64,000 nucleotides of DNA from Bradyrhizobium centrolobii (GTDB taxonomy: Bacteria > Pseudomonadota > Alphaproteobacteria > Rhizobiales > Xanthobacteraceae), in the NCBI RefSeq assembly GCF_001641635.1, contig NZ_LUUB01000059.1, positions 1-64,000 on the forward strand. Reading direction: 5' to 3'. A program made the position numbers and the translations under genes. Below are positions 1-64,000 of the stretch, piece by piece; the stretch's first letter is position 1; each line of letters starts with the position of its first letter. The notes beneath the pieces are model-generated. The model saw nothing but the letters and a program-made list of their open reading frames with translations, did no database searches and was not told the origin of the DNA.

Positions 1-30
1 CAGCTCCCCATTACCGGCTTTGCCCATAAG

Positions 31-59
31 GCAGGTAATGGGCGTCACCCATTACCTGC
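31..59. repeat. Perfect 12-bp inverted repeat at the broken end of the IS91 gene
   Basis: The arms GCAGGTAATGGG (31-42) and CCCATTACCTGC (48-59) are perfect complements around a 5-base loop. The recognisable transposase frame begins inside the right arm, and an in-frame stop lies just upstream at 36-38. The palindrome therefore marks the point where the gene lost its 5' end. It could be a recombination scar, an element end or an inserted palindromic repeat; its function is unknown. Confidence 0.6.
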
Positions 60-1043
60 CGCAATCGGCATTGCCCGAAGTGCCAGGGCGCGGCGCGCGC
101 GCAATGGCTCGCCGAACGGCAAGCTGAACTCCTTCCCGTACCGTATTTCCACGTCGTCTTCACCATGCCGGCCCCCGCCGGAGAGATCGCCTTTCAGAAC
201 AAGGCCGCCGTCTATGCCATCCTGTTCCGCTGCGCGGCCGAGACGCTCACCACCATCGCAGCCGACCCCAAGCATCTCGGCGCTCAGCTCGGCGTGACCG
301 CCGTCCTCCATACCTGGGGCCAGACCCTGCAACACCATCCGCATATCCACTGCGTCGTGCCGGGCGGTGGACCCTCGCTCGACGGCACACGCTGGGTCGC
401 TTGCCGGCCCGGCTTCTTCCTGCCAGTGCGCGTCCTCTCCCGGCTGTTCCGTCGCCTGTTTCTGCAAGAGCTGCAAGCTGCCTTCGCGGCTGGCGAGCTC
501 GGCTTCTTTGGCGCTCTCGCCCATCTCGCCGATCCCACTGCATTCGCCGCGCGCCTTAATCAACTTCGACGGACCGACTGGGTCGTCTATGCCAAGCCGC
601 CATTTGGTGGGCCGGAACAGGTGCTGGCTTATCTCGGCCGCTATACGCATCGCGTCGCCATCGCGAACAGTAGGCTGATCTCGCTTGCCGATGGCAAGGT
701 GAGCTTTTCCTGGAAGGACTATCGGCAGAACCGCAAAACCAAAGTCATGACGCTTGATGCCGACGAGTTCATTCGTCGCTTTCTCCTGCACTCCCTGCCG
801 GACGGCTTCCACCGCATCCGCCACTATGGCTTCCTTGCCAATGGCGGACGCAACGATAAAATCGCTCTCTGCCGTCAACTCCTTGCTGTCCGCAACGCTC
901 CGACGGATCAAGAAGCCGGCGACGATCCCCTCACCAAATGTGAGATCCCCGTCTGCCCGCATTGTGGCGGCACCATGCGGCGCGTCGATGTCGTCCCGCG
1001 AGCCTGCGCCCGCGACCATCCGTTTCGTTGTGATACGTCATGA
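57..1043 (+). pseudogene. IS91-family transposase, 5'-truncated
   Basis: The frame carries hallmarks of IS91/IS801-type rolling-circle transposases: a zinc-binding CRNRHCPKC segment at its start, PHIHCVVPGGG, and YLGRYTHRVAI followed by a KDY region. These families encode Y2 HUH enzymes of roughly 380-400 residues. About 328 codons remain and the N-terminal zinc-finger part is missing, with a stop codon in frame at 36-38. An internal ATG at 165 opens a shorter frame, but the homologous sequence continues upstream of it, so 165 is not the original start. The C-terminus keeps a CPHCGG zinc knuckle and ends naturally in TGA. Mobility in trans is conceivable, but this copy is probably inactive. 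Confidence 0.85.
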
Positions 1044-1455
1044 CCAGCGCCTGCACCATCCACCGCTTCTGTGATCACCTTCTCCACGGCAACGCCCAAA
1101 GTCGCCGTGGCCGCGCTCGTCACCGAACACCCTGCCAATCGTTCGGCCACGCATCCCAGCGCAGCAAGTCGCTCGCTGGATCGCGCCCTTGGACCGATCA
1201 ATCCGGCCCCTCACATCCGATGAATGACTCGCCGACGCGCAGCGACCACAGGCGCGCCTTCCCAGCAGCCGCACCCGCTGCACTATTCCCATAGCGCCCA
1301 CAACTCCGCAGCTTCGTTCAATCCGGCTTCTATGAGGTCGCACGCCCGACCGAGCGCGCGGCTCCGCGCCTGCCCCGCGACCTCACAGAACCCTCAAGAT
1401 TCTGATGCATGTTCGAACTCACCGTGCAATATCTCGTGCTCGAGCGTCCCGTAAC
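1044..1455. other. Non-coding flank downstream of the IS91 transposase
   Basis: No convincing gene is visible. IS91-type elements normally carry a few hundred non-coding bases between the transposase stop and the terminal origin side, so part of this stretch is probably the element's 3' flank. The exact end cannot be placed without comparison to an intact copy. Confidence 0.4.
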
Positions 1456-1680
1456 ATGGCGCGGTTCTACGTGCTTACGATCGAGCCGACGCTCTTTGGC
1501 GATACCGCATTGGTGCGTGAATGGGGCCGTCTCGGTGGGCGCGGTCGACGGCAGCTCGATCTGTTCGATGGTCTCGTGCAGGCCGTCGAGGCTCTTGAGT
1601 CTTGGCTCAGACGAAAAACCCGTTGTGGTTACGTCCAGCGGCATTCGCCATGCTTGGAGCGAACGTGCGACCCCGCATGA
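1456..1680 (+). CDS. Small WGR-domain protein
   Basis: The protein begins MARFYVLTIEPTLFG and contains the signature REWGRLGGRG, followed by a helix ending RRKTRCGYV, typical of stand-alone WGR proteins common on rhizobial plasmids and islands. WGR domains occur in PARPs and bind nucleic acid; the role of the short bacterial forms is not established. The length (74 residues) fits the domain alone. The start at 1456 is chosen because related proteins share the NMARFY segment. The upstream in-frame ATG at 1405 gives an unrelated leader, and the two frames over 1405-1455 suggest a small indel may have removed an original N-terminus. Confidence 0.6.
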   Translation: MARFYVLTIEPTLFGDTALVREWGRLGGRGRRQLDLFDGLVQAVEALESWLRRKTRCGYVQRHSPCLERTCDPA

Positions 1681-2060
1681 GATGGCTGGGATGGATGAAG
1701 TGCCGAAGAAAGTATACTAAGGTAATCCGAAGTCATCTTCAGTCATATTCCAAGAATTGCAAAAGTATTCCATAATCTATCGTAGCGGGCCTACAGGCCT
1801 GAGAACAGATCGCTCACACGGCAATCGAGACCTTGAATTTCCAAGAGCTAACTGCTCCGGCTAGCGGGTCGAGTGACCAATCAGGTGTTTTGCTGGTCCA
1901 GCACGAGACTGTCTGCGGGCTACGAAAGCCTTGTATGAAGGGCGGCACTGCAAACCACCTAATTCATCGCTCACCGGCCACCGGAGTTGCCGCCGTGAGA
2001 CTTTCATCAAAGTATCGGATGCGACCAGGAGATTGAGATCAGGACCGCAGGAAGCGTCAC
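1681..2060. other. Intergenic region before the nod box
   Basis: About 380 bases without a supportable gene. I see only short frames with no recognisable family, and no repeat or RNA motif. Confidence 0.4.
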
Positions 2061-2109
2061 TATCCGCGATCTGAATGCACTACATCCAAAAAATCGATTT
2101 CACCAACTC
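2061..2109 (+). promoter_or_regulatory. nod box (NodD-binding promoter element)
   Basis: This 49-base stretch aligns without gaps to the classical rhizobial nod box: TATCCG in place of YATCCA, a CTGAATG block in place of the RGATG block, ATC at the expected spacing, then CAAAAAATCGATTTCACC against NAAACAATCRATTTTACC. The long spaced ATC...GAT architecture and the 3' AATCGATT core are diagnostic. NodD bound here would drive flavonoid-induced transcription rightward. The next recognisable gene is nodP, about 520 bases downstream, so the mRNA would have an unusually long leader. Confidence 0.88.
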
Positions 2110-2152
2110 ACCTACTGCCGGGTAGGAAAAGTGCCAGCCATTGAGCAACAGG

Positions 2153-2177
2153 GTAGTTTTCCCGTCGGGAAAACTAC
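2153..2177. repeat. Perfect 11-bp hairpin in the nodP leader
   Basis: GTAGTTTTCCC and GGGAAAACTAC are perfect complements around a 3-base loop, about 45 bases after the nod box. It would form a strong stem in the nod-box transcript. No U-tract follows, so it is not a canonical intrinsic terminator; it could affect mRNA stability or be a protein-binding palindrome. Confidence 0.6.
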
Positions 2178-2631
2178 GAGGAGTATCTCATCATAAACAC
2201 GGCAACCCGGTCGTAGGCGCGGCTTTCGGCAGCTCTGACCAGCTCTACACCGGCGGCGAGGGCAACCGCAAGCTCGAAAGCGTGTGGAGGATCATGCCCT
2301 ACCCTTCAGCAGGACGGCCCGATCGCGCTGCGCCGGCGCGCACCCGCAACGGCTTTGCGACACGATAAACCAGCGTATGTTGAGGCGGCAACCAAGGAAT
2401 GAATTGACCGTCAGTCAGTTTCCCATCTTACAGCTCGTAGGTTCGCCCACCAGAATTCTATGCTCTTGGCGAAGGCGATGCGCCGACGTCTATCCCCCGC
2501 TTGGACCGACCGAGGATGAGATACCGCAGCGAGCCACGCTGAATTACTGATCCCATAGTCAAGCCCTCAGATGCGGCATGAATCCGCAACGGCAAGCTCA
2601 TCGCGTGGGGCACATCTCGAGGATGTTCAAG
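2178..2631. other. Leader between nod box and nodP
   Basis: No recognised gene. Several frames stay open for 70-90 codons but none shows a known motif or convincing ribosome site. The stretch may be the untranslated nodPQ leader, or scar tissue from a lost first gene of the operon. Confidence 0.35.
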
Positions 2632-3567
2632 ATGAACGTGCAGAACTTAGCTCGACTCGAAACGCGCACGCTTCCGCGGCATTTGCGGCGGCTCGAGGCC
2701 GAGTCGATCGAAATCATGCGCGAGGTTGTCGCAGAGTTCAAGAAGCCGGTGATGCTCTATTCGGTCGGCAAGGATTCAAGCGTCATGCTGCACCTTGCGG
2801 TGAAAGCATTCTATCCGGCGAAGTTGCCCTTCCCACTGATGCACATCGATACGACCTGGAAGTTCCGCGAGATGATCACCTTTCGCGACGAGACGGCCAG
2901 GCGCATGGGGATCGATCTGATCGTCCACGTGAACAAGGACGGCATTGCGCGCGGCATCAATCCCATCGACTCCGGCTCCGCGCTGCATACGCAGGTTATG
3001 AAGACCGACGCGCTCAAGCAGGCGCTCGAGATCTACGGATTCGATGCGGCATTCGGCGGCGCGCGGCGGGACGAGGAGAAAAGCCGTGCCAAGGAGCGCA
3101 TATTTTCGTTCCGCGCGGCAGGACATGCCTGGGATCCGCGCAACCAGCGGCCCGAACTTTGGAACCTGTTCAACACGCGCATCCGGCAACGCGAAACGAT
3201 GAGGGTGTTCGCGATGTCGAATTGGACAGAGCTCGACATCTGGGAATACATCATGCTCGAAAACATCCCCGTCGTCCCTCTCTACTTTGCGAAACAGCGA
3301 CGTGTGGTGCATCGGAATGGCACCCTGGTCATGATGGACGACGAGCGGCTCCCGCTCCGGCCAAATGAGACCCCCGAGTTGCGGACGATCCGTTTCCGCA
3401 CGCTTGGGTGCTACCCCCTGAGCGGCGCCATCGAATCGGAGGCCACTACCATCGAGGACATCGTAGCCGAAATGCGGCTTACCAAAGTGTCGGAGCGCCA
3501 GGGTCGTCTCATTGATACGGATGAGGCCGCTTCAATGGAGAAGAAGAAGCGAGAAGGATACTTCTGA
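2632..3567 (+). CDS. nodP: Sulfate adenylyltransferase small subunit, NodP (CysD family)
   Basis: NodP with NodQ makes adenosine 5'-phosphosulfate from ATP and sulfate, feeding PAPS to Nod-factor sulfotransferases or assimilation. The protein shows the PP-loop signature [14 protein letters not shown], the KWKFREM-like TWKFREM block, the [19 protein letters not shown] segment and the conserved C-terminus [17 protein letters not shown]. Start 2632 (311 residues) is favoured because GAGG lies nine bases upstream; family members are about 300 residues. ATGs at 2623 and 2578 are also in frame. The stop overlaps the nodQ start by one base (TGATG), implying coupling. The upstream nod box supports nodP rather than housekeeping cysD. 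Confidence 0.92.
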
Positions 3568-5459
3568 TGGATACGGATGCTGCGGGTTGCCTCGGCGAGG
3601 CCGTTAGCAAAGATCAATTGCGGTTCATCACCTGTGGCTCGGTCGACGAGGGCAAATCGACGCTGATCGGGCGACTCCTGCATGACAGCAAGATGATCTA
3701 TGAGGACCAGCTACGGGCGCTCGCGCGCGACAGCGCCAAGCACGGCACGACGGGCGAAGACATCGACTTTGCTCTGTTGGTCGACGGCCTCGAAGCTGAA
3801 CGCGAGCAACGTATTACTATCGATGTCGCCTATCGGTTCTTCACCACGCCGCGCCGATCGTTCATGGTCGGCGATACGCCGGGCCACGAACAATATACCC
3901 GCAATATGGCAACCGGCGCCTCCAACGCGCAGCTCGCGATCATCCTGATCGATGCGCGCAAAGGGATTCTGGTGCAAACCAAACGCCATTCGTTCATCTG
4001 CTCACTATTGGGCATCCGGCACGTCCTCCTGGCCGTAAACAAGATTGACCTCGTGGACTACCGAAAAGATGTCTTCGACGGCATCGTGCGCGACTATGTC
4101 GCCTTTGCTTCGGCGCTCGGCTTCAAGTCGATCGTTCCATTCCCGATCTCCGCCAGATACGGCGACAACATCATCTACCGATCCGGCAACACCGATTGGT
4201 ATCATGGCCAGTCTCTGCTGGATTGCCTCGAGACTATCGACATTCAGTCCGAGACGACCGACCTGCCCTTCCGCTTTCCGGTACAGTGGGTGAACCGCCC
4301 CAATCTGGATTTCCGGGGGTATGCGGGCACGATCGCCTCGGGAAGCATCGCGGTTGGCGACGAAATTATCGTGGCAGCATCGGGGCGCAGCTCGCGCGTG
4401 AAGCGAATTGTGACCTATGATGGTGATCTTGCGGCTGCAGAAGCTGGCGACGCAGTAACGATCATGCTCGAAAATGAGATCGATGTCAGCCGCGGCGATG
4501 TCCTCGCAGGTCCAACCCAGCGCCCTACGGTCGCCGACCAGTTTGCCGCTCATCTGATCTGGATGGATGAGGAGCCAATGGTACTGGGCCGCTCCTATGC
4601 ATTTCGGATCGGCACGCAATCGATTGCCTCCGGCAACGTCACGCGCATCAAATACAAGATCGACGTCAATACCGGCGAGCCTCCTCTTGCGGCGACGACG
4701 CTCGGGCTCAATGAATTCGGCTTCTGCCACGTTGCGACCACTCTGCCTGTGAGCTTTGATCCCTATCACGTGAATCGGCGCACCGGGTCCTTCATCGTGA
4801 TCGACCGCTACACCAACCGAACGGTTGGCGCGGGAATGATTGATTTTCCGCTCCGCCGCGCCAGCAACGTTGCCTGGCAACCGCTAACGATCGGCAAGCA
4901 GGAGCGTGCCGGGCTCAAGCAGCAGAAGCCATGCATCATCTGGTTCACCGGGCTTTCGGGCGCCGGCAAGTCGACGATTGCCAATATCGTCGACCAGAAG
5001 CTGTTCGCGATGTCGCATCACACGATGCTGCTGGACGGCGACAACCTCCGTCACGGCCTCAATGGCGATCTCGGCTTCACTGACGCGGATCGGATCGAGA
5101 ACATCCGACGAGCCGGTGAAGTGGCGAAACTGATGCTCGACAGCGGCTTGATGGTCATTTGCTCGTTTATCTCGCCCTACATGACCGAGCGGGACCTGGT
5201 ACGCAAGCTCGTTGGGAAGCGCGAATTCGTCGAGGTCTTTGTGGACACGCCAATAGATGAGTGCGTCCGACGCGATCCAAAGGGACTTTATTCGAGGGCA
5301 AAATCAGGCAAAATCGAGAACTTTACTGGCATCGACGCCCCGTTCGAAGCGCCGCGCGCGCCGGAGGTACACTTGAAGACCTTGGGCCAGCCACCAGAAC
5401 AGTTGGCGGATCAGGTTCTAGATGCGCTTGCCGCAAGAGAGATTATTTCTCTGACATAG
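3567..5459 (+). CDS. nodQ: Bifunctional sulfate adenylyltransferase GTPase / APS kinase, NodQ
   Basis: A CysN-CysC fusion. The N-terminal translation-factor-like GTPase has the P-loop GSVDEGKST (residues 24-32), DTPGHEQY and NKID, and activates the NodP adenylyltransferase. A second P-loop, GLSGAGKST near residue 462, begins the C-terminal APS kinase, which also keeps DGDNLRHGLN. The kinase converts APS to PAPS, the sulfate donor for NodH-type sulfotransferases. The length of 630 residues matches rhizobial NodQ. The start codon overlaps the nodP stop. No nodH is in the window, so the receiving sulfotransferase must lie elsewhere if Nod factor is sulfated. Confidence 0.93.
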   Translation: MDTDAAGCLGEAVSKDQLRFITCGSVDEGKSTLIGRLLHDSKMIYEDQLRALARDSAKHGTTGEDIDFALLVDGLEAEREQRITIDVAYRFFTTPRRSFMVGDTPGHEQYTRNMATGASNAQLAIILIDARKGILVQTKRHSFICSLLGIRHVLLAVNKIDLVDYRKDVFDGIVRDYVAFASALGFKSIVPFPISARYGDNIIYRSGNTDWYHGQSLLDCLETIDIQSETTDLPFRFPVQWVNRPNLDFRGYAGTIASGSIAVGDEIIVAASGRSSRVKRIVTYDGDLAAAEAGDAVTIMLENEIDVSRGDVLAGPTQRPTVADQFAAHLIWMDEEPMVLGRSYAFRIGTQSIASGNVTRIKYKIDVNTGEPPLAATTLGLNEFGFCHVATTLPVSFDPYHVNRRTGSFIVIDRYTNRTVGAGMIDFPLRRASNVAWQPLTIGKQERAGLKQQKPCIIWFTGLSGAGKSTIANIVDQKLFAMSHHTMLLDGDNLRHGLNGDLGFTDADRIENIRRAGEVAKLMLDSGLMVICSFISPYMTERDLVRKLVGKREFVEVFVDTPIDECVRRDPKGLYSRAKSGKIENFTGIDAPFEAPRAPEVHLKTLGQPPEQLADQVLDALAAREIISLT

Positions 5460-6094
5460 CTCAACTAGGGCACCATTCGACCTTGTCGCAAGCTGGACTC
5501 TGGTCACGCAGGTCGTGAATGTCCTCATCCGCCATGCCCCTGCTGCCCGAACCTGGCGGCTTTCGTTCTGGTTTCACGGCTTGACACAGGCCCCTATTCT
5601 AGTTCGCCGGGGATCGACCATTCGTCCTTTCGTGCCGGATCGAACAGTGGCGTCGCGCGCTGCAGGCTGTACCAATGCACCCGGTCCGAACCATTGTTGA
5701 CAGGATTGCGCGAAAATGACCACGGGTGAGCAGGGGAAGCTTCTTTGCCAGCTCAAACAATGTTCGACGATTTTGTTCTATTCAGAGCCGCCGCAACGAA
5801 GCAGACGTCCTTGCTCACTCACTTAGCGCATGCGAGGCCGCTCCTAGTATGCGGAACCTGCGCCGATCATGTCCATGCCTATGCCATCATCCATTGCGAG
5901 GTCGCAGCGGCTGGCGGACCGTCGCTCGCAATGGCGAAGAAACGAGACACGTGACCGGTCAGATTAGCGAGCGGACCTCCGAAAGCCCAGACACAGCCCA
6001 CCGCTTCATAGTCGGCCCAAGAGGTCGTACAACTATATTCAAAGAACGAGTCGTCCGCTAACCGTACAAGGGCACAACCAAGTCTAGAGGTTTT
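5460..6094. other. Intergenic region between nodQ and the acyltransferase
   Basis: About 635 bases with short overlapping frames only. I found no family motif, no second nod box and no clear terminator, so whether the acyltransferase is in the nodPQ transcript or has its own promoter is open. Confidence 0.35.
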
Positions 6095-7207
6095 ATGCTT
6101 TGTCACACAACTCTATCGACGGGGCACGGCTCGCACTCAGCCGGAGCAGACAACCGAGATCTAAGCTTTGATTTTGCTAAAGGCATACTCATTGTCTTGG
6201 TGATCGTTGGACATCTATTGCAATATGTCATCTACCGAAACAATGATTATTGGTATTCGCCGTATTTCAAGTCGATCTACATGTTTCATATGCCTCTGTT
6301 TATGGCGATAAGCGGATATCTGTCTTCGAGAGCTCTCCTGCGAAAATCGCTCATTCGTAGTATCAATGAGCGCGCGATACAATTATTGCTGCCAACGCTG
6401 TTTTGGTGCGCCTTTATGGAGACAGCTAAGGTAGCTGCATTTTCGCCTTCGAACAGTATAACTTACGCAGACATTTTGAAGGATTTTATTGGCTCATACT
6501 GGTTCATATGGGCGGCATTTGCATCTTTCCTTGTCATAAAGGTCCTTCTAACGATTTGCCGTCGTCGATCAATGTGGATCATAGGCATGTCTGCAATTGC
6601 GGTCGCAATCTTGCCCGTCACCTTTTCGATATTGCCCTTGATAAGATACACTTTCCCGTTCTTCTGTCTGGGATTCTTGCTTTTCCAGTCGACCGAATGG
6701 CGAGCGCGCGTTCTCCCACGCAACAAATCTCCCTTGATCTTCTCACTCGCAGCGCTTGCTTTCGCCTGCTTTCTTGTTTGGGGCAAAGAGACTTATGCCT
6801 ACAACAATCTCGTTCTGATACGCGATACAGCATCGGCTGAACAGGTGTTGCTGATGTTCGCAGGCTCTGTGGCGGCCTCTGCGATCGCATTTGAAACGGT
6901 GCTACCGCTCTGGAAACTCAGCTCTTCAAATCGAGTGGCCCGCTTTGTCGCGGTGGAACTTGGGCAGAGCACGCTGCTTCTTTACCTGCTCCAGGGCACC
7001 GTTTTTCGTCTTATGGATTTGGTCCAGTTCGGAGAACTATGGGATCTCTCGACCAGAATCTCGATGGCTGGTGTGCTTGGAGTGGCCATCATTGTCATCG
7101 CGATGACAGTTCGCTGGATTGTCCGCGACCTCGGATGGGTGTCTCGGGTTGTTGCCGGAACGCCGCCACGCTCGGGGCCGCTCAAACCTCAGTCAGTAAC
7201 TAACTAA
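6095..7207 (+). CDS. nolL: NolL/NodX-type Nod-factor O-acetyltransferase (acyltransferase 3 family)
   Basis: The N-terminus DFAKGILIVLVIVGHLLQY with the conserved histidine, then YMFHMPLFMAISGYL, is the signature of membrane acyltransferase 3 proteins; about ten hydrophobic segments follow through residue 355. In rhizobia, proteins of this type and length (370 residues) are NolL, which acetylates the fucose of Nod factors, and NodX. Position after nod-box-driven nodPQ favours a Nod-factor role. An AGAGG sits five bases before the ATG. Base composition is visibly more AT-rich than nodPQ, suggesting a separate acquisition. Assignment to NolL rather than NodX or another polysaccharide acetylase is inference. 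Confidence 0.75.
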   Translation: MLCHTTLSTGHGSHSAGADNRDLSFDFAKGILIVLVIVGHLLQYVIYRNNDYWYSPYFKSIYMFHMPLFMAISGYLSSRALLRKSLIRSINERAIQLLLPTLFWCAFMETAKVAAFSPSNSITYADILKDFIGSYWFIWAAFASFLVIKVLLTICRRRSMWIIGMSAIAVAILPVTFSILPLIRYTFPFFCLGFLLFQSTEWRARVLPRNKSPLIFSLAALAFACFLVWGKETYAYNNLVLIRDTASAEQVLLMFAGSVAASAIAFETVLPLWKLSSSNRVARFVAVELGQSTLLLYLLQGTVFRLMDLVQFGELWDLSTRISMAGVLGVAIIVIAMTVRWIVRDLGWVSRVVAGTPPRSGPLKPQSVTN

Positions 7208-7736
7208 ACCCTGCCCTCTTGGCATTGCGACAGCAGCGTCTCACTGGAACCAAAATCTGCGCGACATCGCACCCTCGCGAGGGGATCGGCTAAGCCTTTG
7301 GCTATTCCAACCCGTAATGAAGCTTGATCCCACCTCTCGACGGCCTCAAGTTCTGATGGGATCGTCCGCGTGGAGGAATTCGTGCGAGTGCCAAAGACTG
7401 CATCGCGCTGATTGTGCGCTAGGCGGCCCCAAGCGGAAACCGATGTCGCCTTCACGGCCTCGCCCATAGGCGCGGCCGCATGCTCCATCCATCTTAGTAC
7501 CCCGAAACGCTTGAACCCAAGCTCGAGCCCAACTCGGCGGGCGAGGTAGACGACCCCGACATCGTTATAGTCGCGCAAGTATCGCCGCGCCCCTCTGACC
7601 ACAGCTGTCCTTCACCAATCTGATGGGCATTATATTTTCGTGCCTGGATGTGGTCATCGACCCCGTCGATTGGCACGCCAATTGCTGGAATATAGCTGAA
7701 GAAGAACGCCACGATCTCGATGGTCGAGAGGTATCC
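7208..7736. other. Intergenic region after nolL
   Basis: A 132-codon minus-strand frame at 7204-7602 has no recognisable motif and no strong ribosome site. I treat this stretch as non-coding or relic sequence. Confidence 0.3.
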
Positions 7737-8174
7737 ATGTCAAACCCGAATTGGTTCTCCTGGTACTCTTTTCCATTCTTTGCGCCACTCAGCGGGGCAG
7801 TAAATCAGGATATCGAAACGAACGTCGTCAAAGTTTCAGAACTCCAAAAGAAGGTCTTTGAGCAGTTCAGCTTGGGCCAACAGCTCGAAGCTCTTTTCGC
7901 TGCCGTCGAAGAACTTAACCGGCGCCCCCGGATGGCGAGAGTGTCGCAGGACACTAATGATTCGAGTTCTGGAGAGGCAATGAAACACCTCGAAGAGATG
8001 GCAAAAGGCATGGAGAAAATCAAACGGCGTCACGGCGTTGTCGTCCTTGATGAAGCTGAGCGCGCACTGGAACGCCTGAAGGCTGCTAACCCTGCGCAAT
8101 ATGAAACATTCATCCGCGACCACGAGACCAAGCCCGGGAGCCCTGGCGAAGGTGTCAGTCCGGACCAAGGCTGA
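7737..8174 (+). CDS. Conserved-looking small protein of unknown function
   Basis: A 145-residue protein with an aromatic N-terminus (NWFSWYSFPFF) followed by long helical stretches rich in E, K and L. It is soluble, has no signal peptide and no motif I recognise. The start at 7737 is chosen because GAGAGG lies six bases before the ATG; the frame is open back to 7623 but the extra residues look non-coding. The next gene in the same direction also encodes a helical protein of similar size, so the two may be related in function, for example at polyhydroxyalkanoate granules. That is speculation. Confidence 0.5.
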   Translation: MSNPNWFSWYSFPFFAPLSGAVNQDIETNVVKVSELQKKVFEQFSLGQQLEALFAAVEELNRRPRMARVSQDTNDSSSGEAMKHLEEMAKGMEKIKRRHGVVVLDEAERALERLKAANPAQYETFIRDHETKPGSPGEGVSPDQG

Positions 8175-8558
8175 TCACCTAACGGGCTATCTCAGTTGTC
8201 TCGAAGCGCGATCACCATTCGGCACCTTTCGAGGCGATCCATTGGGACGGGTGCCAACTGGCAGCCCATGAATTGTGGTCCGGACGATCGGTGTCATTTA
8301 AAATCTTCAGCGTGTCTGGTTGAAGACATGGATGTTCGAACTTCTACACGGGCGCGACGCATTCAGCCGGCACAGTGCGACGCTCAGCCTTCCCCTTCAG
8401 AAACGGGCTCGCACACCCCGTTGGTGGCGGATACGGGCGAGGAGCCGGGCTATGCAAATCAGCATTCTCTTTTTTCCGCCGTCATAGAAGAGTTCCGGAC
8501 GAACAGCGCCTTCGAAGGCAGATCTCTCGAGTACATGTAACAAGACAAGGAGATGGTG
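8175..8558. other. Intergenic region
   Basis: About 385 bases with no convincing gene; a 114-codon frame lacks codon character and a ribosome site. Confidence 0.3.
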
Positions 8559-9002
8559 ATGACGAAGGAAGCCGGAAGCAACGATGACATTGGCGGTGCA
8601 ACAGGCGCATTTCAGGACTTTGCAAAGCGAGCCATCGTAACGCAGACGGAGTTCTCGAAACGGCTTTTCGACACCTATTGGCATTGGCAGGAGCGAATTC
8701 AGATCGAATCCGCGCAGGCGATGGAGCTCTTCGGGAAGGTCACTTCTGCGAGCTCGGCGACCCACCGGATCAGTATTTTTCAAGGCTGGATCAACGACGC
8801 CACACTGCGGGTCGCGCGGGATGTGATCTATTCGATTGAAACCGCGAAATCCCTCACGAACGTCGAACTTCCGCCGTACGCCAGCCCATGGCTGACACCC
8901 CTTGCATCGTTCAACTTGCCAGCCGGGGCTGGCGTCAATTTTCATTATGGCTCCTGGCAATTGCCGACCCTCCGGATCGAAGCAGGCCGACCAGAGCGAT
9001 GA
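8559..9002 (+). CDS. Phasin-like helical protein
   Basis: The 147-residue product is almost entirely helical, with an amphipathic pattern (VTQTEFSKRLFDTYWHWQ, then repeated A/S-rich helices) resembling the phasin_2 family that coats polyhydroxybutyrate granules, which are abundant in bradyrhizobia. AAGGAG ends six bases before the second ATG (8559), which I take as the start; an ATG at 8553 is also in frame. The C-terminal 40 residues are proline-rich and non-helical. No catalytic motif is visible. Phasin is the best guess, not a firm assignment. Confidence 0.45.
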   Translation: MTKEAGSNDDIGGATGAFQDFAKRAIVTQTEFSKRLFDTYWHWQERIQIESAQAMELFGKVTSASSATHRISIFQGWINDATLRVARDVIYSIETAKSLTNVELPPYASPWLTPLASFNLPAGAGVNFHYGSWQLPTLRIEAGRPER

Positions 9003-9439
9003 AAGTTGGGCTTACTCCTACCAGGAGCCCAATGCGGAATGACGCGTTTCCTTACAAGGGAACGTGCCAGCGGCACCGGACACCGCCGTCTTGGAAGATG
9101 GAGCTGCGAAAACTTTGCAACAGCTCCGACAAGCCAGAGTTTGGCGCCATGAACGCGGAGCTCGCCAAGGCGAATGTCTATAACGTGCTCACGTAGAAAA
9201 ACATAACAGCTCTGGCCGGGGATCAGGAATGATGCCGCTAACGGCAAGTGGGACTCCTTCAGCCCGACTGACGTTGACTGAACGTGGACATCCGACTTCA
9301 TGCAGAAGCACTTCCCTTGACGATCGTAAATCCACCGAATTGCATCGCGATACATTCCTAGTAGGTGCCGATGAAGGCCAGACGCTGGCCCCTACTTGGG
9401 CGGGAATATCTGCCGGTCCCCGCTAAGCCGAGTGCTCCA
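9003..9439. other. Intergenic region
   Basis: Nothing supportable in about 435 bases. A 136-codon minus-strand frame (8945-9355) overlaps the preceding gene and looks like a shadow. Confidence 0.3.
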
Positions 9440-9694
9440 CTACGGAATGTACAAGACGGCAAATAGCGCGAGGGCAGCAATAGCGAGCAGCACCACGGCC
9501 TTCCTAATCAACGCACGTCTTTCGATTTTGTCGGCCGCATATCCGCAATCGCGAGCCACCTTGAGGAGGCCGTCTCGTTCGATTTCTCTCGTCGAGAGCT
9601 CAGCTTCTGCCAGGTAGATCTGCTCTAGCCGCCGAAATTCTTTCGCATTTCGCGCTCTGCGCGCACGCACGACCATACGCATTGTCCCCATCAC
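9440..9694 (-). CDS. Small tail-anchored membrane protein, copy 1
   Basis: An 84-residue protein with an arginine-rich N-terminus, a central acidic/helical part (EFRRLEQIYLAEAELSTRE) and a single C-terminal hydrophobic helix at about residues 64-82, ending LYIP. That topology suggests a tail-anchored inner-membrane protein facing the cytoplasm. A clear paralogue of the same length is encoded at 11638-11892 on the same strand, with shared EFRRLEQIYL and KIERR motifs. Both sit divergently from a second duplicated gene. Function unknown. Confidence 0.6.
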   Translation of the reverse strand: MMGTMRMVVRARRARNAKEFRRLEQIYLAEAELSTREIERDGLLKVARDCGYAADKIERRALIRKAVVLLAIAALALFAVLYIP

Positions 9695-10090
9695 AAACTC
9701 GTCTCAGATCGCGGCAAAGTGGAGTTGCGGTTGCGAGACGCTCCAAAGCTATCCGCAAAGTGCGCGCTGGATGTGATTGCCAGCCTACCAACTTAGGTAG
9801 TTGAGACGACAGTGTTACCTAAGCAAACTCCGAGGAATCTGCCTTTCACGCGGAGGAGAGGCCAGGAGGGGCGGTGATGAGAAGGAAAGAGAAGGCCAGA
9901 AAAGGAGCGACGAAGAGCGGAGGAAAGCACGAATTTTTTGTGGTGAATCTGACCAAAGAAGAGCTGAAGGGGCATGTTTTGTGGAAGAGCAGCGGCGACG
10001 AGATCAAGCTCGATGTCAATGGTCTTGAGCCTGGCAAGGGCTCGCTGCGAAAGCAGTTTTACCCGTCCTGCGGCAATCGGAACTATTGGT
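9440..10090. repeat. Duplicated divergent module, copy 1
   Basis: The segment from the small membrane-protein gene through its divergent neighbour is repeated about 2.2 kb downstream (11638-12170). Matching blocks include the two protein-coding ends, the shared GGTAGTTGAGA and CGACAGTGTTAC intergenic strings and the GGTGATGAGAAGGAAAG start region. Copy 1 also has CTTAGGTA (9790-9797) and TACCTAAG (9815-9822), an inverted repeat not kept in copy 2. Confidence 0.75.
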
Positions 10091-10221
10091 GCTGGTCGGA
10101 GCGAGACAGGGAGTACCAGCTGAATTGTTATGATGGCTACACATATGCCATTGTAACCATCAGCGACTACGGAATCCGTGTGCTTGCTACCGACACGAGC
10201 CCGGATACGTGGAAATGGTAG
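9877..10221 (+). CDS. Small basic protein of unknown function, intact copy
   Basis: A 114-residue protein beginning with a lysine/arginine-rich tail, followed by a beta-rich domain with several Trp, Tyr and Cys residues (NYWCWSERDREYQL). AGGAGGG lies six bases before the ATG at 9877; a GTG three bases earlier is possible. It is transcribed divergently from the tail-anchored protein gene, and a broken copy of the same pair lies at 11638-12253. No family recognised; no signal peptide or membrane helix. Confidence 0.55.
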   Translation: MRRKEKARKGATKSGGKHEFFVVNLTKEELKGHVLWKSSGDEIKLDVNGLEPGKGSLRKQFYPSCGNRNYWCWSERDREYQLNCYDGYTYAIVTISDYGIRVLATDTSPDTWKW

Positions 10222-10515
10222 CATAGCATCAACTCTGACGCTTTGCGTGTCTGCTTCCATTTCCAGGACGCGCTGAACGCCAGCGCATCATGAACGTCCC
10301 GAAAGAAGGAAGCGGCGGAAATCAGTCAGGACGAACTGGAGGCGCTTGCGCGACGGTTCTAGCCGACACCCTCGATCATCTCACAAAAGCGGGAGCAATG
10401 CTTAGGTCTTCATGCCTAAGCGGGATGAATTTGATGGTCTTCTGCGAGATCCTGCAAATAGAACGTCTCGTCACGTTCTTTCTTCAAATGAATCAGCTCG
10501 GATCTAGTCCCCACA
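10222..10515. other. Intergenic region before the permease
   Basis: About 290 bases. A 138-codon frame starting at 10290 runs into the permease gene in another frame and is treated as a shadow. Confidence 0.3.
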
Positions 10516-11241
10516 ATGCTCACAGTTTCCTTTGCCATCGTTTCCCTTCTTTACGCAACGGTCGGGCAAGCCGGAGGTACAGCGTTTCTGGCTCTAATGG
10601 CGTTCTCATCATTTCCATCGACTCAGATGCGTCCGACTGCATTGTTGCTCAACATCGTCGCCGCTACGTATTCAACGTGGCTCTTCAATCGCGGCCGCTT
10701 TGTTGATTGGAAGAAGTTGAAGCCTCTTGTCATCGCCTCGATGCCGACTGCCTTAGTTGGAGGTTTCACAGTCCTGCCTCAGCAAATTTATGATGCTGTC
10801 ACCGGTGTCGTGCTTCTTGTGGTCGCGGCCATCTTGTTGTTCCGTCGAGCGAAGGGAGACATCCTAAATCGCGTCGCGCCATCTTGGGGCGCGATCGCAA
10901 CAGGCGCTGGCGTCGGCATCGTTTCAGGCCTTACTGGTGTCGGCGGTGGCGTTTTCCTCGCGCCGATCCTAATCGCGATGCGGTGGGCGTCGCCCAAACA
11001 GGCCGCAGCTTTATCGGCTCCCTTCATATGGGTGAACTCCGCGGTTGGGCTAGTCGGGGCAATTTACGTCGGACAGATGCCTTCACCGCAGACCTGGCTA
11101 TACGCCCTAGGCGCTTTCGCCGGGGCAATGATCGGAACCACAGTTGGTCTTCGTTGGCTATCGGAAAAGACAACGCGCTACGTCCTTGCCGCTGTACTCG
11201 GCGCCGCCGCTATCCAGCTCATCGCCTTTGCAACAAGATGA
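10516..11241 (+). CDS. TauE/SafE-family anion permease
   Basis: A 241-residue polytopic protein with about eight hydrophobic helices and the duplicated glycine-rich motif of the TauE/SafE (formerly DUF81) family: VGQAGGTAFLAL in the first half and LTGVGGGVFLAPIL in the second. Family members export sulfite, sulfoacetate or related organosulfur anions across the inner membrane. Length fits the family. The gene lies between the two copies of the duplicated small module, so it may have been captured by that duplication. A link to the nodPQ sulfur-activation genes 5 kb away is possible but unsupported. Confidence 0.85.
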   Translation: MLTVSFAIVSLLYATVGQAGGTAFLALMAFSSFPSTQMRPTALLLNIVAATYSTWLFNRGRFVDWKKLKPLVIASMPTALVGGFTVLPQQIYDAVTGVVLLVVAAILLFRRAKGDILNRVAPSWGAIATGAGVGIVSGLTGVGGGVFLAPILIAMRWASPKQAAALSAPFIWVNSAVGLVGAIYVGQMPSPQTWLYALGAFAGAMIGTTVGLRWLSEKTTRYVLAAVLGAAAIQLIAFATR

Positions 11242-11637
11242 AATCGTTCAGGTCGAGATATTTCGCCGCTGCGCGAGCGTGGCCGGCAAATAGCAGCAAA
11301 GCGGATAGCTTCCGGAATACTACCGACTCTCTCTAGCGGTGGCCTATCTCGCCACAAGCAGTGAAAACCGGCGACCTTACGAATTCCGGCTCAAGACCTG
11401 GACCGACCTAAAGGGCTCCGAAGCACCTGGATGCGCCTGGCACTGCGGCAGCATCGAAGTGCTGGCCCCTCCTAGCTACTCGTCTTGGAAATCTCACATA
11501 TGAGTCAAAACTCTCGAGGCGCTAGCCGTCATAAATGGCCTGATCGGGATCAGGCCGCATGCTGTTAAACGTGGCGGTAGTCTCAATTCTGAACCGGGAT
11601 AGGCATTACGTCGCCGTCGCGTTAGACCGAACGTACA
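11242..11637. other. Intergenic region
   Basis: Roughly 400 bases with no supportable gene, RNA or repeat beyond the start of duplicated copy 2. Confidence 0.3.
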
Positions 11638-11892
11638 CTAGGGAATGTACAAAACAGCAAATAATACGAGCACGGCAAGAGCAACGATCATCACCGCCTT
11701 ACTAATCAATGAACGTCTTTCGATTTTACCGGCCGCATGCCCGAAACCTCGAGCGATATTGAGTAAGCTGTCTCGTTCGAGATCTCCCGTCGAGTGCTCA
11801 GCCTGTACCAGGTAGATCTGCTCCAACCGCCGAAACTCTTTCGCATCTCGCATTCTGCGCGCGCGCCCAGTCATACGCATTGCCCCCATCAC
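11638..11892 (-). CDS. Small tail-anchored membrane protein, copy 2
   Basis: This 84-residue protein is a paralogue of the one at 9440-9694, with identical length, the same EFRRLEQIYL and KIERR motifs and the same C-terminal hydrophobic helix ending LFAVLYIP. The reading frame is fully intact although its divergent partner in this copy is broken, which suggests the membrane protein alone is still under selection or that the duplication is recent. Function unknown. Confidence 0.55.
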   Translation of the reverse strand: MMGAMRMTGRARRMRDAKEFRRLEQIYLVQAEHSTGDLERDSLLNIARGFGHAAGKIERRSLISKAVMIVALAVLVLFAVLYIP

Positions 11893-12170
11893 AAACGCGG
11901 CTCACATCGTAGCGACGTAATGTCGTCGCTGTAGAATGCTCGAAGGCTATCGGGGAAGTGCGGACTGTATGTGAATGCGAGCCCCACCAAATCAGGTAGT
12001 TGAGAGACGACAGTGTTACGCTAACAAGCCCCTAGGACACTGTCGCTCGCACGGAGGAGAGGCCGTGAGGATCGGTGATGAGAAGGAAAGGAAAAGCAGC
12101 GGCAACGACATCAAACTAGATGTCAATGGTCTTAACGCCTGGCAGGGGTTCGCCGCGAAAGCAGTTTTTC
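11638..12170. repeat. Duplicated divergent module, copy 2
   Basis: Second copy of the module at 9440-10090. The membrane-protein gene is intact but the divergent gene has lost about 90 bases between its start region and the KSSG segment. Confidence 0.72.
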
Positions 12171-12253
12171 CGCCCGAGGTGGTCGGGATTATGCGCCACC
12201 TTTTGGAGCAGACAATCGAAGCGTCACTCAAGGGTATGACACCTTGGAACTGA
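12078..12253 (+). pseudogene. Decayed copy of the small basic protein gene
   Basis: The start region (GGTGATGAGAAGGAAAG) matches copy 1 at 9871-9889, but an internal deletion joins it directly to the segment encoding KSSGNDIKLDVNGL. Read from the ATG at 12078 the frame closes after 13 codons. The KSSGNDIKLDVNGL segment is readable only in the frame that enters from upstream (open from 11975), and the sequence after it diverges. Compare 9877-10221 for the intact form. Confidence 0.6.
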
Positions 12254-12510
12254 CACAACTATTTGACGCCCAGACCGCTGAGGCAGCCGTTCTAAACGCG
12301 GCGCCGGGCCGTCAATAGGCCCAAGATTTCGATATCGTAAAGCTCACCCTCAGAGCCTTCCATGCTGCGTTCATGCTGCGTCGAGCCGCCGCGATAGCTT
12401 GGTAGCCCTCGAAACTAAACGGAATGTTTGCGAACCGCTCTGCGTCGGAATCTTACGAGGACATTGCAAGTCTTGCGATGAAATCGGAGCTTTTCAGACG
12501 TTTTGTTGAC

Positions 12511-12646
12511 TAGGGCGGCAGGATTCGAACCACGTCTGGCGAATCAAAATCTGCTGCCCATGGTCATCATGGATGTATGCTTCACCCTAGCCGAGTCGAG
12601 ACAGGATACCGTGGTGTATTCACTTCACCGACTGAGCTACCGGACC
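12511..12646 (-). pseudogene. Decayed tRNA-like sequence
   Basis: Read on the minus strand, 12646-12621 contains GGTCCGGTAGCTCAGTCGGT, a typical tRNA 5' half and D-arm. 12560-12511 contains CAGATTTTGATTC, like a Gln(TTG) anticodon loop, followed by GGTTCGAATCC, a T-loop, then GCCGCCCTA. The two halves are about 60 bases too far apart and the T-stem does not pair, so this is not a functional tRNA. It looks like a relic or rearranged fragment of a tRNA gene, a common integration target for islands. Confidence 0.4.
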
Positions 12647-12726
12647 GTTTCCGGCTATTTCCGGCACATTACGACAACGTTCGCCGGAGACACGCTTGCG
12701 ATCGACCAGCCCGCCGCCATGCGTCG

Positions 12727-13578
12727 CTAAGGGAACTCCGGGTTGAGGATGACATTGTCAATTAGCCGAGTCGTACCGACATAGGCCGCAACGCAAAGAG
12801 CTGCAGGAGCACCCAAGGGACTTTTCGCAGGCTTGAGCGTATCGGCATCGACGAGCTCGAGGTACTGCAACCGGTCAACTTTCTCCAAATGCCGCCTGAC
12901 AAGTGCTAGAAGCTTTCCGACGTTACGCTCACCTTCACGAAATTGAGCCTCGGCCGCCAGCAGTCCGCGACTGATCGCAAGAGCTTGCTGACGCTCTTGC
13001 CTGTCAAGATATCGATTTCGGCTGCTCATCGCCAGGCCGTCCGCCTCCCGAACGGTCGGCACCGTAACGATCTCGATCGGAAGATTGAGATCAATTGCCA
13101 TATGACGCACGATCGCGCATTGCTGAAAGTCCTTCCGACCGAAGAACGCGACGTCAGGCTGCACCATGTTGAACAGCTTGCATACCACGGTGGCGACACC
13201 CCGAAAATGCCCGGGCCTGAAACCTCCACATAATGGCTTTGCGAGCTCACCCGGCTCGACGAAGGTCTCGAACCCTGAAGGATAGATCTCCTGCGCATCT
13301 GGCGCGAAGATGATCTCGACGCCGGCATCCCGGCACAGCTTTTCATCGCGCAGAAAGTCGCGCGGATAGGTGCTGAGATCCTCGTTTGGTCCAAATTGCG
13401 TGGGATTGACGAAGATGCTGGCGATCGTGACGTCGCATTGAGCTCGGCTGGCTTCGACCAGCGCCATGTGTCCATCGTGAAGGTAGCCCATGGTCGGAAC
13501 GAATCCGATGCGCATATCCGCCTTGCGAGCTTGTGCAAGAGCGCGGCGTAGTTCAGCAACTTTTGTGATTGTTTGCAT
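12727..13578 (-). CDS. panC: Pantothenate synthetase PanC
   Basis: Ligates pantoate to beta-alanine with ATP via a pantoyl-adenylate, the last step of vitamin B5 synthesis. The protein (283 residues) shows the HIGH-like motif PTMGYLHDGHMALV near residue 29, FVNPTQFGPNEDLSTYPR, the FFGRKDFQQ block and the KMSKS-like SSRNRYL. Length and motifs match the family exactly. It is transcribed after panB with an 11-base gap, forming a panBC operon. In several rhizobia panBC sit on symbiotic plasmids or islands, so this may be an island copy beside a chromosomal one. Confidence 0.95.
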   Translation of the reverse strand: MQTITKVAELRRALAQARKADMRIGFVPTMGYLHDGHMALVEASRAQCDVTIASIFVNPTQFGPNEDLSTYPRDFLRDEKLCRDAGVEIIFAPDAQEIYPSGFETFVEPGELAKPLCGGFRPGHFRGVATVVCKLFNMVQPDVAFFGRKDFQQCAIVRHMAIDLNLPIEIVTVPTVREADGLAMSSRNRYLDRQERQQALAISRGLLAAEAQFREGERNVGKLLALVRRHLEKVDRLQYLELVDADTLKPAKSPLGAPAALCVAAYVGTTRLIDNVILNPEFP

Positions 13579-13589
13579 ATTGGCTTAGA

Positions 13590-14462
13590 TCAGGTCCGGC
13601 TGGAAGGCGTCCAGCTTGCGATCGCATCGCGAAGACCTTCTGGAAGGCGATAGGACTCATTTGATGCCGGGAATGCCTCTTCGCGCACATCCCCAACCCA
13701 GCGCGACAACGCCTCCTGCAGCACCTTAAAGCCGTCTGCATAGGACCGAACGAATTTGGGACGATGACCCTCGATCAGGCCCAGCACGTCGTGAAAGACG
13801 AGCACCTGACCGGAACAGTCAGGACCGGCGCCGATTCCGATGGTCGGTATCGTCAAGTACTCAGTTGCTCGAGCAGCGAGCTCGGCCGGCACCCCTTCCA
13901 GAACCAGAGCGAAGCATCCCGCTTCCTGCAGGCAGTACGCATCATCAAGCAGCCGCAAGGCATCATTGGCCGTTCGGCCTTGCACCTTGAAGCCTCCCAT
14001 GACATTGACACTCTGCGGGGTCAGGCCCAAGTGGCCCATCACCGGAATTTCGCAATCGACCAGAGCGCGCACCATTGCCGCTCGCTTGGCCCCGCCCTCG
14101 AGCTTGATGGCGTCTGCGCCCCGCTGCAGGAACCCACCGGCGTTCCGAATGGTTTCCTCCGGGCTGAGGTGAAAGCTGAGAAAAGGCATGTCGGCCACGA
14201 GCAAAGCACGAGACCTTGTGCGAGCAACCGCATCAAGATGATGGTTCATCATGGCCACGCTAACAGGTAGCGTGTTGTCGAATCCGAGGCAGACATTGCC
14301 GACGCTATTCCCAACAAGAAGGATGTCGACAATGGGGTCGGCGATGCGGGCCGAAACGGCGTCATAAGCGGTGGTCATTGCGATACGCCGCCCCTCATCC
14401 TTCCATCGCTGCAGCACTGGAATGGTGACTCGTTCGCCAGACGACTTCGAAATGTGGCTCAT
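13590..14462 (-). CDS. panB: Ketopantoate hydroxymethyltransferase PanB
   Basis: Transfers a hydroxymethyl group from methylene-THF to alpha-ketoisovalerate to make ketopantoate. Recognisable blocks are MTTAYDAVSARI, VGNSVGNVCLGFDNTLPV, the metal/substrate segment KLEGG and MGHLGLTPQ, then GIGAGPDCSGQVLVFHD. The chosen start at 14462 gives 290 residues; an ATG at 14492 is equally open and the frame extends much further upstream without homology-like sequence, so the start is uncertain. It is the first gene of the panB-panC operon. Confidence 0.92.
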   Translation of the reverse strand: MSHISKSSGERVTIPVLQRWKDEGRRIAMTTAYDAVSARIADPIVDILLVGNSVGNVCLGFDNTLPVSVAMMNHHLDAVARTRSRALLVADMPFLSFHLSPEETIRNAGGFLQRGADAIKLEGGAKRAAMVRALVDCEIPVMGHLGLTPQSVNVMGGFKVQGRTANDALRLLDDAYCLQEAGCFALVLEGVPAELAARATEYLTIPTIGIGAGPDCSGQVLVFHDVLGLIEGHRPKFVRSYADGFKVLQEALSRWVGDVREEAFPASNESYRLPEGLRDAIASWTPSSRT

Positions 14463-15359
14463 CGTGAGTTTGATCCGTCGAGTGAGGCTCATCCTGAGGG
14501 GTCGTGGCTTGGTAAGGAGAACGGGGCAAGTGTCAATTGCGCGGAAAAAAAAAGCAACTTTGCGTATCAAAACCCCACTTTGACGGATTAGAACCCCTAA
14601 TGATTGCGCGATCATAGGAGGAAATTTCTCTTGATTCGCTTGGGCAGAGCGTCGCTGCGTTGCGCCGGGCGGAGAATACGTCGAAGTATAGACCGGGCAT
14701 ATTGAACGGATCCGCGCACCAGAAGAATCGTAGCGCGCGCGGCTGGGCGAGGTCTGTGCTGTCGCGGCTGGCGTCAACCGGGCCGATCCCTATCGCGCGA
14801 TCAGGCATTAGGCGTCGCGCGCCACGAGCCGCCAACCGAAATATCGTCCGACCTCGCGCTCACCGAAGTCCGGGATGTGCTTGAATCGATCGGCGATGTT
14901 GTCCGGCGTGCGCTCCCGCGATGGACTAGATAGCATTCCCTCCGCAGTTGGGGTGGAGTCCGCAGCTGGCACTTCCTTGCAGGCGGCAGTGTGGCTACGA
15001 GGAATGCGTGAAGCTTGCGCAAAGTCCGTCAGCTGACGCCCCGGACAGTTGTGAAACGCATCGGATGAATTCCGGCGGTAAGCTGGCTCGAGTGGCAGGC
15101 TCCTCCGCACTGAACATGTCAGTCGACAACACGCCTTTGACGGCTTGAGCCGATCGTAAGAAAGTCACTCATGCTCCTCAGCGAAGCGAGCATGTCGGGT
15201 CGGGCGCGCACGGAAACTCGACGCTTCGGCATGCGGTTGCAGAGGCTGAGGGGTTTCGCGTCAGCCAGCATTGGAGGTCGAAATGGCCTAGCCGCCGCTC
15301 GTTGAAGGGCTAATATCTCATTCCAGACCATTCGAGACAAACGGGGCCTCAGTGGCACC
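14463..15359. other. Intergenic region between panB and the Wadjet operon
   Basis: About 900 bases. Short frames occur on both strands but none has motifs or a good start. The part next to panB is AT-rich and may hold the panBC promoter; I could not fix a convincing -35/-10 pair. Confidence 0.35.
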
Positions 15360-15878
15360 TCAGATTTTCGTCTTGTTCCGAGCCACATGATGGCGGAGCC
15401 TACGAAACGCCTCCTTGAGGTCGACGCTCATGCCCCACAATGCTGGTCTCAACGTGAAGAGCTCGACGCTCGCCCGTTCTGTCTTCTCGACTCCACACGG
15501 CATCGGTTCGGGCGCGACAGACACCGGGTCTTTGGTCAGAGCGACCAAAGCCGTCTCAGCCACGCGAGTTTCAGCATCCGGTGGTTTTTCGAAGTCAAGC
15601 GCTATTCTGGCTCGGACGAGCCCTTCGACGACGTCCGAGCCGTGACCGGTTATCTTCGACACACCGACAATGCCGCCAATGGAGCCGCGGGACAACGACT
15701 TGAATTTGATGAGGTCGGCCTCCTCAAGTTGCTCGCAAATGGTACGGATGCGATCGAGACTGACGGGCTCAAGGCCCCCGAGGTTCATTTCGGAGGTAGG
15801 TACCCAGCCGTCATTGCTGTGCCGCAGCCGGTGAAATGCCGAAAGCAGATGCGCTCTAATCCTGGCGTCCGACAACAT
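15360..15878 (-). CDS. Unknown fifth gene of the Wadjet operon, winged-helix-like
   Basis: A 172-residue protein whose first 75 residues have a winged-helix pattern (helix, SLDRIRTICEQLEEADLIKF, then a wing and ITGHG). A flexible proline-rich linker and a basic C-terminal helix (KEAFRRLRHHVARNK) follow. The ATG at 15878 has GGAGGAGG six bases upstream and lies inside the jetD 3' end, overlapping by 23 bases, so translation is probably coupled. Canonical type I Wadjet has four genes; a fifth coupled gene suggests an accessory or regulator. I do not recognise the family. Confidence 0.6.
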   Translation of the reverse strand: MLSDARIRAHLLSAFHRLRHSNDGWVPTSEMNLGGLEPVSLDRIRTICEQLEEADLIKFKSLSRGSIGGIVGVSKITGHGSDVVEGLVRARIALDFEKPPDAETRVAETALVALTKDPVSVAPEPMPCGVEKTERASVELFTLRPALWGMSVDLKEAFRRLRHHVARNKTKI

Positions 15879-17073
15879 TGATTTCCTCCTCCTGGCGCAG
15901 CGCATCTTGGATTTCTGGCTGCGTCGGATCGAGCTCCTCCTGCTCCAGCCAATTGGCGCCCGGGTGCCGAAGATATGCGGCGAGATCAGCGATGGCCGAC
16001 GAACCGACGTCGGAAGGCAGCCTGACCCGGTCGGCTGGCGGCTTCCCTAGTTTCTTGGCGATCGCCACGGACATCAGGTGGGGTCGCAGTTCTCTCGCAA
16101 GCGAACTCTCGATCGTGCGGAATATCCAGACGCCGTCCGGATCGATGTCGGACCAATGGAAGAAGGGGACATCCGCGGGCAGTGAGGCGGCGAGCGCTTT
16201 CAAGGCGCCCTGCGTCGCCAAGGACGGGTATCCTCCGACATAGATCGTTACTCCGGAACGCTGCGGATCCGCCTCGGCAACGTGACGGTGGAAGCTGGCA
16301 AAATTTTCGATTGTCAGGACGTATCGGGGCTGCCCACGAAATCTCAGTCGCGTGGCCTCTGCTGGAGGAATACCGAAATAGAGCGGGGCAGCGGCTGACA
16401 GCTCGGCCATGTCGAAATCCAACCGCCCCGACAGCAACATCGGTGGAGCGAACTTCTCGAGACCCAGCGTTCGTAGCGCATCCCTCGGGCGAGCGGTCGG
16501 CGGAAGCTCCAAGGCTCCGCTCAAAATCCTGACCACCGGTCCTTCCAGTCGCTCCAGTGCTTTGCTGTCCCCGGAAAACCGTCGGGAAAAAGTACGATAG
16601 TCGAGACCCGCATGACGATATTCCAAGATCGCCTTGGCCATGACGAAGGCCGGCCTGAGGCGATCGACATCACCGAGCGAGAACCCTTGCCACTCTCGAC
16701 CGCGAGACCATGCGGCCCGAAGGGTTGCCAGCGATCCTTCGAACTGGACTGGCAGTTCCAGTCCTTGCAACAAACGCCCGGTCGCCTCGTCGGTCAGCTC
16801 ACCGACCGGTCGACGCTTGAGCATCGCGTACAGCAGAGCGGGCTCTTCCAGCCTGACATGCTTGATCTGATCGCTTTTGAGGCCCCGCTCCCGCGTGATC
16901 TTGATAGCCCGCTGCTCCTCCGCCTCGCAAAGCTCCTTCGTAAACTTGTCCATCTGCACGACGTCGACGAACCTGCCATAATCGGGATAGCCGATCGGCC
17001 GTTCCGCTCCTGCCTCGTGACGGTCGAGAAGATCGGCCATCAGCGCGCGTGCGTCGGTGAACCGCCTGGACAT
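15856..17073 (-). CDS. jetD: Wadjet nuclease subunit JetD (DUF3322/DUF2220)
   Basis: JetD is the topoisomerase-VI-like nuclease of Wadjet, cutting circular plasmid DNA after the SMC complex has extruded it. The protein (405 residues) has the N-terminal DUF3322-type helical domain with YRTFSRRFSGDSKALE, and a C-terminal TOPRIM-like DUF2220 domain with YVGGYPSLATQGALK and the acidic motif HWSDIDPDG around residue 307. It lies immediately after jetC with one base between them. Catalytic acidic residues appear intact. Confidence 0.88.
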   Translation of the reverse strand: MSRRFTDARALMADLLDRHEAGAERPIGYPDYGRFVDVVQMDKFTKELCEAEEQRAIKITRERGLKSDQIKHVRLEEPALLYAMLKRRPVGELTDEATGRLLQGLELPVQFEGSLATLRAAWSRGREWQGFSLGDVDRLRPAFVMAKAILEYRHAGLDYRTFSRRFSGDSKALERLEGPVVRILSGALELPPTARPRDALRTLGLEKFAPPMLLSGRLDFDMAELSAAAPLYFGIPPAEATRLRFRGQPRYVLTIENFASFHRHVAEADPQRSGVTIYVGGYPSLATQGALKALAASLPADVPFFHWSDIDPDGVWIFRTIESSLARELRPHLMSVAIAKKLGKPPADRVRLPSDVGSSAIADLAAYLRHPGANWLEQEELDPTQPEIQDALRQEEEINVVGRQD

Positions 17074-17074
17074 C

Positions 17075-20000
17075 CTACTCCGCAGCCATCTTCTTGAGTT
17101 CGTCGTCGGACATCAGATCGGGGTCCATGGCCCGAAGCTCCTTTCGGGCCCGCTCCTTGAGTTCGACGACGCTCGCCCGTGCACTTTCGCCGATGCGATC
17201 CACCTCGACCACCGTATCGATGTGCTCGAGAACCGCGACGCGCTTCTCGTTCGGAGCAGCGATGACGATCTGTAGCCCGAGCTTCTTGTAGAAGCTCATC
17301 ATCTGCCGCTGGTTTTTCCCATCCATCTTGGAGAAGGCTTCGTCGAAAATCGCCACCGACATGCCCGAAGGGCGACCGGCCCCTGACCTCCCGCTTCCAT
17401 AGACCGAGGCAAGCGACGCTCCGATCGCCACGTAGATCGGCACCTGCTGCTCGGCTCCCGAGCCGGTCCCGCGGCGCGTCTCCCATCTCGTCGTCCGGCC
17501 GGACACGATATCTTCCATATGGATTTCGAACGTAAAGAAGTTGCGATAGTCCTCGAAGACGCTGAAGTCCTTGTCGGGATCTTCCAGCAATGCTTCGATT
17601 TCCCGCAGCGTGTCCCGGTGCGGAAATTCTTCCGGCACCTCGTCACCCTTGAAAAGCATGTCGAGCGCTTCCGGAGACGTTTTGCTGATCTCGACGATCT
17701 TCAAGATAGGCTGAAACTCGACCAGACGGGTATGATGGAACGAATATCGTTCGTTGTGGAACGGATGATCGGTCAGGCCGTGATTCATCGCTGAGAGCTC
17801 GCGCTCCATCTTGCTGATCCTTGATGTCAATGCATTGATGAACTCGCCGCGCAGCAGCGTCGCCGCCTTGTCCGCAGCTTCGCGCGCCTGGCGCTCGTAG
17901 CGCCTTAGCTCGTTCTCCTCCATCTCCCGGATCAACAACTCCACCCAAGGCTTGACCTCGCGCAGAGGCTCGCTTTCGGTCCCGACGTTAGAAACCACGC
18001 CAAATTTATCGAAGTAGTGCCCCAAAGCTTGTCGGACGCGTCGTTCAATCCCGATGCGATCCTCATCTGCCCGGCTTGCCGCCTTCGCAGCCTCGATGGC
18101 GATGGCTCGATGGCGGTCCAAGATGAGCTTCGCGGAGAGGGCCTCGAAGCGGGCCCGATAAGAGCTTCGTCCGGAATTGCGGTCATAGAGCACGCGGTAC
18201 TGCCCGTACAAGGACCAAGCGACCTTCATGCCGAGCTTGGAGCCTGGGGTACTGTTGCCGGATTCGATCGTGTGGTTTGCGATATCGGCCGCCCTTGTAT
18301 GCTTTAGGTACTCTCTCTCCTGCGTCGTTCGCTCTTCTAAGCGGCGGCGTTTGAGATCAAGTTGAGCTTGCCTTTTCTTCCTCAGACCGCCATCGCCGGC
18401 GCCGTCCAACGCAGCGATGCGCTGCTCGACCTCCCGACGTTCGAGCGTCGACTTTCGGTATTCTTCGACGATGCCTTTGAATGAAGGCTGCTTGTCGTCG
18501 AATATCCGCCCCAGCTGCACGTGCGCCGTATCGGCAAGCCTCGCCGCGGCGTCCGACCGGGCGCAATCCTCCAAAAGCTGCTCGGCTTGTTCCTTCAGGT
18601 CGTGAAAAGCCTGAATCTGCGCTGCTTTTCCGATCTTGAAATCCGACGGCTCGGCGGCCCGGTGGGTGCGTACGAGCCCGTCATCGTAAAGGCCGTCGAT
18701 CATCAGAGCCCGGCCTGGCTCGTTGAACTGAGCGATCGTCTCGGCCAGCCGAACCGTTCCGTGCCGCCTGATGATGAAGGCAATGGCATCGTAGTCGTCG
18801 GATTTGAAAAGTGTCGGGAACGAACCCGGCCGAGGACCGGGACCGTTGGGGTCCAGCTTGTTCAAGCTCACGAGCGATGCACGGCGGAATTCCCGCCGCC
18901 CGTCCTTGAACAGGGCGGTGGCGCGCGCCATATCGGAACGATCGACGAAGACAGCCTCTCGATCGCGCCCCAAGAGACCTTCGGCCGCCGCTGTCCAAGC
19001 GACATCGGATAGTTCGACCAAATCGCAGAGAACGCGGGGCGACATTCCCGCCAGTCGGAGCTTGCGGCACAAATTCCTGGTGTCGTCGCTCAAATGAACC
19101 GAGCCTTCGCCGCTCGAGTGCAGCCGAAGACGCTCCTCGAGGGAGCGCAGTCGTGCCCTCTCCTCCTCGACCTTGCGTATGAGGTCCCTGCGAGCCTGAT
19201 CGACCCTTTGCAGCGACGTCCGATCGGAAGCGAGCAACCGGGATTCAGCATCTAACAGGAGATTCACAGGTCGCTCGACGGAGGCGTCCTTTGCCGCACG
19301 CGTCAGAGCGGAAATCAACGGAATGAACTCGTCAAACCCAAAGCCCTTCATCGCGCTCAGCGCCTGCAGGGACCGGACGGCATCGAGCCTGCGCTCGAAC
19401 TCGATGGCAGCGCGGTTGATGGCCTGCGTAGCGGATGTCAACGACTGATCGAGCGTCGCACGTCCGGTCTTCGCATCATGCTCGGAGATCGCGATGTCCA
19501 ACCTTCTAATTTCCGCATCAATCCCCTTCAACTCCTCACCGAGGAAATCCATTTCCGATTTGGCCGCATCACGTTTCGCCGATTCCTCGTTGAATTTTGC
19601 CAGCTCGTTCGCGTAGGCGCCGCGTGCCGCGAACCAATCGGCGCGCTTCGATATCCATTGTTCACGGGCCTTTCGCTCATGGGACTCGGCTAGCTCCCCA
19701 AGGATTCCTCGCAATCCGACCAGGGCTTCCAGCTTCTCGCGCATCGTCCGGATCGTGTCGTTGATGTTGCGATAGGTGCGGATCGACTCCCGGAGCTCTC
19801 CCACCTTCATGTTGTTCTTTTCGAGGATGTAGTTGCGCACAAATTCGGTCGCCGTCTGATCGTGATCGAGCGTCATCGCGTTGACGACGGCCTTTTGGAG
19901 CGAATTCGCGTTCTGCTCACCCACCACGGAGGCATGCGGAACCAGCTTACGCATGTATTCCCGAACATAGTCGATCGCCTTGTCGCGGTGGTTGACGAAG

Positions 20001-20515
20001 TTCTCCTGTCCTACTGCCGACACGATCCGACTTCGCACGTTGTCCCAGTCGGCCGGGAACCGCTTACTGTCTCGTACCTCGACGAAATCGTCGGTCGTCA
20101 GTATCTTGCCGGATACCACGAAGCGACCGAGAACGGTCTCGTTCGTCTCGGATCGCCGAGCCTCGATCGCCATGCCGATCGACACCGGAGAGCGTTTTCC
20201 CTCGGTGTCCACAAATCCCAGGCAAATGTAGGTTCGAGCTTGGTCCCGCTTACGCTCATCCTCCCCTAACGCGCCGAGACAGTAGTCCACGACGGTTCGC
20301 TTGGAGGCGCTACGGCTCTTTCCTTTGTCACTCGCTACCGCATTCAGGCGCTGGACGTTCCGGTTTCCGCCAGTCAGGACGACCTGAGCCATGTCGAGTA
20401 TAGTTGATTTTCCGGAACGGTTCTCACCGAATACGCCGGTGTGTCCTGCCAGATCGATGTCTTGGCTATCGAAGAGGTGCCATTGGACCATGGCCACGTG
20501 ACGCAACTCCATCAT
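17075..20515 (-). CDS. jetC: Wadjet SMC-like ATPase JetC
   Basis: A 1146-residue MukB/SMC-like protein. The N-terminal P-loop is GENRSGKST (residues 30-38), and the Walker B with its acidic pair, SVAIFDEAFSKMD, lies near residue 1056. The middle is long charged coiled coil with an interrupting hinge-like region (about residues 480-640). JetC dimers with JetA and JetB form a loop-extruding complex that senses plasmid topology. The ATG overlaps the jetB stop by four bases. Length and domain order are typical of type I systems. Confidence 0.9.
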   Translation of the reverse strand: MMELRHVAMVQWHLFDSQDIDLAGHTGVFGENRSGKSTILDMAQVVLTGGNRNVQRLNAVASDKGKSRSASKRTVVDYCLGALGEDERKRDQARTYICLGFVDTEGKRSPVSIGMAIEARRSETNETVLGRFVVSGKILTTDDFVEVRDSKRFPADWDNVRSRIVSAVGQENFVNHRDKAIDYVREYMRKLVPHASVVGEQNANSLQKAVVNAMTLDHDQTATEFVRNYILEKNNMKVGELRESIRTYRNINDTIRTMREKLEALVGLRGILGELAESHERKAREQWISKRADWFAARGAYANELAKFNEESAKRDAAKSEMDFLGEELKGIDAEIRRLDIAISEHDAKTGRATLDQSLTSATQAINRAAIEFERRLDAVRSLQALSAMKGFGFDEFIPLISALTRAAKDASVERPVNLLLDAESRLLASDRTSLQRVDQARRDLIRKVEEERARLRSLEERLRLHSSGEGSVHLSDDTRNLCRKLRLAGMSPRVLCDLVELSDVAWTAAAEGLLGRDREAVFVDRSDMARATALFKDGRREFRRASLVSLNKLDPNGPGPRPGSFPTLFKSDDYDAIAFIIRRHGTVRLAETIAQFNEPGRALMIDGLYDDGLVRTHRAAEPSDFKIGKAAQIQAFHDLKEQAEQLLEDCARSDAAARLADTAHVQLGRIFDDKQPSFKGIVEEYRKSTLERREVEQRIAALDGAGDGGLRKKRQAQLDLKRRRLEERTTQEREYLKHTRAADIANHTIESGNSTPGSKLGMKVAWSLYGQYRVLYDRNSGRSSYRARFEALSAKLILDRHRAIAIEAAKAASRADEDRIGIERRVRQALGHYFDKFGVVSNVGTESEPLREVKPWVELLIREMEENELRRYERQAREAADKAATLLRGEFINALTSRISKMERELSAMNHGLTDHPFHNERYSFHHTRLVEFQPILKIVEISKTSPEALDMLFKGDEVPEEFPHRDTLREIEALLEDPDKDFSVFEDYRNFFTFEIHMEDIVSGRTTRWETRRGTGSGAEQQVPIYVAIGASLASVYGSGRSGAGRPSGMSVAIFDEAFSKMDGKNQRQMMSFYKKLGLQIVIAAPNEKRVAVLEHIDTVVEVDRIGESARASVVELKERARKELRAMDPDLMSDDELKKMAAE

Positions 20516-21171
20516 GAGTCGTCTCCGTCCATCGACTGTGGGGCGCTTTCTTGCGATCGAACGTAACGTTCGATTCGCTGCAAGGCGTCCGATCCGCTGA
20601 TCAGCTTGATCATGGGGCGTATTGCAACTTCGATGTCCTGCGCGTCGCCGTCGAACTCGCCGAGATCCACCAAGCTGCGCTGAGAGGCTTCCTTCAAAAT
20701 CTCTCGGAACCGCGAAAGCGAAATCGAGCTCGAAGCGTTGGGCTGAACCATGTCCTTGTAGCGGTCGAACAAACTATTCAACGTCGTAACGACTATGGCC
20801 CGGTCTTCGACGGCGCCAACGTTCACCTCGTCCTGCCAGTGGGCGGCCAGCACCAGGATGACGATGGTCTCATCAAGCTTCATGCGGGGCAGCGGCACAT
20901 CGTCACCCAGAGCTGTGATTCCGGCCCATTGCGCTTCGGTGTCCCGATGCACGCGGTACCCGCAACTGTCGAAGAACTCGTCGATGACCGATCTCAACCG
21001 ACCATCCATGATCGCGTTGTAGATCGTGCCCGTCCTTGGATCGCCGGCAAAGACGAACTGGCGCCTCAGGAGGAAGTGCACCGCCTTCCTGAGATCAGCC
21101 GCCTTTTCCGTGCCGAGGGTCCGCTCGATGGCTTCGAATTCACTGAGCATGCCGGCGTCTCGTGGCAGCAT
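20512..21171 (-). CDS. jetB: Wadjet subunit JetB (DUF4194)
   Basis: The 219-residue protein is the MukE-like winged-helix subunit, recognised as DUF4194 from position, length and segments such as LRKAVHFLLRRQFVFAGD and DEFFDSCGYRVHRD. It bridges the JetA kleisin-like subunit and the JetC ATPase. It overlaps jetA by 32 bases at its start and jetC by 4 at its end, consistent with tight stoichiometric co-translation. Confidence 0.85.
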   Translation of the reverse strand: MLPRDAGMLSEFEAIERTLGTEKAADLRKAVHFLLRRQFVFAGDPRTGTIYNAIMDGRLRSVIDEFFDSCGYRVHRDTEAQWAGITALGDDVPLPRMKLDETIVILVLAAHWQDEVNVGAVEDRAIVVTTLNSLFDRYKDMVQPNASSSISLSRFREILKEASQRSLVDLGEFDGDAQDIEVAIRPMIKLISGSDALQRIERYVRSQESAPQSMDGDDS

Positions 21172-22657
21172 GGCGCCTGACGATGAAGTTGGCGCAGCGT
21201 AGCCACTCGCTGTCGTGTGGAGGAAGATCGGAAGCTAACTCGAGCTCGAAGTGAACGCCTAACTCGGGGGGAATTTCATTGGTCAATGCATACCTTCGCG
21301 CAGCGTCAAAAGCCAAGAAATCGTCCACCGTCCTCAGCGTCATGAAACGGGCTTCTCTGGTGCCCGCGGCAGGCACCTGGGTTTCGAGGAAGCGGCGGAC
21401 ATCCTCGGGGCCGGGTGAGATGCGGTCGATGTACAGCGAACGTAGTTTCTTGCGGATCTCGTAGAGCGGATCGCTGGGCCAATCGCCCAGGGGCCGCAAT
21501 TCGATGGGCTTACGTGGCTCGCGGCTCGGCGCATGGTGGAATTCCGACCAGGGGGATCGGAGTTGTTCGAGACTCCACTCAATTGTCGCGTTCGGATGGC
21601 GACCGCGGGCAATGAGGCCGTCGAGCCGACGAACCAGATCGCCCGCTCGGCCCACCAATCCATGGGTGCCACGCTCGGCATACTTTATGGTGTTCCGGAC
21701 GCGCGCTTCCAGTTGGCGACGGAAGACCTCGATCCGTTCGAACATTTCGCCGATATGGCCGAATGTACTCTCAATCGCCAAGAGGTCACCTTCGACGTCG
21801 AGGATCGCTTCGGACATGGATGGAGAGATGCTGTTGGATACATACTCTTCCGACAAGACCTGCATGGTTGAGGGCGTATGGGCGATCTTCCTCGCAAGAT
21901 CGACGATGGTATCCCTGAAACGATACGGATGATTGAATGTCAGGATCGCCTCGAAGTCGCGCAACAGGAGTTGCTCAACGAATTCCTCGAAAAACGCTTC
22001 GAGCCGATCGCCGACCGTCTTCGATTCCATGACCGTACGACGGATCCTCTTGAGATCAGACAATATGGCCCGAAGGCTTTTGGTGAACTGGTCGACCTGG
22101 TTGCGAGCTTCCCGGAGCGCCAGTGCGACTTCCCGTTGTTTCCGGTCGACTACTTGAGGATTGAGTTTCTCGACGGCTTCGAGGTTCACCCGGACGGTGA
22201 CGATGAGCCCACCGAACCGTTGAGAAACGTCCTTGTTCAGACTGGCCAACCTCTGGATCACCAAGAGCGGTCCCATCGACATGTCGACGGTTACGCGCAG
22301 GCCGTATTCCTCCTCTTCCAGCCAGCCCCAAGTGATCAGTCGTTGGTAAAGCTGCCGGGCGATGAGGAGTGCCCGGTCCGCAGTCTCTGTCTTGATCTTG
22401 GCGGAGCGCTTTATGCGCCGGCGCCCAGCTGAAACGATCTCCGGCAGTTGCTCGCCGAAATCGTCATTCTCGCTCCAGAGCGACGGATTGGCCCGCATCA
22501 CATCGTAGATGGTGTGCGTGACTTCCTGCGGGGTTGGGTAAGCGGGAGCGCCCGAAAAGAAGCGCTCGTACAGGTCCAGCAAGATGAGGGAGTAAAGATG
22601 CTTGTGCTCTCGCGAAAACGCCAGAAACGCATCGTCATTGAGGTACCTGAATAACAA
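21140..22657 (-). CDS. jetA: Wadjet kleisin-like subunit JetA (DUF3375)
   Basis: A 505-residue DUF3375-type protein, the MukF-like component, largely helical with an N-terminal winged-helix-like region (YLNDDAFLAFSREHKHLYS) and a charged central coiled coil. The first codon is TTG at 22657, supported by GGGGAG six bases upstream; no ATG gives a better N-terminus. It is the first gene of the jetABCD operon, which runs leftward. The promoter must lie in the 200 bases shared with the divergent AbiEi gene. Confidence 0.85.
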   Translation of the reverse strand: MLFRYLNDDAFLAFSREHKHLYSLILLDLYERFFSGAPAYPTPQEVTHTIYDVMRANPSLWSENDDFGEQLPEIVSAGRRRIKRSAKIKTETADRALLIARQLYQRLITWGWLEEEEYGLRVTVDMSMGPLLVIQRLASLNKDVSQRFGGLIVTVRVNLEAVEKLNPQVVDRKQREVALALREARNQVDQFTKSLRAILSDLKRIRRTVMESKTVGDRLEAFFEEFVEQLLLRDFEAILTFNHPYRFRDTIVDLARKIAHTPSTMQVLSEEYVSNSISPSMSEAILDVEGDLLAIESTFGHIGEMFERIEVFRRQLEARVRNTIKYAERGTHGLVGRAGDLVRRLDGLIARGRHPNATIEWSLEQLRSPWSEFHHAPSREPRKPIELRPLGDWPSDPLYEIRKKLRSLYIDRISPGPEDVRRFLETQVPAAGTREARFMTLRTVDDFLAFDAARRYALTNEIPPELGVHFELELASDLPPHDSEWLRCANFIVRRHAATRRRHAQ

Positions 22658-22800
22658 GGCTCACTCCCCCCGGAAGTCGCCTTTTCCGGTAGGCTATCCT
22701 TCCGAACCCGTTCCCTTTCCGTTCATGCTAAGGCGACAAGCTGCGGTTGTCCACCCGCGGGATTCCCCCCTTTGGGAACAACGCTGGAACCGCTATCCCC

Positions 22801-22848
22801 TTGACGGTTTATATTTCTATATATGTTATCATCTCGACGGGATGATAA
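22801..22848 (+). promoter_or_regulatory. Promoter and palindromic operator of the abiEi gene
   Basis: TTGACG (22801-22806) and TGTTAT (22824-22829) are spaced 17 bases apart. A perfect inverted repeat, TTATCATC (22826-22833) and GATGATAA (22841-22848), overlaps the -10 and the likely start site. AbiEi proteins are known to repress their own operons by binding inverted repeats, so this is a plausible autoregulatory operator. Confidence 0.65.
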
Positions 22849-22861
22849 TTTGGTTATTACT

Positions 22862-23677
22862 ATGAAGACCCTAGGATCTCAATCCGCTAAGCTGGTGCAA
22901 ACACTGCATGACGAACGGAAATCGATCTTCACGATCAAGGATGCTGCGCGAATTCTGCAATCGCCGAAGAACGTGGTCTCGAACATGCTCGGAAAGGCGC
23001 AGCAACGAGGTATCGTCACTCGTCTCCAGAGGGGTTTGTACACCCTCGTGCCTGCGGAGCTAGGTAGCGAAACTGTCTACGCTGGCGATCCCCTTGTCGT
23101 TGCGGACCACCTACCTGGGGAGCGCTTGCACTACCTTTCCCATGGCACCGCACTTGCCATTCATGGAATGACGCTACAGCCACGAATTGTGGTGACCGTC
23201 TCAGCCGTTGGTTCCCCCTCCCGCACCATCAACGTCCAGGGCACGGAAATCAGAATCGTCAATATCCGCGAGTCCCAAGTCTTCGGAATCGAAAAGCATT
23301 GGGTCGATCCAGGAGTTTCGGTTCAGGTCAGCGACGTAGAACGGACCATTATCGACTGCCTCCGCCGGCCCGACCTATGCGGAGGGTACGCCGAAGCAGA
23401 CGTCGGAACGTGGATAGTGCGCGATCGCGTGCGAACACAAACACTCGTTGACTACGCACTTCGGCTGAACGTCGGCGCCGTGATCCGACGTTTAGGCTAC
23501 CTGCTGGACTCCTGCCAAATAGGAACCGAAGATGACCGCGCAAGACTGACCGAGAAGCTCTCCGCGACTTACCATCCGTTGGATCCGTCGCTTCCGGCCG
23601 ACGGTCCTCATAGTGCGAAATGGCGGTTGAGACTCAACGTCAGTCGGGAGGAGCTAGAAGCGCAACGAGGGAGCTGA
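22862..23677 (+). CDS. AbiEi-type antitoxin / transcriptional regulator
   Basis: The protein (271 residues from 22862) has an N-terminal winged helix (SIFTIKDAARILQSPKNVVSNML) followed by the AbiEi antitoxin domain with LHYLSHGTALAIHGM and the VSDVERTIIDCLRRPDLCGG motif. In type IV AbiE systems it represses transcription and neutralises the AbiEii nucleotidyltransferase. Start 22862 is preferred because the predicted transcription start and operator cover the earlier in-frame ATG at 22823. The toxin gene downstream is truncated, so this is probably an orphan antitoxin. It is divergent from the Wadjet operon. Confidence 0.8.
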   Translation: MKTLGSQSAKLVQTLHDERKSIFTIKDAARILQSPKNVVSNMLGKAQQRGIVTRLQRGLYTLVPAELGSETVYAGDPLVVADHLPGERLHYLSHGTALAIHGMTLQPRIVVTVSAVGSPSRTINVQGTEIRIVNIRESQVFGIEKHWVDPGVSVQVSDVERTIIDCLRRPDLCGGYAEADVGTWIVRDRVRTQTLVDYALRLNVGAVIRRLGYLLDSCQIGTEDDRARLTEKLSATYHPLDPSLPADGPHSAKWRLRLNVSREELEAQRGS

Positions 23678-23683
23678 ACGCAA

Positions 23684-23950
23684 ATGATCGCCCACCGAGA
23701 ACTATCGTTGATTTCGAACAATCTCCTGAAGAGACTCGGCGGACGCCGCATTCCCGATGAAACGATCGAGCTCGACTATGCGCTAGGATGGTTCCTATGC
23801 GCAATGCCGTCGCATCCGCAGGGGGCACAGGGAGGCTCCGAGCGAGGGTCTCCCCCTGGGATGCGCGTGGACGCCCTTGCCGGCACGCGCTGCGGGCCTA
23901 TTCACCCCGACGTTACCGGCCGGGTGGCGCCAAACTTTCGGGGGAAGTAG
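23684..23950 (+). pseudogene. AbiEii toxin, truncated after its N-terminus
   Basis: The first 45 or so residues (ending in GRRIPDETIELDYALGWFL) match the typical N-terminus of AbiEii/JHP0933-type nucleotidyltransferase toxins, including spacing six bases after the antitoxin stop. The frame then enters unrelated sequence and stops at 88 codons, while intact toxins are about 300 residues and carry a GGT-like nucleotidyltransferase motif that is absent here. The toxin is therefore dead. Confidence 0.7.
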
Positions 23951-24116
23951 CTCTCGCAACGACGGCCATAGCTAGTGTTGTCACAGCGCTGGATGGGGCA
24001 GCGCGGGCCCCAAACAGGCTCTTCGATGATCGGCGCCGGCTTGGCCATTTTGCGTGCGCGCCTCGGTTGCAATGGTCGGTTGGCGCCCATAGGCTAAGAT
24101 CAGCGGGGAAGTGATC

Positions 24117-24620
24117 ATGCCAAGGACGCCGAGGCCTAAGCCGAAACCCGATCCCACACCAGATTGGGTGACCGCCGTCGTTAGATGGCTCGGCATTACT
24201 ACGACGCTGATAGGGGCGGTTAGCGCGCTCCTGCTCGCGCTCGGCAAATTCGGCGACGCTGCTTACGCACCTTGCAAATCGTTTCCATCGCTTCCGTGGT
24301 GTGCATCCAGCACCCTTTCGTTGATCCCCTTCGACTCCGGCACCACGGATGGCGGCCATAACCAAGGTGAGTATTGTGAACCGAGAGCCGCCGCCTACCG
24401 GGCGCAAAACCCGGATTTCACTATCACCTGGCGGGGCTCGGAAACAAATCACAAGGACTTCTGGGGTCACGTCACTTACAACTATCACTGCGAATTTGTC
24501 GCCGTGCCAAACGGCCGAAGCTTGGGAATTTGGATGATAATCGGGGGGGGCGCGATCGGGCTGCTGGCGTTGCTGTTCGTCTGGTGGCGACGTGGCGGTT
24601 TCCGTCTTCGGGCCGCCTGA
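24117..24620 (+). CDS. Two-helix membrane protein of unknown function
   Basis: A 167-residue protein with a proline/lysine N-terminus, a hydrophobic helix at about residues 23-43, a cysteine-containing loop of about 90 residues that would lie in the periplasm, and a second helix around 136-156 followed by WWRRGG. The six cysteines in the loop suggest disulfides. The ATG at 24117 is preferred to a GTG at 24111. No family recognised; neighbours are defence relics. Confidence 0.5.
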   Translation: MPRTPRPKPKPDPTPDWVTAVVRWLGITTTLIGAVSALLLALGKFGDAAYAPCKSFPSLPWCASSTLSLIPFDSGTTDGGHNQGEYCEPRAAAYRAQNPDFTITWRGSETNHKDFWGHVTYNYHCEFVAVPNGRSLGIWMIIGGGAIGLLALLFVWWRRGGFRLRAA

Positions 24621-24647
24621 CTTAGGCCTTTTGCTGCGGAGCGAACG

Positions 24648-25060
24648 GTGGCAGATGTGGAGACCACGAAGCGGCTATCAGCGATGACAAATCAAGGCTG
24701 CGATCGAACACCTGTATAAAGGTCAGCTCGAGTGTGCGATTACCCTTGCTGCTGCGGGCGAAGGCCAATTGCCTGAGTCGACGGTTGAATATCTCTTTCG
24801 GCTGCTGCGGCGATTGAGACCTCAGGAAGACTTCAACCTTTTCATCAATTGGCTCAAACACCCGTCTGGCCCCGACAAGGCGACCATCTGAGGCGGTTCT
24901 CATTATCGCGAGAGCGATTCAGAAGTTCGTCGCCGCTTACGAGGCGTCGTGCAGAGAGTTCAACGAGTTCAGCGATTGGGCAGTGGCGCAAGGACATATG
25001 CCGAGGCCCATCATCGAACCACGATATCCGACAGCCAAGAAGCCGACCACGGCCAGATAG
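24648..25060 (+). pseudogene. Frameshifted conserved small protein
   Basis: Three consecutive frames read as one protein. A GTG at 24648 starts VADVETTKRLSAM, the next frame gives IKAAIEHLYKGQLECAITLA and FNLFINWLKHP, and a third gives EAVLIIARAIQKFVAAYEA to a stop at 25060. The composition and continuity across frames indicate a once intact gene of about 135 residues with two frameshifts. I have no function for it. Confidence 0.5.
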
Positions 25061-25066
25061 CAGTGC

Positions 25067-25906
25067 TCAATTATGCTGGCAGCCATTCGAACTCAGCTCT
25101 TTCAGAGCACGCGATGACCTTGTCGCAGGCGGCTTCGAGCGGTCCACTCTATCGAATTTGCAGCCATTCCAAAGCTCCTCCGCCCATTTCTTGTTGATCT
25201 TTTGTGATTGTTCGAACGAAATCCCCACGCCGTTCACCCAGCAATACAACAGCTCAATAATCCTGAGCGAGGCCTCAAGCACAGGCTTCTCGTCACCGAC
25301 CTTCATCGGTGCGATGATTTCTCCGTTCTTTTCCGCATTGGTTTGGTGAGATAGTGGGCAACGCGCTTATTGCGCAGATTGCGGAACGACTTTAGTTGCG
25401 GCGATGATTTGACCGCACGTGCTTCCGCGATCGCTTTGCGGAGACCTTCGACAACCTCGGTCGCGTGCTCCTCTCCTCGCGCAGCATTGTACTCCTTGAG
25501 CATTCGCGCTGCGATCTCTCGCTCTTCAGCGGTTGCGTTGAGATCCATCGGCTCCGGCGCGCTGCCGTACATGGCCCGCGCTGCATCGGCCAAGGCGTTG
25601 ATAACCTTGTCATCGTCGACGAGCTCGACAACGCTCAGGATGGTTTCATTATCAACGTGGGGCTGGTCCCCAGAAGGCAATGAGCCGCACCATCTCGATT
25701 TGGTGCATTGCCTCGCGGAAGGCATTGAATGCATTTGCAGCATAGGACCGTGGTATCTGCTTTGAGAGCGCATCGGAATAGACCACAATCGCGTTGTTCT
25801 CGCGGAGATAGAGCAAGTAGTGGGCATGCTCGACCAACCACTCGGTTAGGCGTTTGGCTTCGGCGATGCGTTTATTGACGTCCCAGGTTTCAAACATGTT
25901 GTTCAT
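25067..25906 (-). pseudogene. HEPN_AbiU2-like defence protein, two frameshifts
   Basis: Successive minus-strand frames join to one HEPN-type protein. The start at 25906 gives MNNMFETWDVNKRIAEAKRL and HYLLYLRENNAIVVY. A second frame gives ETILSVVELVDD and RNKRVAHYLTK, and a third gives KPVLEASLRIIELLYCWVNG and INKKWAEELW. The R-x5-H motif in RNKRVAH is the RNase signature of HEPN domains, and the overall layout resembles AbiU2. Frameshifts near 25660 and 25360 should inactivate it. Confidence 0.6.
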
Positions 25907-26057
25907 TCTTGCATTGGCGGTTTCCTCAGACTGCAATTTCACCGGCGCATCCCATGGCACAAATCTTTCGTTCGTGCTGGTCGCTTGGCCGGCACGGCGT
26001 TCGGCAGCGGCCTCGCGTCGCCGGCGGTGAGGATCTCGCACTACCTTGGCTTCGATG

Positions 26058-26518
26058 ATCAACGGCTTGAATTGGCCCCAATCGATTTTCCATTTCTTCT
26101 TGCTGCGCAAACACCAAATTCTGAAGGAGCGCACGACACGCCGCTCGAATGCAGCACGGGTGCACTTGTTGATCTTCATGAGGTGGCGAATCAACCGTCG
26201 CTCCGGTCGGCGACATAACGCCTATCGCCAAGAGCTGCCGTATACGCCCTCAATGCTGAACCGAGTGGCAGACGGTACAGATCACGTCGATACCAACCAG
26301 AGAGGCAACGCCGCTGCGAGGCTTTTCGACGTACTTCCAATTTTCGTGGCCTTGCAGGCGATCCGTCCCGCCACCGATGGCACATTTCCCCAGGGCAGAT
26401 CGGATCGCCCTTGCTTTAGCCAGCGACCGGGCCCCAGGCCGACCACATTGGAGCGGAGATTTTGCCCCCAAAGCGGAGCCAGAATGAGTTCTAGACGGAG
26501 CTTGTACCTCTGAGCCAT
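26058..26518 (-). pseudogene. HNH-endonuclease-like gene, several frameshifts
   Basis: Reading leftward from an ATG at 26518, the frames in order give MAQRYKLRLELILAPLWGQN, then KCAIGGGTDRLQGHENWKY with GIDVICTVCHSVQH, then IGVMSPTGATV, then IRHLMKINKC and KKKWKIDWGQFKPLI. The paired cysteine/histidine segments and the IDWG ending resemble small HNH-like proteins of alphaproteobacteria. At least three frame changes are needed, so it is a pseudogene. It ends just before the HEPN pseudogene on the same strand. Confidence 0.5.
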
Positions 26519-26642
26519 CACTTGCCCCTGGCTCTCGGCGCCTTTACGACCACATATGAATCGCTAAGACGGTGATAATACCTGGCAATGTATATGAAAG
26601 TTCGTGTTCGCGACCCACTAGAATCCGTGTTATAGTTCACTC

Positions 26643-26849
26643 ATGACCAACAAGCGCAAAGGCTCCGGCATCAATTCTTCCTCCCGTATCTTGGGAGACA
26701 GGACTTTTGCGGCCATCTCGGCTGTCGAAGGGCTGAAGCTCGGCAAGGCTTCTAAGGAGCGTCAGTCGGCTCTCAATAAATCGAAACTGACGCCCGCCCA
26801 AAAGAGGGCTGAGGTTTTGAGGGCATACGTCCAGCCGAAGGGCCGCTAG
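26643..26849 (+). CDS. Fic-type antitoxin
   Basis: A 68-residue basic protein directly upstream (5-base gap) of a Fic-domain toxin frame. Its AAISAVEGLKLGKASKE segment resembles the inhibitory helix of class I Fic antitoxins (VbhA type), whose consensus S/T-x3-E-G/N places a glutamate over the Fic ATP site; here the spacing is S-x2-E-G, so the match is approximate. The rest is lysine/arginine-rich. Small size, position and basic character fit an antitoxin. Confidence 0.6.
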   Translation: MTNKRKGSGINSSSRILGDRTFAAISAVEGLKLGKASKERQSALNKSKLTPAQKRAEVLRAYVQPKGR

Positions 26850-26854
26850 CGCTC

Positions 26855-27429
26855 TTGAGTGGTTATGACGTCTTTGACGATCCCTATTGCTATAAGGGCA
26901 CATCTGTCCTCAAGAACCGGGCCCGCCTCAGGGATGCGAAAACCCTGGAAGCGTTCGAGCTCGAAATGATGGCATTGAGATCGCGAGAGCCTCTACCTGA
27001 GGGGCGCTTTACGCCATGGCATTATAGAAGCATCCATCATCATCTGCTCCAGGACGTTTACACCTGGGCCGGGAAGTACCGGACCGTCCGTACAGCAAAG
27101 GGGGCAACTGGTTCTGCTACCCCGAGCACATCGCCTCAAGCATGAATGAGCTGTTCAAGAAGCTTGAGCTTCCGGCGTTAAAGCCTGGCACGGGAGTCGC
27201 AGACTTCTTGGGAGCAGCCGCCGATTTCTTAGCTGAACTCAATGCCATTCATCCGTTTCGCGAGGGAAACGGCAGATCCCAGCTGGCCCTTATGCATCTT
27301 CTCAGTCGCCATGTCGGGCATCCACTCAACCTTGATCGAGTCAACGCCAAAACGTTCATGCCCGCGATGATCGCGAGTTTCCTTGGCGATAACGGTCCGC
27401 TCAGGATCGAGTTGCAGAAGCTTCTGTGA
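26855..27429 (+). pseudogene. Fic-domain AMP-transferase toxin, single frameshift
   Basis: The N-terminal frame (TTG start at 26855) gives SGYDVFDDPYCYKGTSVLKN and DVYTWAGKYRTVRTAKG. The second frame gives NWFCYPEHIASSMNELF and the catalytic motif HPFREGNGRSQ, matching HxFx(D/E)GNGRxxR-type Fic sites. The two frames join if one G is added to the GGGGG run at 27098-27102. Everything else is intact at about 190 residues. This is either a one-base sequencing error, a fresh mutation or a slippery phase-variable tract. Fic toxins AMPylate targets such as gyrase. Confidence 0.7.
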
Positions 27430-27595
27430 TCCGCCCTAGCTCGGTGCCAGCCTGCCGGGCCCCAGTAACCGACGCGCACGCGAGCCGTACTTTCAGGTCC
27501 TCCCGAAAGGCGGGGTCCTTGCGCCGACTTTCTATGTGCTCGCTGATTGCGGCACGAATCACATCCGAGACGGCGGCCCTGCTCGACCGACGCAA
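27401..27595 (-). pseudogene. Possible ribbon-helix-helix antitoxin fragment
   Basis: A 64-codon minus-strand frame contains SRAAVSDVIRAAISEHIESRR followed by DPAFREDLK, a pattern typical of CopG/ParD-like ribbon-helix-helix antitoxins. The beta-strand half is missing and the frame overlaps the Fic gene end, so it is probably a remnant. Confidence 0.35.
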
Positions 27596-27596
27596 C

Positions 27597-27715
27597 GGTT
27601 ACGAGCGCTTCGGCCTGCTCGCCGCGGGGAGCGAACGTCAGTTGATGGCGATCTTCGGCTGGACGACTGGCAAAATGGCGCAGCACTACACGTGTTCCGC
27701 CGACCGAATCTATGT
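27597..27715 (+). pseudogene. Tyrosine recombinase C-terminal remnant
   Basis: The frame reads GSERQLMAIFGWTTGKMAQHYTCSADR, the typical last helix region of phage-type integrases with the catalytic tyrosine in HYT. The conserved HGLRK-type arginine box upstream is absent, so only the tail remains. Confidence 0.5.
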
Positions 27716-27870
27716 AGACCGTCGGCTCCGGTGGAGACCAATTCTTTCGTCATTACGATACGCGGCGTATGCCCATTGTTGAACGGATGGACCAGATGCC
27801 TGGGGATACCGCAAGGCAAATCGCCGGCTGAAGACGGAAGAACCAACTTGCGAGGCCGACAAAACGCTGC

Positions 27871-29670
27871 CTATCGCTGGAGACCGAGCCGCCGAAGCCG
27901 GTAGTCGAGTTGCGCCCGACTGATCCGAAGCGCCCGCGCGGCGGCTGAGACGTTGCCGCCGGCCCGCGCCAAAGCCGTCTCGTAAGTGGCGCGCTCCACA
28001 TCCGCAAACGAGGCGCCGTGGTCGGGTGACAACGCAGGCGGTGCCTCCGTCGGCGGCACACCATCTGTGTGAAGCGGCATCCGTCCGAGCCGGCCTTCGC
28101 TGGTGAGCTGGATGGAGAATGGCGGCAGAAGCTCCGAACCGCTGAAGAGATGGCCGACGTCGATCACGCCACCCTCGTCGGCATAGACCACCCCGCGCTC
28201 GATCAGGTTCTGCAATTCGCGGATGTTGCCGGGATAGCTGTACTTGAACAGCGCGTCCGTCGCGCGCCGGCTGAAGCCGGTGAGACGCCGGCCGTGCCGC
28301 GCGCTGTAGAGATTGAGGAAATGCGCCATCAGCAGCGGAATGTCGTCGCGCCGCTCGCGAAGCGGCGGGATAACGATCGGAAAGACGCAGAGGCGGAAAT
28401 AGAGATCCTGCCGGAAGCGGCCGGCCGCAACTTCTGCCGTGAGATCGACATTAGACGCTGCGACCACGCGGACATCGAGCGAGACGGTCTTTGTGCCGCC
28501 GACCCGCTCGATCTTCCGCTCCTGAAGCGCGCGCAACACCTTGCCCTGCGCCGAGTAGGTCAGCGAGGCGATTTCGTCCAGGAATAGCGTGCCGCCCGAG
28601 GCGCGCTCGAAATAGCCCGCGCGCGAGGCAATGGCGCCAGTAAATGCGCCTTTCTCGACGCCGAACAGTTCGGACTCGACGAGCTGCTCCGGGATCGCGG
28701 CGCAGTTGATCGCAACGAACGGACTGGCATTGCGTCGGCTCATCGCATGCAACTGGCTGGAGAACAGCTCCTTGCCGACGCCGGACTCGCCGACGAACAG
28801 CACGGTCGCATCAGTCGCCGCGACACGCTCGAGCTGACGCCGCGTGCGAACGAAGGCCGCGGAGACGCCGACCGCGACGTCGCCCTTTGCATCGACCTCG
28901 GCCGGCGTTTCCTGCTCGGCAACGGGCATCTTGGCCGCCGCGTGAAGCGGACGGCTCTTCCATTCCAAGCCAAAATACTGCCGCTCCGGCGCGTCGTCGC
29001 CCCAGGCATCGGCATGCTGACCGATGATCACGCAGCGCGGCGCGCCCATGCCGGCGCATTCGATCTCGCGGAAGATCACGGGCGAGCCGAACAATTTTGT
29101 GGTGTAGCCCGCGGGATAGCCGATCTGGAGCCAGCACACCGGCTCGTTGGCAAGACCATAGCTCGCGACATGCTCGGCGGCTTCCGATGAATCGTCCCAG
29201 TAGAACTCGCCGAAATAGGTGCCCTTGTCGCGGTCGAACTCGAAGTGCCGTGTGGTGACCTTGACGAAGCCCTCCAGCGTGTGCACCCGCGGTCCGGCGG
29301 CCAACGCGTGGGTCAGGTCCTCATGCGGAAAGCGCTTCTGGACCAGCGCGGCATCGCGCGCGCCTTGCATGTAGCCGACGCGCATGAAGATCGCCTTGGC
29401 GGTCTCCATGCCGAAGGCGTCGATGATTTCGGCACGCAGCCGCCCCAGCACCTGCGATTGCATCAACACCATGCGCTGGTCGTTGAGCCAGATGCGGCCA
29501 TCGCCGAGCGCAAAATGCAGGGACTCCGCGAGATCATCAAAGGTCGGCGGCGCACCGGTGTGAAGCTCGCTGCTCGCACCCCGGCTGAGGATTTGCGCCG
29601 AGCGGCGCGAGGCCTCGGCGAGCGAAATCAGGAATTCCTCGTCGGGCATGCCTGCGCTTTCCAATTTCAT
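27871..29670 (-). CDS. Sigma-54-dependent activator, XylR/DmpR class
   Basis: A 599-residue regulator with an N-terminal XylR_N sensor domain (about residues 45-150), a V4R effector domain (about 165-230, GYPAGYTTKLFG and ECAGMGAPRC), an AAA+ domain with GESGVGKE and the sigma-54-contacting GAFTGA loop, and a C-terminal Fis-type helix-turn-helix (NVSAAARALRISRAQL). Such proteins bind aromatic effectors and activate -24/-12 promoters. The ATG at 29670 is preferred over a TTG three bases earlier. It is divergent from an aryl-aldehyde/alcohol dehydrogenase operon with a perfect sigma-54 promoter, closely resembling AreR with areCBA in Acinetobacter. Confidence 0.9.
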   Translation of the reverse strand: MKLESAGMPDEEFLISLAEASRRSAQILSRGASSELHTGAPPTFDDLAESLHFALGDGRIWLNDQRMVLMQSQVLGRLRAEIIDAFGMETAKAIFMRVGYMQGARDAALVQKRFPHEDLTHALAAGPRVHTLEGFVKVTTRHFEFDRDKGTYFGEFYWDDSSEAAEHVASYGLANEPVCWLQIGYPAGYTTKLFGSPVIFREIECAGMGAPRCVIIGQHADAWGDDAPERQYFGLEWKSRPLHAAAKMPVAEQETPAEVDAKGDVAVGVSAAFVRTRRQLERVAATDATVLFVGESGVGKELFSSQLHAMSRRNASPFVAINCAAIPEQLVESELFGVEKGAFTGAIASRAGYFERASGGTLFLDEIASLTYSAQGKVLRALQERKIERVGGTKTVSLDVRVVAASNVDLTAEVAAGRFRQDLYFRLCVFPIVIPPLRERRDDIPLLMAHFLNLYSARHGRRLTGFSRRATDALFKYSYPGNIRELQNLIERGVVYADEGGVIDVGHLFSGSELLPPFSIQLTSEGRLGRMPLHTDGVPPTEAPPALSPDHGASFADVERATYETALARAGGNVSAAARALRISRAQLDYRLRRLGLQR

Positions 29671-29701
29671 CAAATAGTGAAATCGAACTTAGAGGAATTT
29701 C

Positions 29702-29787
29702 ATTATTTCATAAAGAGACTTGGCGCTGGCGTGATATCTCGAACGGACGATATCCCTTCGACGCCGAGTCCATCCATATGAAATAAT
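29702..29787. promoter_or_regulatory. Candidate upstream activator sites, 11-bp inverted repeat
   Basis: ATTATTTCATA (29702-29712) and TATGAAATAAT (29777-29787) are perfect reverse complements 64 bases apart, lying about 50-135 bases upstream of the -24 element. A related TTTCA...TGAAA palindrome at 29665-29682 overlaps the regulator's start codon. Sites at this distance suit binding of the divergent sigma-54 activator and possible autoregulation. Confidence 0.55.
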
Positions 29788-29835
29788 TCAACTATTTTGC
29801 CAATCCGGAACGCCGCCGCAACTCGGAACCGGACG

Positions 29836-29851
29836 TGGCACCGGCCTTGCT
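29836..29851 (+). promoter_or_regulatory. Sigma-54 promoter
   Basis: TGGCAC (29836-29841), five bases, then TTGCT (29847-29851) match the -24/-12 consensus exactly. It lies about 145 bases before the aldehyde dehydrogenase start. Confidence 0.88.
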
Positions 29852-29996
29852 ATTCCCCCGGCCAACGGGAGGAAAACGGAAACAGGAGGGCCGGCGCCTA
29901 CTTGTGACCTGCTTCCCTCCCTCAACGCCGCAGGCATCGCCTCGCGGTCCTGCAACGAGAGCCCGCTTTGGCGCGGGGACAAGGGAGGATTTTTCG

Positions 29997-31472
29997 GTGA
30001 ACACACAGGCTCACAACTTCATTGCTGTCGAGCAATGGCAGGGCAAGGCGTTCCTCGGCGACTGGTCGGCTACCTGCGGCGGCGTGACTGACGTCAACAA
30101 TCCCGCGACGTGCGCCGTGCTCGGCTCGGTCGGCATCGGCAATGCGACCGATATTGCGGAGGCGGCGCAGCAGGCGCGCCTCGCCCAGCCGGCCTGGGCA
30201 GCCAGGCTGCCGCTCGAACGCGCTGCAATCCTGAACAAGGCGGCCGACCTGCTCGAGCGCAATGCCGAGGAGCTGATCGGCTGGATCATGCGCGAGAGTG
30301 GCTCGATCCAGCCGAAGGCCGCGATCGAGATCGAACATGGCGCCGGCTTCGTGCGTCATGCCGCCGCCGTTGCGCTCGAGCCGAACGGAATCCTGTTGCC
30401 GTCGATGGAGGCGGACCGGTCGAACACCGCCAAACGCGTGCCGCACGGCGTCGTCGGCGTGATCTCGCCGTTCAACTTCCCGCTGGTGCTCTCGATCCGC
30501 GCCATCGCCGCCGCGCTCGCGGTCGGCAACGCGGTCGTGCACAAGCCGGATCCGCGCACGGCAGTATCGGGCGGCATCATCATCGCGCGCATCTTCGAGG
30601 ATGCCGGGCTGCCAAGCGGCGTGCTCCAGGTCGTGCCCGGTGGCGCGGACGCAGGCGAAGCCATGTGCGCCGATCCCAACATCGCGATGATCTCGTTCAC
30701 CGGCTCGGCCGCCGGCGGCAGCAAGGTCGGCGAGGTCGCCGGCCGCCATCTCAAGAAGGTCCAGCTCGAGCTCGGCGGGAAAAATTCACTGATCGTGCTC
30801 GACGATGCCGATCTCGATATCGCGGCGTCCAACGCCGCCTGGGGTTCATTCCTGCATCAGGGGCAGATCTGCATGTCGACCGGTCTCGTGCTGGTGCAGA
30901 AGAGCATCGCCGAAGGTTTAGCCAATCGCATCGCAGAGAAGGCGCGTCATCTGCCGGCCGGCGATCCCTCGACCGGCCGCGTCGCGCTCGGACCGATCAT
31001 CAGCGATGCACAGGTCGCAAAGATCCAGTCCATCGTCGATGATGCCGTCGCCGCGGGTTCGCGGCTGCTCGCCGGCGGCGGCCATGACGGGCGCTATTAT
31101 CAGGCGACCGTGCTTGCCGATGTGAAGCCCGGCATGCTCGCCTTCGGGGAGGAGATTTTTGGCCCCGTTGCCTGCCTCGTCAGCTTCGAGACCGATGATG
31201 AGGCGGTCGAGCTCGCCAATCGCTTGGACTATGGGCTCGCCGCAGGCGTTATCTCCGGCTCGCTGGCGCGCGCCCGCGCCGTCGGCGAGCGTTTGAACGT
31301 GGGCCAGCTCCACATCAACGACCAGACGGTAAATGGCGGCCCGTTCGCACCGTTCGGCGGCCGCGGCCGCTCCGGCAATGGCAGCCGCATCGGCGGCCCT
31401 GCCATCTGGGAGGAGTTCACTCAGTGGGTGTGGACCTCCGAGAAGCCGCAGGCAACGCCCTACCCGTTCTGA
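29997..31472 (+). CDS. Aryl-aldehyde (benzaldehyde-type) dehydrogenase, AreC-like
   Basis: Oxidises an aromatic aldehyde to the acid with NAD(P). The 491-residue protein carries ISPFNFPLVLSIRAIAAAL, the NAD-binding FTGSAAGGSKVG, the glutamate motif LELGGKNSLIV and the catalytic cysteine in HQGQICMS, plus EEIFGPVACL near the end. The GTG start at 29997 has GGGAGG eight bases upstream; the frame stays open upstream through the sigma-54 promoter, which rules out earlier starts. First gene of an aldehyde dehydrogenase-alcohol dehydrogenase-esterase operon, the same order as areCBA for benzyl ester use. Confidence 0.88.
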   Translation: MNTQAHNFIAVEQWQGKAFLGDWSATCGGVTDVNNPATCAVLGSVGIGNATDIAEAAQQARLAQPAWAARLPLERAAILNKAADLLERNAEELIGWIMRESGSIQPKAAIEIEHGAGFVRHAAAVALEPNGILLPSMEADRSNTAKRVPHGVVGVISPFNFPLVLSIRAIAAALAVGNAVVHKPDPRTAVSGGIIIARIFEDAGLPSGVLQVVPGGADAGEAMCADPNIAMISFTGSAAGGSKVGEVAGRHLKKVQLELGGKNSLIVLDDADLDIAASNAAWGSFLHQGQICMSTGLVLVQKSIAEGLANRIAEKARHLPAGDPSTGRVALGPIISDAQVAKIQSIVDDAVAAGSRLLAGGGHDGRYYQATVLADVKPGMLAFGEEIFGPVACLVSFETDDEAVELANRLDYGLAAGVISGSLARARAVGERLNVGQLHINDQTVNGGPFAPFGGRGRSGNGSRIGGPAIWEEFTQWVWTSEKPQATPYPF

Positions 31473-31556
31473 TCCTGCGCACAGCATCCGGCGTGCGCTG
31501 CGCCGGATGCCCGTTCTCCCAATTCCATCGCAACATTTCCGACCGGAGATCCCATC

Positions 31557-32657
31557 ATGAAGATCCGTGCCGCCATCGCCCGCGACAAGGGCGCGCCGCT
31601 CAGCCTCGAAAGCATCGATCTCGAAAATCCCCGCGCTGACGAAATCCTCGTGAAAGTCGCAGCGACCGGCGTCTGCCACACCGACCTCGTCGTCCGCGAT
31701 GGCATGCTGCCGACGCCGCTGCCGGTCGTGCTCGGCCATGAAGGTGCCGGCGTCGTCGAGGCCGTCGGCGCTGCCATCACAAAGGTGACACCCGGTGATC
31801 ACGTGGTGATGACGTTCAATTCCTGCGGCACCTGCCCGAGCTGCCGCGACCACGCGACCACTTACTGCCACGAATTCTTCCCGCGCAATTTCTTCGCGAC
31901 GCGGGTCGACGGCACCAGCGGCCTTTCCAAGGACGGCGAGCGCGTCAACGGCAACTTTTTCGGCCAGTCGTCCTTCGCAACTCACGCGCTGTGTCACGAA
32001 GCCAATGTCGTGAAGGTGCCAAGCGATGTGCCCCTTGAGCTGCTGGGCCCCCTAGCCTGCGGCGTGCAGACCGGCGCCGGCGCCGTGATGAACGCGCTGC
32101 GCGTTTCACCCGGAAAGTCCTTGGCTGTGTTCGGCACCGGCTCGGTCGGCCTGTCGGCCTTGATGGCAGCGGTCGTCGTGGGCGCGACGACGATCATCGC
32201 CGTCGATACCAAGCCGTCGCGGCTGAGCGTCGCCAAGGCGCTCGGCGCCACCCACACGATCGATCCGACCAAGGTCAATCCGGTCGAGGAGATCATGCGC
32301 ATCACCGGCAGCGGGCTGAACTTTGCGCTCGATACGACCGGCCTTCCAGCCGTGATCCGCAGCGCGGTGGAGAGCCTCGGTCCGCGTGGCGCCTGCGGCA
32401 TCCTGGGCGCCTCGGGCCCTGATGCCGAGATCGTTCTCAACGAAACTCACTTCATGAGTGGCGGCCGTCGCCTCATCGGCATCGTCGAAGGCGAGTCCAC
32501 CCCGGACACGTTCATCCCGATGCTGATCGACCTTTATCGGCAGGGGCGCTTCCCATTCGACAAGCTGGTGAAGTTCTACACGCTCGACGAGATCAACCAG
32601 GCGATCCATGCCTCCGAAACCGGCGAGGTCATCAAGCCGATCGTGCGGATGAGCTGA
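31557..32657 (+). CDS. Zinc-dependent aryl-alcohol dehydrogenase, AreB-like
   Basis: A class III-type medium-chain zinc dehydrogenase of 366 residues, probably oxidising benzyl-type alcohols to aldehydes. Visible features are the catalytic zinc ligands in GVCHTD and LGHEGAG, the structural zinc cluster SCGTCPSCRDHATTYC, and the Rossmann motif GTGSVGLSALMA. It lies 84 bases after the aldehyde dehydrogenase and would feed it directly. The aryl substrate is inferred from operon context; related enzymes also oxidise geraniol or perillyl alcohol. Confidence 0.87.
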   Translation: MKIRAAIARDKGAPLSLESIDLENPRADEILVKVAATGVCHTDLVVRDGMLPTPLPVVLGHEGAGVVEAVGAAITKVTPGDHVVMTFNSCGTCPSCRDHATTYCHEFFPRNFFATRVDGTSGLSKDGERVNGNFFGQSSFATHALCHEANVVKVPSDVPLELLGPLACGVQTGAGAVMNALRVSPGKSLAVFGTGSVGLSALMAAVVVGATTIIAVDTKPSRLSVAKALGATHTIDPTKVNPVEEIMRITGSGLNFALDTTGLPAVIRSAVESLGPRGACGILGASGPDAEIVLNETHFMSGGRRLIGIVEGESTPDTFIPMLIDLYRQGRFPFDKLVKFYTLDEINQAIHASETGEVIKPIVRMS

Positions 32658-32714
32658 GCCTAGCAAATCCAATTGCCATCGCAAACGAGCGGCCCCGCCG
32701 GCGAAAGGAGTGAC

Positions 32715-33591
32715 ATGTGCAAGGAACAGCTCGCAGCCATTCTCAAGATCAGCGCCGAATTTCCGCCGCCCGAAAATGCCGGCCCGCCCGAGATGCGCGG
32801 CTGGTTCGAGGCGATCAATGCGCAGACGCCGATTCCCGAGGGGATCATGATCGAGCGCGTGGAGGCGGGCCCCGTGGGCGGCGACCTGATCCGCTATGCT
32901 GGCGCGGACGACAAGCGCCTGATCATCTACTTCCATGGCGGCGGTTTCTTCTTCGGCTCTTCGCGCTAGCACCGCGTAGTGGCCGCGAATCTCGCGCGGG
33001 CGTCAGGCATGGGCGTGCTCGCCGCCGATTATCGGCTGGCGCCGGAACATCCCGCGCCGGGCGCGCATGATGATGCGTTCAGCATCTACAAATGGGCGCT
33101 GGACCGTGGCTATGCCGCGTCTGCCATCGCGCTGACCGGTGATTCCGCCGGGGGCAATCTTGCGCTCGCGACCGCCGTACGGGCCCGCGATGCGGGCTTG
33201 CCTCGCCCTGGCGCCCTGGTGCTGATGTCGCCGGCGCTCGACTTCACCGGCACGAGCGAATCCTATCGCACGATCACCGATGCGCCGTTGCTGACCCCGC
33301 AATTGATGGGGCTCTGCACCAATGTGTATGTCGGCAAGGCGACCCGCGATCACCGCTGGCGACGCCGTTCGACAGCGACCTCACCCAGCTTCCAACGGCG
33401 CTCATCCATGTCGGCGCCTGGGAATTGCTGCGCGACGACAGCATCACGATTGCCAGGAGGCTGCGCGAGGCCGGTGGCGTGGCAGAGCTCAAGGTCTGGG
33501 ACGGGATGTGCCATTCCTGGCGATGCTCGACGAGGGCATGGCCTCGATCGAGGAGGCAGCGAGCTTCGCGCGAGCGCATCTGAAGGCGTAG
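32715..33591 (+). pseudogene. Alpha/beta-hydrolase esterase, AreA-like, broken
   Basis: An HSL-family carboxylesterase: YFHGGGFFFGS oxyanion motif, GDSAGGN nucleophile elbow, and the late acidic and histidine segments ELLRDDS and CHSW. ATG at 32715 has AAAGGAG just upstream. An in-frame TAG at 32967-32969 interrupts it right after the HGGG block, and the frame shifts near 33350 and again near 33510. In the Acinetobacter are operon the matching gene hydrolyses benzyl esters; its loss here would leave use of free alcohols and aldehydes intact. Confidence 0.8.
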
Positions 33592-33693
33592 AGAACGACA
33601 GCCAGCGCGGCGGGCGAAAGAGATCGCAGCTCGATAGAGGGGATGCGCCATTCTTGGCAGCACTCCCATGTCCCAGCTGGTCCTTGGGCTGCC

Positions 33694-34989
33694 TCAGGGA
33701 GCAGTTTGCGTTTTCTGCAAAAGGCGTTCGCAGTCCCTGGCTCGGATGCTCAACGCACTGGCCAACCGCTCAACGATCTCATTCTCAAGCCCCTCCTTTT
33801 TCGCGCGCGCGTGAATGTCCGCTACAAGGTCGGGGATCTGCTTGGCCATGGAAACCAGACTTGCAACAAGTTCATCCGCATCGACGCGCGTCTCGCGCGC
33901 AAACTTTTGCCATTGGCGCAAGCCGATCTGATCGAGTTTGTATTCCCCACCGACTTTCATCGCGAGCTTGATCTTGCGCAGGTCGATGTCTTTGTAGGGC
34001 AGAATGCTGGCAACGTCGTAAAGCGGCGCAAGCCGGACATGGGGGCCGCTGGCCAGGAGCAGGGAGTAGTTCTTGGCGTGCGCGTCAGTGCCGCCAATGA
34101 GCCAATTGAACCCCAAGGCGTTGACGAATGTCTCCACGTCGGCCGCCCGGTCTGTGGAGTGGGTGCGCAGGAGCTCGACGACGTCGGACGGGGTCGGCCC
34201 ACCTTCATTCTGGTACTTGCGGGTCGGCAGGATGCCCATGGCCTGGCAGATGTCTTCCTGATGGACTCGAATGATGTCGTTGCCGCTGACGTGCCTGTCG
34301 TAGCGCTCAACGACGATGGCGATCTCGTTCTTGAACCGCATGACCCCTGTATCGGCCACCGGCAGTCCGAGGTCTCGTGCGAGCCGCAGGCAGATATGCT
34401 CGTTCTCCGCATGTCCGTCGAAATGCCCGGTGGGCGGCTTCAGGATGTGCGTGGTCGGAACTCGTCCGGATGGAATGCCCCATTGCCCCTTCTTCAATAG
34501 AAGGGCCGTCTTCGGCTGTGCACCTGCAAGGCTAAATTGTCCCGTGTCACGCGGCAGGCGCCATGCCGCGTGATCTTCGCGCAAGGCCTTAAGGCGTTTG
34601 GCGATCTCCGCCTCGTCGAGCCATTCGGTCTTGTCGTCCTTGCCGCTTCGCAGAGCTTCGAGACGATCTGATGCAACGAACTGGATGGCGCCCGCGCAGT
34701 CTTCCCCTACGTTGGAGATGAGCGCGAAGACGTTGCGGGCGGAAACCTGGAATTTCTTGGCCCAGCGATCGAGCACCTGTTCATTGTCGGGCAGAAGGCC
34801 CCACAAGAAGGCCTGTACGACGGCCGAACCATGTTCCTGTGCGGCCAGCGGCATCGAAAGCGAAAGCGGGTAAGCTCCGGCTGATCCACGCCAATCATCG
34901 TTATAGATAAAGGCCAACCGGCCGCGCGCATCGTTGCGCAGGCGGCCGATTTCACCGCCGTCCAGAAGTGCGACAAGCTCGTTTGTCAT
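33694..34989 (-). CDS. hipA: HipA-family serine/threonine kinase toxin
   Basis: A 431-residue HipA-like kinase. It has the N-terminal HipA_N domain, the ATP-site loop FSLAGAQPKTAL with the autophosphorylated serine, the catalytic loop GGTDAHAKNYS and the DFG-like YDVAS. HipA kinases phosphorylate aminoacyl-tRNA synthetases (GltX in E. coli) to slow growth and promote persistence; TA gene pairs of this type are common on rhizobial islands. The ATG overlaps the hipB stop by four bases. All catalytic motifs look intact, so the module is probably functional. Confidence 0.92.
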   Translation of the reverse strand: MTNELVALLDGGEIGRLRNDARGRLAFIYNDDWRGSAGAYPLSLSMPLAAQEHGSAVVQAFLWGLLPDNEQVLDRWAKKFQVSARNVFALISNVGEDCAGAIQFVASDRLEALRSGKDDKTEWLDEAEIAKRLKALREDHAAWRLPRDTGQFSLAGAQPKTALLLKKGQWGIPSGRVPTTHILKPPTGHFDGHAENEHICLRLARDLGLPVADTGVMRFKNEIAIVVERYDRHVSGNDIIRVHQEDICQAMGILPTRKYQNEGGPTPSDVVELLRTHSTDRAADVETFVNALGFNWLIGGTDAHAKNYSLLLASGPHVRLAPLYDVASILPYKDIDLRKIKLAMKVGGEYKLDQIGLRQWQKFARETRVDADELVASLVSMAKQIPDLVADIHARAKKEGLENEIVERLASALSIRARDCERLLQKTQTAP

Positions 34990-35273
34990 GTTCTGCTCTT
35001 CTTGGCTTTGGCGACGATGGCGTTGATGTCGATGGCGCTACGGGCTGATCCGCGGCTGGTCATCTGCTGGTCGTCGGCATCCAACGGAATGCCGAGGGCA
35101 TCGAGCGCCCGCAGCACGAGCGCCAGCTCCGCGCGCGGGTGGCCATGCTCGATGTCGATGACCCACTGACGGCTGACGCCGATCCGCTTGGCTAGGGTCG
35201 ACTGGTCGAGCTTTAGACGTTTGCGCCTGTCCCTGATGACGGCGCCGAGGTCGGCGGGGGTGCGAATGAGCAT
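34986..35273 (-). CDS. hipB: HipB antitoxin, HTH repressor
   Basis: A 95-residue Xre-type helix-turn-helix protein (DQSTLAKRIGVSRQWVIDIE) with a short C-terminal tail, the usual form of HipB, which binds HipA and represses the operon. It starts 12 bases downstream of an array of four palindromes. Translation is coupled to hipA through an ATGA overlap. Confidence 0.92.
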   Translation of the reverse strand: MLIRTPADLGAVIRDRRKRLKLDQSTLAKRIGVSRQWVIDIEHGHPRAELALVLRALDALGIPLDADDQQMTSRGSARSAIDINAIVAKAKKSRT

Positions 35274-35284
35274 GGATGATCCAA

Positions 35285-35381
35285 TGTCAGCGTTCGCTTA
35301 CATTAACATATGTCAGCGCTCGCTGACAATCGATAATTGTCGCCGTTCGCCAACATTCTTAAATGTCAGCGATCGCTGACA
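35285..35381. promoter_or_regulatory. Four-copy HipB operator array
   Basis: Four 18-base palindromes of the form TGTCAGCG-N2-CGCTGACA lie at 35285-35302, 35311-35328, 35338-35355 and 35364-35381, spaced 26, 27 and 26 bases start to start. Copies 2 and 4 are perfect, while 1 and 3 are degenerate. They begin just upstream of hipB and are near two-and-a-half helical turns apart, consistent with cooperative repressor binding on alternating faces of the helix. Confidence 0.85.
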
Positions 35382-35808
35382 TTCCCAAGAGATAACCGAG
35401 TCCAATGGGCGACATTCAGCCACAGATCCGAGCGGAGCTAGCAAAATCTAAGTTTTCATCGGTTTCTCTTCCTTAAGTTGTTCCTGACGACGAAATGAAG
35501 ACTTCAATAGTCTATGGCGAGAGAAACCGCCCCTTCGAGAGGACTTAAGTCGCGCTGAGGATAATCTTGAATCTACCGTTGCGGGCGGCCACGCATCACG
35601 ACCGCGCGGTCCAACAACAGGCCGAATCCAAAGAGCTGATCCGGATCGTGGAGGGCATCTATGGCAAGCTCAATGGTCGTTCGGAGGAGATAAAGAACGC
35701 GCGCCTTACCTCGCCAAGCCCCGATCTCCGCATCGAACTCCGAAACGGAGTGCCGGCTCCCGGAGAGTTCGCTTGGACCAGATGCCGGGTTTCGCTCGAC
35801 AAGCATCT
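35382..35808. other. Intergenic region upstream of the hip operators
   Basis: No supportable gene. An 88-codon plus frame (35567-35833) has no recognisable motif. Confidence 0.3.
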
Positions 35809-36081
35809 CTATGCCTCTATGCCCAGCGTATAGCGCGACAATCTGGGTGGGGAGCTTCCACCCAAATTGCCGCGCGGCATGCGGCGCTGTTCCGGTGACG
35901 GGGCGTGGGCGGCCCAAGCGAGCGCGCGGGCGTTCTTAACCTGCCCGTCGCCGTGTTCCTCGGCGAAGGCGACGAAGCCCCTGAGCAGGATATGCTGGAT
36001 GCGGAACTTGAATCCCAGTAAGCGCTGCAGGGCTACGTATCTGGCAAGATCTTGGCTCAAGATCGCGCTTCTCCCGGCCAC
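35809..36081 (-). pseudogene. Tyrosine recombinase N-terminal fragment
   Basis: The frame starts MAGRSAILSQDLARYVALQ and continues LGFKFRIQHILLRGFVAFA, typical of the SAM-like N-terminal domain of Tn-borne integrases. It ends after about 70 meaningful residues in unrelated sequence and no catalytic domain follows. Its start overlaps the end of the neighbouring integrase fragment by 25 bases, like the stacked integrase genes of some transposons. Confidence 0.65.
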
Positions 36082-36299
36082 GGCTGCGCGATCTGCTGCA
36101 GCATGAGAATGTCGACCTTGGCGTAGTGCGCGGTCATATCAGGCGACCGATGTCGGAGCACAGTTCCGAGCATGTCGAGCGTGGCGCCGCCCCGCAGCAT
36201 GGCAGTCGCCGCCCAGTGCCGGAGCAGATTGGTGCCCTTTGAGGGCGCGGCGATGCCGGCCCTGTTCGAGCGCTTGTCGGACAACACGCGACCGTTCAT
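36057..36299 (-). pseudogene. Tyrosine recombinase C-terminal fragment
   Basis: Encodes LLRHWAATAMLRGGATL, LGTVLRHRSPDMTAHYAKVD and LQQIAQPWPG, the arginine box and tyrosine end of an integrase. The N-terminal and central parts are absent. Together with the next fragment it shows the remains of a multi-integrase array. Confidence 0.75.
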
Positions 36300-36342
36300 G
36301 CTCGTACACGCTGAGAACTTCGCGATTGAGCGAACGTAATCG

Positions 36343-37182
36343 CTAGTGAGTTCCAGTGAGGATCTGGACGCAGCCGATCACGACCTCGATCAGGATGAGC
36401 ACGACCACGGCGACCTCCAGCCGAAGCGAGCGTTGCGTGTCGATAATATCCGTTAGCGCATTCCCAGTTTCGGAGATCGCCTTGAGCTTGCGCTCGAGCG
36501 TGTCGAGACGCTCCTGCAGCTCATATTCGTCCTCCAGACGCGAATAGAGACGGTCGAGCCCAGGCTTCTCCCAGAGTACGTCGGGCTTCTCCGCGACGGC
36601 GACCCGGCCTGCGACGCCCTGCTGCACCAACAGCACGTTACCAATCAGTTGCAGGATTCCCTTGCGTCGGCGCGGCGTGCGGCCGCGCTGGGCGAGCTCA
36701 CGCGCAAAGGGCTCGATGACGTCAAAGACGGCGGCGACGCGGCGCTCGTCGCGGGTAAGCGCCGTGCTTTTGGCGATCGCGTCGGCGATCAGGAGCAGCC
36801 GGTCGTCGGAGAATTTGGCGATGCAGATTGGCCCGCCCGGCTGGATCGTCTCAGAGGTTTCGTCGTTGCAGAGCTGCGCCTGCACGGTCTCTTCCTCGTA
36901 GGGGCTGAATTCGCCGACCACGCGCGGCTTCAAGATGTCGATCAGAGCCTTCTCTTCGGAGGGCAAGAGGCCGATCAGCACCACGATGCCGTAGCGGAAG
37001 ATCACGGCGAGTCCAGCATGGACGCGGAACGCGACGGGCGTTGATGACACCAGCGTTCCGATCTCCAGACCCGCGGCATTGATGCAGTCGCCCAGCATCA
37101 GAGCGCGAATCCGCAAACCCGGCGTGGGGTCCTGCCCGGGTAATGTTGCGGGCGTGCCCACAGAGAGTTGATCGGCGTTCAC
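36343..37182 (-). CDS. RMD1/YagE-family (DUF155) membrane protein
   Basis: The protein matches the DUF155 layout: FRVHAGLAVIFRYGIVVLIG, the acidic EEEK stretch, DRLLLIADAIAKSTAL, VFDVIEPFARELA, RVAVAEKPDVLW and a C-terminal membrane helix (about the last 30 residues) preceded by a coiled region. Eukaryotic members (RMD1, RMND1) act in mitochondria; bacterial roles are not established. The GTG at 37182 with AGGA upstream gives 279 residues; a much longer frame to 37347 is open but its extra N-terminus looks unrelated. Confidence 0.75.
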   Translation of the reverse strand: MNADQLSVGTPATLPGQDPTPGLRIRALMLGDCINAAGLEIGTLVSSTPVAFRVHAGLAVIFRYGIVVLIGLLPSEEKALIDILKPRVVGEFSPYEEETVQAQLCNDETSETIQPGGPICIAKFSDDRLLLIADAIAKSTALTRDERRVAAVFDVIEPFARELAQRGRTPRRRKGILQLIGNVLLVQQGVAGRVAVAEKPDVLWEKPGLDRLYSRLEDEYELQERLDTLERKLKAISETGNALTDIIDTQRSLRLEVAVVVLILIEVVIGCVQILTGTH

Positions 37183-38728
37183 ACGAAGATCCTGCTTGGA
37201 CAGATGCAGATTACCGTTTGCTTGTTTGCTCGTCGAGAAGCGACGGCAGCACGCCGCAAGGGCCGCGATTTTTGCAGGGGTGTAGTCAGTCGCACTGTCC
37301 CGACAATCTTCGCGATAAAAGTCAATTACATTCGTCGGAGCGCGCACGCGAGGACACAGTCACTTCCATCGCGATGAGGTCGGCCTTCTGTCATCTTGGG
37401 CAAGTTGCACCTACTGTTCGTTCGGGAGCGCCGTTTAATGCTGCGATCATGTTCCGCTCGTGGTCAAGCGGTTCGACGTCGCATTGTCGCGGCTGAAGCC
37501 AATAACGAGCAAGTGACCGTCTCATGGTTGAGGCTAGCGCGTACACTTCGACCCAGCGAAGCATGTCAAGGATGAGCAGTTGGGCTGATGAGTCTCTATC
37601 CGCTTCTACTCGAGTTTCTGCCGCGCGAACATTGCGGACCAATCAAGCCCCTGCACGGGGCCGAAGAAGCCATGTCGCAGTTCGGTGCTTGGTTCCGTGG
37701 AAGACGTCAACGCCTTGTGGGCAAAGCCTGCGCGCTGCCTCTACGGCGTCCTCCAACTTCGAGTCCTGCGACGCAAAGGTCCATTTACCCGGCCGGGGCA
37801 TGCGCAACAACCTACGGGAATTGATAGGCCGGCTTCCTCTTGGTTGCCAGGAAGGAGTGCCGGAAATCTTAGCGCAAACATTGGGCTGTGAAGGAAGTGG
37901 ACCTTTACCGCGGTTTGCTCCGCAACGTCAGATCCCGTCGTCAGCACCCCATAGTCTTCCAAATTGCCGAACATGAGAGTATTGAACCAACCCTCGCATC
38001 AGCGGTGATGCCGTTCGTCGCAGGCGCACGTTCATGCAGAAGCCGGTGTCGGTGGAAGGCCATCGCCGGGCCATAGAGGACAGCTTCAAACCGCCAAAAC
38101 GGGCTCGCAATAAATCCATTTGGATGTGCTCGTCGGAAACTGATTGCCTTTCCGTAAGCACCCGCCGGCTGCGCGGGCGTTACAGCGCCAGTCGGACTTA
38201 GGCGCGGACATACTACCAGACTTGATAGTCTCTTAGCTCTTCAAATATCAGCTAAGTTGAGCTGTTTCGGAAGGTACATGTCGTGCGCGCAAAGCGCGCC
38301 CGGGAGGGAAGACGAATCGATGCCGTTTGATTTCACCGCAGCGTCATACCTCTCTCAATGGTTGCCCCATTCGCTCAACTTGTGTCGCCCCTGCGATCGT
38401 GTCGCCTCGTCTTCCGTTGGCAATTGCCCCCCGCCTTCAAGCGCTCATCGCTTATCCGCGCGAGAACAGGTTCCTGCTAAATCACACTGTGCGATCCGTT
38501 CGCATGCGGAACGCGTCGCAATTCGAACCCGTTCCTTGGCTGATGCGCCCGCCGTTTGGGCACCTAATCTTCTCTCTTGCGTCAGATTGGCATGCCGAAG
38601 TTTTCGCGCGAGCCGGCGCTTATTTGATCGCGGTCAATGTGGGATACGACACAGTAATCGATCGTATATGCTAACTGGTGGTCTGGAATCCGCTCCGGCT
38701 TTGATCGGCCAAATTGAAGAGCATTCGC
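37183..38728. other. Long stretch without a recognisable gene
   Basis: About 1.5 kb with many short overlapping frames on both strands, none with a family signature, a strong ribosome site or continuity across frames that I could follow. It looks like degraded accessory DNA. Confidence 0.35.
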
Positions 38729-39099
38729 ATGAACAACGTCATTTCCCTTGTAGTGCGTAGAGCGTCCCGTCCCGCAGCGTCGAACTGTTGGCTGGGACCA
38801 CCGTCGAAGTCAAAAAGTTCCCTTATGACGTCACCCGTCGCGCCCGTGCCCGAAAGCTTCGTTGGTCGAAAAACGGCAGCCCGGAACGGCGAGCCAAGCG
38901 CAAGCAAATTATCGCGCGCGGCGGAGCTTCGACGCGTATGAGGATCGCTGAGCACCGGGAGGCGGCCGTTTTCCGCTTCGATGAGTATGTGAGCGCCTAT
39001 TGTGTCGCGAAAACCGCTGGGGCGCCGCGAGCGCGGCTAGCGGAGCTGGATGAGGCGTCGACCGCCGCAAGCGCTGAGATGTTCAAGGCGGCCGCCTGA
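38729..39099 (+). pseudogene. Small unknown protein, frameshifted
   Basis: An ATG at 38729 begins NNVISLVVRRASRPAAS; after one frameshift the sequence continues TTVEVKKFPYDVTRRARARK, KLRWSKNGSPERRAKRK and a helical end to TGA at 39099. It reads as one basic protein of about 120 residues. Its stop overlaps the next start (TGATG), so it was the first gene of a coupled operon leading to speD. Function unknown. Confidence 0.45.
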
Positions 39100-39419
39100 T
39101 GCTGCTCGATCCCCGACGACCGCGAGAAGACTGGCGAAGCTGTCCGCTTACCTCCGCTGTCTGCGTGAGGTCGGTTCCGTGTATAATGCGAGCCCCTACC
39201 TCCCCGAAAGGTCAACGGCGAATTCTGGCTGCTCGCGTTCCTTCGCACGGTATTGAGCGCCAGCCGGCGCATAGGGCGGAAGGGCGATTTTCTGATCTTT
39301 GCGCGGTCCGTCAGGAACTACATGCAGCAGCAGGCGCACAGCGACCGATCGGTCGGCCAGATCATGGACGAGGTAATCAAGGTCTATCGGACCGAAAATT
39401 CAACTGAGAATGCAAAATG
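39099..39419 (+). pseudogene. Small unknown protein upstream of speD, frameshifted
   Basis: Three frame segments join: MLLD, then LAKLSAYLRCLREVGSVYNA, then NGEFWLLAFLRTVLSASRRI to QIMDEVIKVYRTEN. About 105 residues were once encoded. The final TGA overlaps the speD ATG (ATGA). I have no function for it; its fixed position before speD suggests a former polyamine-related or regulatory role. Confidence 0.45.
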
Positions 39420-39824
39420 ACTGATGACGGAGCGATTGATACTGGACCGGTAAAATCTATTGGTGGACCTCATATCCTGCTTGACCTTTGGGAAGCTAAC
39501 CACCTTTACGATCCGTCCATCGCGGAAGACGCAATTCGAAAAGCTGTTCGCGCAGCGAAAGCGACGCTGATCCACCTTCATGTGCATAGGTTCTTCCCAA
39601 GTCATGGCGTTTCGGCAGTAGCGTTGCTGGCTGAATCGCACATGACCTTACATACTTGGCCTGAGAGCGGCTACGTGGCTGCTGATGTTTTTGTCTGTGG
39701 CAGCGGTGATGTAAAAAGTGCAGTCGCGGTTTTGATCGAGGCTTTCCAGCCTAAACGATCTGACGTCCGCAGTGTAAGAAGAGGTAACGGTCAGGCAGGT
39801 AGAGCTTACGACCAAAGCCCATAA
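39417..39824 (+). CDS. speD: S-adenosylmethionine decarboxylase proenzyme SpeD
   Basis: Makes decarboxylated AdoMet, the aminopropyl donor for spermidine. The short prokaryotic form (135 residues) shows the self-cleavage site LLAESHMTLHTWPE, where the serine of ESH becomes the pyruvoyl group, and a nearby cysteine (FVCGSGD). The start overlaps the upstream stop by ATGA. It pairs with the aminopropyltransferase gene 230 bases downstream. Confidence 0.9.
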   Translation: MTDDGAIDTGPVKSIGGPHILLDLWEANHLYDPSIAEDAIRKAVRAAKATLIHLHVHRFFPSHGVSAVALLAESHMTLHTWPESGYVAADVFVCGSGDVKSAVAVLIEAFQPKRSDVRSVRRGNGQAGRAYDQSP

Positions 39825-40056
39825 GGGCTGCGCCGCGGCCAGACGTGGTCGCGGGAGGGGGATGCGATCGGTGGTCATGAACCGTCGACAGCGGGGGCAC
39901 AACGCAGCAAGGGAGCCGATCAGTTCGGCTCGCCGGACCTCTCGCATCGGGCTACTGCCGCTCACACTCATAGTCCTTCACAGGCAGACATAGTTTCGCG
40001 CCAATCTCGTCAAGTCACTGCATCTGGATTTGTCGTCCGCACTGCACAGGGTCCGA

Positions 40057-41070
40057 ATGATGAGTGAGAATTCTTCTTCGCATACGCACAGACCCGTGAT
40101 GTCAACGCAAGACAATCAACATTCGACTTATCTTGCGTTCTCAGAAGACAGCGATAACTTCGATAGATACAACTATTGTCTGCGCCGCATCATTCATCTC
40201 AGCCATACGCCTTTTCAAGCTGTATGCGTTGCGGAGACTGCGAATTATGGCGTCACTCTTTTCTTGGACGGCATGATCCAAAGCGCTGCTTTGGATCAGG
40301 AACTGTATCACGAACTCTTGGTCCAACCCGCGATGCTCGCTCATCCAGCACCTAGGACTGTACTAGTTATCGGCGGGGGAGAAGGAGCGACCATTTGGCA
40401 GACGCTACGCCATAAGTCGGTCGAGACGGCAACGATGGTTGATCTCGACAGCGAGCTGATTAATATATGCCGGGAATATCTGAAAGACTGGCATCGAGGC
40501 GCCTTCGACGATCCCCGATGCAGGGTCGTTTTCTTGGATGGTAGAGAGTTCATCGTAAACGACCAAGACCTTTATGATGTCATTATCATCGATTTGAGCG
40601 ATCTCGTTTCCGACAGCCCGGCGCTGGCTCTCTACACTCGGGAATTTTATCTGCGTATCAAAAGGCGGCTGAGGCCTGGCGGCGTTGTTGCCGTTCAGGC
40701 GCTGAGGTTTTCTTTTGCTGACGGCCGCGCTCATGCAATGCTGGCGCGAACGCTCAAGAGCGTCTTTGAGCAAGTTCATAGTTACAGCGCGTTGATTCCC
40801 TCATTCTTGCGAGGTTGGGGATTTCTCGTCGCATCTGACTGGTTCGACCCGAACCGACTATCCGCGTCGGCTATGAATTCGACAATCTCAAAACGCTTGG
40901 AGGTATCTCTCTCTCACTTAACCGGTGAATTCTTTAGGTCGTGTTGTACCCATTGCTCACAAGCGCAAAGGCTGCTTGCGTCGGACGGGCCTATCTTTGA
41001 AGATAATAAGATGGGCGATCTCGAAAAGATACTCACACAACTAGGTGAACACGTACCTCAAGCAAAGTAA
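40057..41070 (+). CDS. speE: Spermidine synthase-like aminopropyltransferase SpeE
   Basis: A 337-residue class I methyltransferase-fold enzyme that transfers an aminopropyl group from decarboxylated AdoMet to a polyamine. Motifs: the TLFLDGMIQSA beta-region, YHELLVQPAML, the nucleotide loop VIGGGEGAT and the acidic MVDLDSELI, then DVIIIDLSD. GGGEG, rather than GGGDG, is more typical of thermospermine-type enzymes, so the product may not be plain spermidine. AGGG lies six bases before the ATG at 40057; a second ATG follows directly and a TTG at 40030 is in frame. Codon use is more AT-rich than most neighbours. Confidence 0.85.
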   Translation: MMSENSSSHTHRPVMSTQDNQHSTYLAFSEDSDNFDRYNYCLRRIIHLSHTPFQAVCVAETANYGVTLFLDGMIQSAALDQELYHELLVQPAMLAHPAPRTVLVIGGGEGATIWQTLRHKSVETATMVDLDSELINICREYLKDWHRGAFDDPRCRVVFLDGREFIVNDQDLYDVIIIDLSDLVSDSPALALYTREFYLRIKRRLRPGGVVAVQALRFSFADGRAHAMLARTLKSVFEQVHSYSALIPSFLRGWGFLVASDWFDPNRLSASAMNSTISKRLEVSLSHLTGEFFRSCCTHCSQAQRLLASDGPIFEDNKMGDLEKILTQLGEHVPQAK

Positions 41071-41669
41071 CAAAGCCCGACGCGCCCCCTCGACCAGTTT
41101 GTGAGAGGGCTATGTTGAGCCATATTTTTCTGCGTCGGACAATATCTGTTTCACGACACAAGATCCCGATTTGTCAATGCGATCATTTTCAAAGTTGGCG
41201 GCGTCCTGACTTCCTGACTTTAAAATCCACGCTGTGGTACAATTCCAACGATATGGCGGAGACACGTTGGCCGCGCGCTCGCGGGCGTGACGCCGCATCT
41301 GATGGTGACCGCCCCCTATGGCGCGAATTACGACCCGAACTAGCGCGAGCGCGTCTGTCGCAGCGACGGCACCTAGTTCAGCGCTGGCGCTCGCGGCCTC
41401 GTCCTCAACGACGATCGCGATGATTGGACCGAACCTGTGGGCTTACTGCAACAAGGATCCCGCCCTGTAAACAGGACCAGCGGACCAGCCGCTTACCAGC
41501 CGCGACCTCGGCTATTTTGGTTCCTTCAAGGCGGCGGAAAGCCTGGCTGCAGCACTCGGCGGCTAGGCAATCAAGGCGACGCTTGATGACATGAACACGC
41601 CAAACTCGGCTGTCGTTCTGGCGACCGCCGCTGACGGAAAAGCCGAAATTGCGGAACGCGCCCAAGAGG
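41071..41669. other. Intergenic region downstream of speE
   Basis: About 600 bases of relic-like sequence ending at the group II intron's 3' boundary. Short frames only. One plus-strand segment reads LTSRDLGYFGSFKAAESLAAALG between stops and may be part of a dead gene that I cannot name. Confidence 0.35.
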
Positions 41670-41745
41670 ATCGGGTAGGAGGAAGCCTTGCGGCTTCCTC
41701 CTCCCACACCACCGTACGTACGGTCCCGTATACGGCGGTTCGTCA
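41670..41745 (-). ncRNA. Group II intron domains V and VI
   Basis: Minus-strand sequence from 41745 reads GCCGTATACGGGACCGTACG then TACGGTGGTG, the characteristic domain V catalytic hairpin. It is followed by a long stem (GGAGGAAGCC with GGCTTCCTCC, 41678-41701) for domain VI and the terminal CTACCCGAT. These are the ribozyme core elements needed for splicing. Confidence 0.75.
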
Positions 41746-42580
41746 GGCACGATTGAGGTGGCGGTGCAGTCTGACGAGGGACGGCAGACCGAGTTGCGCG
41801 AAGAAGGCGGCGCGATAGGCATCGTTCATGTGGCTGGCCCCGGCATTCCACCAGGGGCCGTGGCCGTTGGAGGCCGACCGCCATGCCCGCTCCGGATCGA
41901 GCCCGCGTTGCATCAGGCGCTTGAGGCGTGTCCGTGGCCGCTTCCACTGGCGCCAAAGGACGCAGCGCAATTTGCGCCGCATCCAGCCGTCGAGTTCCTC
42001 GAACACCCCTTTGGCCTCCGCCAGCCGGAAGTATTGCAGCCAGCCGCGCAGGATGGGGGTTAAAGTTCTGACGGTCGATGCCAGGGTTCGTCCACGCCCT
42101 TGGCGCAACGCCATCCTCAGCTTGCTCCGCAACCGCTGCACACTCTTGGCCGCGACCCGCAGGCGCGGTTGTTTGTGGGCGGTCATGGTGTAACCGAGGA
42201 AGGTCCGTACCCAGGGATGGTCAACCGCGCTCTTCTCTGCGTTGACCTTGAGCCGCAGCCGCTCGATCAGGAATCGCGTGATCGACGCCATCACCCGCTC
42301 GCCGGCCCGCCGCGTCCGCACATAGATGTTGCAGTCGTCGGCATAGCGGCAGAAGGCGTGGCCTCGTCGCTCGAGCTCCTTGTCCAGATCGTCGAGCAGG
42401 ATGTTCGACAGCAGCGGTGACAGAGGACCGCCTTGCGGCGTGCCCTCGTTCCGTGCCGTCGTAATCCCACCCGTCATCAATCCAGCCTGCAGGTAGCGGC
42501 GGATCAGCCGCAACACCCGTGGGTCCGCAACCCGGCGCGCCACCCGTGCCATCAGCACGTCATGGTTCACCCGGTCGAAA
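41743..42580 (-). pseudogene. ltrA: Group II intron reverse transcriptase/maturase, C-terminal part
   Basis: Contains the RT active-site motif CRYADDCNIYV, the TPQGGPLSPLLSNILLD block, the maturase X domain (LTPILRGWLQYFRLAEA) and a C-terminal WNAGASHMN segment. The frame begins abruptly with SFDRVNHDVLMA, which directly continues the DLDLEKF ending of the N-terminal half at 45332-45763. The gene has been separated into two parts by insertion of a serine-recombinase element, so no full-length maturase can be made unless the element excises. Confidence 0.9.
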
Positions 42581-42638
42581 GACTACTCGACAGACTGCCC
42601 ACCACCGCGCTCATCATCTCGACGACTATCCCGATCAG

Positions 42639-43013
42639 GTAACCATCGTTCGGTCGCGCCATCCCTTTGAGGGATCTGCGCTTAATGTGCTTGGCTGGTG
42701 TCATCGACGCGGCGAACTTCATCTGACGCTTGTACTGCCCGATGGTACCCGTGCCCTTGTACCGGCCGCGTGGACAGATCTGCCTATCGCACAACATTTA
42801 CCGCGTGCAAGCCCGCAATGCGCTCGAGCGGCATTCCTGGCTTCCCACGCCGAGCTGCTGCACGCCCGGACGATCGTCGACGCTTTGCTGCGGCAATTGG
42901 ATGCCGCGCATACTGTCCTGCCACCGGAATCGGAGGACAGCTATGCAGCAGCTAAGCTTTCTCGACCCACCACCTCAGCGCGGGGCCGTACCCGTATGGG
43001 AGGCCCTCGATAA
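42639..43013 (+). CDS. DUF5372-like small protein of the recombinase element
   Basis: The frame encodes VTIVRSRHPFEGSALNVLGW, TLVLPDGTRALVPAAWTDL and a helical C-terminus, resembling DUF5372 proteins that accompany serine recombinases in mobile elements. There is no ATG, GTG or TTG between the element's left end and the conserved VTIVR segment. The coordinate given is therefore the start of homology-like sequence, and the true start may use a rare codon or the GTG at 42687. Its end overlaps the next small gene. Confidence 0.55.
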   Translation, partial: VTIVRSRHPFEGSALNVLGWCHRRGELHLTLVLPDGTRALVPAAWTDLPIAQHLPRASPQCARAAFLASHAELLHARTIVDALLRQLDAAHTVLPPESEDSYAAAKLSRPTTSARGRTRMGGPR

Positions 43014-43119
43014 AGAGCAGCGCGCACATCTCGTGCTGCGACTCGCCCGACTAATCGCCCGAGCAATCGCCACTGCCGGAGATCACAACGATGAACGAAC
43101 TGAGCAAGATCACCGCTGA
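42943..43119 (+). CDS. 58-residue protein of the recombinase element
   Basis: Starts MQQLSFLDPPPQRG with GGAGG six bases before the ATG and overlaps both neighbours (71 bases with the DUF5372-like gene, 29 with the recombinase). The helix EQRAHLVLRLARLIARAI is strongly amphipathic. Small proteins with a similar QQLSFL start precede recombinases in related elements; the role is unknown. Confidence 0.65.
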   Translation: MQQLSFLDPPPQRGAVPVWEALDKEQRAHLVLRLARLIARAIATAGDHNDERTEQDHR

Positions 43120-45319
43120 GCACCTACGCCGATGCGCAATCGTCTACGTGCGTCAGTCCAGTACGACGCAGGTCGAGCATAATCGCGAGTCCACTGCCCG
43201 TCAGTACGAGTTAGCCGAACGCGCCGCGCGGCTTGGTTGGCGACGCGATCAGGTGAAGGTCATCGATGAGGACCTCGGTATTTCCGGTTCCGGCCTTTCC
43301 GAGCGCACCGGCTTCGCGCGGATGACCGCGGAGGTCGGCCTCGGCCAGGTGGGCATCGTGCTCGGCTTGGAAGTCTCGCGACTAGCGCGCAATAATGCTG
43401 ATTGGTACCGTCTGCTCGATCTATGTGGCCTGACCCACACGCTCATCGGTGATGGAGATGGGATTTATCATCCGGGCTTGTTCAATGACCGCCTGGTGCT
43501 CGGGCTCAAAGGTACGATGTCAGAGGCAGAGCTGCATGTGCTGCGTGCGCGGCTGTTCGGTGGCATCCGCAACAAGGCCGCACGCGGAGAACTGCACCGC
43601 GGGCTGCCGGTGGGTCTGGTACGGGGCGACGCCGACGGGGAGGTGCTGTTGCATCCTGACGAGTCGGTGCAAGCCGCGATCCATGCTGTCTTCGACCGCT
43701 TTGCCGAATTCGGCTCGGCACGACGCGTGTGGCTGTGGTTCCGCTCGCAAGGCCTGCGCTTTCCGCTGCACTCCAACAGCCTTGTCGATCTCCGCTGGGT
43801 CGCCCCCACTTACACAAAGATCCACCAGGTCCTCACCAACCCGTTCTATGCCGGCGTTTATGTGTATGGCCGCACCCAGCAGACATGCTATCTCGATGCG
43901 GGCGGTCGAATCCGAAAGCGCATCAGACAACGCGACCGCGAGCAGTGGCCGGTGTTCATTCGTGACCATCATGCCGGATACATCGATTGGAATACCTTCG
44001 AGGCGAACCAGAAGCGCCTGGCGCAGAACATCCGTCCTCGACCGCACCAGAGCGGGGGTGCCGTGAGAGAAGGCGCAGCACTCCTGCAAGGCCTCGCCGT
44101 ATGCGGACACTGCGGTCGGCGCCTGGCCGTACACTACAGCGGCCGGTTCTCGGCGCCCGGATATCACTGCGCCGGCAAGAACATCGTCAACGGCCGGGGC
44201 GAGTACTGCCTCAACATCGGCGGTGTGCAGATCGATGCGGCTGTCGCCGAAGCGTTCCTTGCGGCTCTCGCGCCCGCAGGCCTGGAAGCCTCGCTCCAGG
44301 CGATCGAGCAATTCGACGCCGATCACGAGACGACTCTCGCGCAGTTCCGTCGCGACGTCGAGCGTGCGCGCTACAACGCGCAGCGCGCCGAGCGACGCTA
44401 TCGCGCCGTGGACCCGGAGAATAGACTCGTCGCGCGTGGACTCGAAGCAGAATGGGAAAGCGCTCTGCTGGAACTGAAGACTGCCGAATCCGAACTCTCG
44501 GACCGCGAACATGCCCGACCGCGCTCGCTTACGCACGAAGAACGCGACGCGATCCTTGCACTCGGTAAAGACCTCAAGCGCATCTGGTTCGCTCCCACGA
44601 CGAGCGATCGCGATCGCAAGGAGTTGCTCCGCACGCTGCTCGACGATGTCACCTTGAGAGTCGAGCGCGATAAATACAACGCTCACCTGACGCTGCGTTG
44701 GCGCGGCGGTCTCTTCAGTGAAGTTAATGTCCCATTGCCGCACTCGCATCCATCGCCGATCCGCACCGCCGACGATACGATCGATCTGCTGCGGCGACTG
44801 GCTGCACATTATCCCGACACCAAGATCGCCGGCATCCTCAATCGCCAAGGCCGTACAACGGCCACAGGACTGTCGTTTACGGCAAATCGTGTGTCGAGCC
44901 TGCGGACGCACTGGGAGATCCCGTGCTTCCAGCCGAGACAGCAAGTGCAGGACGGCGAGTGCATGACGATCGAGAAAGCAGCACGCGCTCTCGGGATCGC
45001 ACCCTCTACTTTGCATCGCTGCCTCAACGATGGCTTCATTGCCGGAGAGCAGATCACACCTGGCGCGCCGTGGCGCATCCGTATCAATGACGAGTTGCGG
45101 TCGCGCTTTGTGGAGAGCGCGCCCGAAGGTTACGTGAAGATGTTCAAGGCCATGAATCTACTCGGCGTCTCGCGGCAAACCATCTTGCGACGTGTAAAGC
45201 GCGGCGAGCTTAAGGCCGTTCACGTCTATCGCGGACGGGCAAAAGGCATACGAATTCAAGTACCTGCAGTTGCTCCGGACCTCTTCGACCCTCTCAAAAA
45301 AACTGAAGGTGTAGTATGA
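43091..45319 (+). CDS. Large serine recombinase
   Basis: A 742-residue recombinase. The N-terminal resolvase domain has the nucleophile in YVRQSSTTQ, followed by the SRLARNNADWYRLLDLC helix. The recombinase domain is next, then a zinc ribbon CGHCGRRL...YHCAG, a coiled coil rich in R/E, and an unusual C-terminal extension with two helix-turn-helix segments (TIEKAARALGIAPSTLHRC, NLLGVSRQTILRRVKRGEL). It catalyses insertion and probably excision of its element through a 2-bp core. It ends 10 bases before the right boundary, so the attachment site abuts the gene. Confidence 0.93.
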   Translation: MNELSKITAEHLRRCAIVYVRQSSTTQVEHNRESTARQYELAERAARLGWRRDQVKVIDEDLGISGSGLSERTGFARMTAEVGLGQVGIVLGLEVSRLARNNADWYRLLDLCGLTHTLIGDGDGIYHPGLFNDRLVLGLKGTMSEAELHVLRARLFGGIRNKAARGELHRGLPVGLVRGDADGEVLLHPDESVQAAIHAVFDRFAEFGSARRVWLWFRSQGLRFPLHSNSLVDLRWVAPTYTKIHQVLTNPFYAGVYVYGRTQQTCYLDAGGRIRKRIRQRDREQWPVFIRDHHAGYIDWNTFEANQKRLAQNIRPRPHQSGGAVREGAALLQGLAVCGHCGRRLAVHYSGRFSAPGYHCAGKNIVNGRGEYCLNIGGVQIDAAVAEAFLAALAPAGLEASLQAIEQFDADHETTLAQFRRDVERARYNAQRAERRYRAVDPENRLVARGLEAEWESALLELKTAESELSDREHARPRSLTHEERDAILALGKDLKRIWFAPTTSDRDRKELLRTLLDDVTLRVERDKYNAHLTLRWRGGLFSEVNVPLPHSHPSPIRTADDTIDLLRRLAAHYPDTKIAGILNRQGRTTATGLSFTANRVSSLRTHWEIPCFQPRQQVQDGECMTIEKAARALGIAPSTLHRCLNDGFIAGEQITPGAPWRIRINDELRSRFVESAPEGYVKMFKAMNLLGVSRQTILRRVKRGELKAVHVYRGRAKGIRIQVPAVAPDLFDPLKKTEGVV

Positions 45320-45331
45320 CGCAACATCCAA

Positions 45332-45763
45332 GAACTTCTCCAGATCGAGGTCGACGACGAAGCGCCGACCCTCGGCCACGTGCGCCCGCGCGGCAAGTAC
45401 CGCATCGTGCGCGCTGCGCCCCGGACGGAAGCCGTACGAAGCCTTGGAGAAGCCTAGATCGAACAGCGGCATCAGCACCTGATGCATCGCCTGCTGGATC
45501 AGCCGGTCCATCACCGTCGGGATGCCCAGTTGGCGCATCCCTCCGCCGGGCTTGGGGATTTCCACCCCGCGCACCGGCTGCGGCCAGTAGCGGCCTTCCA
45601 GCAGTTCTTCCCTGATGCGCGGCCAATGCTCCTTCAGATACGGCTGCAACTGCTCCACGGTCATCCGATCGATGCCCGCGGCGCCCTTGTTCGCCATGAC
45701 CCGATGGTAGGCCGCCATCATGTTATCTCGGCTGACGATCTTCTCCATCAGCCGCACTTCCAT
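45332..45763 (-). pseudogene. ltrA: Group II intron reverse transcriptase/maturase, N-terminal part
   Basis: Begins MEVRLMEKIVSRDNMMAAY and contains NKGAAGIDRMTVEQL, the RT1 block GGMRQLGIPTVMDRLIQQA and FSKASYGFRPGRSAHDAV, ending at FVVDLDLEKF where the recombinase element interrupts it. Beyond the junction the frame runs into element sequence for about 58 codons before a stop. The C-terminal half is at 41743-42580. Confidence 0.9.
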
Positions 45764-46360
45764 CTCCGGAAGGAAGGTTGCGGTCTTGCCGTGGTGTTTG
45801 ATGCACCCGTCTCCTGCTCTGGCGGCTTCCGGCCGCTGCCCTCGGAGCGGGCATGACGCATCTCAGCATCATCGTCTGCATCTGCTATCACCATCGACAG
45901 ACCGGCCTCCTCCGGTACTCGACGTTCGGCCCTTCGCCGGCTTGGTGCTGCCGGCTACTACAGCCTCTGCTGACTTCTGCCGCCCCGTCCCGACGTCTTG
46001 CGACGCCGGTAGCACACCCGTTGCCAGGGGCAGGACGACAGACCTCCCAGGGTTAGTCGCGTGACCTTCGTGCCATATACCTGTCGCATCTACGGCCGCA
46101 CCCTCCGGGTGACATCGGGCTTCGGGAATTTGTGCTCCCTCGCCCGGATGCGGACGCCTCTTATGCGCTGGCTGTTCGTCAGGCCGGCACTTTGCTTACA
46201 GCTTCCTTCAGACCCCGCCTCACGACGACGCCCTTGCTGTTCGGCTAACGGTTCCCATCACCAGGGTCCGTAGAGGACTCTCACCTCCAAGTCATCGGCC
46301 AGACACCACTCCGGCCAAATCGCGCCAGTCACGGCGCTCCGCGCCATGCCTGGCGCACAC

Positions 46361-46390
46361 AAAGAAAGGCCCCGAACGAGTTCGGATCCT
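46361..46390 (-). terminator. Intrinsic terminator of hicAB and intron target
   Basis: On the minus strand GGATCCGAAC, loop TC, GTTCGGGGCC then TTTCTTT forms a G/C-rich hairpin followed by a U-tract six bases after the hicB stop codon. The group II intron begins two bases beyond the U-tract, which is exactly how class C introns choose sites. Confidence 0.8.
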
Positions 46391-46395
46391 TGATA

Positions 46396-46794
46396 TTAGG
46401 CGGCTTCTGCTATGAGCCTCTTCGCCGCTTGAGTTAGAAGGCCCGATCTAGTGAAGCCGTGCGCTTCAGCGTACTTGTCGATTTGATCCAGAACGTCCTC
46501 AGGAAGAGTGACATTCACGCGTATAGCCTTTGGCTGTTCGGTTTTGACCGACACCAAAATAGCTACCCCCGTCCGGTTATCAGCATCGGCCATAACGTCC
46601 TCTAGAGCAGAGGGCTCCGGAATGGCTTCTCCATCTTCAGCAAGACCCTCGATATGAAGGGTGAGGGCTTCCTCTGCCATAGCACGAGCGTCATCAAGGC
46701 TTTTGCCAGCAGTGATCACTCCGGGGAAGTCTGGAAATGCGACGCCGAAATCGCTGTCGGCATCCTTATGGATAAGACCAATATAGTTACGCAT
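46396..46794 (-). CDS. hicB: HicB antitoxin
   Basis: A 132-residue antitoxin with the partially degraded RNase-H-like HicB fold at its N-terminus (YIGLIHKDADSDFGVAFPDFPG) and a ribbon-helix-helix DNA-binding end (IRVNVTLPEDVLDQIDKYA). It neutralises HicA and represses the operon. It lies five bases after hicA and is followed directly by an intrinsic terminator. Confidence 0.92.
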   Translation of the reverse strand: MRNYIGLIHKDADSDFGVAFPDFPGVITAGKSLDDARAMAEEALTLHIEGLAEDGEAIPEPSALEDVMADADNRTGVAILVSVKTEQPKAIRVNVTLPEDVLDQIDKYAEAHGFTRSGLLTQAAKRLIAEAA

Positions 46795-46799
46795 GGCTC

Positions 46800-46988
46800 T
46801 TACCTCAGTTTGAGACCTGACTGCTTTTCGATACTCTTAAGTGTCCCGATCGGGACATCCCGTTCGGGGTGCGGAACAGTTACGCGGCCCTTTTTGGATG
46901 GATGTTTGAATTGCACATGGCTGCCTTTCCGGGCCACCTCAAACCATCCATCCCCTTGAAGGGCCGAGATAATTTCCCGGCTTTTCAT
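46800..46988 (-). CDS. hicA: HicA mRNA interferase toxin
   Basis: A 62-residue double-stranded-RNA-binding-fold RNase that cleaves mRNAs independently of ribosomes. The catalytic histidine is in RKGSHVQFKHP and the C-terminus keeps IPIGTLKSI-like VPIGTLKSIEKQ. Toxin-first order is typical for hicAB. The ATG directly abuts a palindromic operator and lies only about eight bases from the predicted -10, so the mRNA may be leaderless. Confidence 0.92.
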   Translation of the reverse strand: MKSREIISALQGDGWFEVARKGSHVQFKHPSKKGRVTVPHPERDVPIGTLKSIEKQSGLKLR

Positions 46989-47024
46989 GGTGTGTACTTA
47001 TACACACCCTATGTACATTGTCAA
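46989..47024 (-). promoter_or_regulatory. hicAB promoter with overlapping operator
   Basis: Minus-strand TTGACA (47024-47019) and TATAAG (47002-46997) are 16 bases apart, both near consensus. The palindrome GGTGTGTA-CTTA-TACACACC (46989-47008) covers the -10 and runs to the start codon, a likely HicB site. Confidence 0.78.
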
Positions 47025-47215
47025 CATAAAGTTGACCTAGCGGTTCCGACCTCAGGACCGAAAATTCTAACGATAGCAGCCGCCTATCCAGCGACTGAAG
47101 TCCCTCTCAGCTAGACGATACGTCAGACGCTTGCCAACCGCGCCCCTGACGGCAAGGTCTGCACCTTCCCCGTCCGCCGGAGCGACCGAGGCTGCTCGAA
47201 CACGACAGCGCCACT

Positions 47216-48022
47216 TCAATAGTTGTCGAGTCGCTTGTCCGCATTCAACTTGTCATGGGACGAGCCGAAGACGGCAGGACGGGTCATCGTAACGCCGCCG
47301 AAGCTCGCTGTGACCTGGCCCGATGCCAGTTGTCCGTTCGAGTCCATTGCGGCGACGACGGAGTAGATTCGGTGGTTTTTCTCGGAACGCCACGTCTGCT
47401 GGACGACACCGGTGGTCCAGACTTCGACCTCCGGCCCGTACGAGCGGTAGGTGCAAGAGCAGTCGCCGTCCACCATCGTGGCGGTCGCCGACATCTTGAA
47501 CTTGCCGACGTCGAAGCCCATTATCGCGGAAAACCGGGCTAGCCTGTATGCGAGAGCCAGATTTCCGTCTCCGTCGAACTTCAACGTCGTCACCGTGTCG
47601 TCACGGCCATCGGGCTTACCGTTGACGATGTGAAGCGGTCCGGCCCAAATCATCTGGTCGGTCTTATGGGTTTTTCGATCGAACCAAGCCTGCGCCACCG
47701 GCCAGGACGCGTCGACCAAGGCGCCTGCCACTCGCTTGCCGACGGTCGACGCGGCGCCCGCGATCAAACCGCCGATAATGGGCTTGGAGAGCTTGCCGCG
47801 ATCCTCAGGTACGAAATCCTCGACCCGAGCGCCCACGGTCGAAAGCTTTTGCCCCACAGCCGCGCGACCGCCGACCGAGAAACCTTCGCTCAGGGGGATT
47901 GCCGTGACCGCCAGCAGGCCAAAGAGAGCGGCGACGGTGGTCGCAGCCCGAAGGCGGCGCCTTGGGGCCGGCTGCTCGAGCACCAGTGAAGCTTCGGCGA
48001 CGTTGAGCGCGGATGTGGTCAT
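47216..48022 (-). CDS. Unknown protein with one membrane anchor
   Basis: A 268-residue protein with an N-terminal cytoplasmic segment, one hydrophobic helix at about residues 26-45 and a long presumably periplasmic domain containing GGLIAGAASTVGKRVAGAL and beta-rich sequence with GDCSCTYRSYG. The start MTTSALNVAEASL is the only plausible ATG. I do not recognise the family, and the neighbours give no functional hint. Confidence 0.55.
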   Translation of the reverse strand: MTTSALNVAEASLVLEQPAPRRRLRAATTVAALFGLLAVTAIPLSEGFSVGGRAAVGQKLSTVGARVEDFVPEDRGKLSKPIIGGLIAGAASTVGKRVAGALVDASWPVAQAWFDRKTHKTDQMIWAGPLHIVNGKPDGRDDTVTTLKFDGDGNLALAYRLARFSAIMGFDVGKFKMSATATMVDGDCSCTYRSYGPEVEVWTTGVVQQTWRSEKNHRIYSVVAAMDSNGQLASGQVTASFGGVTMTRPAVFGSSHDKLNADKRLDNY

Positions 48023-48457
48023 CAGAAGGATCCAGAGTTGGGTCGAAATCTAATACTCAGCGGAGCGGTATGACCGGGCGCCGCCGAAAGACCATGCATC
48101 GGCTCTTGAGCCGACGGCCCCGGTCCGACCGAACTCAACAGTCGGCCTTAATCTCAGTGACCACGTTCGCCTCCTCGACCGCTTGACCTACAACGTTCCA
48201 AAAACATTGGGCGCGGGCAGACGGGGATCAATCCTGACAGTCCGATAGATTTTTTAATTGGTCTCAAGCCTGCTCCTCTTGAAATCGGTCAGCCGTCTAC
48301 CAAAGGCCGCTCACGGCGCGGTGGAGAAAGCGCGCTCTGAAGCAACTGCAGCGAAGTTCGGGAGGCGAGCTCGAACCGTACGGCGGGGCCGTGACGGGAT
48401 TGCAGGTATGGGAATATCTCGCCGGGCCTTGGAAGCTTGCCGTTCGCCTAGCGACGT
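48023..48457. other. Intergenic region
   Basis: Around 435 bases with no supportable gene. Confidence 0.3.
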
Positions 48458-48905
48458 TCAGGCGCTTGGCTTGTCTGGTGGGAAGCCGAACATCACGGCC
48501 GGCCCCGCGAAGCCGGCGGCGTCGTGCACCTGCTCGAAGAACGCGAGCAGCGCGCTTTCGAGGCCCGCTTCGTCAGCGAGGTCCTGACGCATGACGATCT
48601 TCTCCTTCCGGATCGGAAGCATTCGCTCCTGATCGACTGCGAGTGCGACGTCCGTCGTTCCGACAAGCCCCATCTCCACCTTGCGCGGAAACTTCAGGCT
48701 CAGGTGCTGGACGGCGAACGCGACCGCCGCATGGGTCTTCTCGAAGATCGCTTCGAGGTTTATACGGCGGGAATGAAGCGGGTTGGCACCCACTCGGGCC
48801 GGCCGCCGCGCTCGCGCACGATCATGGTGTTGCTGGCGAGCCAGAGCTCGCCGTTCTGAAACCAGCTGCGTGGCCCAGCGCAGCGGCGCCCGACCGCACC
48901 GGTAC
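48458..48905 (-). pseudogene. C-terminal remnant of a larger conserved protein
   Basis: Two minus-strand frames join across one frameshift near 48770: FQNGELWLASNTMIVRERGG with EWVPTRFIPAV, then INLEAIFEKTHAAVAFAV, VEMGLVGTTDVALAV and a clean C-terminus FGFPPDKPSA. The pattern resembles the C-terminal part of AlbA-type (Schlafen-like) DNA-binding/ATP-binding proteins, but that is from memory of similar sequences. The N-terminal half is absent. Confidence 0.45.
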
Positions 48906-49260
48906 CGTTCGACAGTCATTCCGTCGACGCCAACCTCTTCGAGGCGAGGTCGGTAGAGTTGAGCCGACTGAACGGCTCTTGAATAGCACAACCGGTGTCG
49001 GTACGCGGCCAGTTTCGGCAACCACCCAATATTGAGGGCAAGAGCACGCGTGAGGACGATGAAACGTGTGGCGAGGAAAGGCGCCCTGACACTCTGCGAG
49101 GCACCCCGTATAAAATTTCAGGATATACGTCTGCGCAAGAGGGGACGAAATTCTCTCTGACGAATCGCTGCCTGCCCTCGCAATGATCTTGGCCAGTAAC
49201 TCCGCGGAGGAACAGCCCACGTGACGACCCTATTCGGATCGTCACGCGACTGATCTTAAG

Positions 49261-49767
49261 TTATTTGCGATTCTTCGTGTTCGAGAGCTTTTCGACTGCC
49301 TCGCCCCTCAACGCTTCGCCCCCTGCGGCTGCCAGTTTCGACTTATCGCCGCTTGCGAAAGTGAAAGTGTCCGCGCCGGCGCTGACGCCATTCCATGCCA
49401 CAGGCTCGGCGAGCGAAAGTAGCCAAAGCCCCTGAAAGCCCGAGGCATTGTTGAGCTGTCCGGTCCACACGGTCGTCGAGCCACAGCCTGCGAAGTTGAC
49501 CGCGAAGCTGATGGCTGTGCCGCTACTGGTCTGTGCAAGCCACCCTGTCATCGTCTGAGGCGCGCCTTGGTCGCAGCTGTTCGCCGCCTTGTTCGTATAG
49601 GTCCCGGAAATTGCGCCGGTGCTCTGATTGTAGCTGTTGACCGTCAGGGTTGAGCCGTATTGGTTCGTCCAGGTCCAGAAGGTTTGGGCATCTGCCGTCG
49701 CTGCCAATAGCAGCCACAGGCAGGCCGATAGCATCCAATGCGTCCATTTCCAATTTGCGTGAGACAT
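49261..49767 (-). CDS. Bradavidin, secreted biotin-binding protein
   Basis: An avidin-family protein of 168 residues. A signal peptide (MSHANWKWTHWMLSACLWLL ending TADA, cleavage before QTF) is followed by the eight-stranded barrel sequence: WTNQYGSTLTV, TGAISGTYTN, the tryptophans of MTGWLAQ and TTVWTGQL, GLWLLS, and the biotin-contacting aspartate in SAGADTFTF. The C-terminus EKLSNTK matches the tail of bradavidin that inserts into a neighbouring biotin site. Avidins form tetramers and sequester biotin, possibly as a defence against competitors. The ATG at 49767 has GGAG six bases upstream. Confidence 0.9.
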   Translation of the reverse strand: MSHANWKWTHWMLSACLWLLLAATADAQTFWTWTNQYGSTLTVNSYNQSTGAISGTYTNKAANSCDQGAPQTMTGWLAQTSSGTAISFAVNFAGCGSTTVWTGQLNNASGFQGLWLLSLAEPVAWNGVSAGADTFTFASGDKSKLAAAGGEALRGEAVEKLSNTKNRK

Positions 49768-51244
49768 TGCCAACTCCATGTCGCTCCAGAAGGGTAGCGA
49801 TTTGCCTATAGCGCCAATTTTGGAGCGTTGCAATTTATACGTGCGTAAACTGCTATCACTTCTAGTAGTTGATTATTTTTCCTCATTCGCTTGGCGATCT
49901 ATTTGCCTTTGCAGAACTCGGCGAAGCGTGGCTGGCGCAATTTTCCTTCTGAGAGACTTACCGTGACGGCGCGTCGCGCCTGGGAGACAACAGCTGCAGC
50001 TCAGGGCATCATTGTCTCCCGAGGTCTGATGTACGAACCGAGCCACTAAGTCCTAGCCATGGACCGCACTCGACTGGCCTGAGCCGCAGATTTCGGCACA
50101 AGCAAAGGGCGGGCCAGCGGACGATCCAAAACGATGAGATTGGGAACCGCCACAAGCTCTGCTCTTTCCAATAGATCCCTTCTCGCGACGGATCGTATCG
50201 TGACGCGTTCCGCTGGTGCGCCAACAACCCGCGACGCTATGTCGGCGCGTCTCAAGGCCGAAACTATCGTCGTCTGCGGGCGTCAAACCTGCGAACATAA
50301 GCGGATGACGTAGCCTTTGCGTCGTTTTCGCCTCCGTTGCGCAGGAGTCCAGCAGGCCGCATCAACATAACAATCTGAGCCGGCCATCGGAATCGTATTC
50401 GCTGACCCTAACGGCTGGTCCGAGTGAAGCCGACGCGCCTGTCGGCGCTCGACCAGCGAGAACGACCATGTCTGTGCTCGGATCAGCGGGTTCAAGCCTC
50501 ATCGCAGACCCACCGGAACAGCCAAAGCTTCGCTTTACGGCTCTTTAGACGCACCGAGCGCACCTCAAAGCAAGCGCATCGGCAGCATCGCGGTATGCCG
50601 GCATAGATCTCACGAAGGTTGCGCGAGTGCCTATGGCGCAGATGTCGAATGTTGATCCGAAACCGCCAAGAACATCGGGCCTGCCGCCCGCCTGCTCGAA
50701 GCTTTGCGCCTCAGCTACGCAAAGCCCATGGCGCGCAGCCACGTATCGACTTGTCCAAATGCGTCCTGCCGCCACTGCCGGGCCGTGTATCTCAGATCCG
50801 GGTGCCTTCCACAACTCGACATACGCCAGCCCAAAGCCGTCGAGTTGCCTCGAATTCTTGCCGATGCAGTTGCACTTGAGCGCCCCCTTTCGCCCGCGAG
50901 CTCGTGGCGGCTCCTGAGGGTGCACTCGTTAATGTTGAAGCATCCTTCTGTTTAGAACAGGGCATGCCCTTCATCGGACGGAGTTGAGCAAACTTCGATT
51001 GCGACTTTGTTCGTGCCGGCCCGTCCGCGGACCGTCTATTCCCAAGGCGCCGAAAGAAGCGAGCGACGAGAACTGCACGCATCCGTCTTCTGGCGGAAGT
51101 TGGCTATGGCGGTGTTTTTGAGGATCTCGGGAGCACCCACCGGGATGACGCAGGTGGACAGCATTCGGAAGACTGGCCGTTCGTAGCTGTGTCCGGGCAA
51201 CCCGCTGCCAGCCCCGCCGTATTACCCGCCACTTTCCTTGTCGT
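49768..51244. other. Long stretch without a recognisable gene
   Basis: About 1.5 kb upstream of the transporter cluster. Frames up to 126 codons exist on the minus strand (50545-50925) but show no motif or start signal. Probably degraded accessory DNA. Confidence 0.3.
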
Positions 51245-51273
51245 TTGACAATGGGTCATACCTAGTATACCTA
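51245..51273 (+). promoter_or_regulatory. Promoter and palindromic operator of the ABC importer operon
   Basis: TTGACA (51245-51250) is followed after 17 bases by TACCTA. The palindrome CATACCTAGTATAC (51257-51270) lies between and over these elements. Almost the same string, GCATACCTAGTATGC, occurs in the promoter of the divergent-cluster GntR gene. Confidence 0.65.
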
Positions 51274-51304
51274 ATGGACCAGCCTGTGAGCTGAGAGACC
51301 AGGG

Positions 51305-52195
51305 ATGGAAAATTATAGGACCGGGAGAAGGGCTGTATTGGCAGATGCGCTATCTCTCGCGCTTGCGGCAGCGGTTCACCACCAGAGCGCGGCCGAGGCA
51401 CTCGCCGATCGCGTTCGGAACAACGCTACTATCACCGTCGGCATCTATAACGTCGCGCCATGGGGATATAAGAACGAAGACGGCTCCATATCCGGAATCC
51501 ACCCTGACTTGCTCAGAGCCGTTCTTGGGTCACTTGGAATCAGCAACATTGAATTCGCAATTGTCGAATTTCCTGCGTTGATCCCCAGTCTCGTGTCCAG
51601 GCGTATTGACATCGTCGCAACTGGCATGGCGATCACGCCCGTACGATGCCAGCAGGTCATATTCACCGAACCCGATCTCGCTATTGGCGATGCGCTTGTC
51701 GTTCTTCCGGGCAATCCGAAAAACCTTCACAGCTACACCGATATTGCCAATAACCCTGACCTGCGCATTGGAGGCGCCCGCGGGACCACCAACGTTGAAA
51801 ACGCCTTCAAGGCAGGCATCCCAAGAGAAAGGATCCTTCAATTTGACGGCGGCAAATCGATCATTGCGGCGCTATTCGCCGGTCGGATTGACGCCATCGC
51901 TTGGTCTGTTCCCACTGCGATCAACGCGCTCAAGGACCCCGCCGTCCAAGGTAAGGTCGAGCGTGCTCTTCCATTCAAAGGCGTCGTTGAAAACGGCCGC
52001 GAGTCAGCCTTTTACACCGCCATGGTGTTCAGGCCGGAAGATAAAGAGCTGCGCGACCGATACAATGAAAGTTTTGCAACCCTGAAGTCTACGGGAACGA
52101 TTAAGCAGATCATGGCCAAGTACGACTTCACCGACACGGAGTTGGTCCCTGCTGGACTCACGGCTAAGGACCTATGCGGTGACAATTATCGGTAG
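51305..52195 (+). CDS. ABC importer periplasmic binding protein, EhuB-like
   Basis: A 296-residue family 3 solute-binding protein. The N-terminus contains TGRRAVLADALSLALAAA, a twin-arginine-like export signal. The mature protein keeps ITVGIYNVAPWGY, GIHPDLLRAVLGSLG, FPALIPSLVSRRIDIVATGM and the hinge motif RIGGARGTTN. Such proteins bind polar amino acids or compatible solutes such as ectoine. It is followed by two permeases and an ATPase. A second binding protein of the same family lies at 59675-60556, sharing a C-terminal AKDLCGDNYR/AKELCGSDYR ending. Confidence 0.88.
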   Translation: MENYRTGRRAVLADALSLALAAAVHHQSAAEALADRVRNNATITVGIYNVAPWGYKNEDGSISGIHPDLLRAVLGSLGISNIEFAIVEFPALIPSLVSRRIDIVATGMAITPVRCQQVIFTEPDLAIGDALVVLPGNPKNLHSYTDIANNPDLRIGGARGTTNVENAFKAGIPRERILQFDGGKSIIAALFAGRIDAIAWSVPTAINALKDPAVQGKVERALPFKGVVENGRESAFYTAMVFRPEDKELRDRYNESFATLKSTGTIKQIMAKYDFTDTELVPAGLTAKDLCGDNYR

Positions 52196-52482
52196 AGATA
52201 GCTCCGTTCATCCCATCGGCTCGCCAGCCGGGCCTTGGTGCGACCGGCAAATTCTCTACCAAATATCCGTGCTGCAGCTCATCGATTGGCATAGCTCGGA
52301 TATGCTCGACGACTGACCTTTAGGCGGGAGAGCCTGCAACCGCCGGCGAGGCGCACCAGCACTCGGCTCTCACATTGTGAGTTGCTGAGCGCGACTAAAG
52401 ACAGCGCTCGCTTCAAGCACATGGGCTACGCAACGAACATAAGTGTCCGAGATCGACAGACACGTGAACGGGAGCGGGACTG
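52196..52482. other. Intergenic region between binding protein and permeases
   Basis: About 290 bases, long for an operon of this type. No gene or clear terminator seen; differential expression of the binding protein is possible. Confidence 0.3.
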
Positions 52483-53130
52483 GTGAGCTTTTTCGCAATA
52501 CTTCGATCAATCTACGAGGGCTTTGGCATAACCGCGGCTGTGGCCACCCTCGGGCTCTTATTTGCCATACCATTCGCGGTGATTGCGGGCGTTCTGCAGC
52601 ATTTTGCGACCGGACCATTACGCTGGATTGTCACCGCCGTAATTGAGTTTTGGCGAAGCTCATCCGTCATCGTCCTTCTCTACGCCTTTTACTACACGCT
52701 GCCTGCTTTCGGTATCTTTCTTTCGGGTATCACTGTCGGAGCCATGGTGCTCGGGTTCAACATTGGCGGATATGGTAGCCAGTCGGTACGCGCCGCGCTC
52801 CAGTCGCTCAATAAGGGCCAGCGAGAAGCCGGTCTGGCCCTTGGACTAAGTCGCTTCGACGTACTTCGCTTGATCGAACTGCCTCAGGCGATTACCGCGA
52901 TGTTTCCGACCTTCATCAATCAGGCCATCCAGCTCATCAAGGGCACCACTCTGGTCTCCCTTATTGCGCTGACCGACATGACATTCCGCGCGAAGCAGAT
53001 TTCCGAGCTTGGGTATAATCCCGTCGGTATCTACTCAGCTTTGGCTCTTTCGTACCTGATCCTTTGCTACCCGGTCACTATCTTCGGTCGCCACGTCGAA
53101 CGGCGATTTGCCACTCGAAAGGCCCGCTAA
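52483..53130 (+). CDS. ABC importer permease, EhuC-like
   Basis: A 215-residue inner-membrane permease of the HisMQ family with about five helices and the EAA loop EAGLALGLSRFDVLRLIELPQA. GTG start at 52483. Its TAA stop overlaps the ATG of the second permease, so the two are translated together as a heterodimer. Confidence 0.88.
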   Translation: MSFFAILRSIYEGFGITAAVATLGLLFAIPFAVIAGVLQHFATGPLRWIVTAVIEFWRSSSVIVLLYAFYYTLPAFGIFLSGITVGAMVLGFNIGGYGSQSVRAALQSLNKGQREAGLALGLSRFDVLRLIELPQAITAMFPTFINQAIQLIKGTTLVSLIALTDMTFRAKQISELGYNPVGIYSALALSYLILCYPVTIFGRHVERRFATRKAR

Positions 53131-53792
53131 TGAATTTCAATTTTTCTTTCGCAATCGAGATCGTTCCCCGGGTGCTTGAAGGGATCGGCAATACGGTGAT
53201 GATCGCGATCATCAGCTTCATTGGAGCAGCTGCTCTTGGGCTGTTCTGGGAATTGCTTCGACGATCTCACGCCACTGTCCGGCCGGTGGTCCAATTCGTC
53301 ATTGACGCGATTCGATCGACGCCTGCGCTTGTGCAGATATATTTTCTTTTCTTTGTGCTCCCCTATTACGGTGTGACGCTCCCGGCTCTCCTCGTCGGTT
53401 CGTTCGGACTAAGCTTCTATTACTCTGGGTACATGTCCGAAGTATTCAAGGCAGGAATCGATGCCGTCCCTGCCGGGCAAAGCGAAGCGGCTCAGAGCCT
53501 TGGGCTCAGCTGGGCTGACATGATCAGGTTCGTTATTCTTCCACAAATGCTGCGGAACGTCGCTGCGCCGCTCGGCGCCTATTCGATTTCGATCTTGAAA
53601 TCGACACCGTTGCTGGCTGTCATTTCCGTGCCGGAATTGCTCGGAAGCGCGCTGGACGTTGCATCCGATACATATCGCTACGCCGAACCCATGTTCGACG
53701 TTGGTGTCCTTTTCCTAGCGATGTCCCTGGTTGCGGTGGCCGGCATTACTCAGCTCGAGCGCCGGCTCGGACTGACAGCTCCCTCTCACTAA
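53130..53792 (+). CDS. ABC importer permease, EhuD-like
   Basis: The second HisMQ-type permease, 220 residues, with the EAA loop [19 protein letters not shown]. The ATG at 53130 is chosen by overlap with the upstream stop although the frame is open to 53064. Works with the preceding permease and the downstream ATPase. Confidence 0.88.
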
Positions 53793-53808
53793 AGTCTTGG
53801 AGAAACAG

Positions 53809-54570
53809 ATGGCTCTTCAAACGAACTCCTGTTCGGGCAATGCTGCCGTAACGATGGAGCAGCTTTGCAAGTGGTATGGATCGTTCCAGGTTCTTCACAA
53901 TGTGGATTTGTCCGTTGCGGTTGGAGAGCGGATCGTCGTTTGCGGCCCATCCGGGTCCGGGAAGTCGACACTCGTCCGATGCATCAACCAATTAGAGACA
54001 CACGAAAAGGGCCGCCTTATCGTGAACGGTGTAGAGCTGTACAAGGGAATGAAGGGCTTGGCCGAGCTGCGGCGCGATGTTGGGATGGTGTTTCAGCAAT
54101 TCAACCTGTTTCCACACCTGACGGTGTTGGATAACTGCACACTGGCGCTCGTTCGGGCACGAAAGCTGGCCAGAGACCAGGCCGAGGAAATTGCGATGGA
54201 GAACCTCAAGAAAGTCCGCATTCCTGAGCAGGCTCATAAGTTCCCGACGCAGCTCTCGGGCGGCCAGCAGCAGCGTGTCGCCATCGCGCGAGCATTGTGC
54301 ATGAAGCCAAAGCTTATGCTGTTTGATGAGCCTACATCGGCGCTGGATCCAGAGATGATCAAAGAGGTCCTTGATGTTATGACCGAGCTCGCGAGGGACG
54401 GTATGACAATGATTTGTGTGACCCACGAAATGGGGTTCGCGCGTGAGGTTGCCGACCGGATTATCTTTATGGACTCAGGCAGAATCATCGAGCAAGCCGC
54501 GCCCTCCAAGTTCTTCAAGAACCCCGAACATCCCCGGGCGCAGCAATTCCTCGGTCAGATGCTGCACTGA
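53809..54570 (+). CDS. ABC importer ATPase, EhuA-like
   Basis: A 253-residue polar-amino-acid-type ATPase: Walker [11 protein letters not shown]-loop [10 protein letters not shown], signature LSGGQQQR, Walker [13 protein letters not shown] and the switch histidine in VTHEMG. ATG at 53809 has GGAG six bases upstream. Completes the ehuBCDA-like importer set. Confidence 0.92.
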
Positions 54571-54997
54571 ACCTCAAGCTACTGGTTAGAACGCAAGCTC
54601 CGTCATGGCGAGGCTCAGGCGCAAATTGTAGGGCCGGCAGTCGCAGTGCATGACCCCGCTCCTCGAGCAGATTGAGCTGTCGAGCTTGAGCGCCGAAGCA
54701 GTAGCGGGCGATGACAAGATCGACGCGGCTCGGGCCACGCCCCTTCGCGACACGCGCTATTGCCGAGTCCCCTAAGGGCTTTCACAGGCCTATGCTGCGC
54801 AAGCGCCTGGCTACGCACTAACCCGCTTGATCCTCGCTGTTGAGACATCTCGATCCAGACCAGCTTACAAGGTCACGGGAATCGCCGCTCTATAGTCGAC
54901 CGCCGATCAGCTGCCGTCAAAATGGCACTCTGCTCGTTTCGGGATGCGGCTCAGTCGGATACCGGACGTCTGCGGCTTTCGTCGAATGCTGAGGTTG
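54571..54997. other. Intergenic region between convergent genes
   Basis: About 430 bases between the convergent ATPase and regulator genes. No gene seen; a shared terminator would be expected but I could not identify a clear hairpin with a U-tract. Confidence 0.3.
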
Positions 54998-55768
54998 TCA
55001 GGCGCGATGCTTTGAAGAACCGACGCTAGAAGCGCCTGGACGCGAGGCGCGTCCATTGCGCGCCGGGAAGCTGACAGAACACGAAAGTCGGTCGAAGGGA
55101 GCTTGGAGGACACCATAGATCGAGATGTCCGCAGTGTCCGTGCTGAACTTGTAAAAGCGTCGAAGAATTGGGTATCCAGTCGGAATACCAAATACGTCTT
55201 CGACCTGGCCAGTGGCCGGAGCGGCGTCAATGATGAGATCTGTATTTGTCACAAGGATATTGTGACGGCGCAGCGCTTCAGTGACCAACCGCTCGGAAAA
55301 CTCATCGACGATCTCATCGGCGACGTCTGCCGACAGATATGTCGAGTCGTATAAGAATGGCATATCATCGATAAATATGGTCTTGCGGACGCATAGCATT
55401 GCTTCCCTCGGAGGACTGAAGGTAAGCATAACGGGATCTGCAATCTTCTCACGGGTAACCGAAAGTAATTGCATTGTGGTCCCCTCAAAAGAGGGCGCCG
55501 TCATATCCAGCTTGCGCAGAATCCTGGTCTGCTTTTTGACGTAGGTACCTTTTCCAGCAACTGAGACAATCATGCCGGCAGCTTGAAGATCGCGAAGAGC
55601 CCGTTTGATCGTAATGAGGCTGACTCCGAATTCCTCCCCAAGCATCGCGGTGGAGGGAATCGGAGCATCCGGCTGATATGTCCCATTGGAAATGCGCTTG
55701 AGAATTTCCTCACGCACTGTGACGTGGAGCGACGAGGTTGGGCGCAGACGAGAGGGTGCTACCGACAT
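54998..55768 (-). CDS. GntR/HutC-family regulator with UTRA effector domain
   Basis: A 256-residue regulator: the N-terminal winged helix has IPSTAMLGEEFGVSLITIKRAL typical of GntR proteins. The C-terminal UTRA domain has PREAMLCVRKTIFIDDMPFL, IDAAPATGQV and PILRRFYKFST. Such repressors release DNA on binding a pathway metabolite. It lies inside the transport/catabolic cluster, and a near-perfect palindrome in its own promoter recurs at the other promoters of the cluster, so it is the likely local regulator. It differs from EnuR of ectoine clusters, which carries an aminotransferase-like domain. Confidence 0.88.
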   Translation of the reverse strand: MSVAPSRLRPTSSLHVTVREEILKRISNGTYQPDAPIPSTAMLGEEFGVSLITIKRALRDLQAAGMIVSVAGKGTYVKKQTRILRKLDMTAPSFEGTTMQLLSVTREKIADPVMLTFSPPREAMLCVRKTIFIDDMPFLYDSTYLSADVADEIVDEFSERLVTEALRRHNILVTNTDLIIDAAPATGQVEDVFGIPTGYPILRRFYKFSTDTADISIYGVLQAPFDRLSCSVSFPARNGRASRPGASSVGSSKHRA

Positions 55769-55898
55769 TTCGATTCAATCTCGCTCTGGCCGAAAGGCCC
55801 TGTATTCCGATTGGCGCCAAGGGACATTCGCCCTGATAACCTCGATCGCACATCCAGGCGCCCTGACGCGAACGGGCATGTCTCGCGATCCAGCCATG

Positions 55899-55930
55899 GC
55901 ATACCTAGTATGCTTGCCATCACATGTCAA
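55899..55930 (-). promoter_or_regulatory. Promoter and operator of the GntR gene
   Basis: Minus-strand TTGACA (55930-55925) and TAGGTA (55907-55902) are 17 bases apart. GCATACCTAGTATGC (55899-55913), a perfect palindrome of two 6-base arms about CTA, covers the -10. Confidence 0.65.
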
Positions 55931-56131
55931 CTTTCGTGCCTCAAACCGCGCCATATTGGCCGAAGATGGGGCAGGTTCCCGATCTCGGCTCATTCGAGAT
56001 GAAGGCGAACCGGCTTGCTTCGCCTCGCACACGACAGGAGCGAAGAGGCGCCGCACGGTCCTTAAACCGCAACTGCAACGTCCCTCATTGTCCTGCGTGG
56101 TCTCGAAATCGGGCGCGGTCGTCCTGGACTA

Positions 56132-57145
56132 TCAAGCCGCCTCTCCCATCACCGACATTAGGCCGAAGAGAGCATCGCCGGTGTGAGTTAAGGTCGGAAA
56201 GCGGCGGTAAGCAACCAGACCTGAGGCCGAGAATTTTAGTTCGACCGGTTCGGCAACGGCACTACTCAGTGGATAGACACGGCCGGCCGGCTGGTTCGTC
56301 TTCACCTCATCGCCGGGCTTGACGAACGGCTCGAACAGGCCATCGCAAGGCGCGTAGATGGAGTTGTGCGGGCTTTGATACTTGAGGATCACGGAAGAGC
56401 CTGCCTCGATCGCACCCACGGCTGGAACGATTCCATAATCGTGCAGAACCCTCCTCAGACCGCGCTCTGCGATCCCGAGACCACGTTCTGAGAGAGTGGC
56501 CCCAAGACCCAACTCCGTTGTGAGGGCTGGAATTCCGTGTTGCTCAGCGGCGGCGTAGAGAGTTGATCCGGCGCCTGCCCCTGCCCCATCCGTGATCGCT
56601 CCATACGGCGCACCAAAGCATTTTAGAAGTCGCAAGATCGCGGCGGCCTCAGTGTCATTTCGACCGGGCCTTGCCAGCGCAACTGGCAAATAGTCGAGCG
56701 AGCGGCCTCCCGAATGAAGATCGATAACCAGATCTGCCAAAGGAAACAGTTCTGACGTCACATAATGGGCGATCATTGCGGTTGGCCCACTATCCGCATC
56801 GCCCGGAAACGCACGGTTCAGGTTACCCTCATCCAGCGGCGAATTGCGGCGGCCGGCGCTGACGGCGGGCCAATTTAGAGCAGGCAGGATGATGACACGA
56901 CCGCGCAGATTTGCACAGGATGACAATTCCCGGGCAAGGTTACGCAATGCAATTTGCCCCTCGTACTCGTCGCCGTGCGTTCCTGCGGTCAAGAGGGCCG
57001 TTGGTCTGTTGCCGCCGTTGAAACAGAGTATGGGAACCGGTATCCAGCCGTAAGCGGATGTGTCCGACGAATAGGGGACGCGAGCATAGTCGGCCTGCAT
57101 TCCGATGGCCGAGAAATCGATCTTACTCCAGACGCGGCTCTTCAT
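56132..57145 (-). CDS. DoeB/EutE-like zinc deacylase (AstE/AspA family)
   Basis: A 337-residue succinylglutamate-desuccinylase/aspartoacylase-type amidohydrolase. The zinc-binding histidine and glutamate are in AGTHGDEYEG, the third ligand in IDLHSGG, and the substrate arginine region in GNLNRAFPGD. In ectoine breakdown, DoeB/EutE removes the acetyl group from N-alpha-acetyl-diaminobutyrate made by the M24 hydrolase encoded next to it. The gene runs in the same direction as that hydrolase, 116 bases behind it. The actual acyl substrate here is inferred only. Confidence 0.82.
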   Translation of the reverse strand: MKSRVWSKIDFSAIGMQADYARVPYSSDTSAYGWIPVPILCFNGGNRPTALLTAGTHGDEYEGQIALRNLARELSSCANLRGRVIILPALNWPAVSAGRRNSPLDEGNLNRAFPGDADSGPTAMIAHYVTSELFPLADLVIDLHSGGRSLDYLPVALARPGRNDTEAAAILRLLKCFGAPYGAITDGAGAGAGSTLYAAAEQHGIPALTTELGLGATLSERGLGIAERGLRRVLHDYGIVPAVGAIEAGSSVILKYQSPHNSIYAPCDGLFEPFVKPGDEVKTNQPAGRVYPLSSAVAEPVELKFSASGLVAYRRFPTLTHTGDALFGLMSVMGEAA

Positions 57146-57261
57146 TAGGTACCCTGATTAGTAGATAATCAAATTACGTCGGTCTCACGTCTGAGAAGGC
57201 CATCGGCAACGATGTTTGCTTTTGCTGCACGAATGCCGCTCCCGAGCCCGGCCGGGTACTT

Positions 57262-58428
57262 TCACAGATCGACGATGGGTAACCGCTCAGGTGCGATGTC
57301 GCTGAGAAATTCAGGACCGGTTGTTGTAACTCGGAAGACTTCTTCGGTCTGGTATACCCCTCCGGCCATCTCAAGCTTGGGCTCGAGATGTAAGACCATG
57401 TCTTCCAGAATGATCTCGCTCGATCCGGCCATCAGTGATGGCGGCTCAGTCAAGGCAATACCTGAGCCGTGGCCGACACGGCCCGCCGCTGTGAGGCGAG
57501 ACAGGTTGCGTTCTGACCAGAGCTCCTCAAAAAGGTGATAGACCTTTTCGCCTGTCATGCCTGGCCTTATTTTTTCCGCCAATCGGAGCGTCACGCTTCT
57601 AACGAACCCATAGAGGTCTTCCTGCTCAGGCGTTGCTTTACCGACCTTGGCAACCCGATCCAGATCACTGATCTGATCAGCACGGCGGGCGCCCATGTCG
57701 ACCCAGATGAAATTGCCGTGAGCAAGACGGAAATCATAGTTCGGTTGCGCGTAGCTCTTTCCTGCGGGATCGAAGCGGACGGGAAGCCAGTCGACGCTAT
57801 CGGCTCCCAATCCAATCATTCGCTGCTTGAGCAGCTGGCCGAATTCATATTCATTCATGCCGATGCGCAGATCGGCGAGGCCAGCGAAGAAGCTCTCCGT
57901 TGCAATACGGCAAACCTCGCGCTTGGTATCCAGTTCGTGCCGGCTCTTGATGAGCCGCTGCCGCCAGATCAAGTCGGCCTGGTCCGAAAGGCGGAAGTTG
58001 TGCGGCGCGGCCCTCAAGTAGTCGATCAGTGCGATTGACCCGCGCCCGAACATGTCGAGCCCATAGTCAAATCCAACGGCAGCGCCGGCTGGTAGATCAC
58101 TCAGAAACGCGCCTGTCGCGGATACGGCAACGTCTGTATAGCCATGATAGTAGAGCGGCTGAACATGGCGGTTCGGCCACGCTTGCGCGTTGCGCTCCTC
58201 CGAGCTGTTGATGACGATCGCGATCCCGGCGCGGTCACGTCGCGCGATCGCCAACAACGGCCTGGTGTCCGAGGTCCAGAACAGCGTCCTGAACCCGGAG
58301 TAATATTCGAAATTCTGGCGCGACGTCAGAACCATGGCATCGATGCGTGCGTCTGCCATGTTGGCGCGCAAGCGCTCAATGCGCTCTCCGATCTCCGCTT
58401 CACCTGGCCATAGGGGAGGCATCGCCAT
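57262..58428 (-). CDS. DoeA/EutD-like M24 hydrolase
   Basis: A 388-residue creatinase/prolidase-fold enzyme. The N-terminal creatinase domain has TSRQNFEYYSGFRTLFWTSD. The C-terminal pita-bread domain retains the conserved segments GNFIWVDMGARR, GRVGHGSGIALTEPP and LHLEPKLE. DoeA/EutD of this family opens the ectoine ring. The start at 58428 is preferred because GGAG lies six bases upstream; ATGs at 58440 and 58536 are in frame. Presumably co-transcribed with the deacylase. Confidence 0.82.
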   Translation of the reverse strand: MAMPPLWPGEAEIGERIERLRANMADARIDAMVLTSRQNFEYYSGFRTLFWTSDTRPLLAIARRDRAGIAIVINSSEERNAQAWPNRHVQPLYYHGYTDVAVSATGAFLSDLPAGAAVGFDYGLDMFGRGSIALIDYLRAAPHNFRLSDQADLIWRQRLIKSRHELDTKREVCRIATESFFAGLADLRIGMNEYEFGQLLKQRMIGLGADSVDWLPVRFDPAGKSYAQPNYDFRLAHGNFIWVDMGARRADQISDLDRVAKVGKATPEQEDLYGFVRSVTLRLAEKIRPGMTGEKVYHLFEELWSERNLSRLTAAGRVGHGSGIALTEPPSLMAGSSEIILEDMVLHLEPKLEMAGGVYQTEEVFRVTTTGPEFLSDIAPERLPIVDL

Positions 58429-58561
58429 GTTTTTCTCCATCGCCCAATTGCATTTCCATGAGGCAGACTTCGCAGCACTGAACGGACGGTGTCGCCGTTC
58501 CGGCGAGATGCTCGGAAGTGCCGACGCCGCCCGCATCCTCGCAACGCACCTTCACATACCT

Positions 58562-58616
58562 CATATACCTACTATGTCAACATGATATTGACATACCGGA
58601 TATACCCGGTGTATCA
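58562..58616. promoter_or_regulatory. Divergent promoters with shared-type operators
   Basis: Leftward: TTGACA (58580-58575), 16 bases, TATGTG, with ATACCTACTATG (58565-58576) inside. Rightward: TTGACA (58588-58593), 17 bases, GTATCA, with GATATACCCGGTGTATC (58599-58615). Both operators share the ATAC-N3-GTAT layout seen upstream of the importer operon and the GntR gene. Confidence 0.62.
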
Positions 58617-58727
58617 GATTTATGGTGGTCGCGGACTAACCAGGAACGCAGCTGTAGGTTGGAAGCGCGCCTTCAGCGGGCGAAATCCGTAAGCTGCGGC
58701 CGCATCAAGCTGCCCGAGAGGACTCAA

Positions 58728-59528
58728 ATGGTTGGGACCAAGGACGCGGGTGCCAGGAAATGGTCAAAAGCACCCTATGAAGTCGATGGAGGCATCGGCG
58801 CAAAAGCGCACATTGGCATGATCGTGATGGATAACGATCAGACCCTGTCACATGAAGCGCGAGCCATGCTCACCCTTCCCGGCGTAGCCTTATATGAGAG
58901 TCGAATCTCGACGCCCGGCAATACTGCAACGTCGCTTTCGGTCGACCTACTGAAGGATGCATTCTCCGGACTTGACCAAGCGCTGGCGCAGATCAACTCC
59001 AGGCGAACGTCGGACGTTGTTGCCCTGGGCTGCACCTCGGCAGCCATGATCATCGGCCCGCAAGAGCTGCAGCGCAGGGTGCAAGCCGTTCATCCCAACG
59101 CTCAGGTCGTCGATCCGTTTTCGGGAATTGTGGGAGCTTTGCGGAGTCTCAATGCAAAACGCATCGGTTATGTCTCGCCCTATCCGCGAGATGTTGCGGA
59201 AAAAATGATTTCCGCAATTGAAGCCGAGGGCTTCCCGGTACCTGCTGCGGCCGAATTCTCTAAAGACGGCGGCGTGGTCCGGTTCGATTCACCTTTCATT
59301 TCGGCAGAAAGCATCAAGAGCTCGGTACGCGATCTGGCCGCGGAAGATGGGGTCGACACCATCATCGTCTCTTGTACCCAGATGCGCGCCGCAGCGGTCA
59401 TCGAGCCGCTTGAAGCGGAGACCGGCAAGAACATCATTACGTCCAATCAAGCCCTTTGCTGGCAAGCCCTTCGGCTTGCCGGTTACGACGAAAGCGTTAA
59501 AGGCTGGGGTAAGTTGTTTACGCTCTGA
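58728..59528 (+). CDS. Asp/Glu racemase-superfamily enzyme, EutA/arylmalonate decarboxylase-like
   Basis: A 266-residue protein with the two half-domain cysteines of the superfamily, in LGCTSAAM and IVSCTQMRA, plus VVDPFSGIVGALRSL and RIGYVSPYPRDV. The superfamily includes maleate isomerase, hydantoin racemase, arylmalonate decarboxylase and EutA of ectoine clusters. GAGAGG sits six bases before the ATG at 58728; the frame is open upstream through the promoter. It heads a rightward operon with a second binding protein. Its reaction here is unknown; racemisation would suit the DadA-type oxidase downstream. Confidence 0.8.
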   Translation: MVGTKDAGARKWSKAPYEVDGGIGAKAHIGMIVMDNDQTLSHEARAMLTLPGVALYESRISTPGNTATSLSVDLLKDAFSGLDQALAQINSRRTSDVVALGCTSAAMIIGPQELQRRVQAVHPNAQVVDPFSGIVGALRSLNAKRIGYVSPYPRDVAEKMISAIEAEGFPVPAAAEFSKDGGVVRFDSPFISAESIKSSVRDLAAEDGVDTIIVSCTQMRAAAVIEPLEAETGKNIITSNQALCWQALRLAGYDESVKGWGKLFTL

Positions 59529-59674
59529 CGGAGCCCCGCCCCGGTCGCCTCACTGCGGCGTCCAGGAAAACAGAGGTCAGGACGCGAGAAATCATAGCGC
59601 AACTATCCTTTGAAGAACGCAAAAAAGACCAGCCTAAAAAGGCCGGCACCACAGCTCAACCGAGGGGAATTATC

Positions 59675-60556
59675 ATGAAACTCGCGACCATGACCCGCAA
59701 CGTCGCATTTCTGACGGCTTCTGTGCTTTACGTGGCTCTCCTGAGCCCGCCGGCTCTTTCGCAGACCTTGAAAGAAAAAGTTGCCGCCGAAGGGAAACTC
59801 ACGATTGGTGTCTATAACGCTTGGCCAGATGGCTTCGTCAAGGACGGAGGAATCGCCGGTACACAGCCGGAGATTTTACGCGAGGTTGCGAAATCGCTTG
59901 GGCTCAAAACGATTGAGTTCCAGGCCATGGATTTTGGCGCGCTGATTCCGAGTTTGATGGCGAAGCGCATCGACGTCATTGCCGGCGGCATGTACGTAAC
60001 GCCCAATCGATGCAAGCAGGTTGCCTTCTCAAATCCGGTCGGCGGGCCCCGCGGCAACGCCATTCTGGTGAAAGCTGGCAATCCGCTGAGCATTCACGGT
60101 TATCAGGACATGGCCGAGAATCCGAAAATCCGGGTCGGCAATTTGCGCGGCGCAGCATCGCTGGAATACATGTCGGCGGCGGGCGTGCCTAAGGAGCGAA
60201 TTCAGTTGTTCCCAGACCATCCGACTGGATTGGCAGCACTCCTCGCCGGACGGGTCGACATGCTCATCAATGCCTCAGGAGCGATTGTCGGCAGCTTGAG
60301 GGACCCTAACGTCAAGGGATTGGAGCGCGCAGAACCGTTCAGGGAAGTCGTGGACGGCAAGGAGATGATCCACTATTCCTCCTTCGCATTTCGGCCTGAA
60401 GACAAAGAATTCCGTGACTTGATCGATCAAGGCCTCGCCGAGAAAAATCGAGAGGGCGTTGTCGCTAAAACCATCATGAACTACGGCTTTCCCGAGCGAG
60501 ATGCAACGCCCACCGGCGTTACGGCGAAAGAGCTTTGCGGAAGTGATTACCGCTAA
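59675..60556 (+). CDS. Second periplasmic binding protein, EhuB-like
   Basis: A 293-residue family 3 binding protein with a Sec signal peptide (first 30 residues, ending PPALSQ), LTIGVYNAWPDGF, DFGALIPSLMAKRIDVIAGG and RVGNLRGAASLEYM. It is paralogous to 51305-52195 and has no permeases of its own, so it may hand another ligand to the same importer. GAGGGGA precedes the ATG. Confidence 0.87.
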   Translation: MKLATMTRNVAFLTASVLYVALLSPPALSQTLKEKVAAEGKLTIGVYNAWPDGFVKDGGIAGTQPEILREVAKSLGLKTIEFQAMDFGALIPSLMAKRIDVIAGGMYVTPNRCKQVAFSNPVGGPRGNAILVKAGNPLSIHGYQDMAENPKIRVGNLRGAASLEYMSAAGVPKERIQLFPDHPTGLAALLAGRVDMLINASGAIVGSLRDPNVKGLERAEPFREVVDGKEMIHYSSFAFRPEDKEFRDLIDQGLAEKNREGVVAKTIMNYGFPERDATPTGVTAKELCGSDYR

Positions 60557-60702
60557 ACGACACTAGCAGACCCACACTATTGCCGCCCGTCATCAGTCCG
60601 CATATCGCCGTCGGGCTCTCTTCGGCAGACGATCTATCACAGCCGCAAAACATCTTGATCGCTCGCGGCAGTAGAGCAGAAGTCTAGAATCCTTAGGCCG
60701 CC

Positions 60703-61878
60703 ATGAACACCAGCTCAAACAACAACGACACGCTGTGCGTTGTACCACCAGCCGCTTCGCTCGAGGGGTTCGCCAGCCTCACGGTTCCTGTTTATCGAGC
60801 ATCAACAATTGTCTTCCCAAACGCGGCTGCCTATCGCTCACGTGCGGCGCGGTCGCCGGATGGCTATACCTATGGACTGGCTGGAACTCCAACGACACGA
60901 ACTCTGGAAAGCCAGCTAGCCGAAATTCATTCCGCCGCCCGTTCGATCATCGTGCCTTCGGGGCAAGCGGCGATAACCACCGTCATGCTCGCGCTGTTGA
61001 AGCGCGGCGACCATGTGTTGATCACTGACAATGTCTATCCCCCGGTGAAGCTGTTCGCGCGGACCATTCTTCATTCCTTCGGAGTAGACGTTGAGTACTT
61101 TGATCCGACACGTCTTGCTGACCTGGAAGCCAAGATTCGCCCCGGCGCAACGAAGCTTGTCTGGGTCGAGTCGCCGGGCTCAACGACAATGGAAATCTGC
61201 GATATCCCCGCCATCGCGGCCAGGTGCAGAAACTCTGGTGCCCTTCTGGGATGCGACAATACGTGGGCGACCGGTTTGCTCTGCAAACCTCTGAGCCTGG
61301 GCGTAGATATCGTTGCCGAAGCTATCACCAAATACGCGGGCGGCCACTCCGACATCCTTCTCGGCGCGATCATTCTAGATGACCTTGATCTATACGCGCG
61401 GTTTCGGGCCGCTTTGGGAGCTCTGGGGGTGGGCACTTCCCCCGATGATTGCTCGCACGCATTGCGCGGCATCCAGACGATGGCTCTTCGAATAAGGCAC
61501 GCCGGCGCGTTGAGCGAGCAATTCGCACAACGGTTGGAAGCTTCAGGTTTTAAGGTTTTGCATCCATGTCTTCCTTCGTTCTCCGGCCACGCTTTATGGC
61601 GGCGTGATTTCGCGGGTTGCTCCGGTGTTTTCAGCCTCCTGCTGGAGGGCGTGGATCCCGGTAAGGTCGACCGCGCTCTAGACCAGTTGAGAACGTTCGC
61701 CATAGGTGCTTCTTGGGGAGGCACGCGAAGCATTGTCGCGCCCATGGTCGTTGCAGGCGAGCGGCACGCAATGCCCGCGCACGAAGATGTAAGCTATATC
61801 CGACTTAGCATCGGCCTTGAGAGCGCTGAAGATCTTTGGCGCGACATTGAGAGAATGTCGGATGTTCTACTTGGCTGA
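60703..61878 (+). CDS. Cys/Met-metabolism PLP enzyme, MetC-like lyase
   Basis: A 391-residue fold-type I PLP enzyme of the cystathionine lyase family. It has YGLAGTPTTRTLE, the phosphate-binding VPSGQAAITTVMLAL, ESPGSTTMEICDI, CDNTWATGLLCKPL and the Schiff-base lysine in AITKYAGGHSD. Closest in pattern to cystathionine beta-lyase (MetC), but these enzymes have broad C-S and beta-elimination activity. It sits 147 bases after the second binding protein in the same direction and could release ammonia and an oxoacid from a transported amino acid. Confidence 0.85.
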   Translation: MNTSSNNNDTLCVVPPAASLEGFASLTVPVYRASTIVFPNAAAYRSRAARSPDGYTYGLAGTPTTRTLESQLAEIHSAARSIIVPSGQAAITTVMLALLKRGDHVLITDNVYPPVKLFARTILHSFGVDVEYFDPTRLADLEAKIRPGATKLVWVESPGSTTMEICDIPAIAARCRNSGALLGCDNTWATGLLCKPLSLGVDIVAEAITKYAGGHSDILLGAIILDDLDLYARFRAALGALGVGTSPDDCSHALRGIQTMALRIRHAGALSEQFAQRLEASGFKVLHPCLPSFSGHALWRRDFAGCSGVFSLLLEGVDPGKVDRALDQLRTFAIGASWGGTRSIVAPMVVAGERHAMPAHEDVSYIRLSIGLESAEDLWRDIERMSDVLLG

Positions 61879-61941
61879 TGCCACATCTGTGGACCAAGAA
61901 AGCCAAGCTTGACGGCTTGGTGTATCGCTAGCAATTTTGGG

Positions 61942-62128
61942 ATGAGCGGGAGAGACCGTTTCTGCTTCAGGACAGGAACGGCGCCGACGGAGCAACCACC
62001 CCGGAAACTCTCAGGCAAAAGTACCGCTTTTTTCGTACTTGAACTCTGAAAGGCAGGACGGCAGTTCTGCGCCGATGGTGAAAGTCGCGGCCCAAATGAG
62101 TGGGCGGCGATGAAGCTCTCAGGCCAAT
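61942..62128 (+). ncRNA. Tandem glycine riboswitch
   Basis: Aptamer 1 shows GAGCGGGAGAGACCG, GGCGCCGACGGAGCAACC and CCGGAAACTCTCAGGCAAAA. After a short linker, aptamer 2 shows GCGCCGATGGTGAAAGTCG and GATGAAGCTCTCAGGC. These are the conserved cores of gcvT-type glycine aptamers in the usual tandem arrangement. It lies directly upstream of a DadA-type oxidase instead of the glycine-cleavage operon. Confidence 0.9.
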
Positions 62129-62131
62129 GAG

Positions 62132-62168
62132 GGGTGCCAATCACCCGTATAAGGCGGGACGGAGCACC
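62132..62168 (+). promoter_or_regulatory. Probable expression platform of the glycine riboswitch
   Basis: GGTGC (62133-62137) can pair with GCACC (62164-62168), hiding the GGAG ribosome site at 62161-62164. Alternatively GGGTG (62132-62136) pairs with CACCC (62142-62146) and leaves it free. These exclusive pairings suggest translational control, consistent with a glycine-on switch. Confidence 0.45.
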
Positions 62169-62169
62169 T

Positions 62170-63429
62170 ATGAGCACTTCCAATACCTCACGTGTCGCCA
62201 TCATCGGCGCAGGAATCACCGGCATCACGACCGCCTACAATCTCGCCATGCGCGGCCGCCAGGTGACGGTCTTTGACCGTCAGCCTTACGCTGCGATGGA
62301 AACCTCCTTCGCCAACGGCGGGCAGTTGTCGGCTTCAAATGCCGAGGTCTGGAACAGCTGGGCCACGGTCCTGAAGGGCATCAAATGGATGTTCACGCCG
62401 GGAGCTCCGCTTCTCGTCAATCCCAAGCCGTCCTGGCACAAGCTATCTTGGATGGCCGAGTTCGTTGCCTCGATCCCCAAGTACGAGGAGAACACGCTCA
62501 CAACCGCGCGTCTTGCGATCGAGGCGCGAGCCCATCTGATGCGCATGGCGCGTGAGGAAGACATCGCGTTCGATTGCGAGAGACGCGGTATCCTTCATTT
62601 TTATCACAGTAAGGAGGAATTCGAGGCGGCTCGCAGGGTCTCGGCTTTGCTTGCCAAGGGCGGCCTTGAGCGCCGAGCCGTTACGCCGGAGGAAATCCGT
62701 GCGATCGAACCTTCGTTGAAGGGTGATTTTTACGGAGGCTTTTATACGCCATCGGACTTCACCGGTGACATCCACAAATTCACCGTCGGGCTGGCCCGTG
62801 CCTGCGAGCGACGGGGTGTGACGATGCGCTGGTCAAGTGAGATCCAGTCGGTTGAGCGTGGCACCGGGGACGCAATCGGCGTGAATTGGAAGCCAACGGA
62901 GGGAGCCCTGCAGGACAGCACGCTGCGAGAAGATTTCGACCGGATCGTTGTCTGCGGAGGAGTGATGTCCCGTCCGATCGCGGCCAGTCTCGGCGACCGC
63001 ATCAATGTTTATCCGGTGAAAGGATACTCGATCACGCTCCACCTTTCTGAAGAGTCAGACCAAGCCGCTGCACCGTGGACGAGTCTCCTCGACGACCGGG
63101 CCAAGATCGTGACCAGCCGGCTTGGGCCGAACCGCTTTCGCGTGGCGGGAACGGCCGAATTCAATGGTTACAACAAAGACATTCGGACGGCGCGAATCGA
63201 GCCACTCGTTCAATGGTGCCGAAGGCACTTCCCCGGCATGAGCACGCGCCAAGCCGTCCCCTGGGCAGGTCTACGGCCGATGATGCCCGATATGCTGCCG
63301 CGGGTCATGCGAGGCCAGGATCCGCGCGTCTTCTACAACACCGGGCATGGTCATCTCGGTTGGACCTTGTCAGCTGCGACGGCCGATGCCGTCGCAGCTC
63401 TCGTTACGGCAAGGCAGAACGCCGGCTGA
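62170..63429 (+). CDS. dadA: DadA-type D-amino-acid dehydrogenase / glycine-oxidase-like flavoprotein
   Basis: A 419-residue FAD-dependent oxidoreductase of the DAO family. The Rossmann motif VAIIGAGITGITTAYNLA is at the N-terminus, with ETSFANGGQLSASNAEVWNSW typical of DadA. HGHLGWTLS at the C-terminus closes the flavin site. Oxidises D-amino acids to oxoacids with transfer of electrons to the respiratory chain. Start 62170 has GGAG five bases upstream; an earlier ATG at 62134 lies inside the riboswitch platform. Control by a glycine riboswitch suggests glycine as substrate or as product of the pathway. Confidence 0.9.
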   Translation: MSTSNTSRVAIIGAGITGITTAYNLAMRGRQVTVFDRQPYAAMETSFANGGQLSASNAEVWNSWATVLKGIKWMFTPGAPLLVNPKPSWHKLSWMAEFVASIPKYEENTLTTARLAIEARAHLMRMAREEDIAFDCERRGILHFYHSKEEFEAARRVSALLAKGGLERRAVTPEEIRAIEPSLKGDFYGGFYTPSDFTGDIHKFTVGLARACERRGVTMRWSSEIQSVERGTGDAIGVNWKPTEGALQDSTLREDFDRIVVCGGVMSRPIAASLGDRINVYPVKGYSITLHLSEESDQAAAPWTSLLDDRAKIVTSRLGPNRFRVAGTAEFNGYNKDIRTARIEPLVQWCRRHFPGMSTRQAVPWAGLRPMMPDMLPRVMRGQDPRVFYNTGHGHLGWTLSAATADAVAALVTARQNAG

Positions 63430-63888
63430 AGAGGGGGAAAAAACCAACTCCTCCGTGCGCCCTTCTCGCTCGCCTTCAGTAGCACCGCGCACACGGCACT
63501 GGATGAACATGATGAGAATCCCGCGGTGTCGGGATTCTACCCCAGGGGTGAGTTGCAGAGGGGCCGAAGGCCGCGAAACGATGAGCTCGCAGCTATCGAG
63601 AAGGAAGCGGGGGCCGAGCTTGGGCGGGAGGAGCAAGAACTCGCGCATGCATCGGCAGAAGGTCACCCCAGACCGGATCATGGCGAGCGACAGGGTCTTG
63701 CCGACCTCCGTGTTCGGTGAAGGGCTTCGCTTCGTCCGAGGCGAAAGAACCTTCCTCCCGCGCGGCAACGAGCATTCTAAGAGCCAGCGCGTCAGCTCTC
63801 ATCAAGTCATGCAGGAGGGCGCTGCTCTGTGATATCTTCCCGCGAAAACACCGCGTGGTAACGAATGTCGCTTTTCAGGAGGGCATAT
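63430..63888. other. Intergenic region with a 9-bp inverted repeat
   Basis: About 460 bases between convergent genes. AGAATCCCG (63515-63523) and CGGGATTCT (63530-63538) form a stable hairpin without a U-tract; it could still act as a bidirectional stop or mRNA end. Frames of 60-160 codons on either strand show no motif. Confidence 0.4.
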
Positions 63889-64000
63889 TCATTTGCTCGT
63901 CAGCAGCAGAAAGCGGACAACCAGGAGCGCTGCGTATAGGGCCTTTCCGATCGACAATCCAATCCAGATACCAATGGCGTCAAGGCCAATCCTCAAACTG
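63889..64000 (-). CDS. MATE-family efflux protein, C-terminal end only
   Basis: The last 36 codons of a minus-strand gene that begins outside the window. The sequence GLDAIGIWIGLSIGKALYAA followed by a hydrophobic helix and TSK-stop matches the final transmembrane region of MATE (DinF/NorM) multidrug exporters. Only the end is visible, so subfamily and integrity cannot be judged. Confidence 0.6.
   Translation of the reverse strand, partial: SLRIGLDAIGIWIGLSIGKALYAALLVVRFLLLTSK

Follow-up and report, generated by a model that had tools for sequence, protein, structure and literature searches.

A small mobile element of Bradyrhizobium centrolobii splits the reverse transcriptase (RT) gene of a group II intron, and we consider it highly probable (roughly 0.88) that its large serine recombinase uses as its attachment site attB the stretch of DNA that codes for motif A in group II intron RTs, the motif that holds a catalytic aspartate of these enzymes. 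The element lies on the forward strand at 42578..45331 of the window, by which we mean the whole stretch of 64,000 nucleotides that was analysed. The target was not hit by chance: 49 of the 54 close relatives (at least 57% identity) that could be placed are inserted in group II RTs at the same base and in antisense orientation.

Borders, genes and host intron

The preliminary description had proposed that a serine-recombinase element with a 2-bp AA core splits a group II intron RT, and this is borne out by the junctions and by an empty site. The core dinucleotides are located at 42578..42579 (attL, junction reading cccggtcgAA/agactac) and 45330..45331 (attR, caacatccAA/gaacttc), with 2750 bp between them and a net insertion of 2752 bp, and joining the flanks yields the expected open RT frame reading EKFFDRVNHD. 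The empty site, L101, is an uninterrupted intron copy in another genome of the same genus as the window, which aligns to the joined flanks with 93.5% identity over 1953 bp and without a gap at the junction. This alignment confirms the earlier claims that the element is defined to the base and that there is no target duplication beyond the 2 bp; the loci L004, L005 and L007, whose match to the window is confined to 42574-45331, agree with the borders. The arms at both ends are alike and lie in inverted orientation around the core: the left arm (42580..42603, forward strand), in reverse complement GGTGGGCAGTCTGTCGAGTAGTCT, is similar to the right arm GGTGTAGTATGACGCAACATCC (45308..45329, forward strand), which overlaps the stop codon of the recombinase gene. 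The relatives were also checked for differing ends. These ends are conserved, and AA was found at every placed end in 54 relatives, diverged members included, using an end-finding matrix that was itself built from AA seeds. The genome of the window contains one full copy of the element.

The element had been credited with three genes, of which the recombinase is certain and the two small frames are shown in part. The recombinase gene (43091..45319, forward strand) encodes 742 amino acids with an N-terminal Resolvase domain (PF00239, 57.8 bits), a Recombinase domain (PF07508, 66.5 bits) followed by a zinc beta ribbon (PF13408, 30.7 bits), and a C-terminal HTH_17 domain; the protein also scores above an excisionase-family cut-off (29.9 versus 28.8 bits). 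An alignment of 34 sequences, 26 from close and 8 from distant relatives, shows no variation at R21, Q22 and S23, the last of which we take to be the catalytic serine, at R97 and R100, or at the zinc-ribbon cysteines C338, C341, C360 and C373. Among solved structures, YokA-type recombinases are nearest in sequence, with a weak match (E 1e-4). Judged by the features tested in its sequence, namely the Resolvase domain, the Recombinase domain with zinc ribbon and the 2-bp core without longer duplication, the enzyme is assigned to the large serine recombinases. ORF2 (42943..43119, forward strand, 58 amino acids) overlaps the start of the recombinase gene, and small hypothetical genes are annotated at its place in several plasmid relatives, an agreement in position. 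ORF1 (42582..43013, forward strand, start codon unclear) is a weakly DUF5372-like frame with 17.7 bits against a cut-off of 25, a value that its counterpart in the relative L010 reaches exactly (25.0 bits).

Based on the alignment to the uninterrupted L101, the interrupted intron extends over 41670..46371 on the reverse strand, on which all of its parts are encoded. The N-terminal half of the RT, ending in ...DLDLEKF, is located at 45332..45763 and matches RVT_1, while the C-terminal half of the RT/maturase, starting with FDRVNHD..., is located at 41743..42579 and matches RVT_1 and GIIM; against TIGR04416 the halves score 178 and 217 bits. The RT/maturase frame is accompanied on both sides by intron RNA domains, as in a group II intron, with model matches to group-II-D1D4-3 (46056..46229), group-II-D1D4-1 (45929..46012) and the catalytic domain RF00029 (41670..41740). 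A HicB/HicA toxin-antitoxin pair (window 46396-46988) directly adjoins the 5' end of the intron. The window's own genome shows 25 RT matches, two of which are the split halves. In at least 14 further RT copies, which belong to four types and of which three are cut off by contig ends, motif A is uninterrupted and matches 10 or 11 of 11 key positions. The group II RTs of this genome (G000) include equal-score sets of 4, 4 and 6, located on contigs C14, C40, C41, C44, C45, C47, C57, C69, C74, C79, C85, C88, C91 and C93. These sets are probably identical copies and as such a sign of recent intron spread.

Reverse-transcriptase motif A as the probable target

The relatives were sampled with this recombinase as the seed. 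Scanning a single genome for each species yielded 42 loci, 40 with at least 57% identity and two (L039, L041) near 40%. The 40 loci, the window, L062, 13 plasmid records (taken from 27 records with at least 60% identity) and L180 form the set of 56 close relatives. At least one end was placed in 54 of them and none in L034 and L044. Before L180 was added, 48 of 55 were RT insertions, 36 with both ends placed, 3 with only the left and 9 with only the right, and the rest were five insertions elsewhere and two unplaced loci; L180 raises the RT count to 49. In the set with both ends placed, 35 of 36 have RT on both sides, and L038 has RT on the left only. Motif A reads D-[IL]-x-x-[FYCL]-F-D, apart from rare variants, and the core coincides with the TT of its second aromatic codon, so that the insertion breaks the RT between D-[IL]-x-x-F and F-D. 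All ten C-terminal halves that were tested match RVT_1; GIIM is matched by seven of the ten, one below the cut-off.

The nearest copies of the element are found in Bradyrhizobium records, and named isolates with RT insertions belong to the Pseudomonadota only. Metagenome bins add Desulfobulbaceae, Desulfobacula, Syntrophaceae, Acidobacteria, Chloroflexi, BD2-11, Phycisphaerae and an Actinophytocola as hosts. Because the evidence from outside the Pseudomonadota consists of such bins, the spread over phyla is provisional. Under strict thresholds the clade is present in 2 of 398 genomes of a phylum sample, the genome of the window included, and no relative of the element was found in the viral contigs searched.

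Across 47 distinct RT sites, conservation tracks the coding of motif A, with averages of 0.93, 1.28 and 0.52 bits at codon positions 1, 2 and 3. For comparison we used 37 untargeted RT sites, what remained of a background set of 39 after two low-scoring sites had been removed, and none of 248 Fisher tests survived correction (smallest p 0.007). A base preference beyond motif A coding, which had been considered as a candidate, is thus without support in these comparisons. Targeted sites were indistinguishable from untargeted motif A DNA, and the tests single out no particular bases as those that the recombinase reads.

The shared position and orientation of the RT insertions, together with the one RT site that L031 and L033 have in common, could be explained by a single ancient insertion that was inherited together with the intron. 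Seven Bradyrhizobium elements, however, show 96.9-100% DNA identity (for L064 over a compared length of only 1156 bp), whereas the identity between the N-terminal halves of their RTs is 30-47% for 19 of the 21 pairs and 63% and 81% for the remaining two. We quote N-terminal halves, as truncated or frameshifted pieces depress the C-half identities of L006 and L037 and also the row of L008. Moreover, L004 and L005, which do not differ over 2752 bp, lie in one chromosome record in RTs that are 32% and 33% alike, and the targeted introns span four Rfam models (D1D4-2, -3, -4 and -6). With element identity far above RT identity, common descent of the insertion was rejected, and we regard it as the least probable account of the data. 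Because near-identical elements sit in very different RTs, the DNA of motif A is best understood as the attachment site of the clade.

Five of the 54 placed insertions lie outside RT motif A (L012, L026, L027, L028 and L029). Such a scatter would be expected if the recombinase were multi-targeting, its core loose and its landing in a maturase a matter of chance, and multi-targeting clades of serine recombinases have been described (PMC10083194). Three of the five sites have a joined frame that is open: an AAA ATPase gene (L012, 6 of 11 key positions), a pectate-lyase-like gene (L026, 7 of 11) and a coiled-coil frame (L029, 9 of 11). The L028 site matches 7 of 11 positions and its flanks do not join cleanly, and the L027 site (1 of 11) has no likeness to motif A. 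Random TT sites match on average 2.7 of 11 positions; 3.9% of them reach 6, 1.2% reach 7 and 0.1% reach 9. A quick tree was built from 79 rows, 75 of them different (a few duplicate a locus; L095, for instance, is the window). Its distant part contains several long branches, and the close relatives group in a single clade with 100% SH-aLRT support. The off-site cases are single scattered tips of this tree, and the recombinases of L027 and L029 are nearly identical to that of L030, which sits in an RT. Target labels change 17 times on the tree compared to 34.6 times after shuffling, a value reached in none of 200 shuffles. A single clade with many unrelated target genes, the mark of multi-targeting, was not found; 49 of 54 insertions at one base of one gene family make such a loose specificity very improbable. 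L009, L028 and L038 each have two flanks that derive from different RTs or genes, and those of L009 resemble different RT families. It looks as though crossovers at copies of the element had produced chimeric introns.

The most economical account is that of a classical serine integrase with attP in the element and attB in motif A. In the cycle expected of it, the element would leave its site as a circle carrying attP (...GGTGTAGTATGACGCAACATCC-AA-AGACTACTCGACAGACTGCCCACC...). The recombinase would pair attP with a motif A site, and strand exchange would occur at the shared 2-bp AA (TT in the sense of the RT). Integration would leave the element antisense in a broken RT, which precise excision would restore. 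We infer that the recombinase alone sets the target, and any directionality factor would likewise be an inferred one. The location of the element inside an intron, with RNA domains on both sides, could also suggest that it was moved by retrohoming of the intron and not by its own recombinase. Such hitchhiking is extremely unlikely, as the element disrupts the RT on which the intron would depend; and because its copies lie in unlike introns, it must itself move.

The restored frame could further point to a regulatory switch, in which programmed excision reconstitutes the RT as in the fdxN element of cyanobacteria. That element resembles the one described here in that a gene is interrupted by a serine-recombinase element, and XisF is the best match of our recombinase among curated families. 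The match reaches only 53.3 bits against a family cut-off of 375 bits, however, and the interrupted gene here belongs to a retroelement. The genome retains the at least 14 RTs with uninterrupted motif A mentioned above, in some relatives (L009, L036 and L037) the element is broken or nested, and there is no sign of regulation. A programmed switch therefore appears quite unlikely, and insertion by a motif A-specific recombinase remains our preferred reading.

Distant relatives and an unrelated element in reverse transcriptases

Beyond the RT clade we considered 32 distant loci with 33-46% identity (L039, L041, 15 and 7 loci from further scans, and eight plasmids). By reading the junctions, 18 of them were assigned a target and 14 were left without assignment. 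Both flanks were read for L189-L193 and L009; L054 and L060 have TnpB matches on both sides, and the other assignments depend mainly on one flank. Seven loci target IS66 TnpC, several of them right after NNxAERxLR, and three target IS66 TnpB. Four lie in IstB, two in the P-loop and two at WHxxIGxP in opposite orientations. One is located in IstA near DKAKxE and one (L010) in an RT at GIPTV, and two (L009 and L041/L008) target the recombinase gene of the RT clade itself. Several of these gene names, as well as the catalytic status of the motifs, are presumed by us. IS21 or IS66 genes are annotated beside six of the eight plasmid loci, and an IS21 helper gene is present in the L194 stretch. These two distant elements split the clade recombinase at two conserved positions, LGLKGTMSE (overlap AA) and DGIYHP (overlap TA), which amounts to three-level nesting (L009 at 1059-6423, and L041 with L008).

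These targets suggest, with somewhat better than even odds in our judgement, a widespread superfamily of small serine-recombinase elements that are specialised on conserved, often catalytic, motif codons of the enzymes of other mobile elements, with one motif per clade (RT motif A, the IstB P-loop, the Glu region of IstA, IS66 TnpC/TnpB and serine recombinases). If this is true, such sites would be abundant and not needed by the cell, the targeted element could hardly lose them by mutation, and every insertion would disable its host element.

An unrelated 2.2-kb serine-recombinase element splits four RTs (L127, L128, L129 and L130) at GTPQG in two genomes of the window's genus. It is similar to our element in that it splits group II RTs at a conserved motif, but it inserts in both orientations, and a C-terminal HTH match was not found in its recombinase. 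RT matches in the genome G035 end at profile positions similar to the GTPQG splits.

Relation to known systems and other genes of the window

The large serine recombinases include phage integrases and TndX/TnpX-type transposases. Our element shares with them the domain order, the invariant RQS, the 2-bp core without longer duplication and the inverted arms. It differs in the additional C-terminal HTH_17 domain, in its size of 2.75 kb with almost no cargo and in its target, the motif A codons of another mobile element's RT. This target is what is new: conserved active-site codons of another mobile element, kept by a whole clade. In the open-licence papers searched, we found no account of recombinase elements in RT motif A. 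Diverse large serine recombinases have been described to converge on conserved coding sites such as those in magnesium chelatase and prolyl isomerase (PMC10083194). The targets named in the main text of that study are cellular genes, whereas here the RT of a mobile element is used, and the term 'reverse transcriptase' occurs zero times in that main text.

The pattern suggests that a DNA integrase tracks a protein motif by way of codon degeneracy: amino-acid constraint on the enzyme of another parasite keeps the target in place, and variation is freer at third codon positions. Dozens of natural enzyme-site pairs make the target evolution of large serine recombinases, enzymes that attract interest in genome engineering, directly testable. 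The data further suggest a layer of retroelement parasites that would silence group II introns, and perhaps IS elements, copy by copy.

The window contains several other features apart from the element. Wadjet-type defence genes are located at 15856-22657, with matches to JetD, JetC and JetA of 507, 1549 and 727 bits, and are adjoined by an AbiEi-like gene (22823-23677). A HipA-type gene at 33694-34989 matches HipA_C and Couple_hipA. PAPS-reductase-type and GTPase/APS-kinase genes, which we assume to be NodP/NodQ-like, lie at 2578-5459 and are followed by an acyltransferase gene at 6095-7207. A glycine riboswitch (61937-62036) was detected upstream of an ORF at 62134 that presumably encodes a D-amino-acid dehydrogenase.
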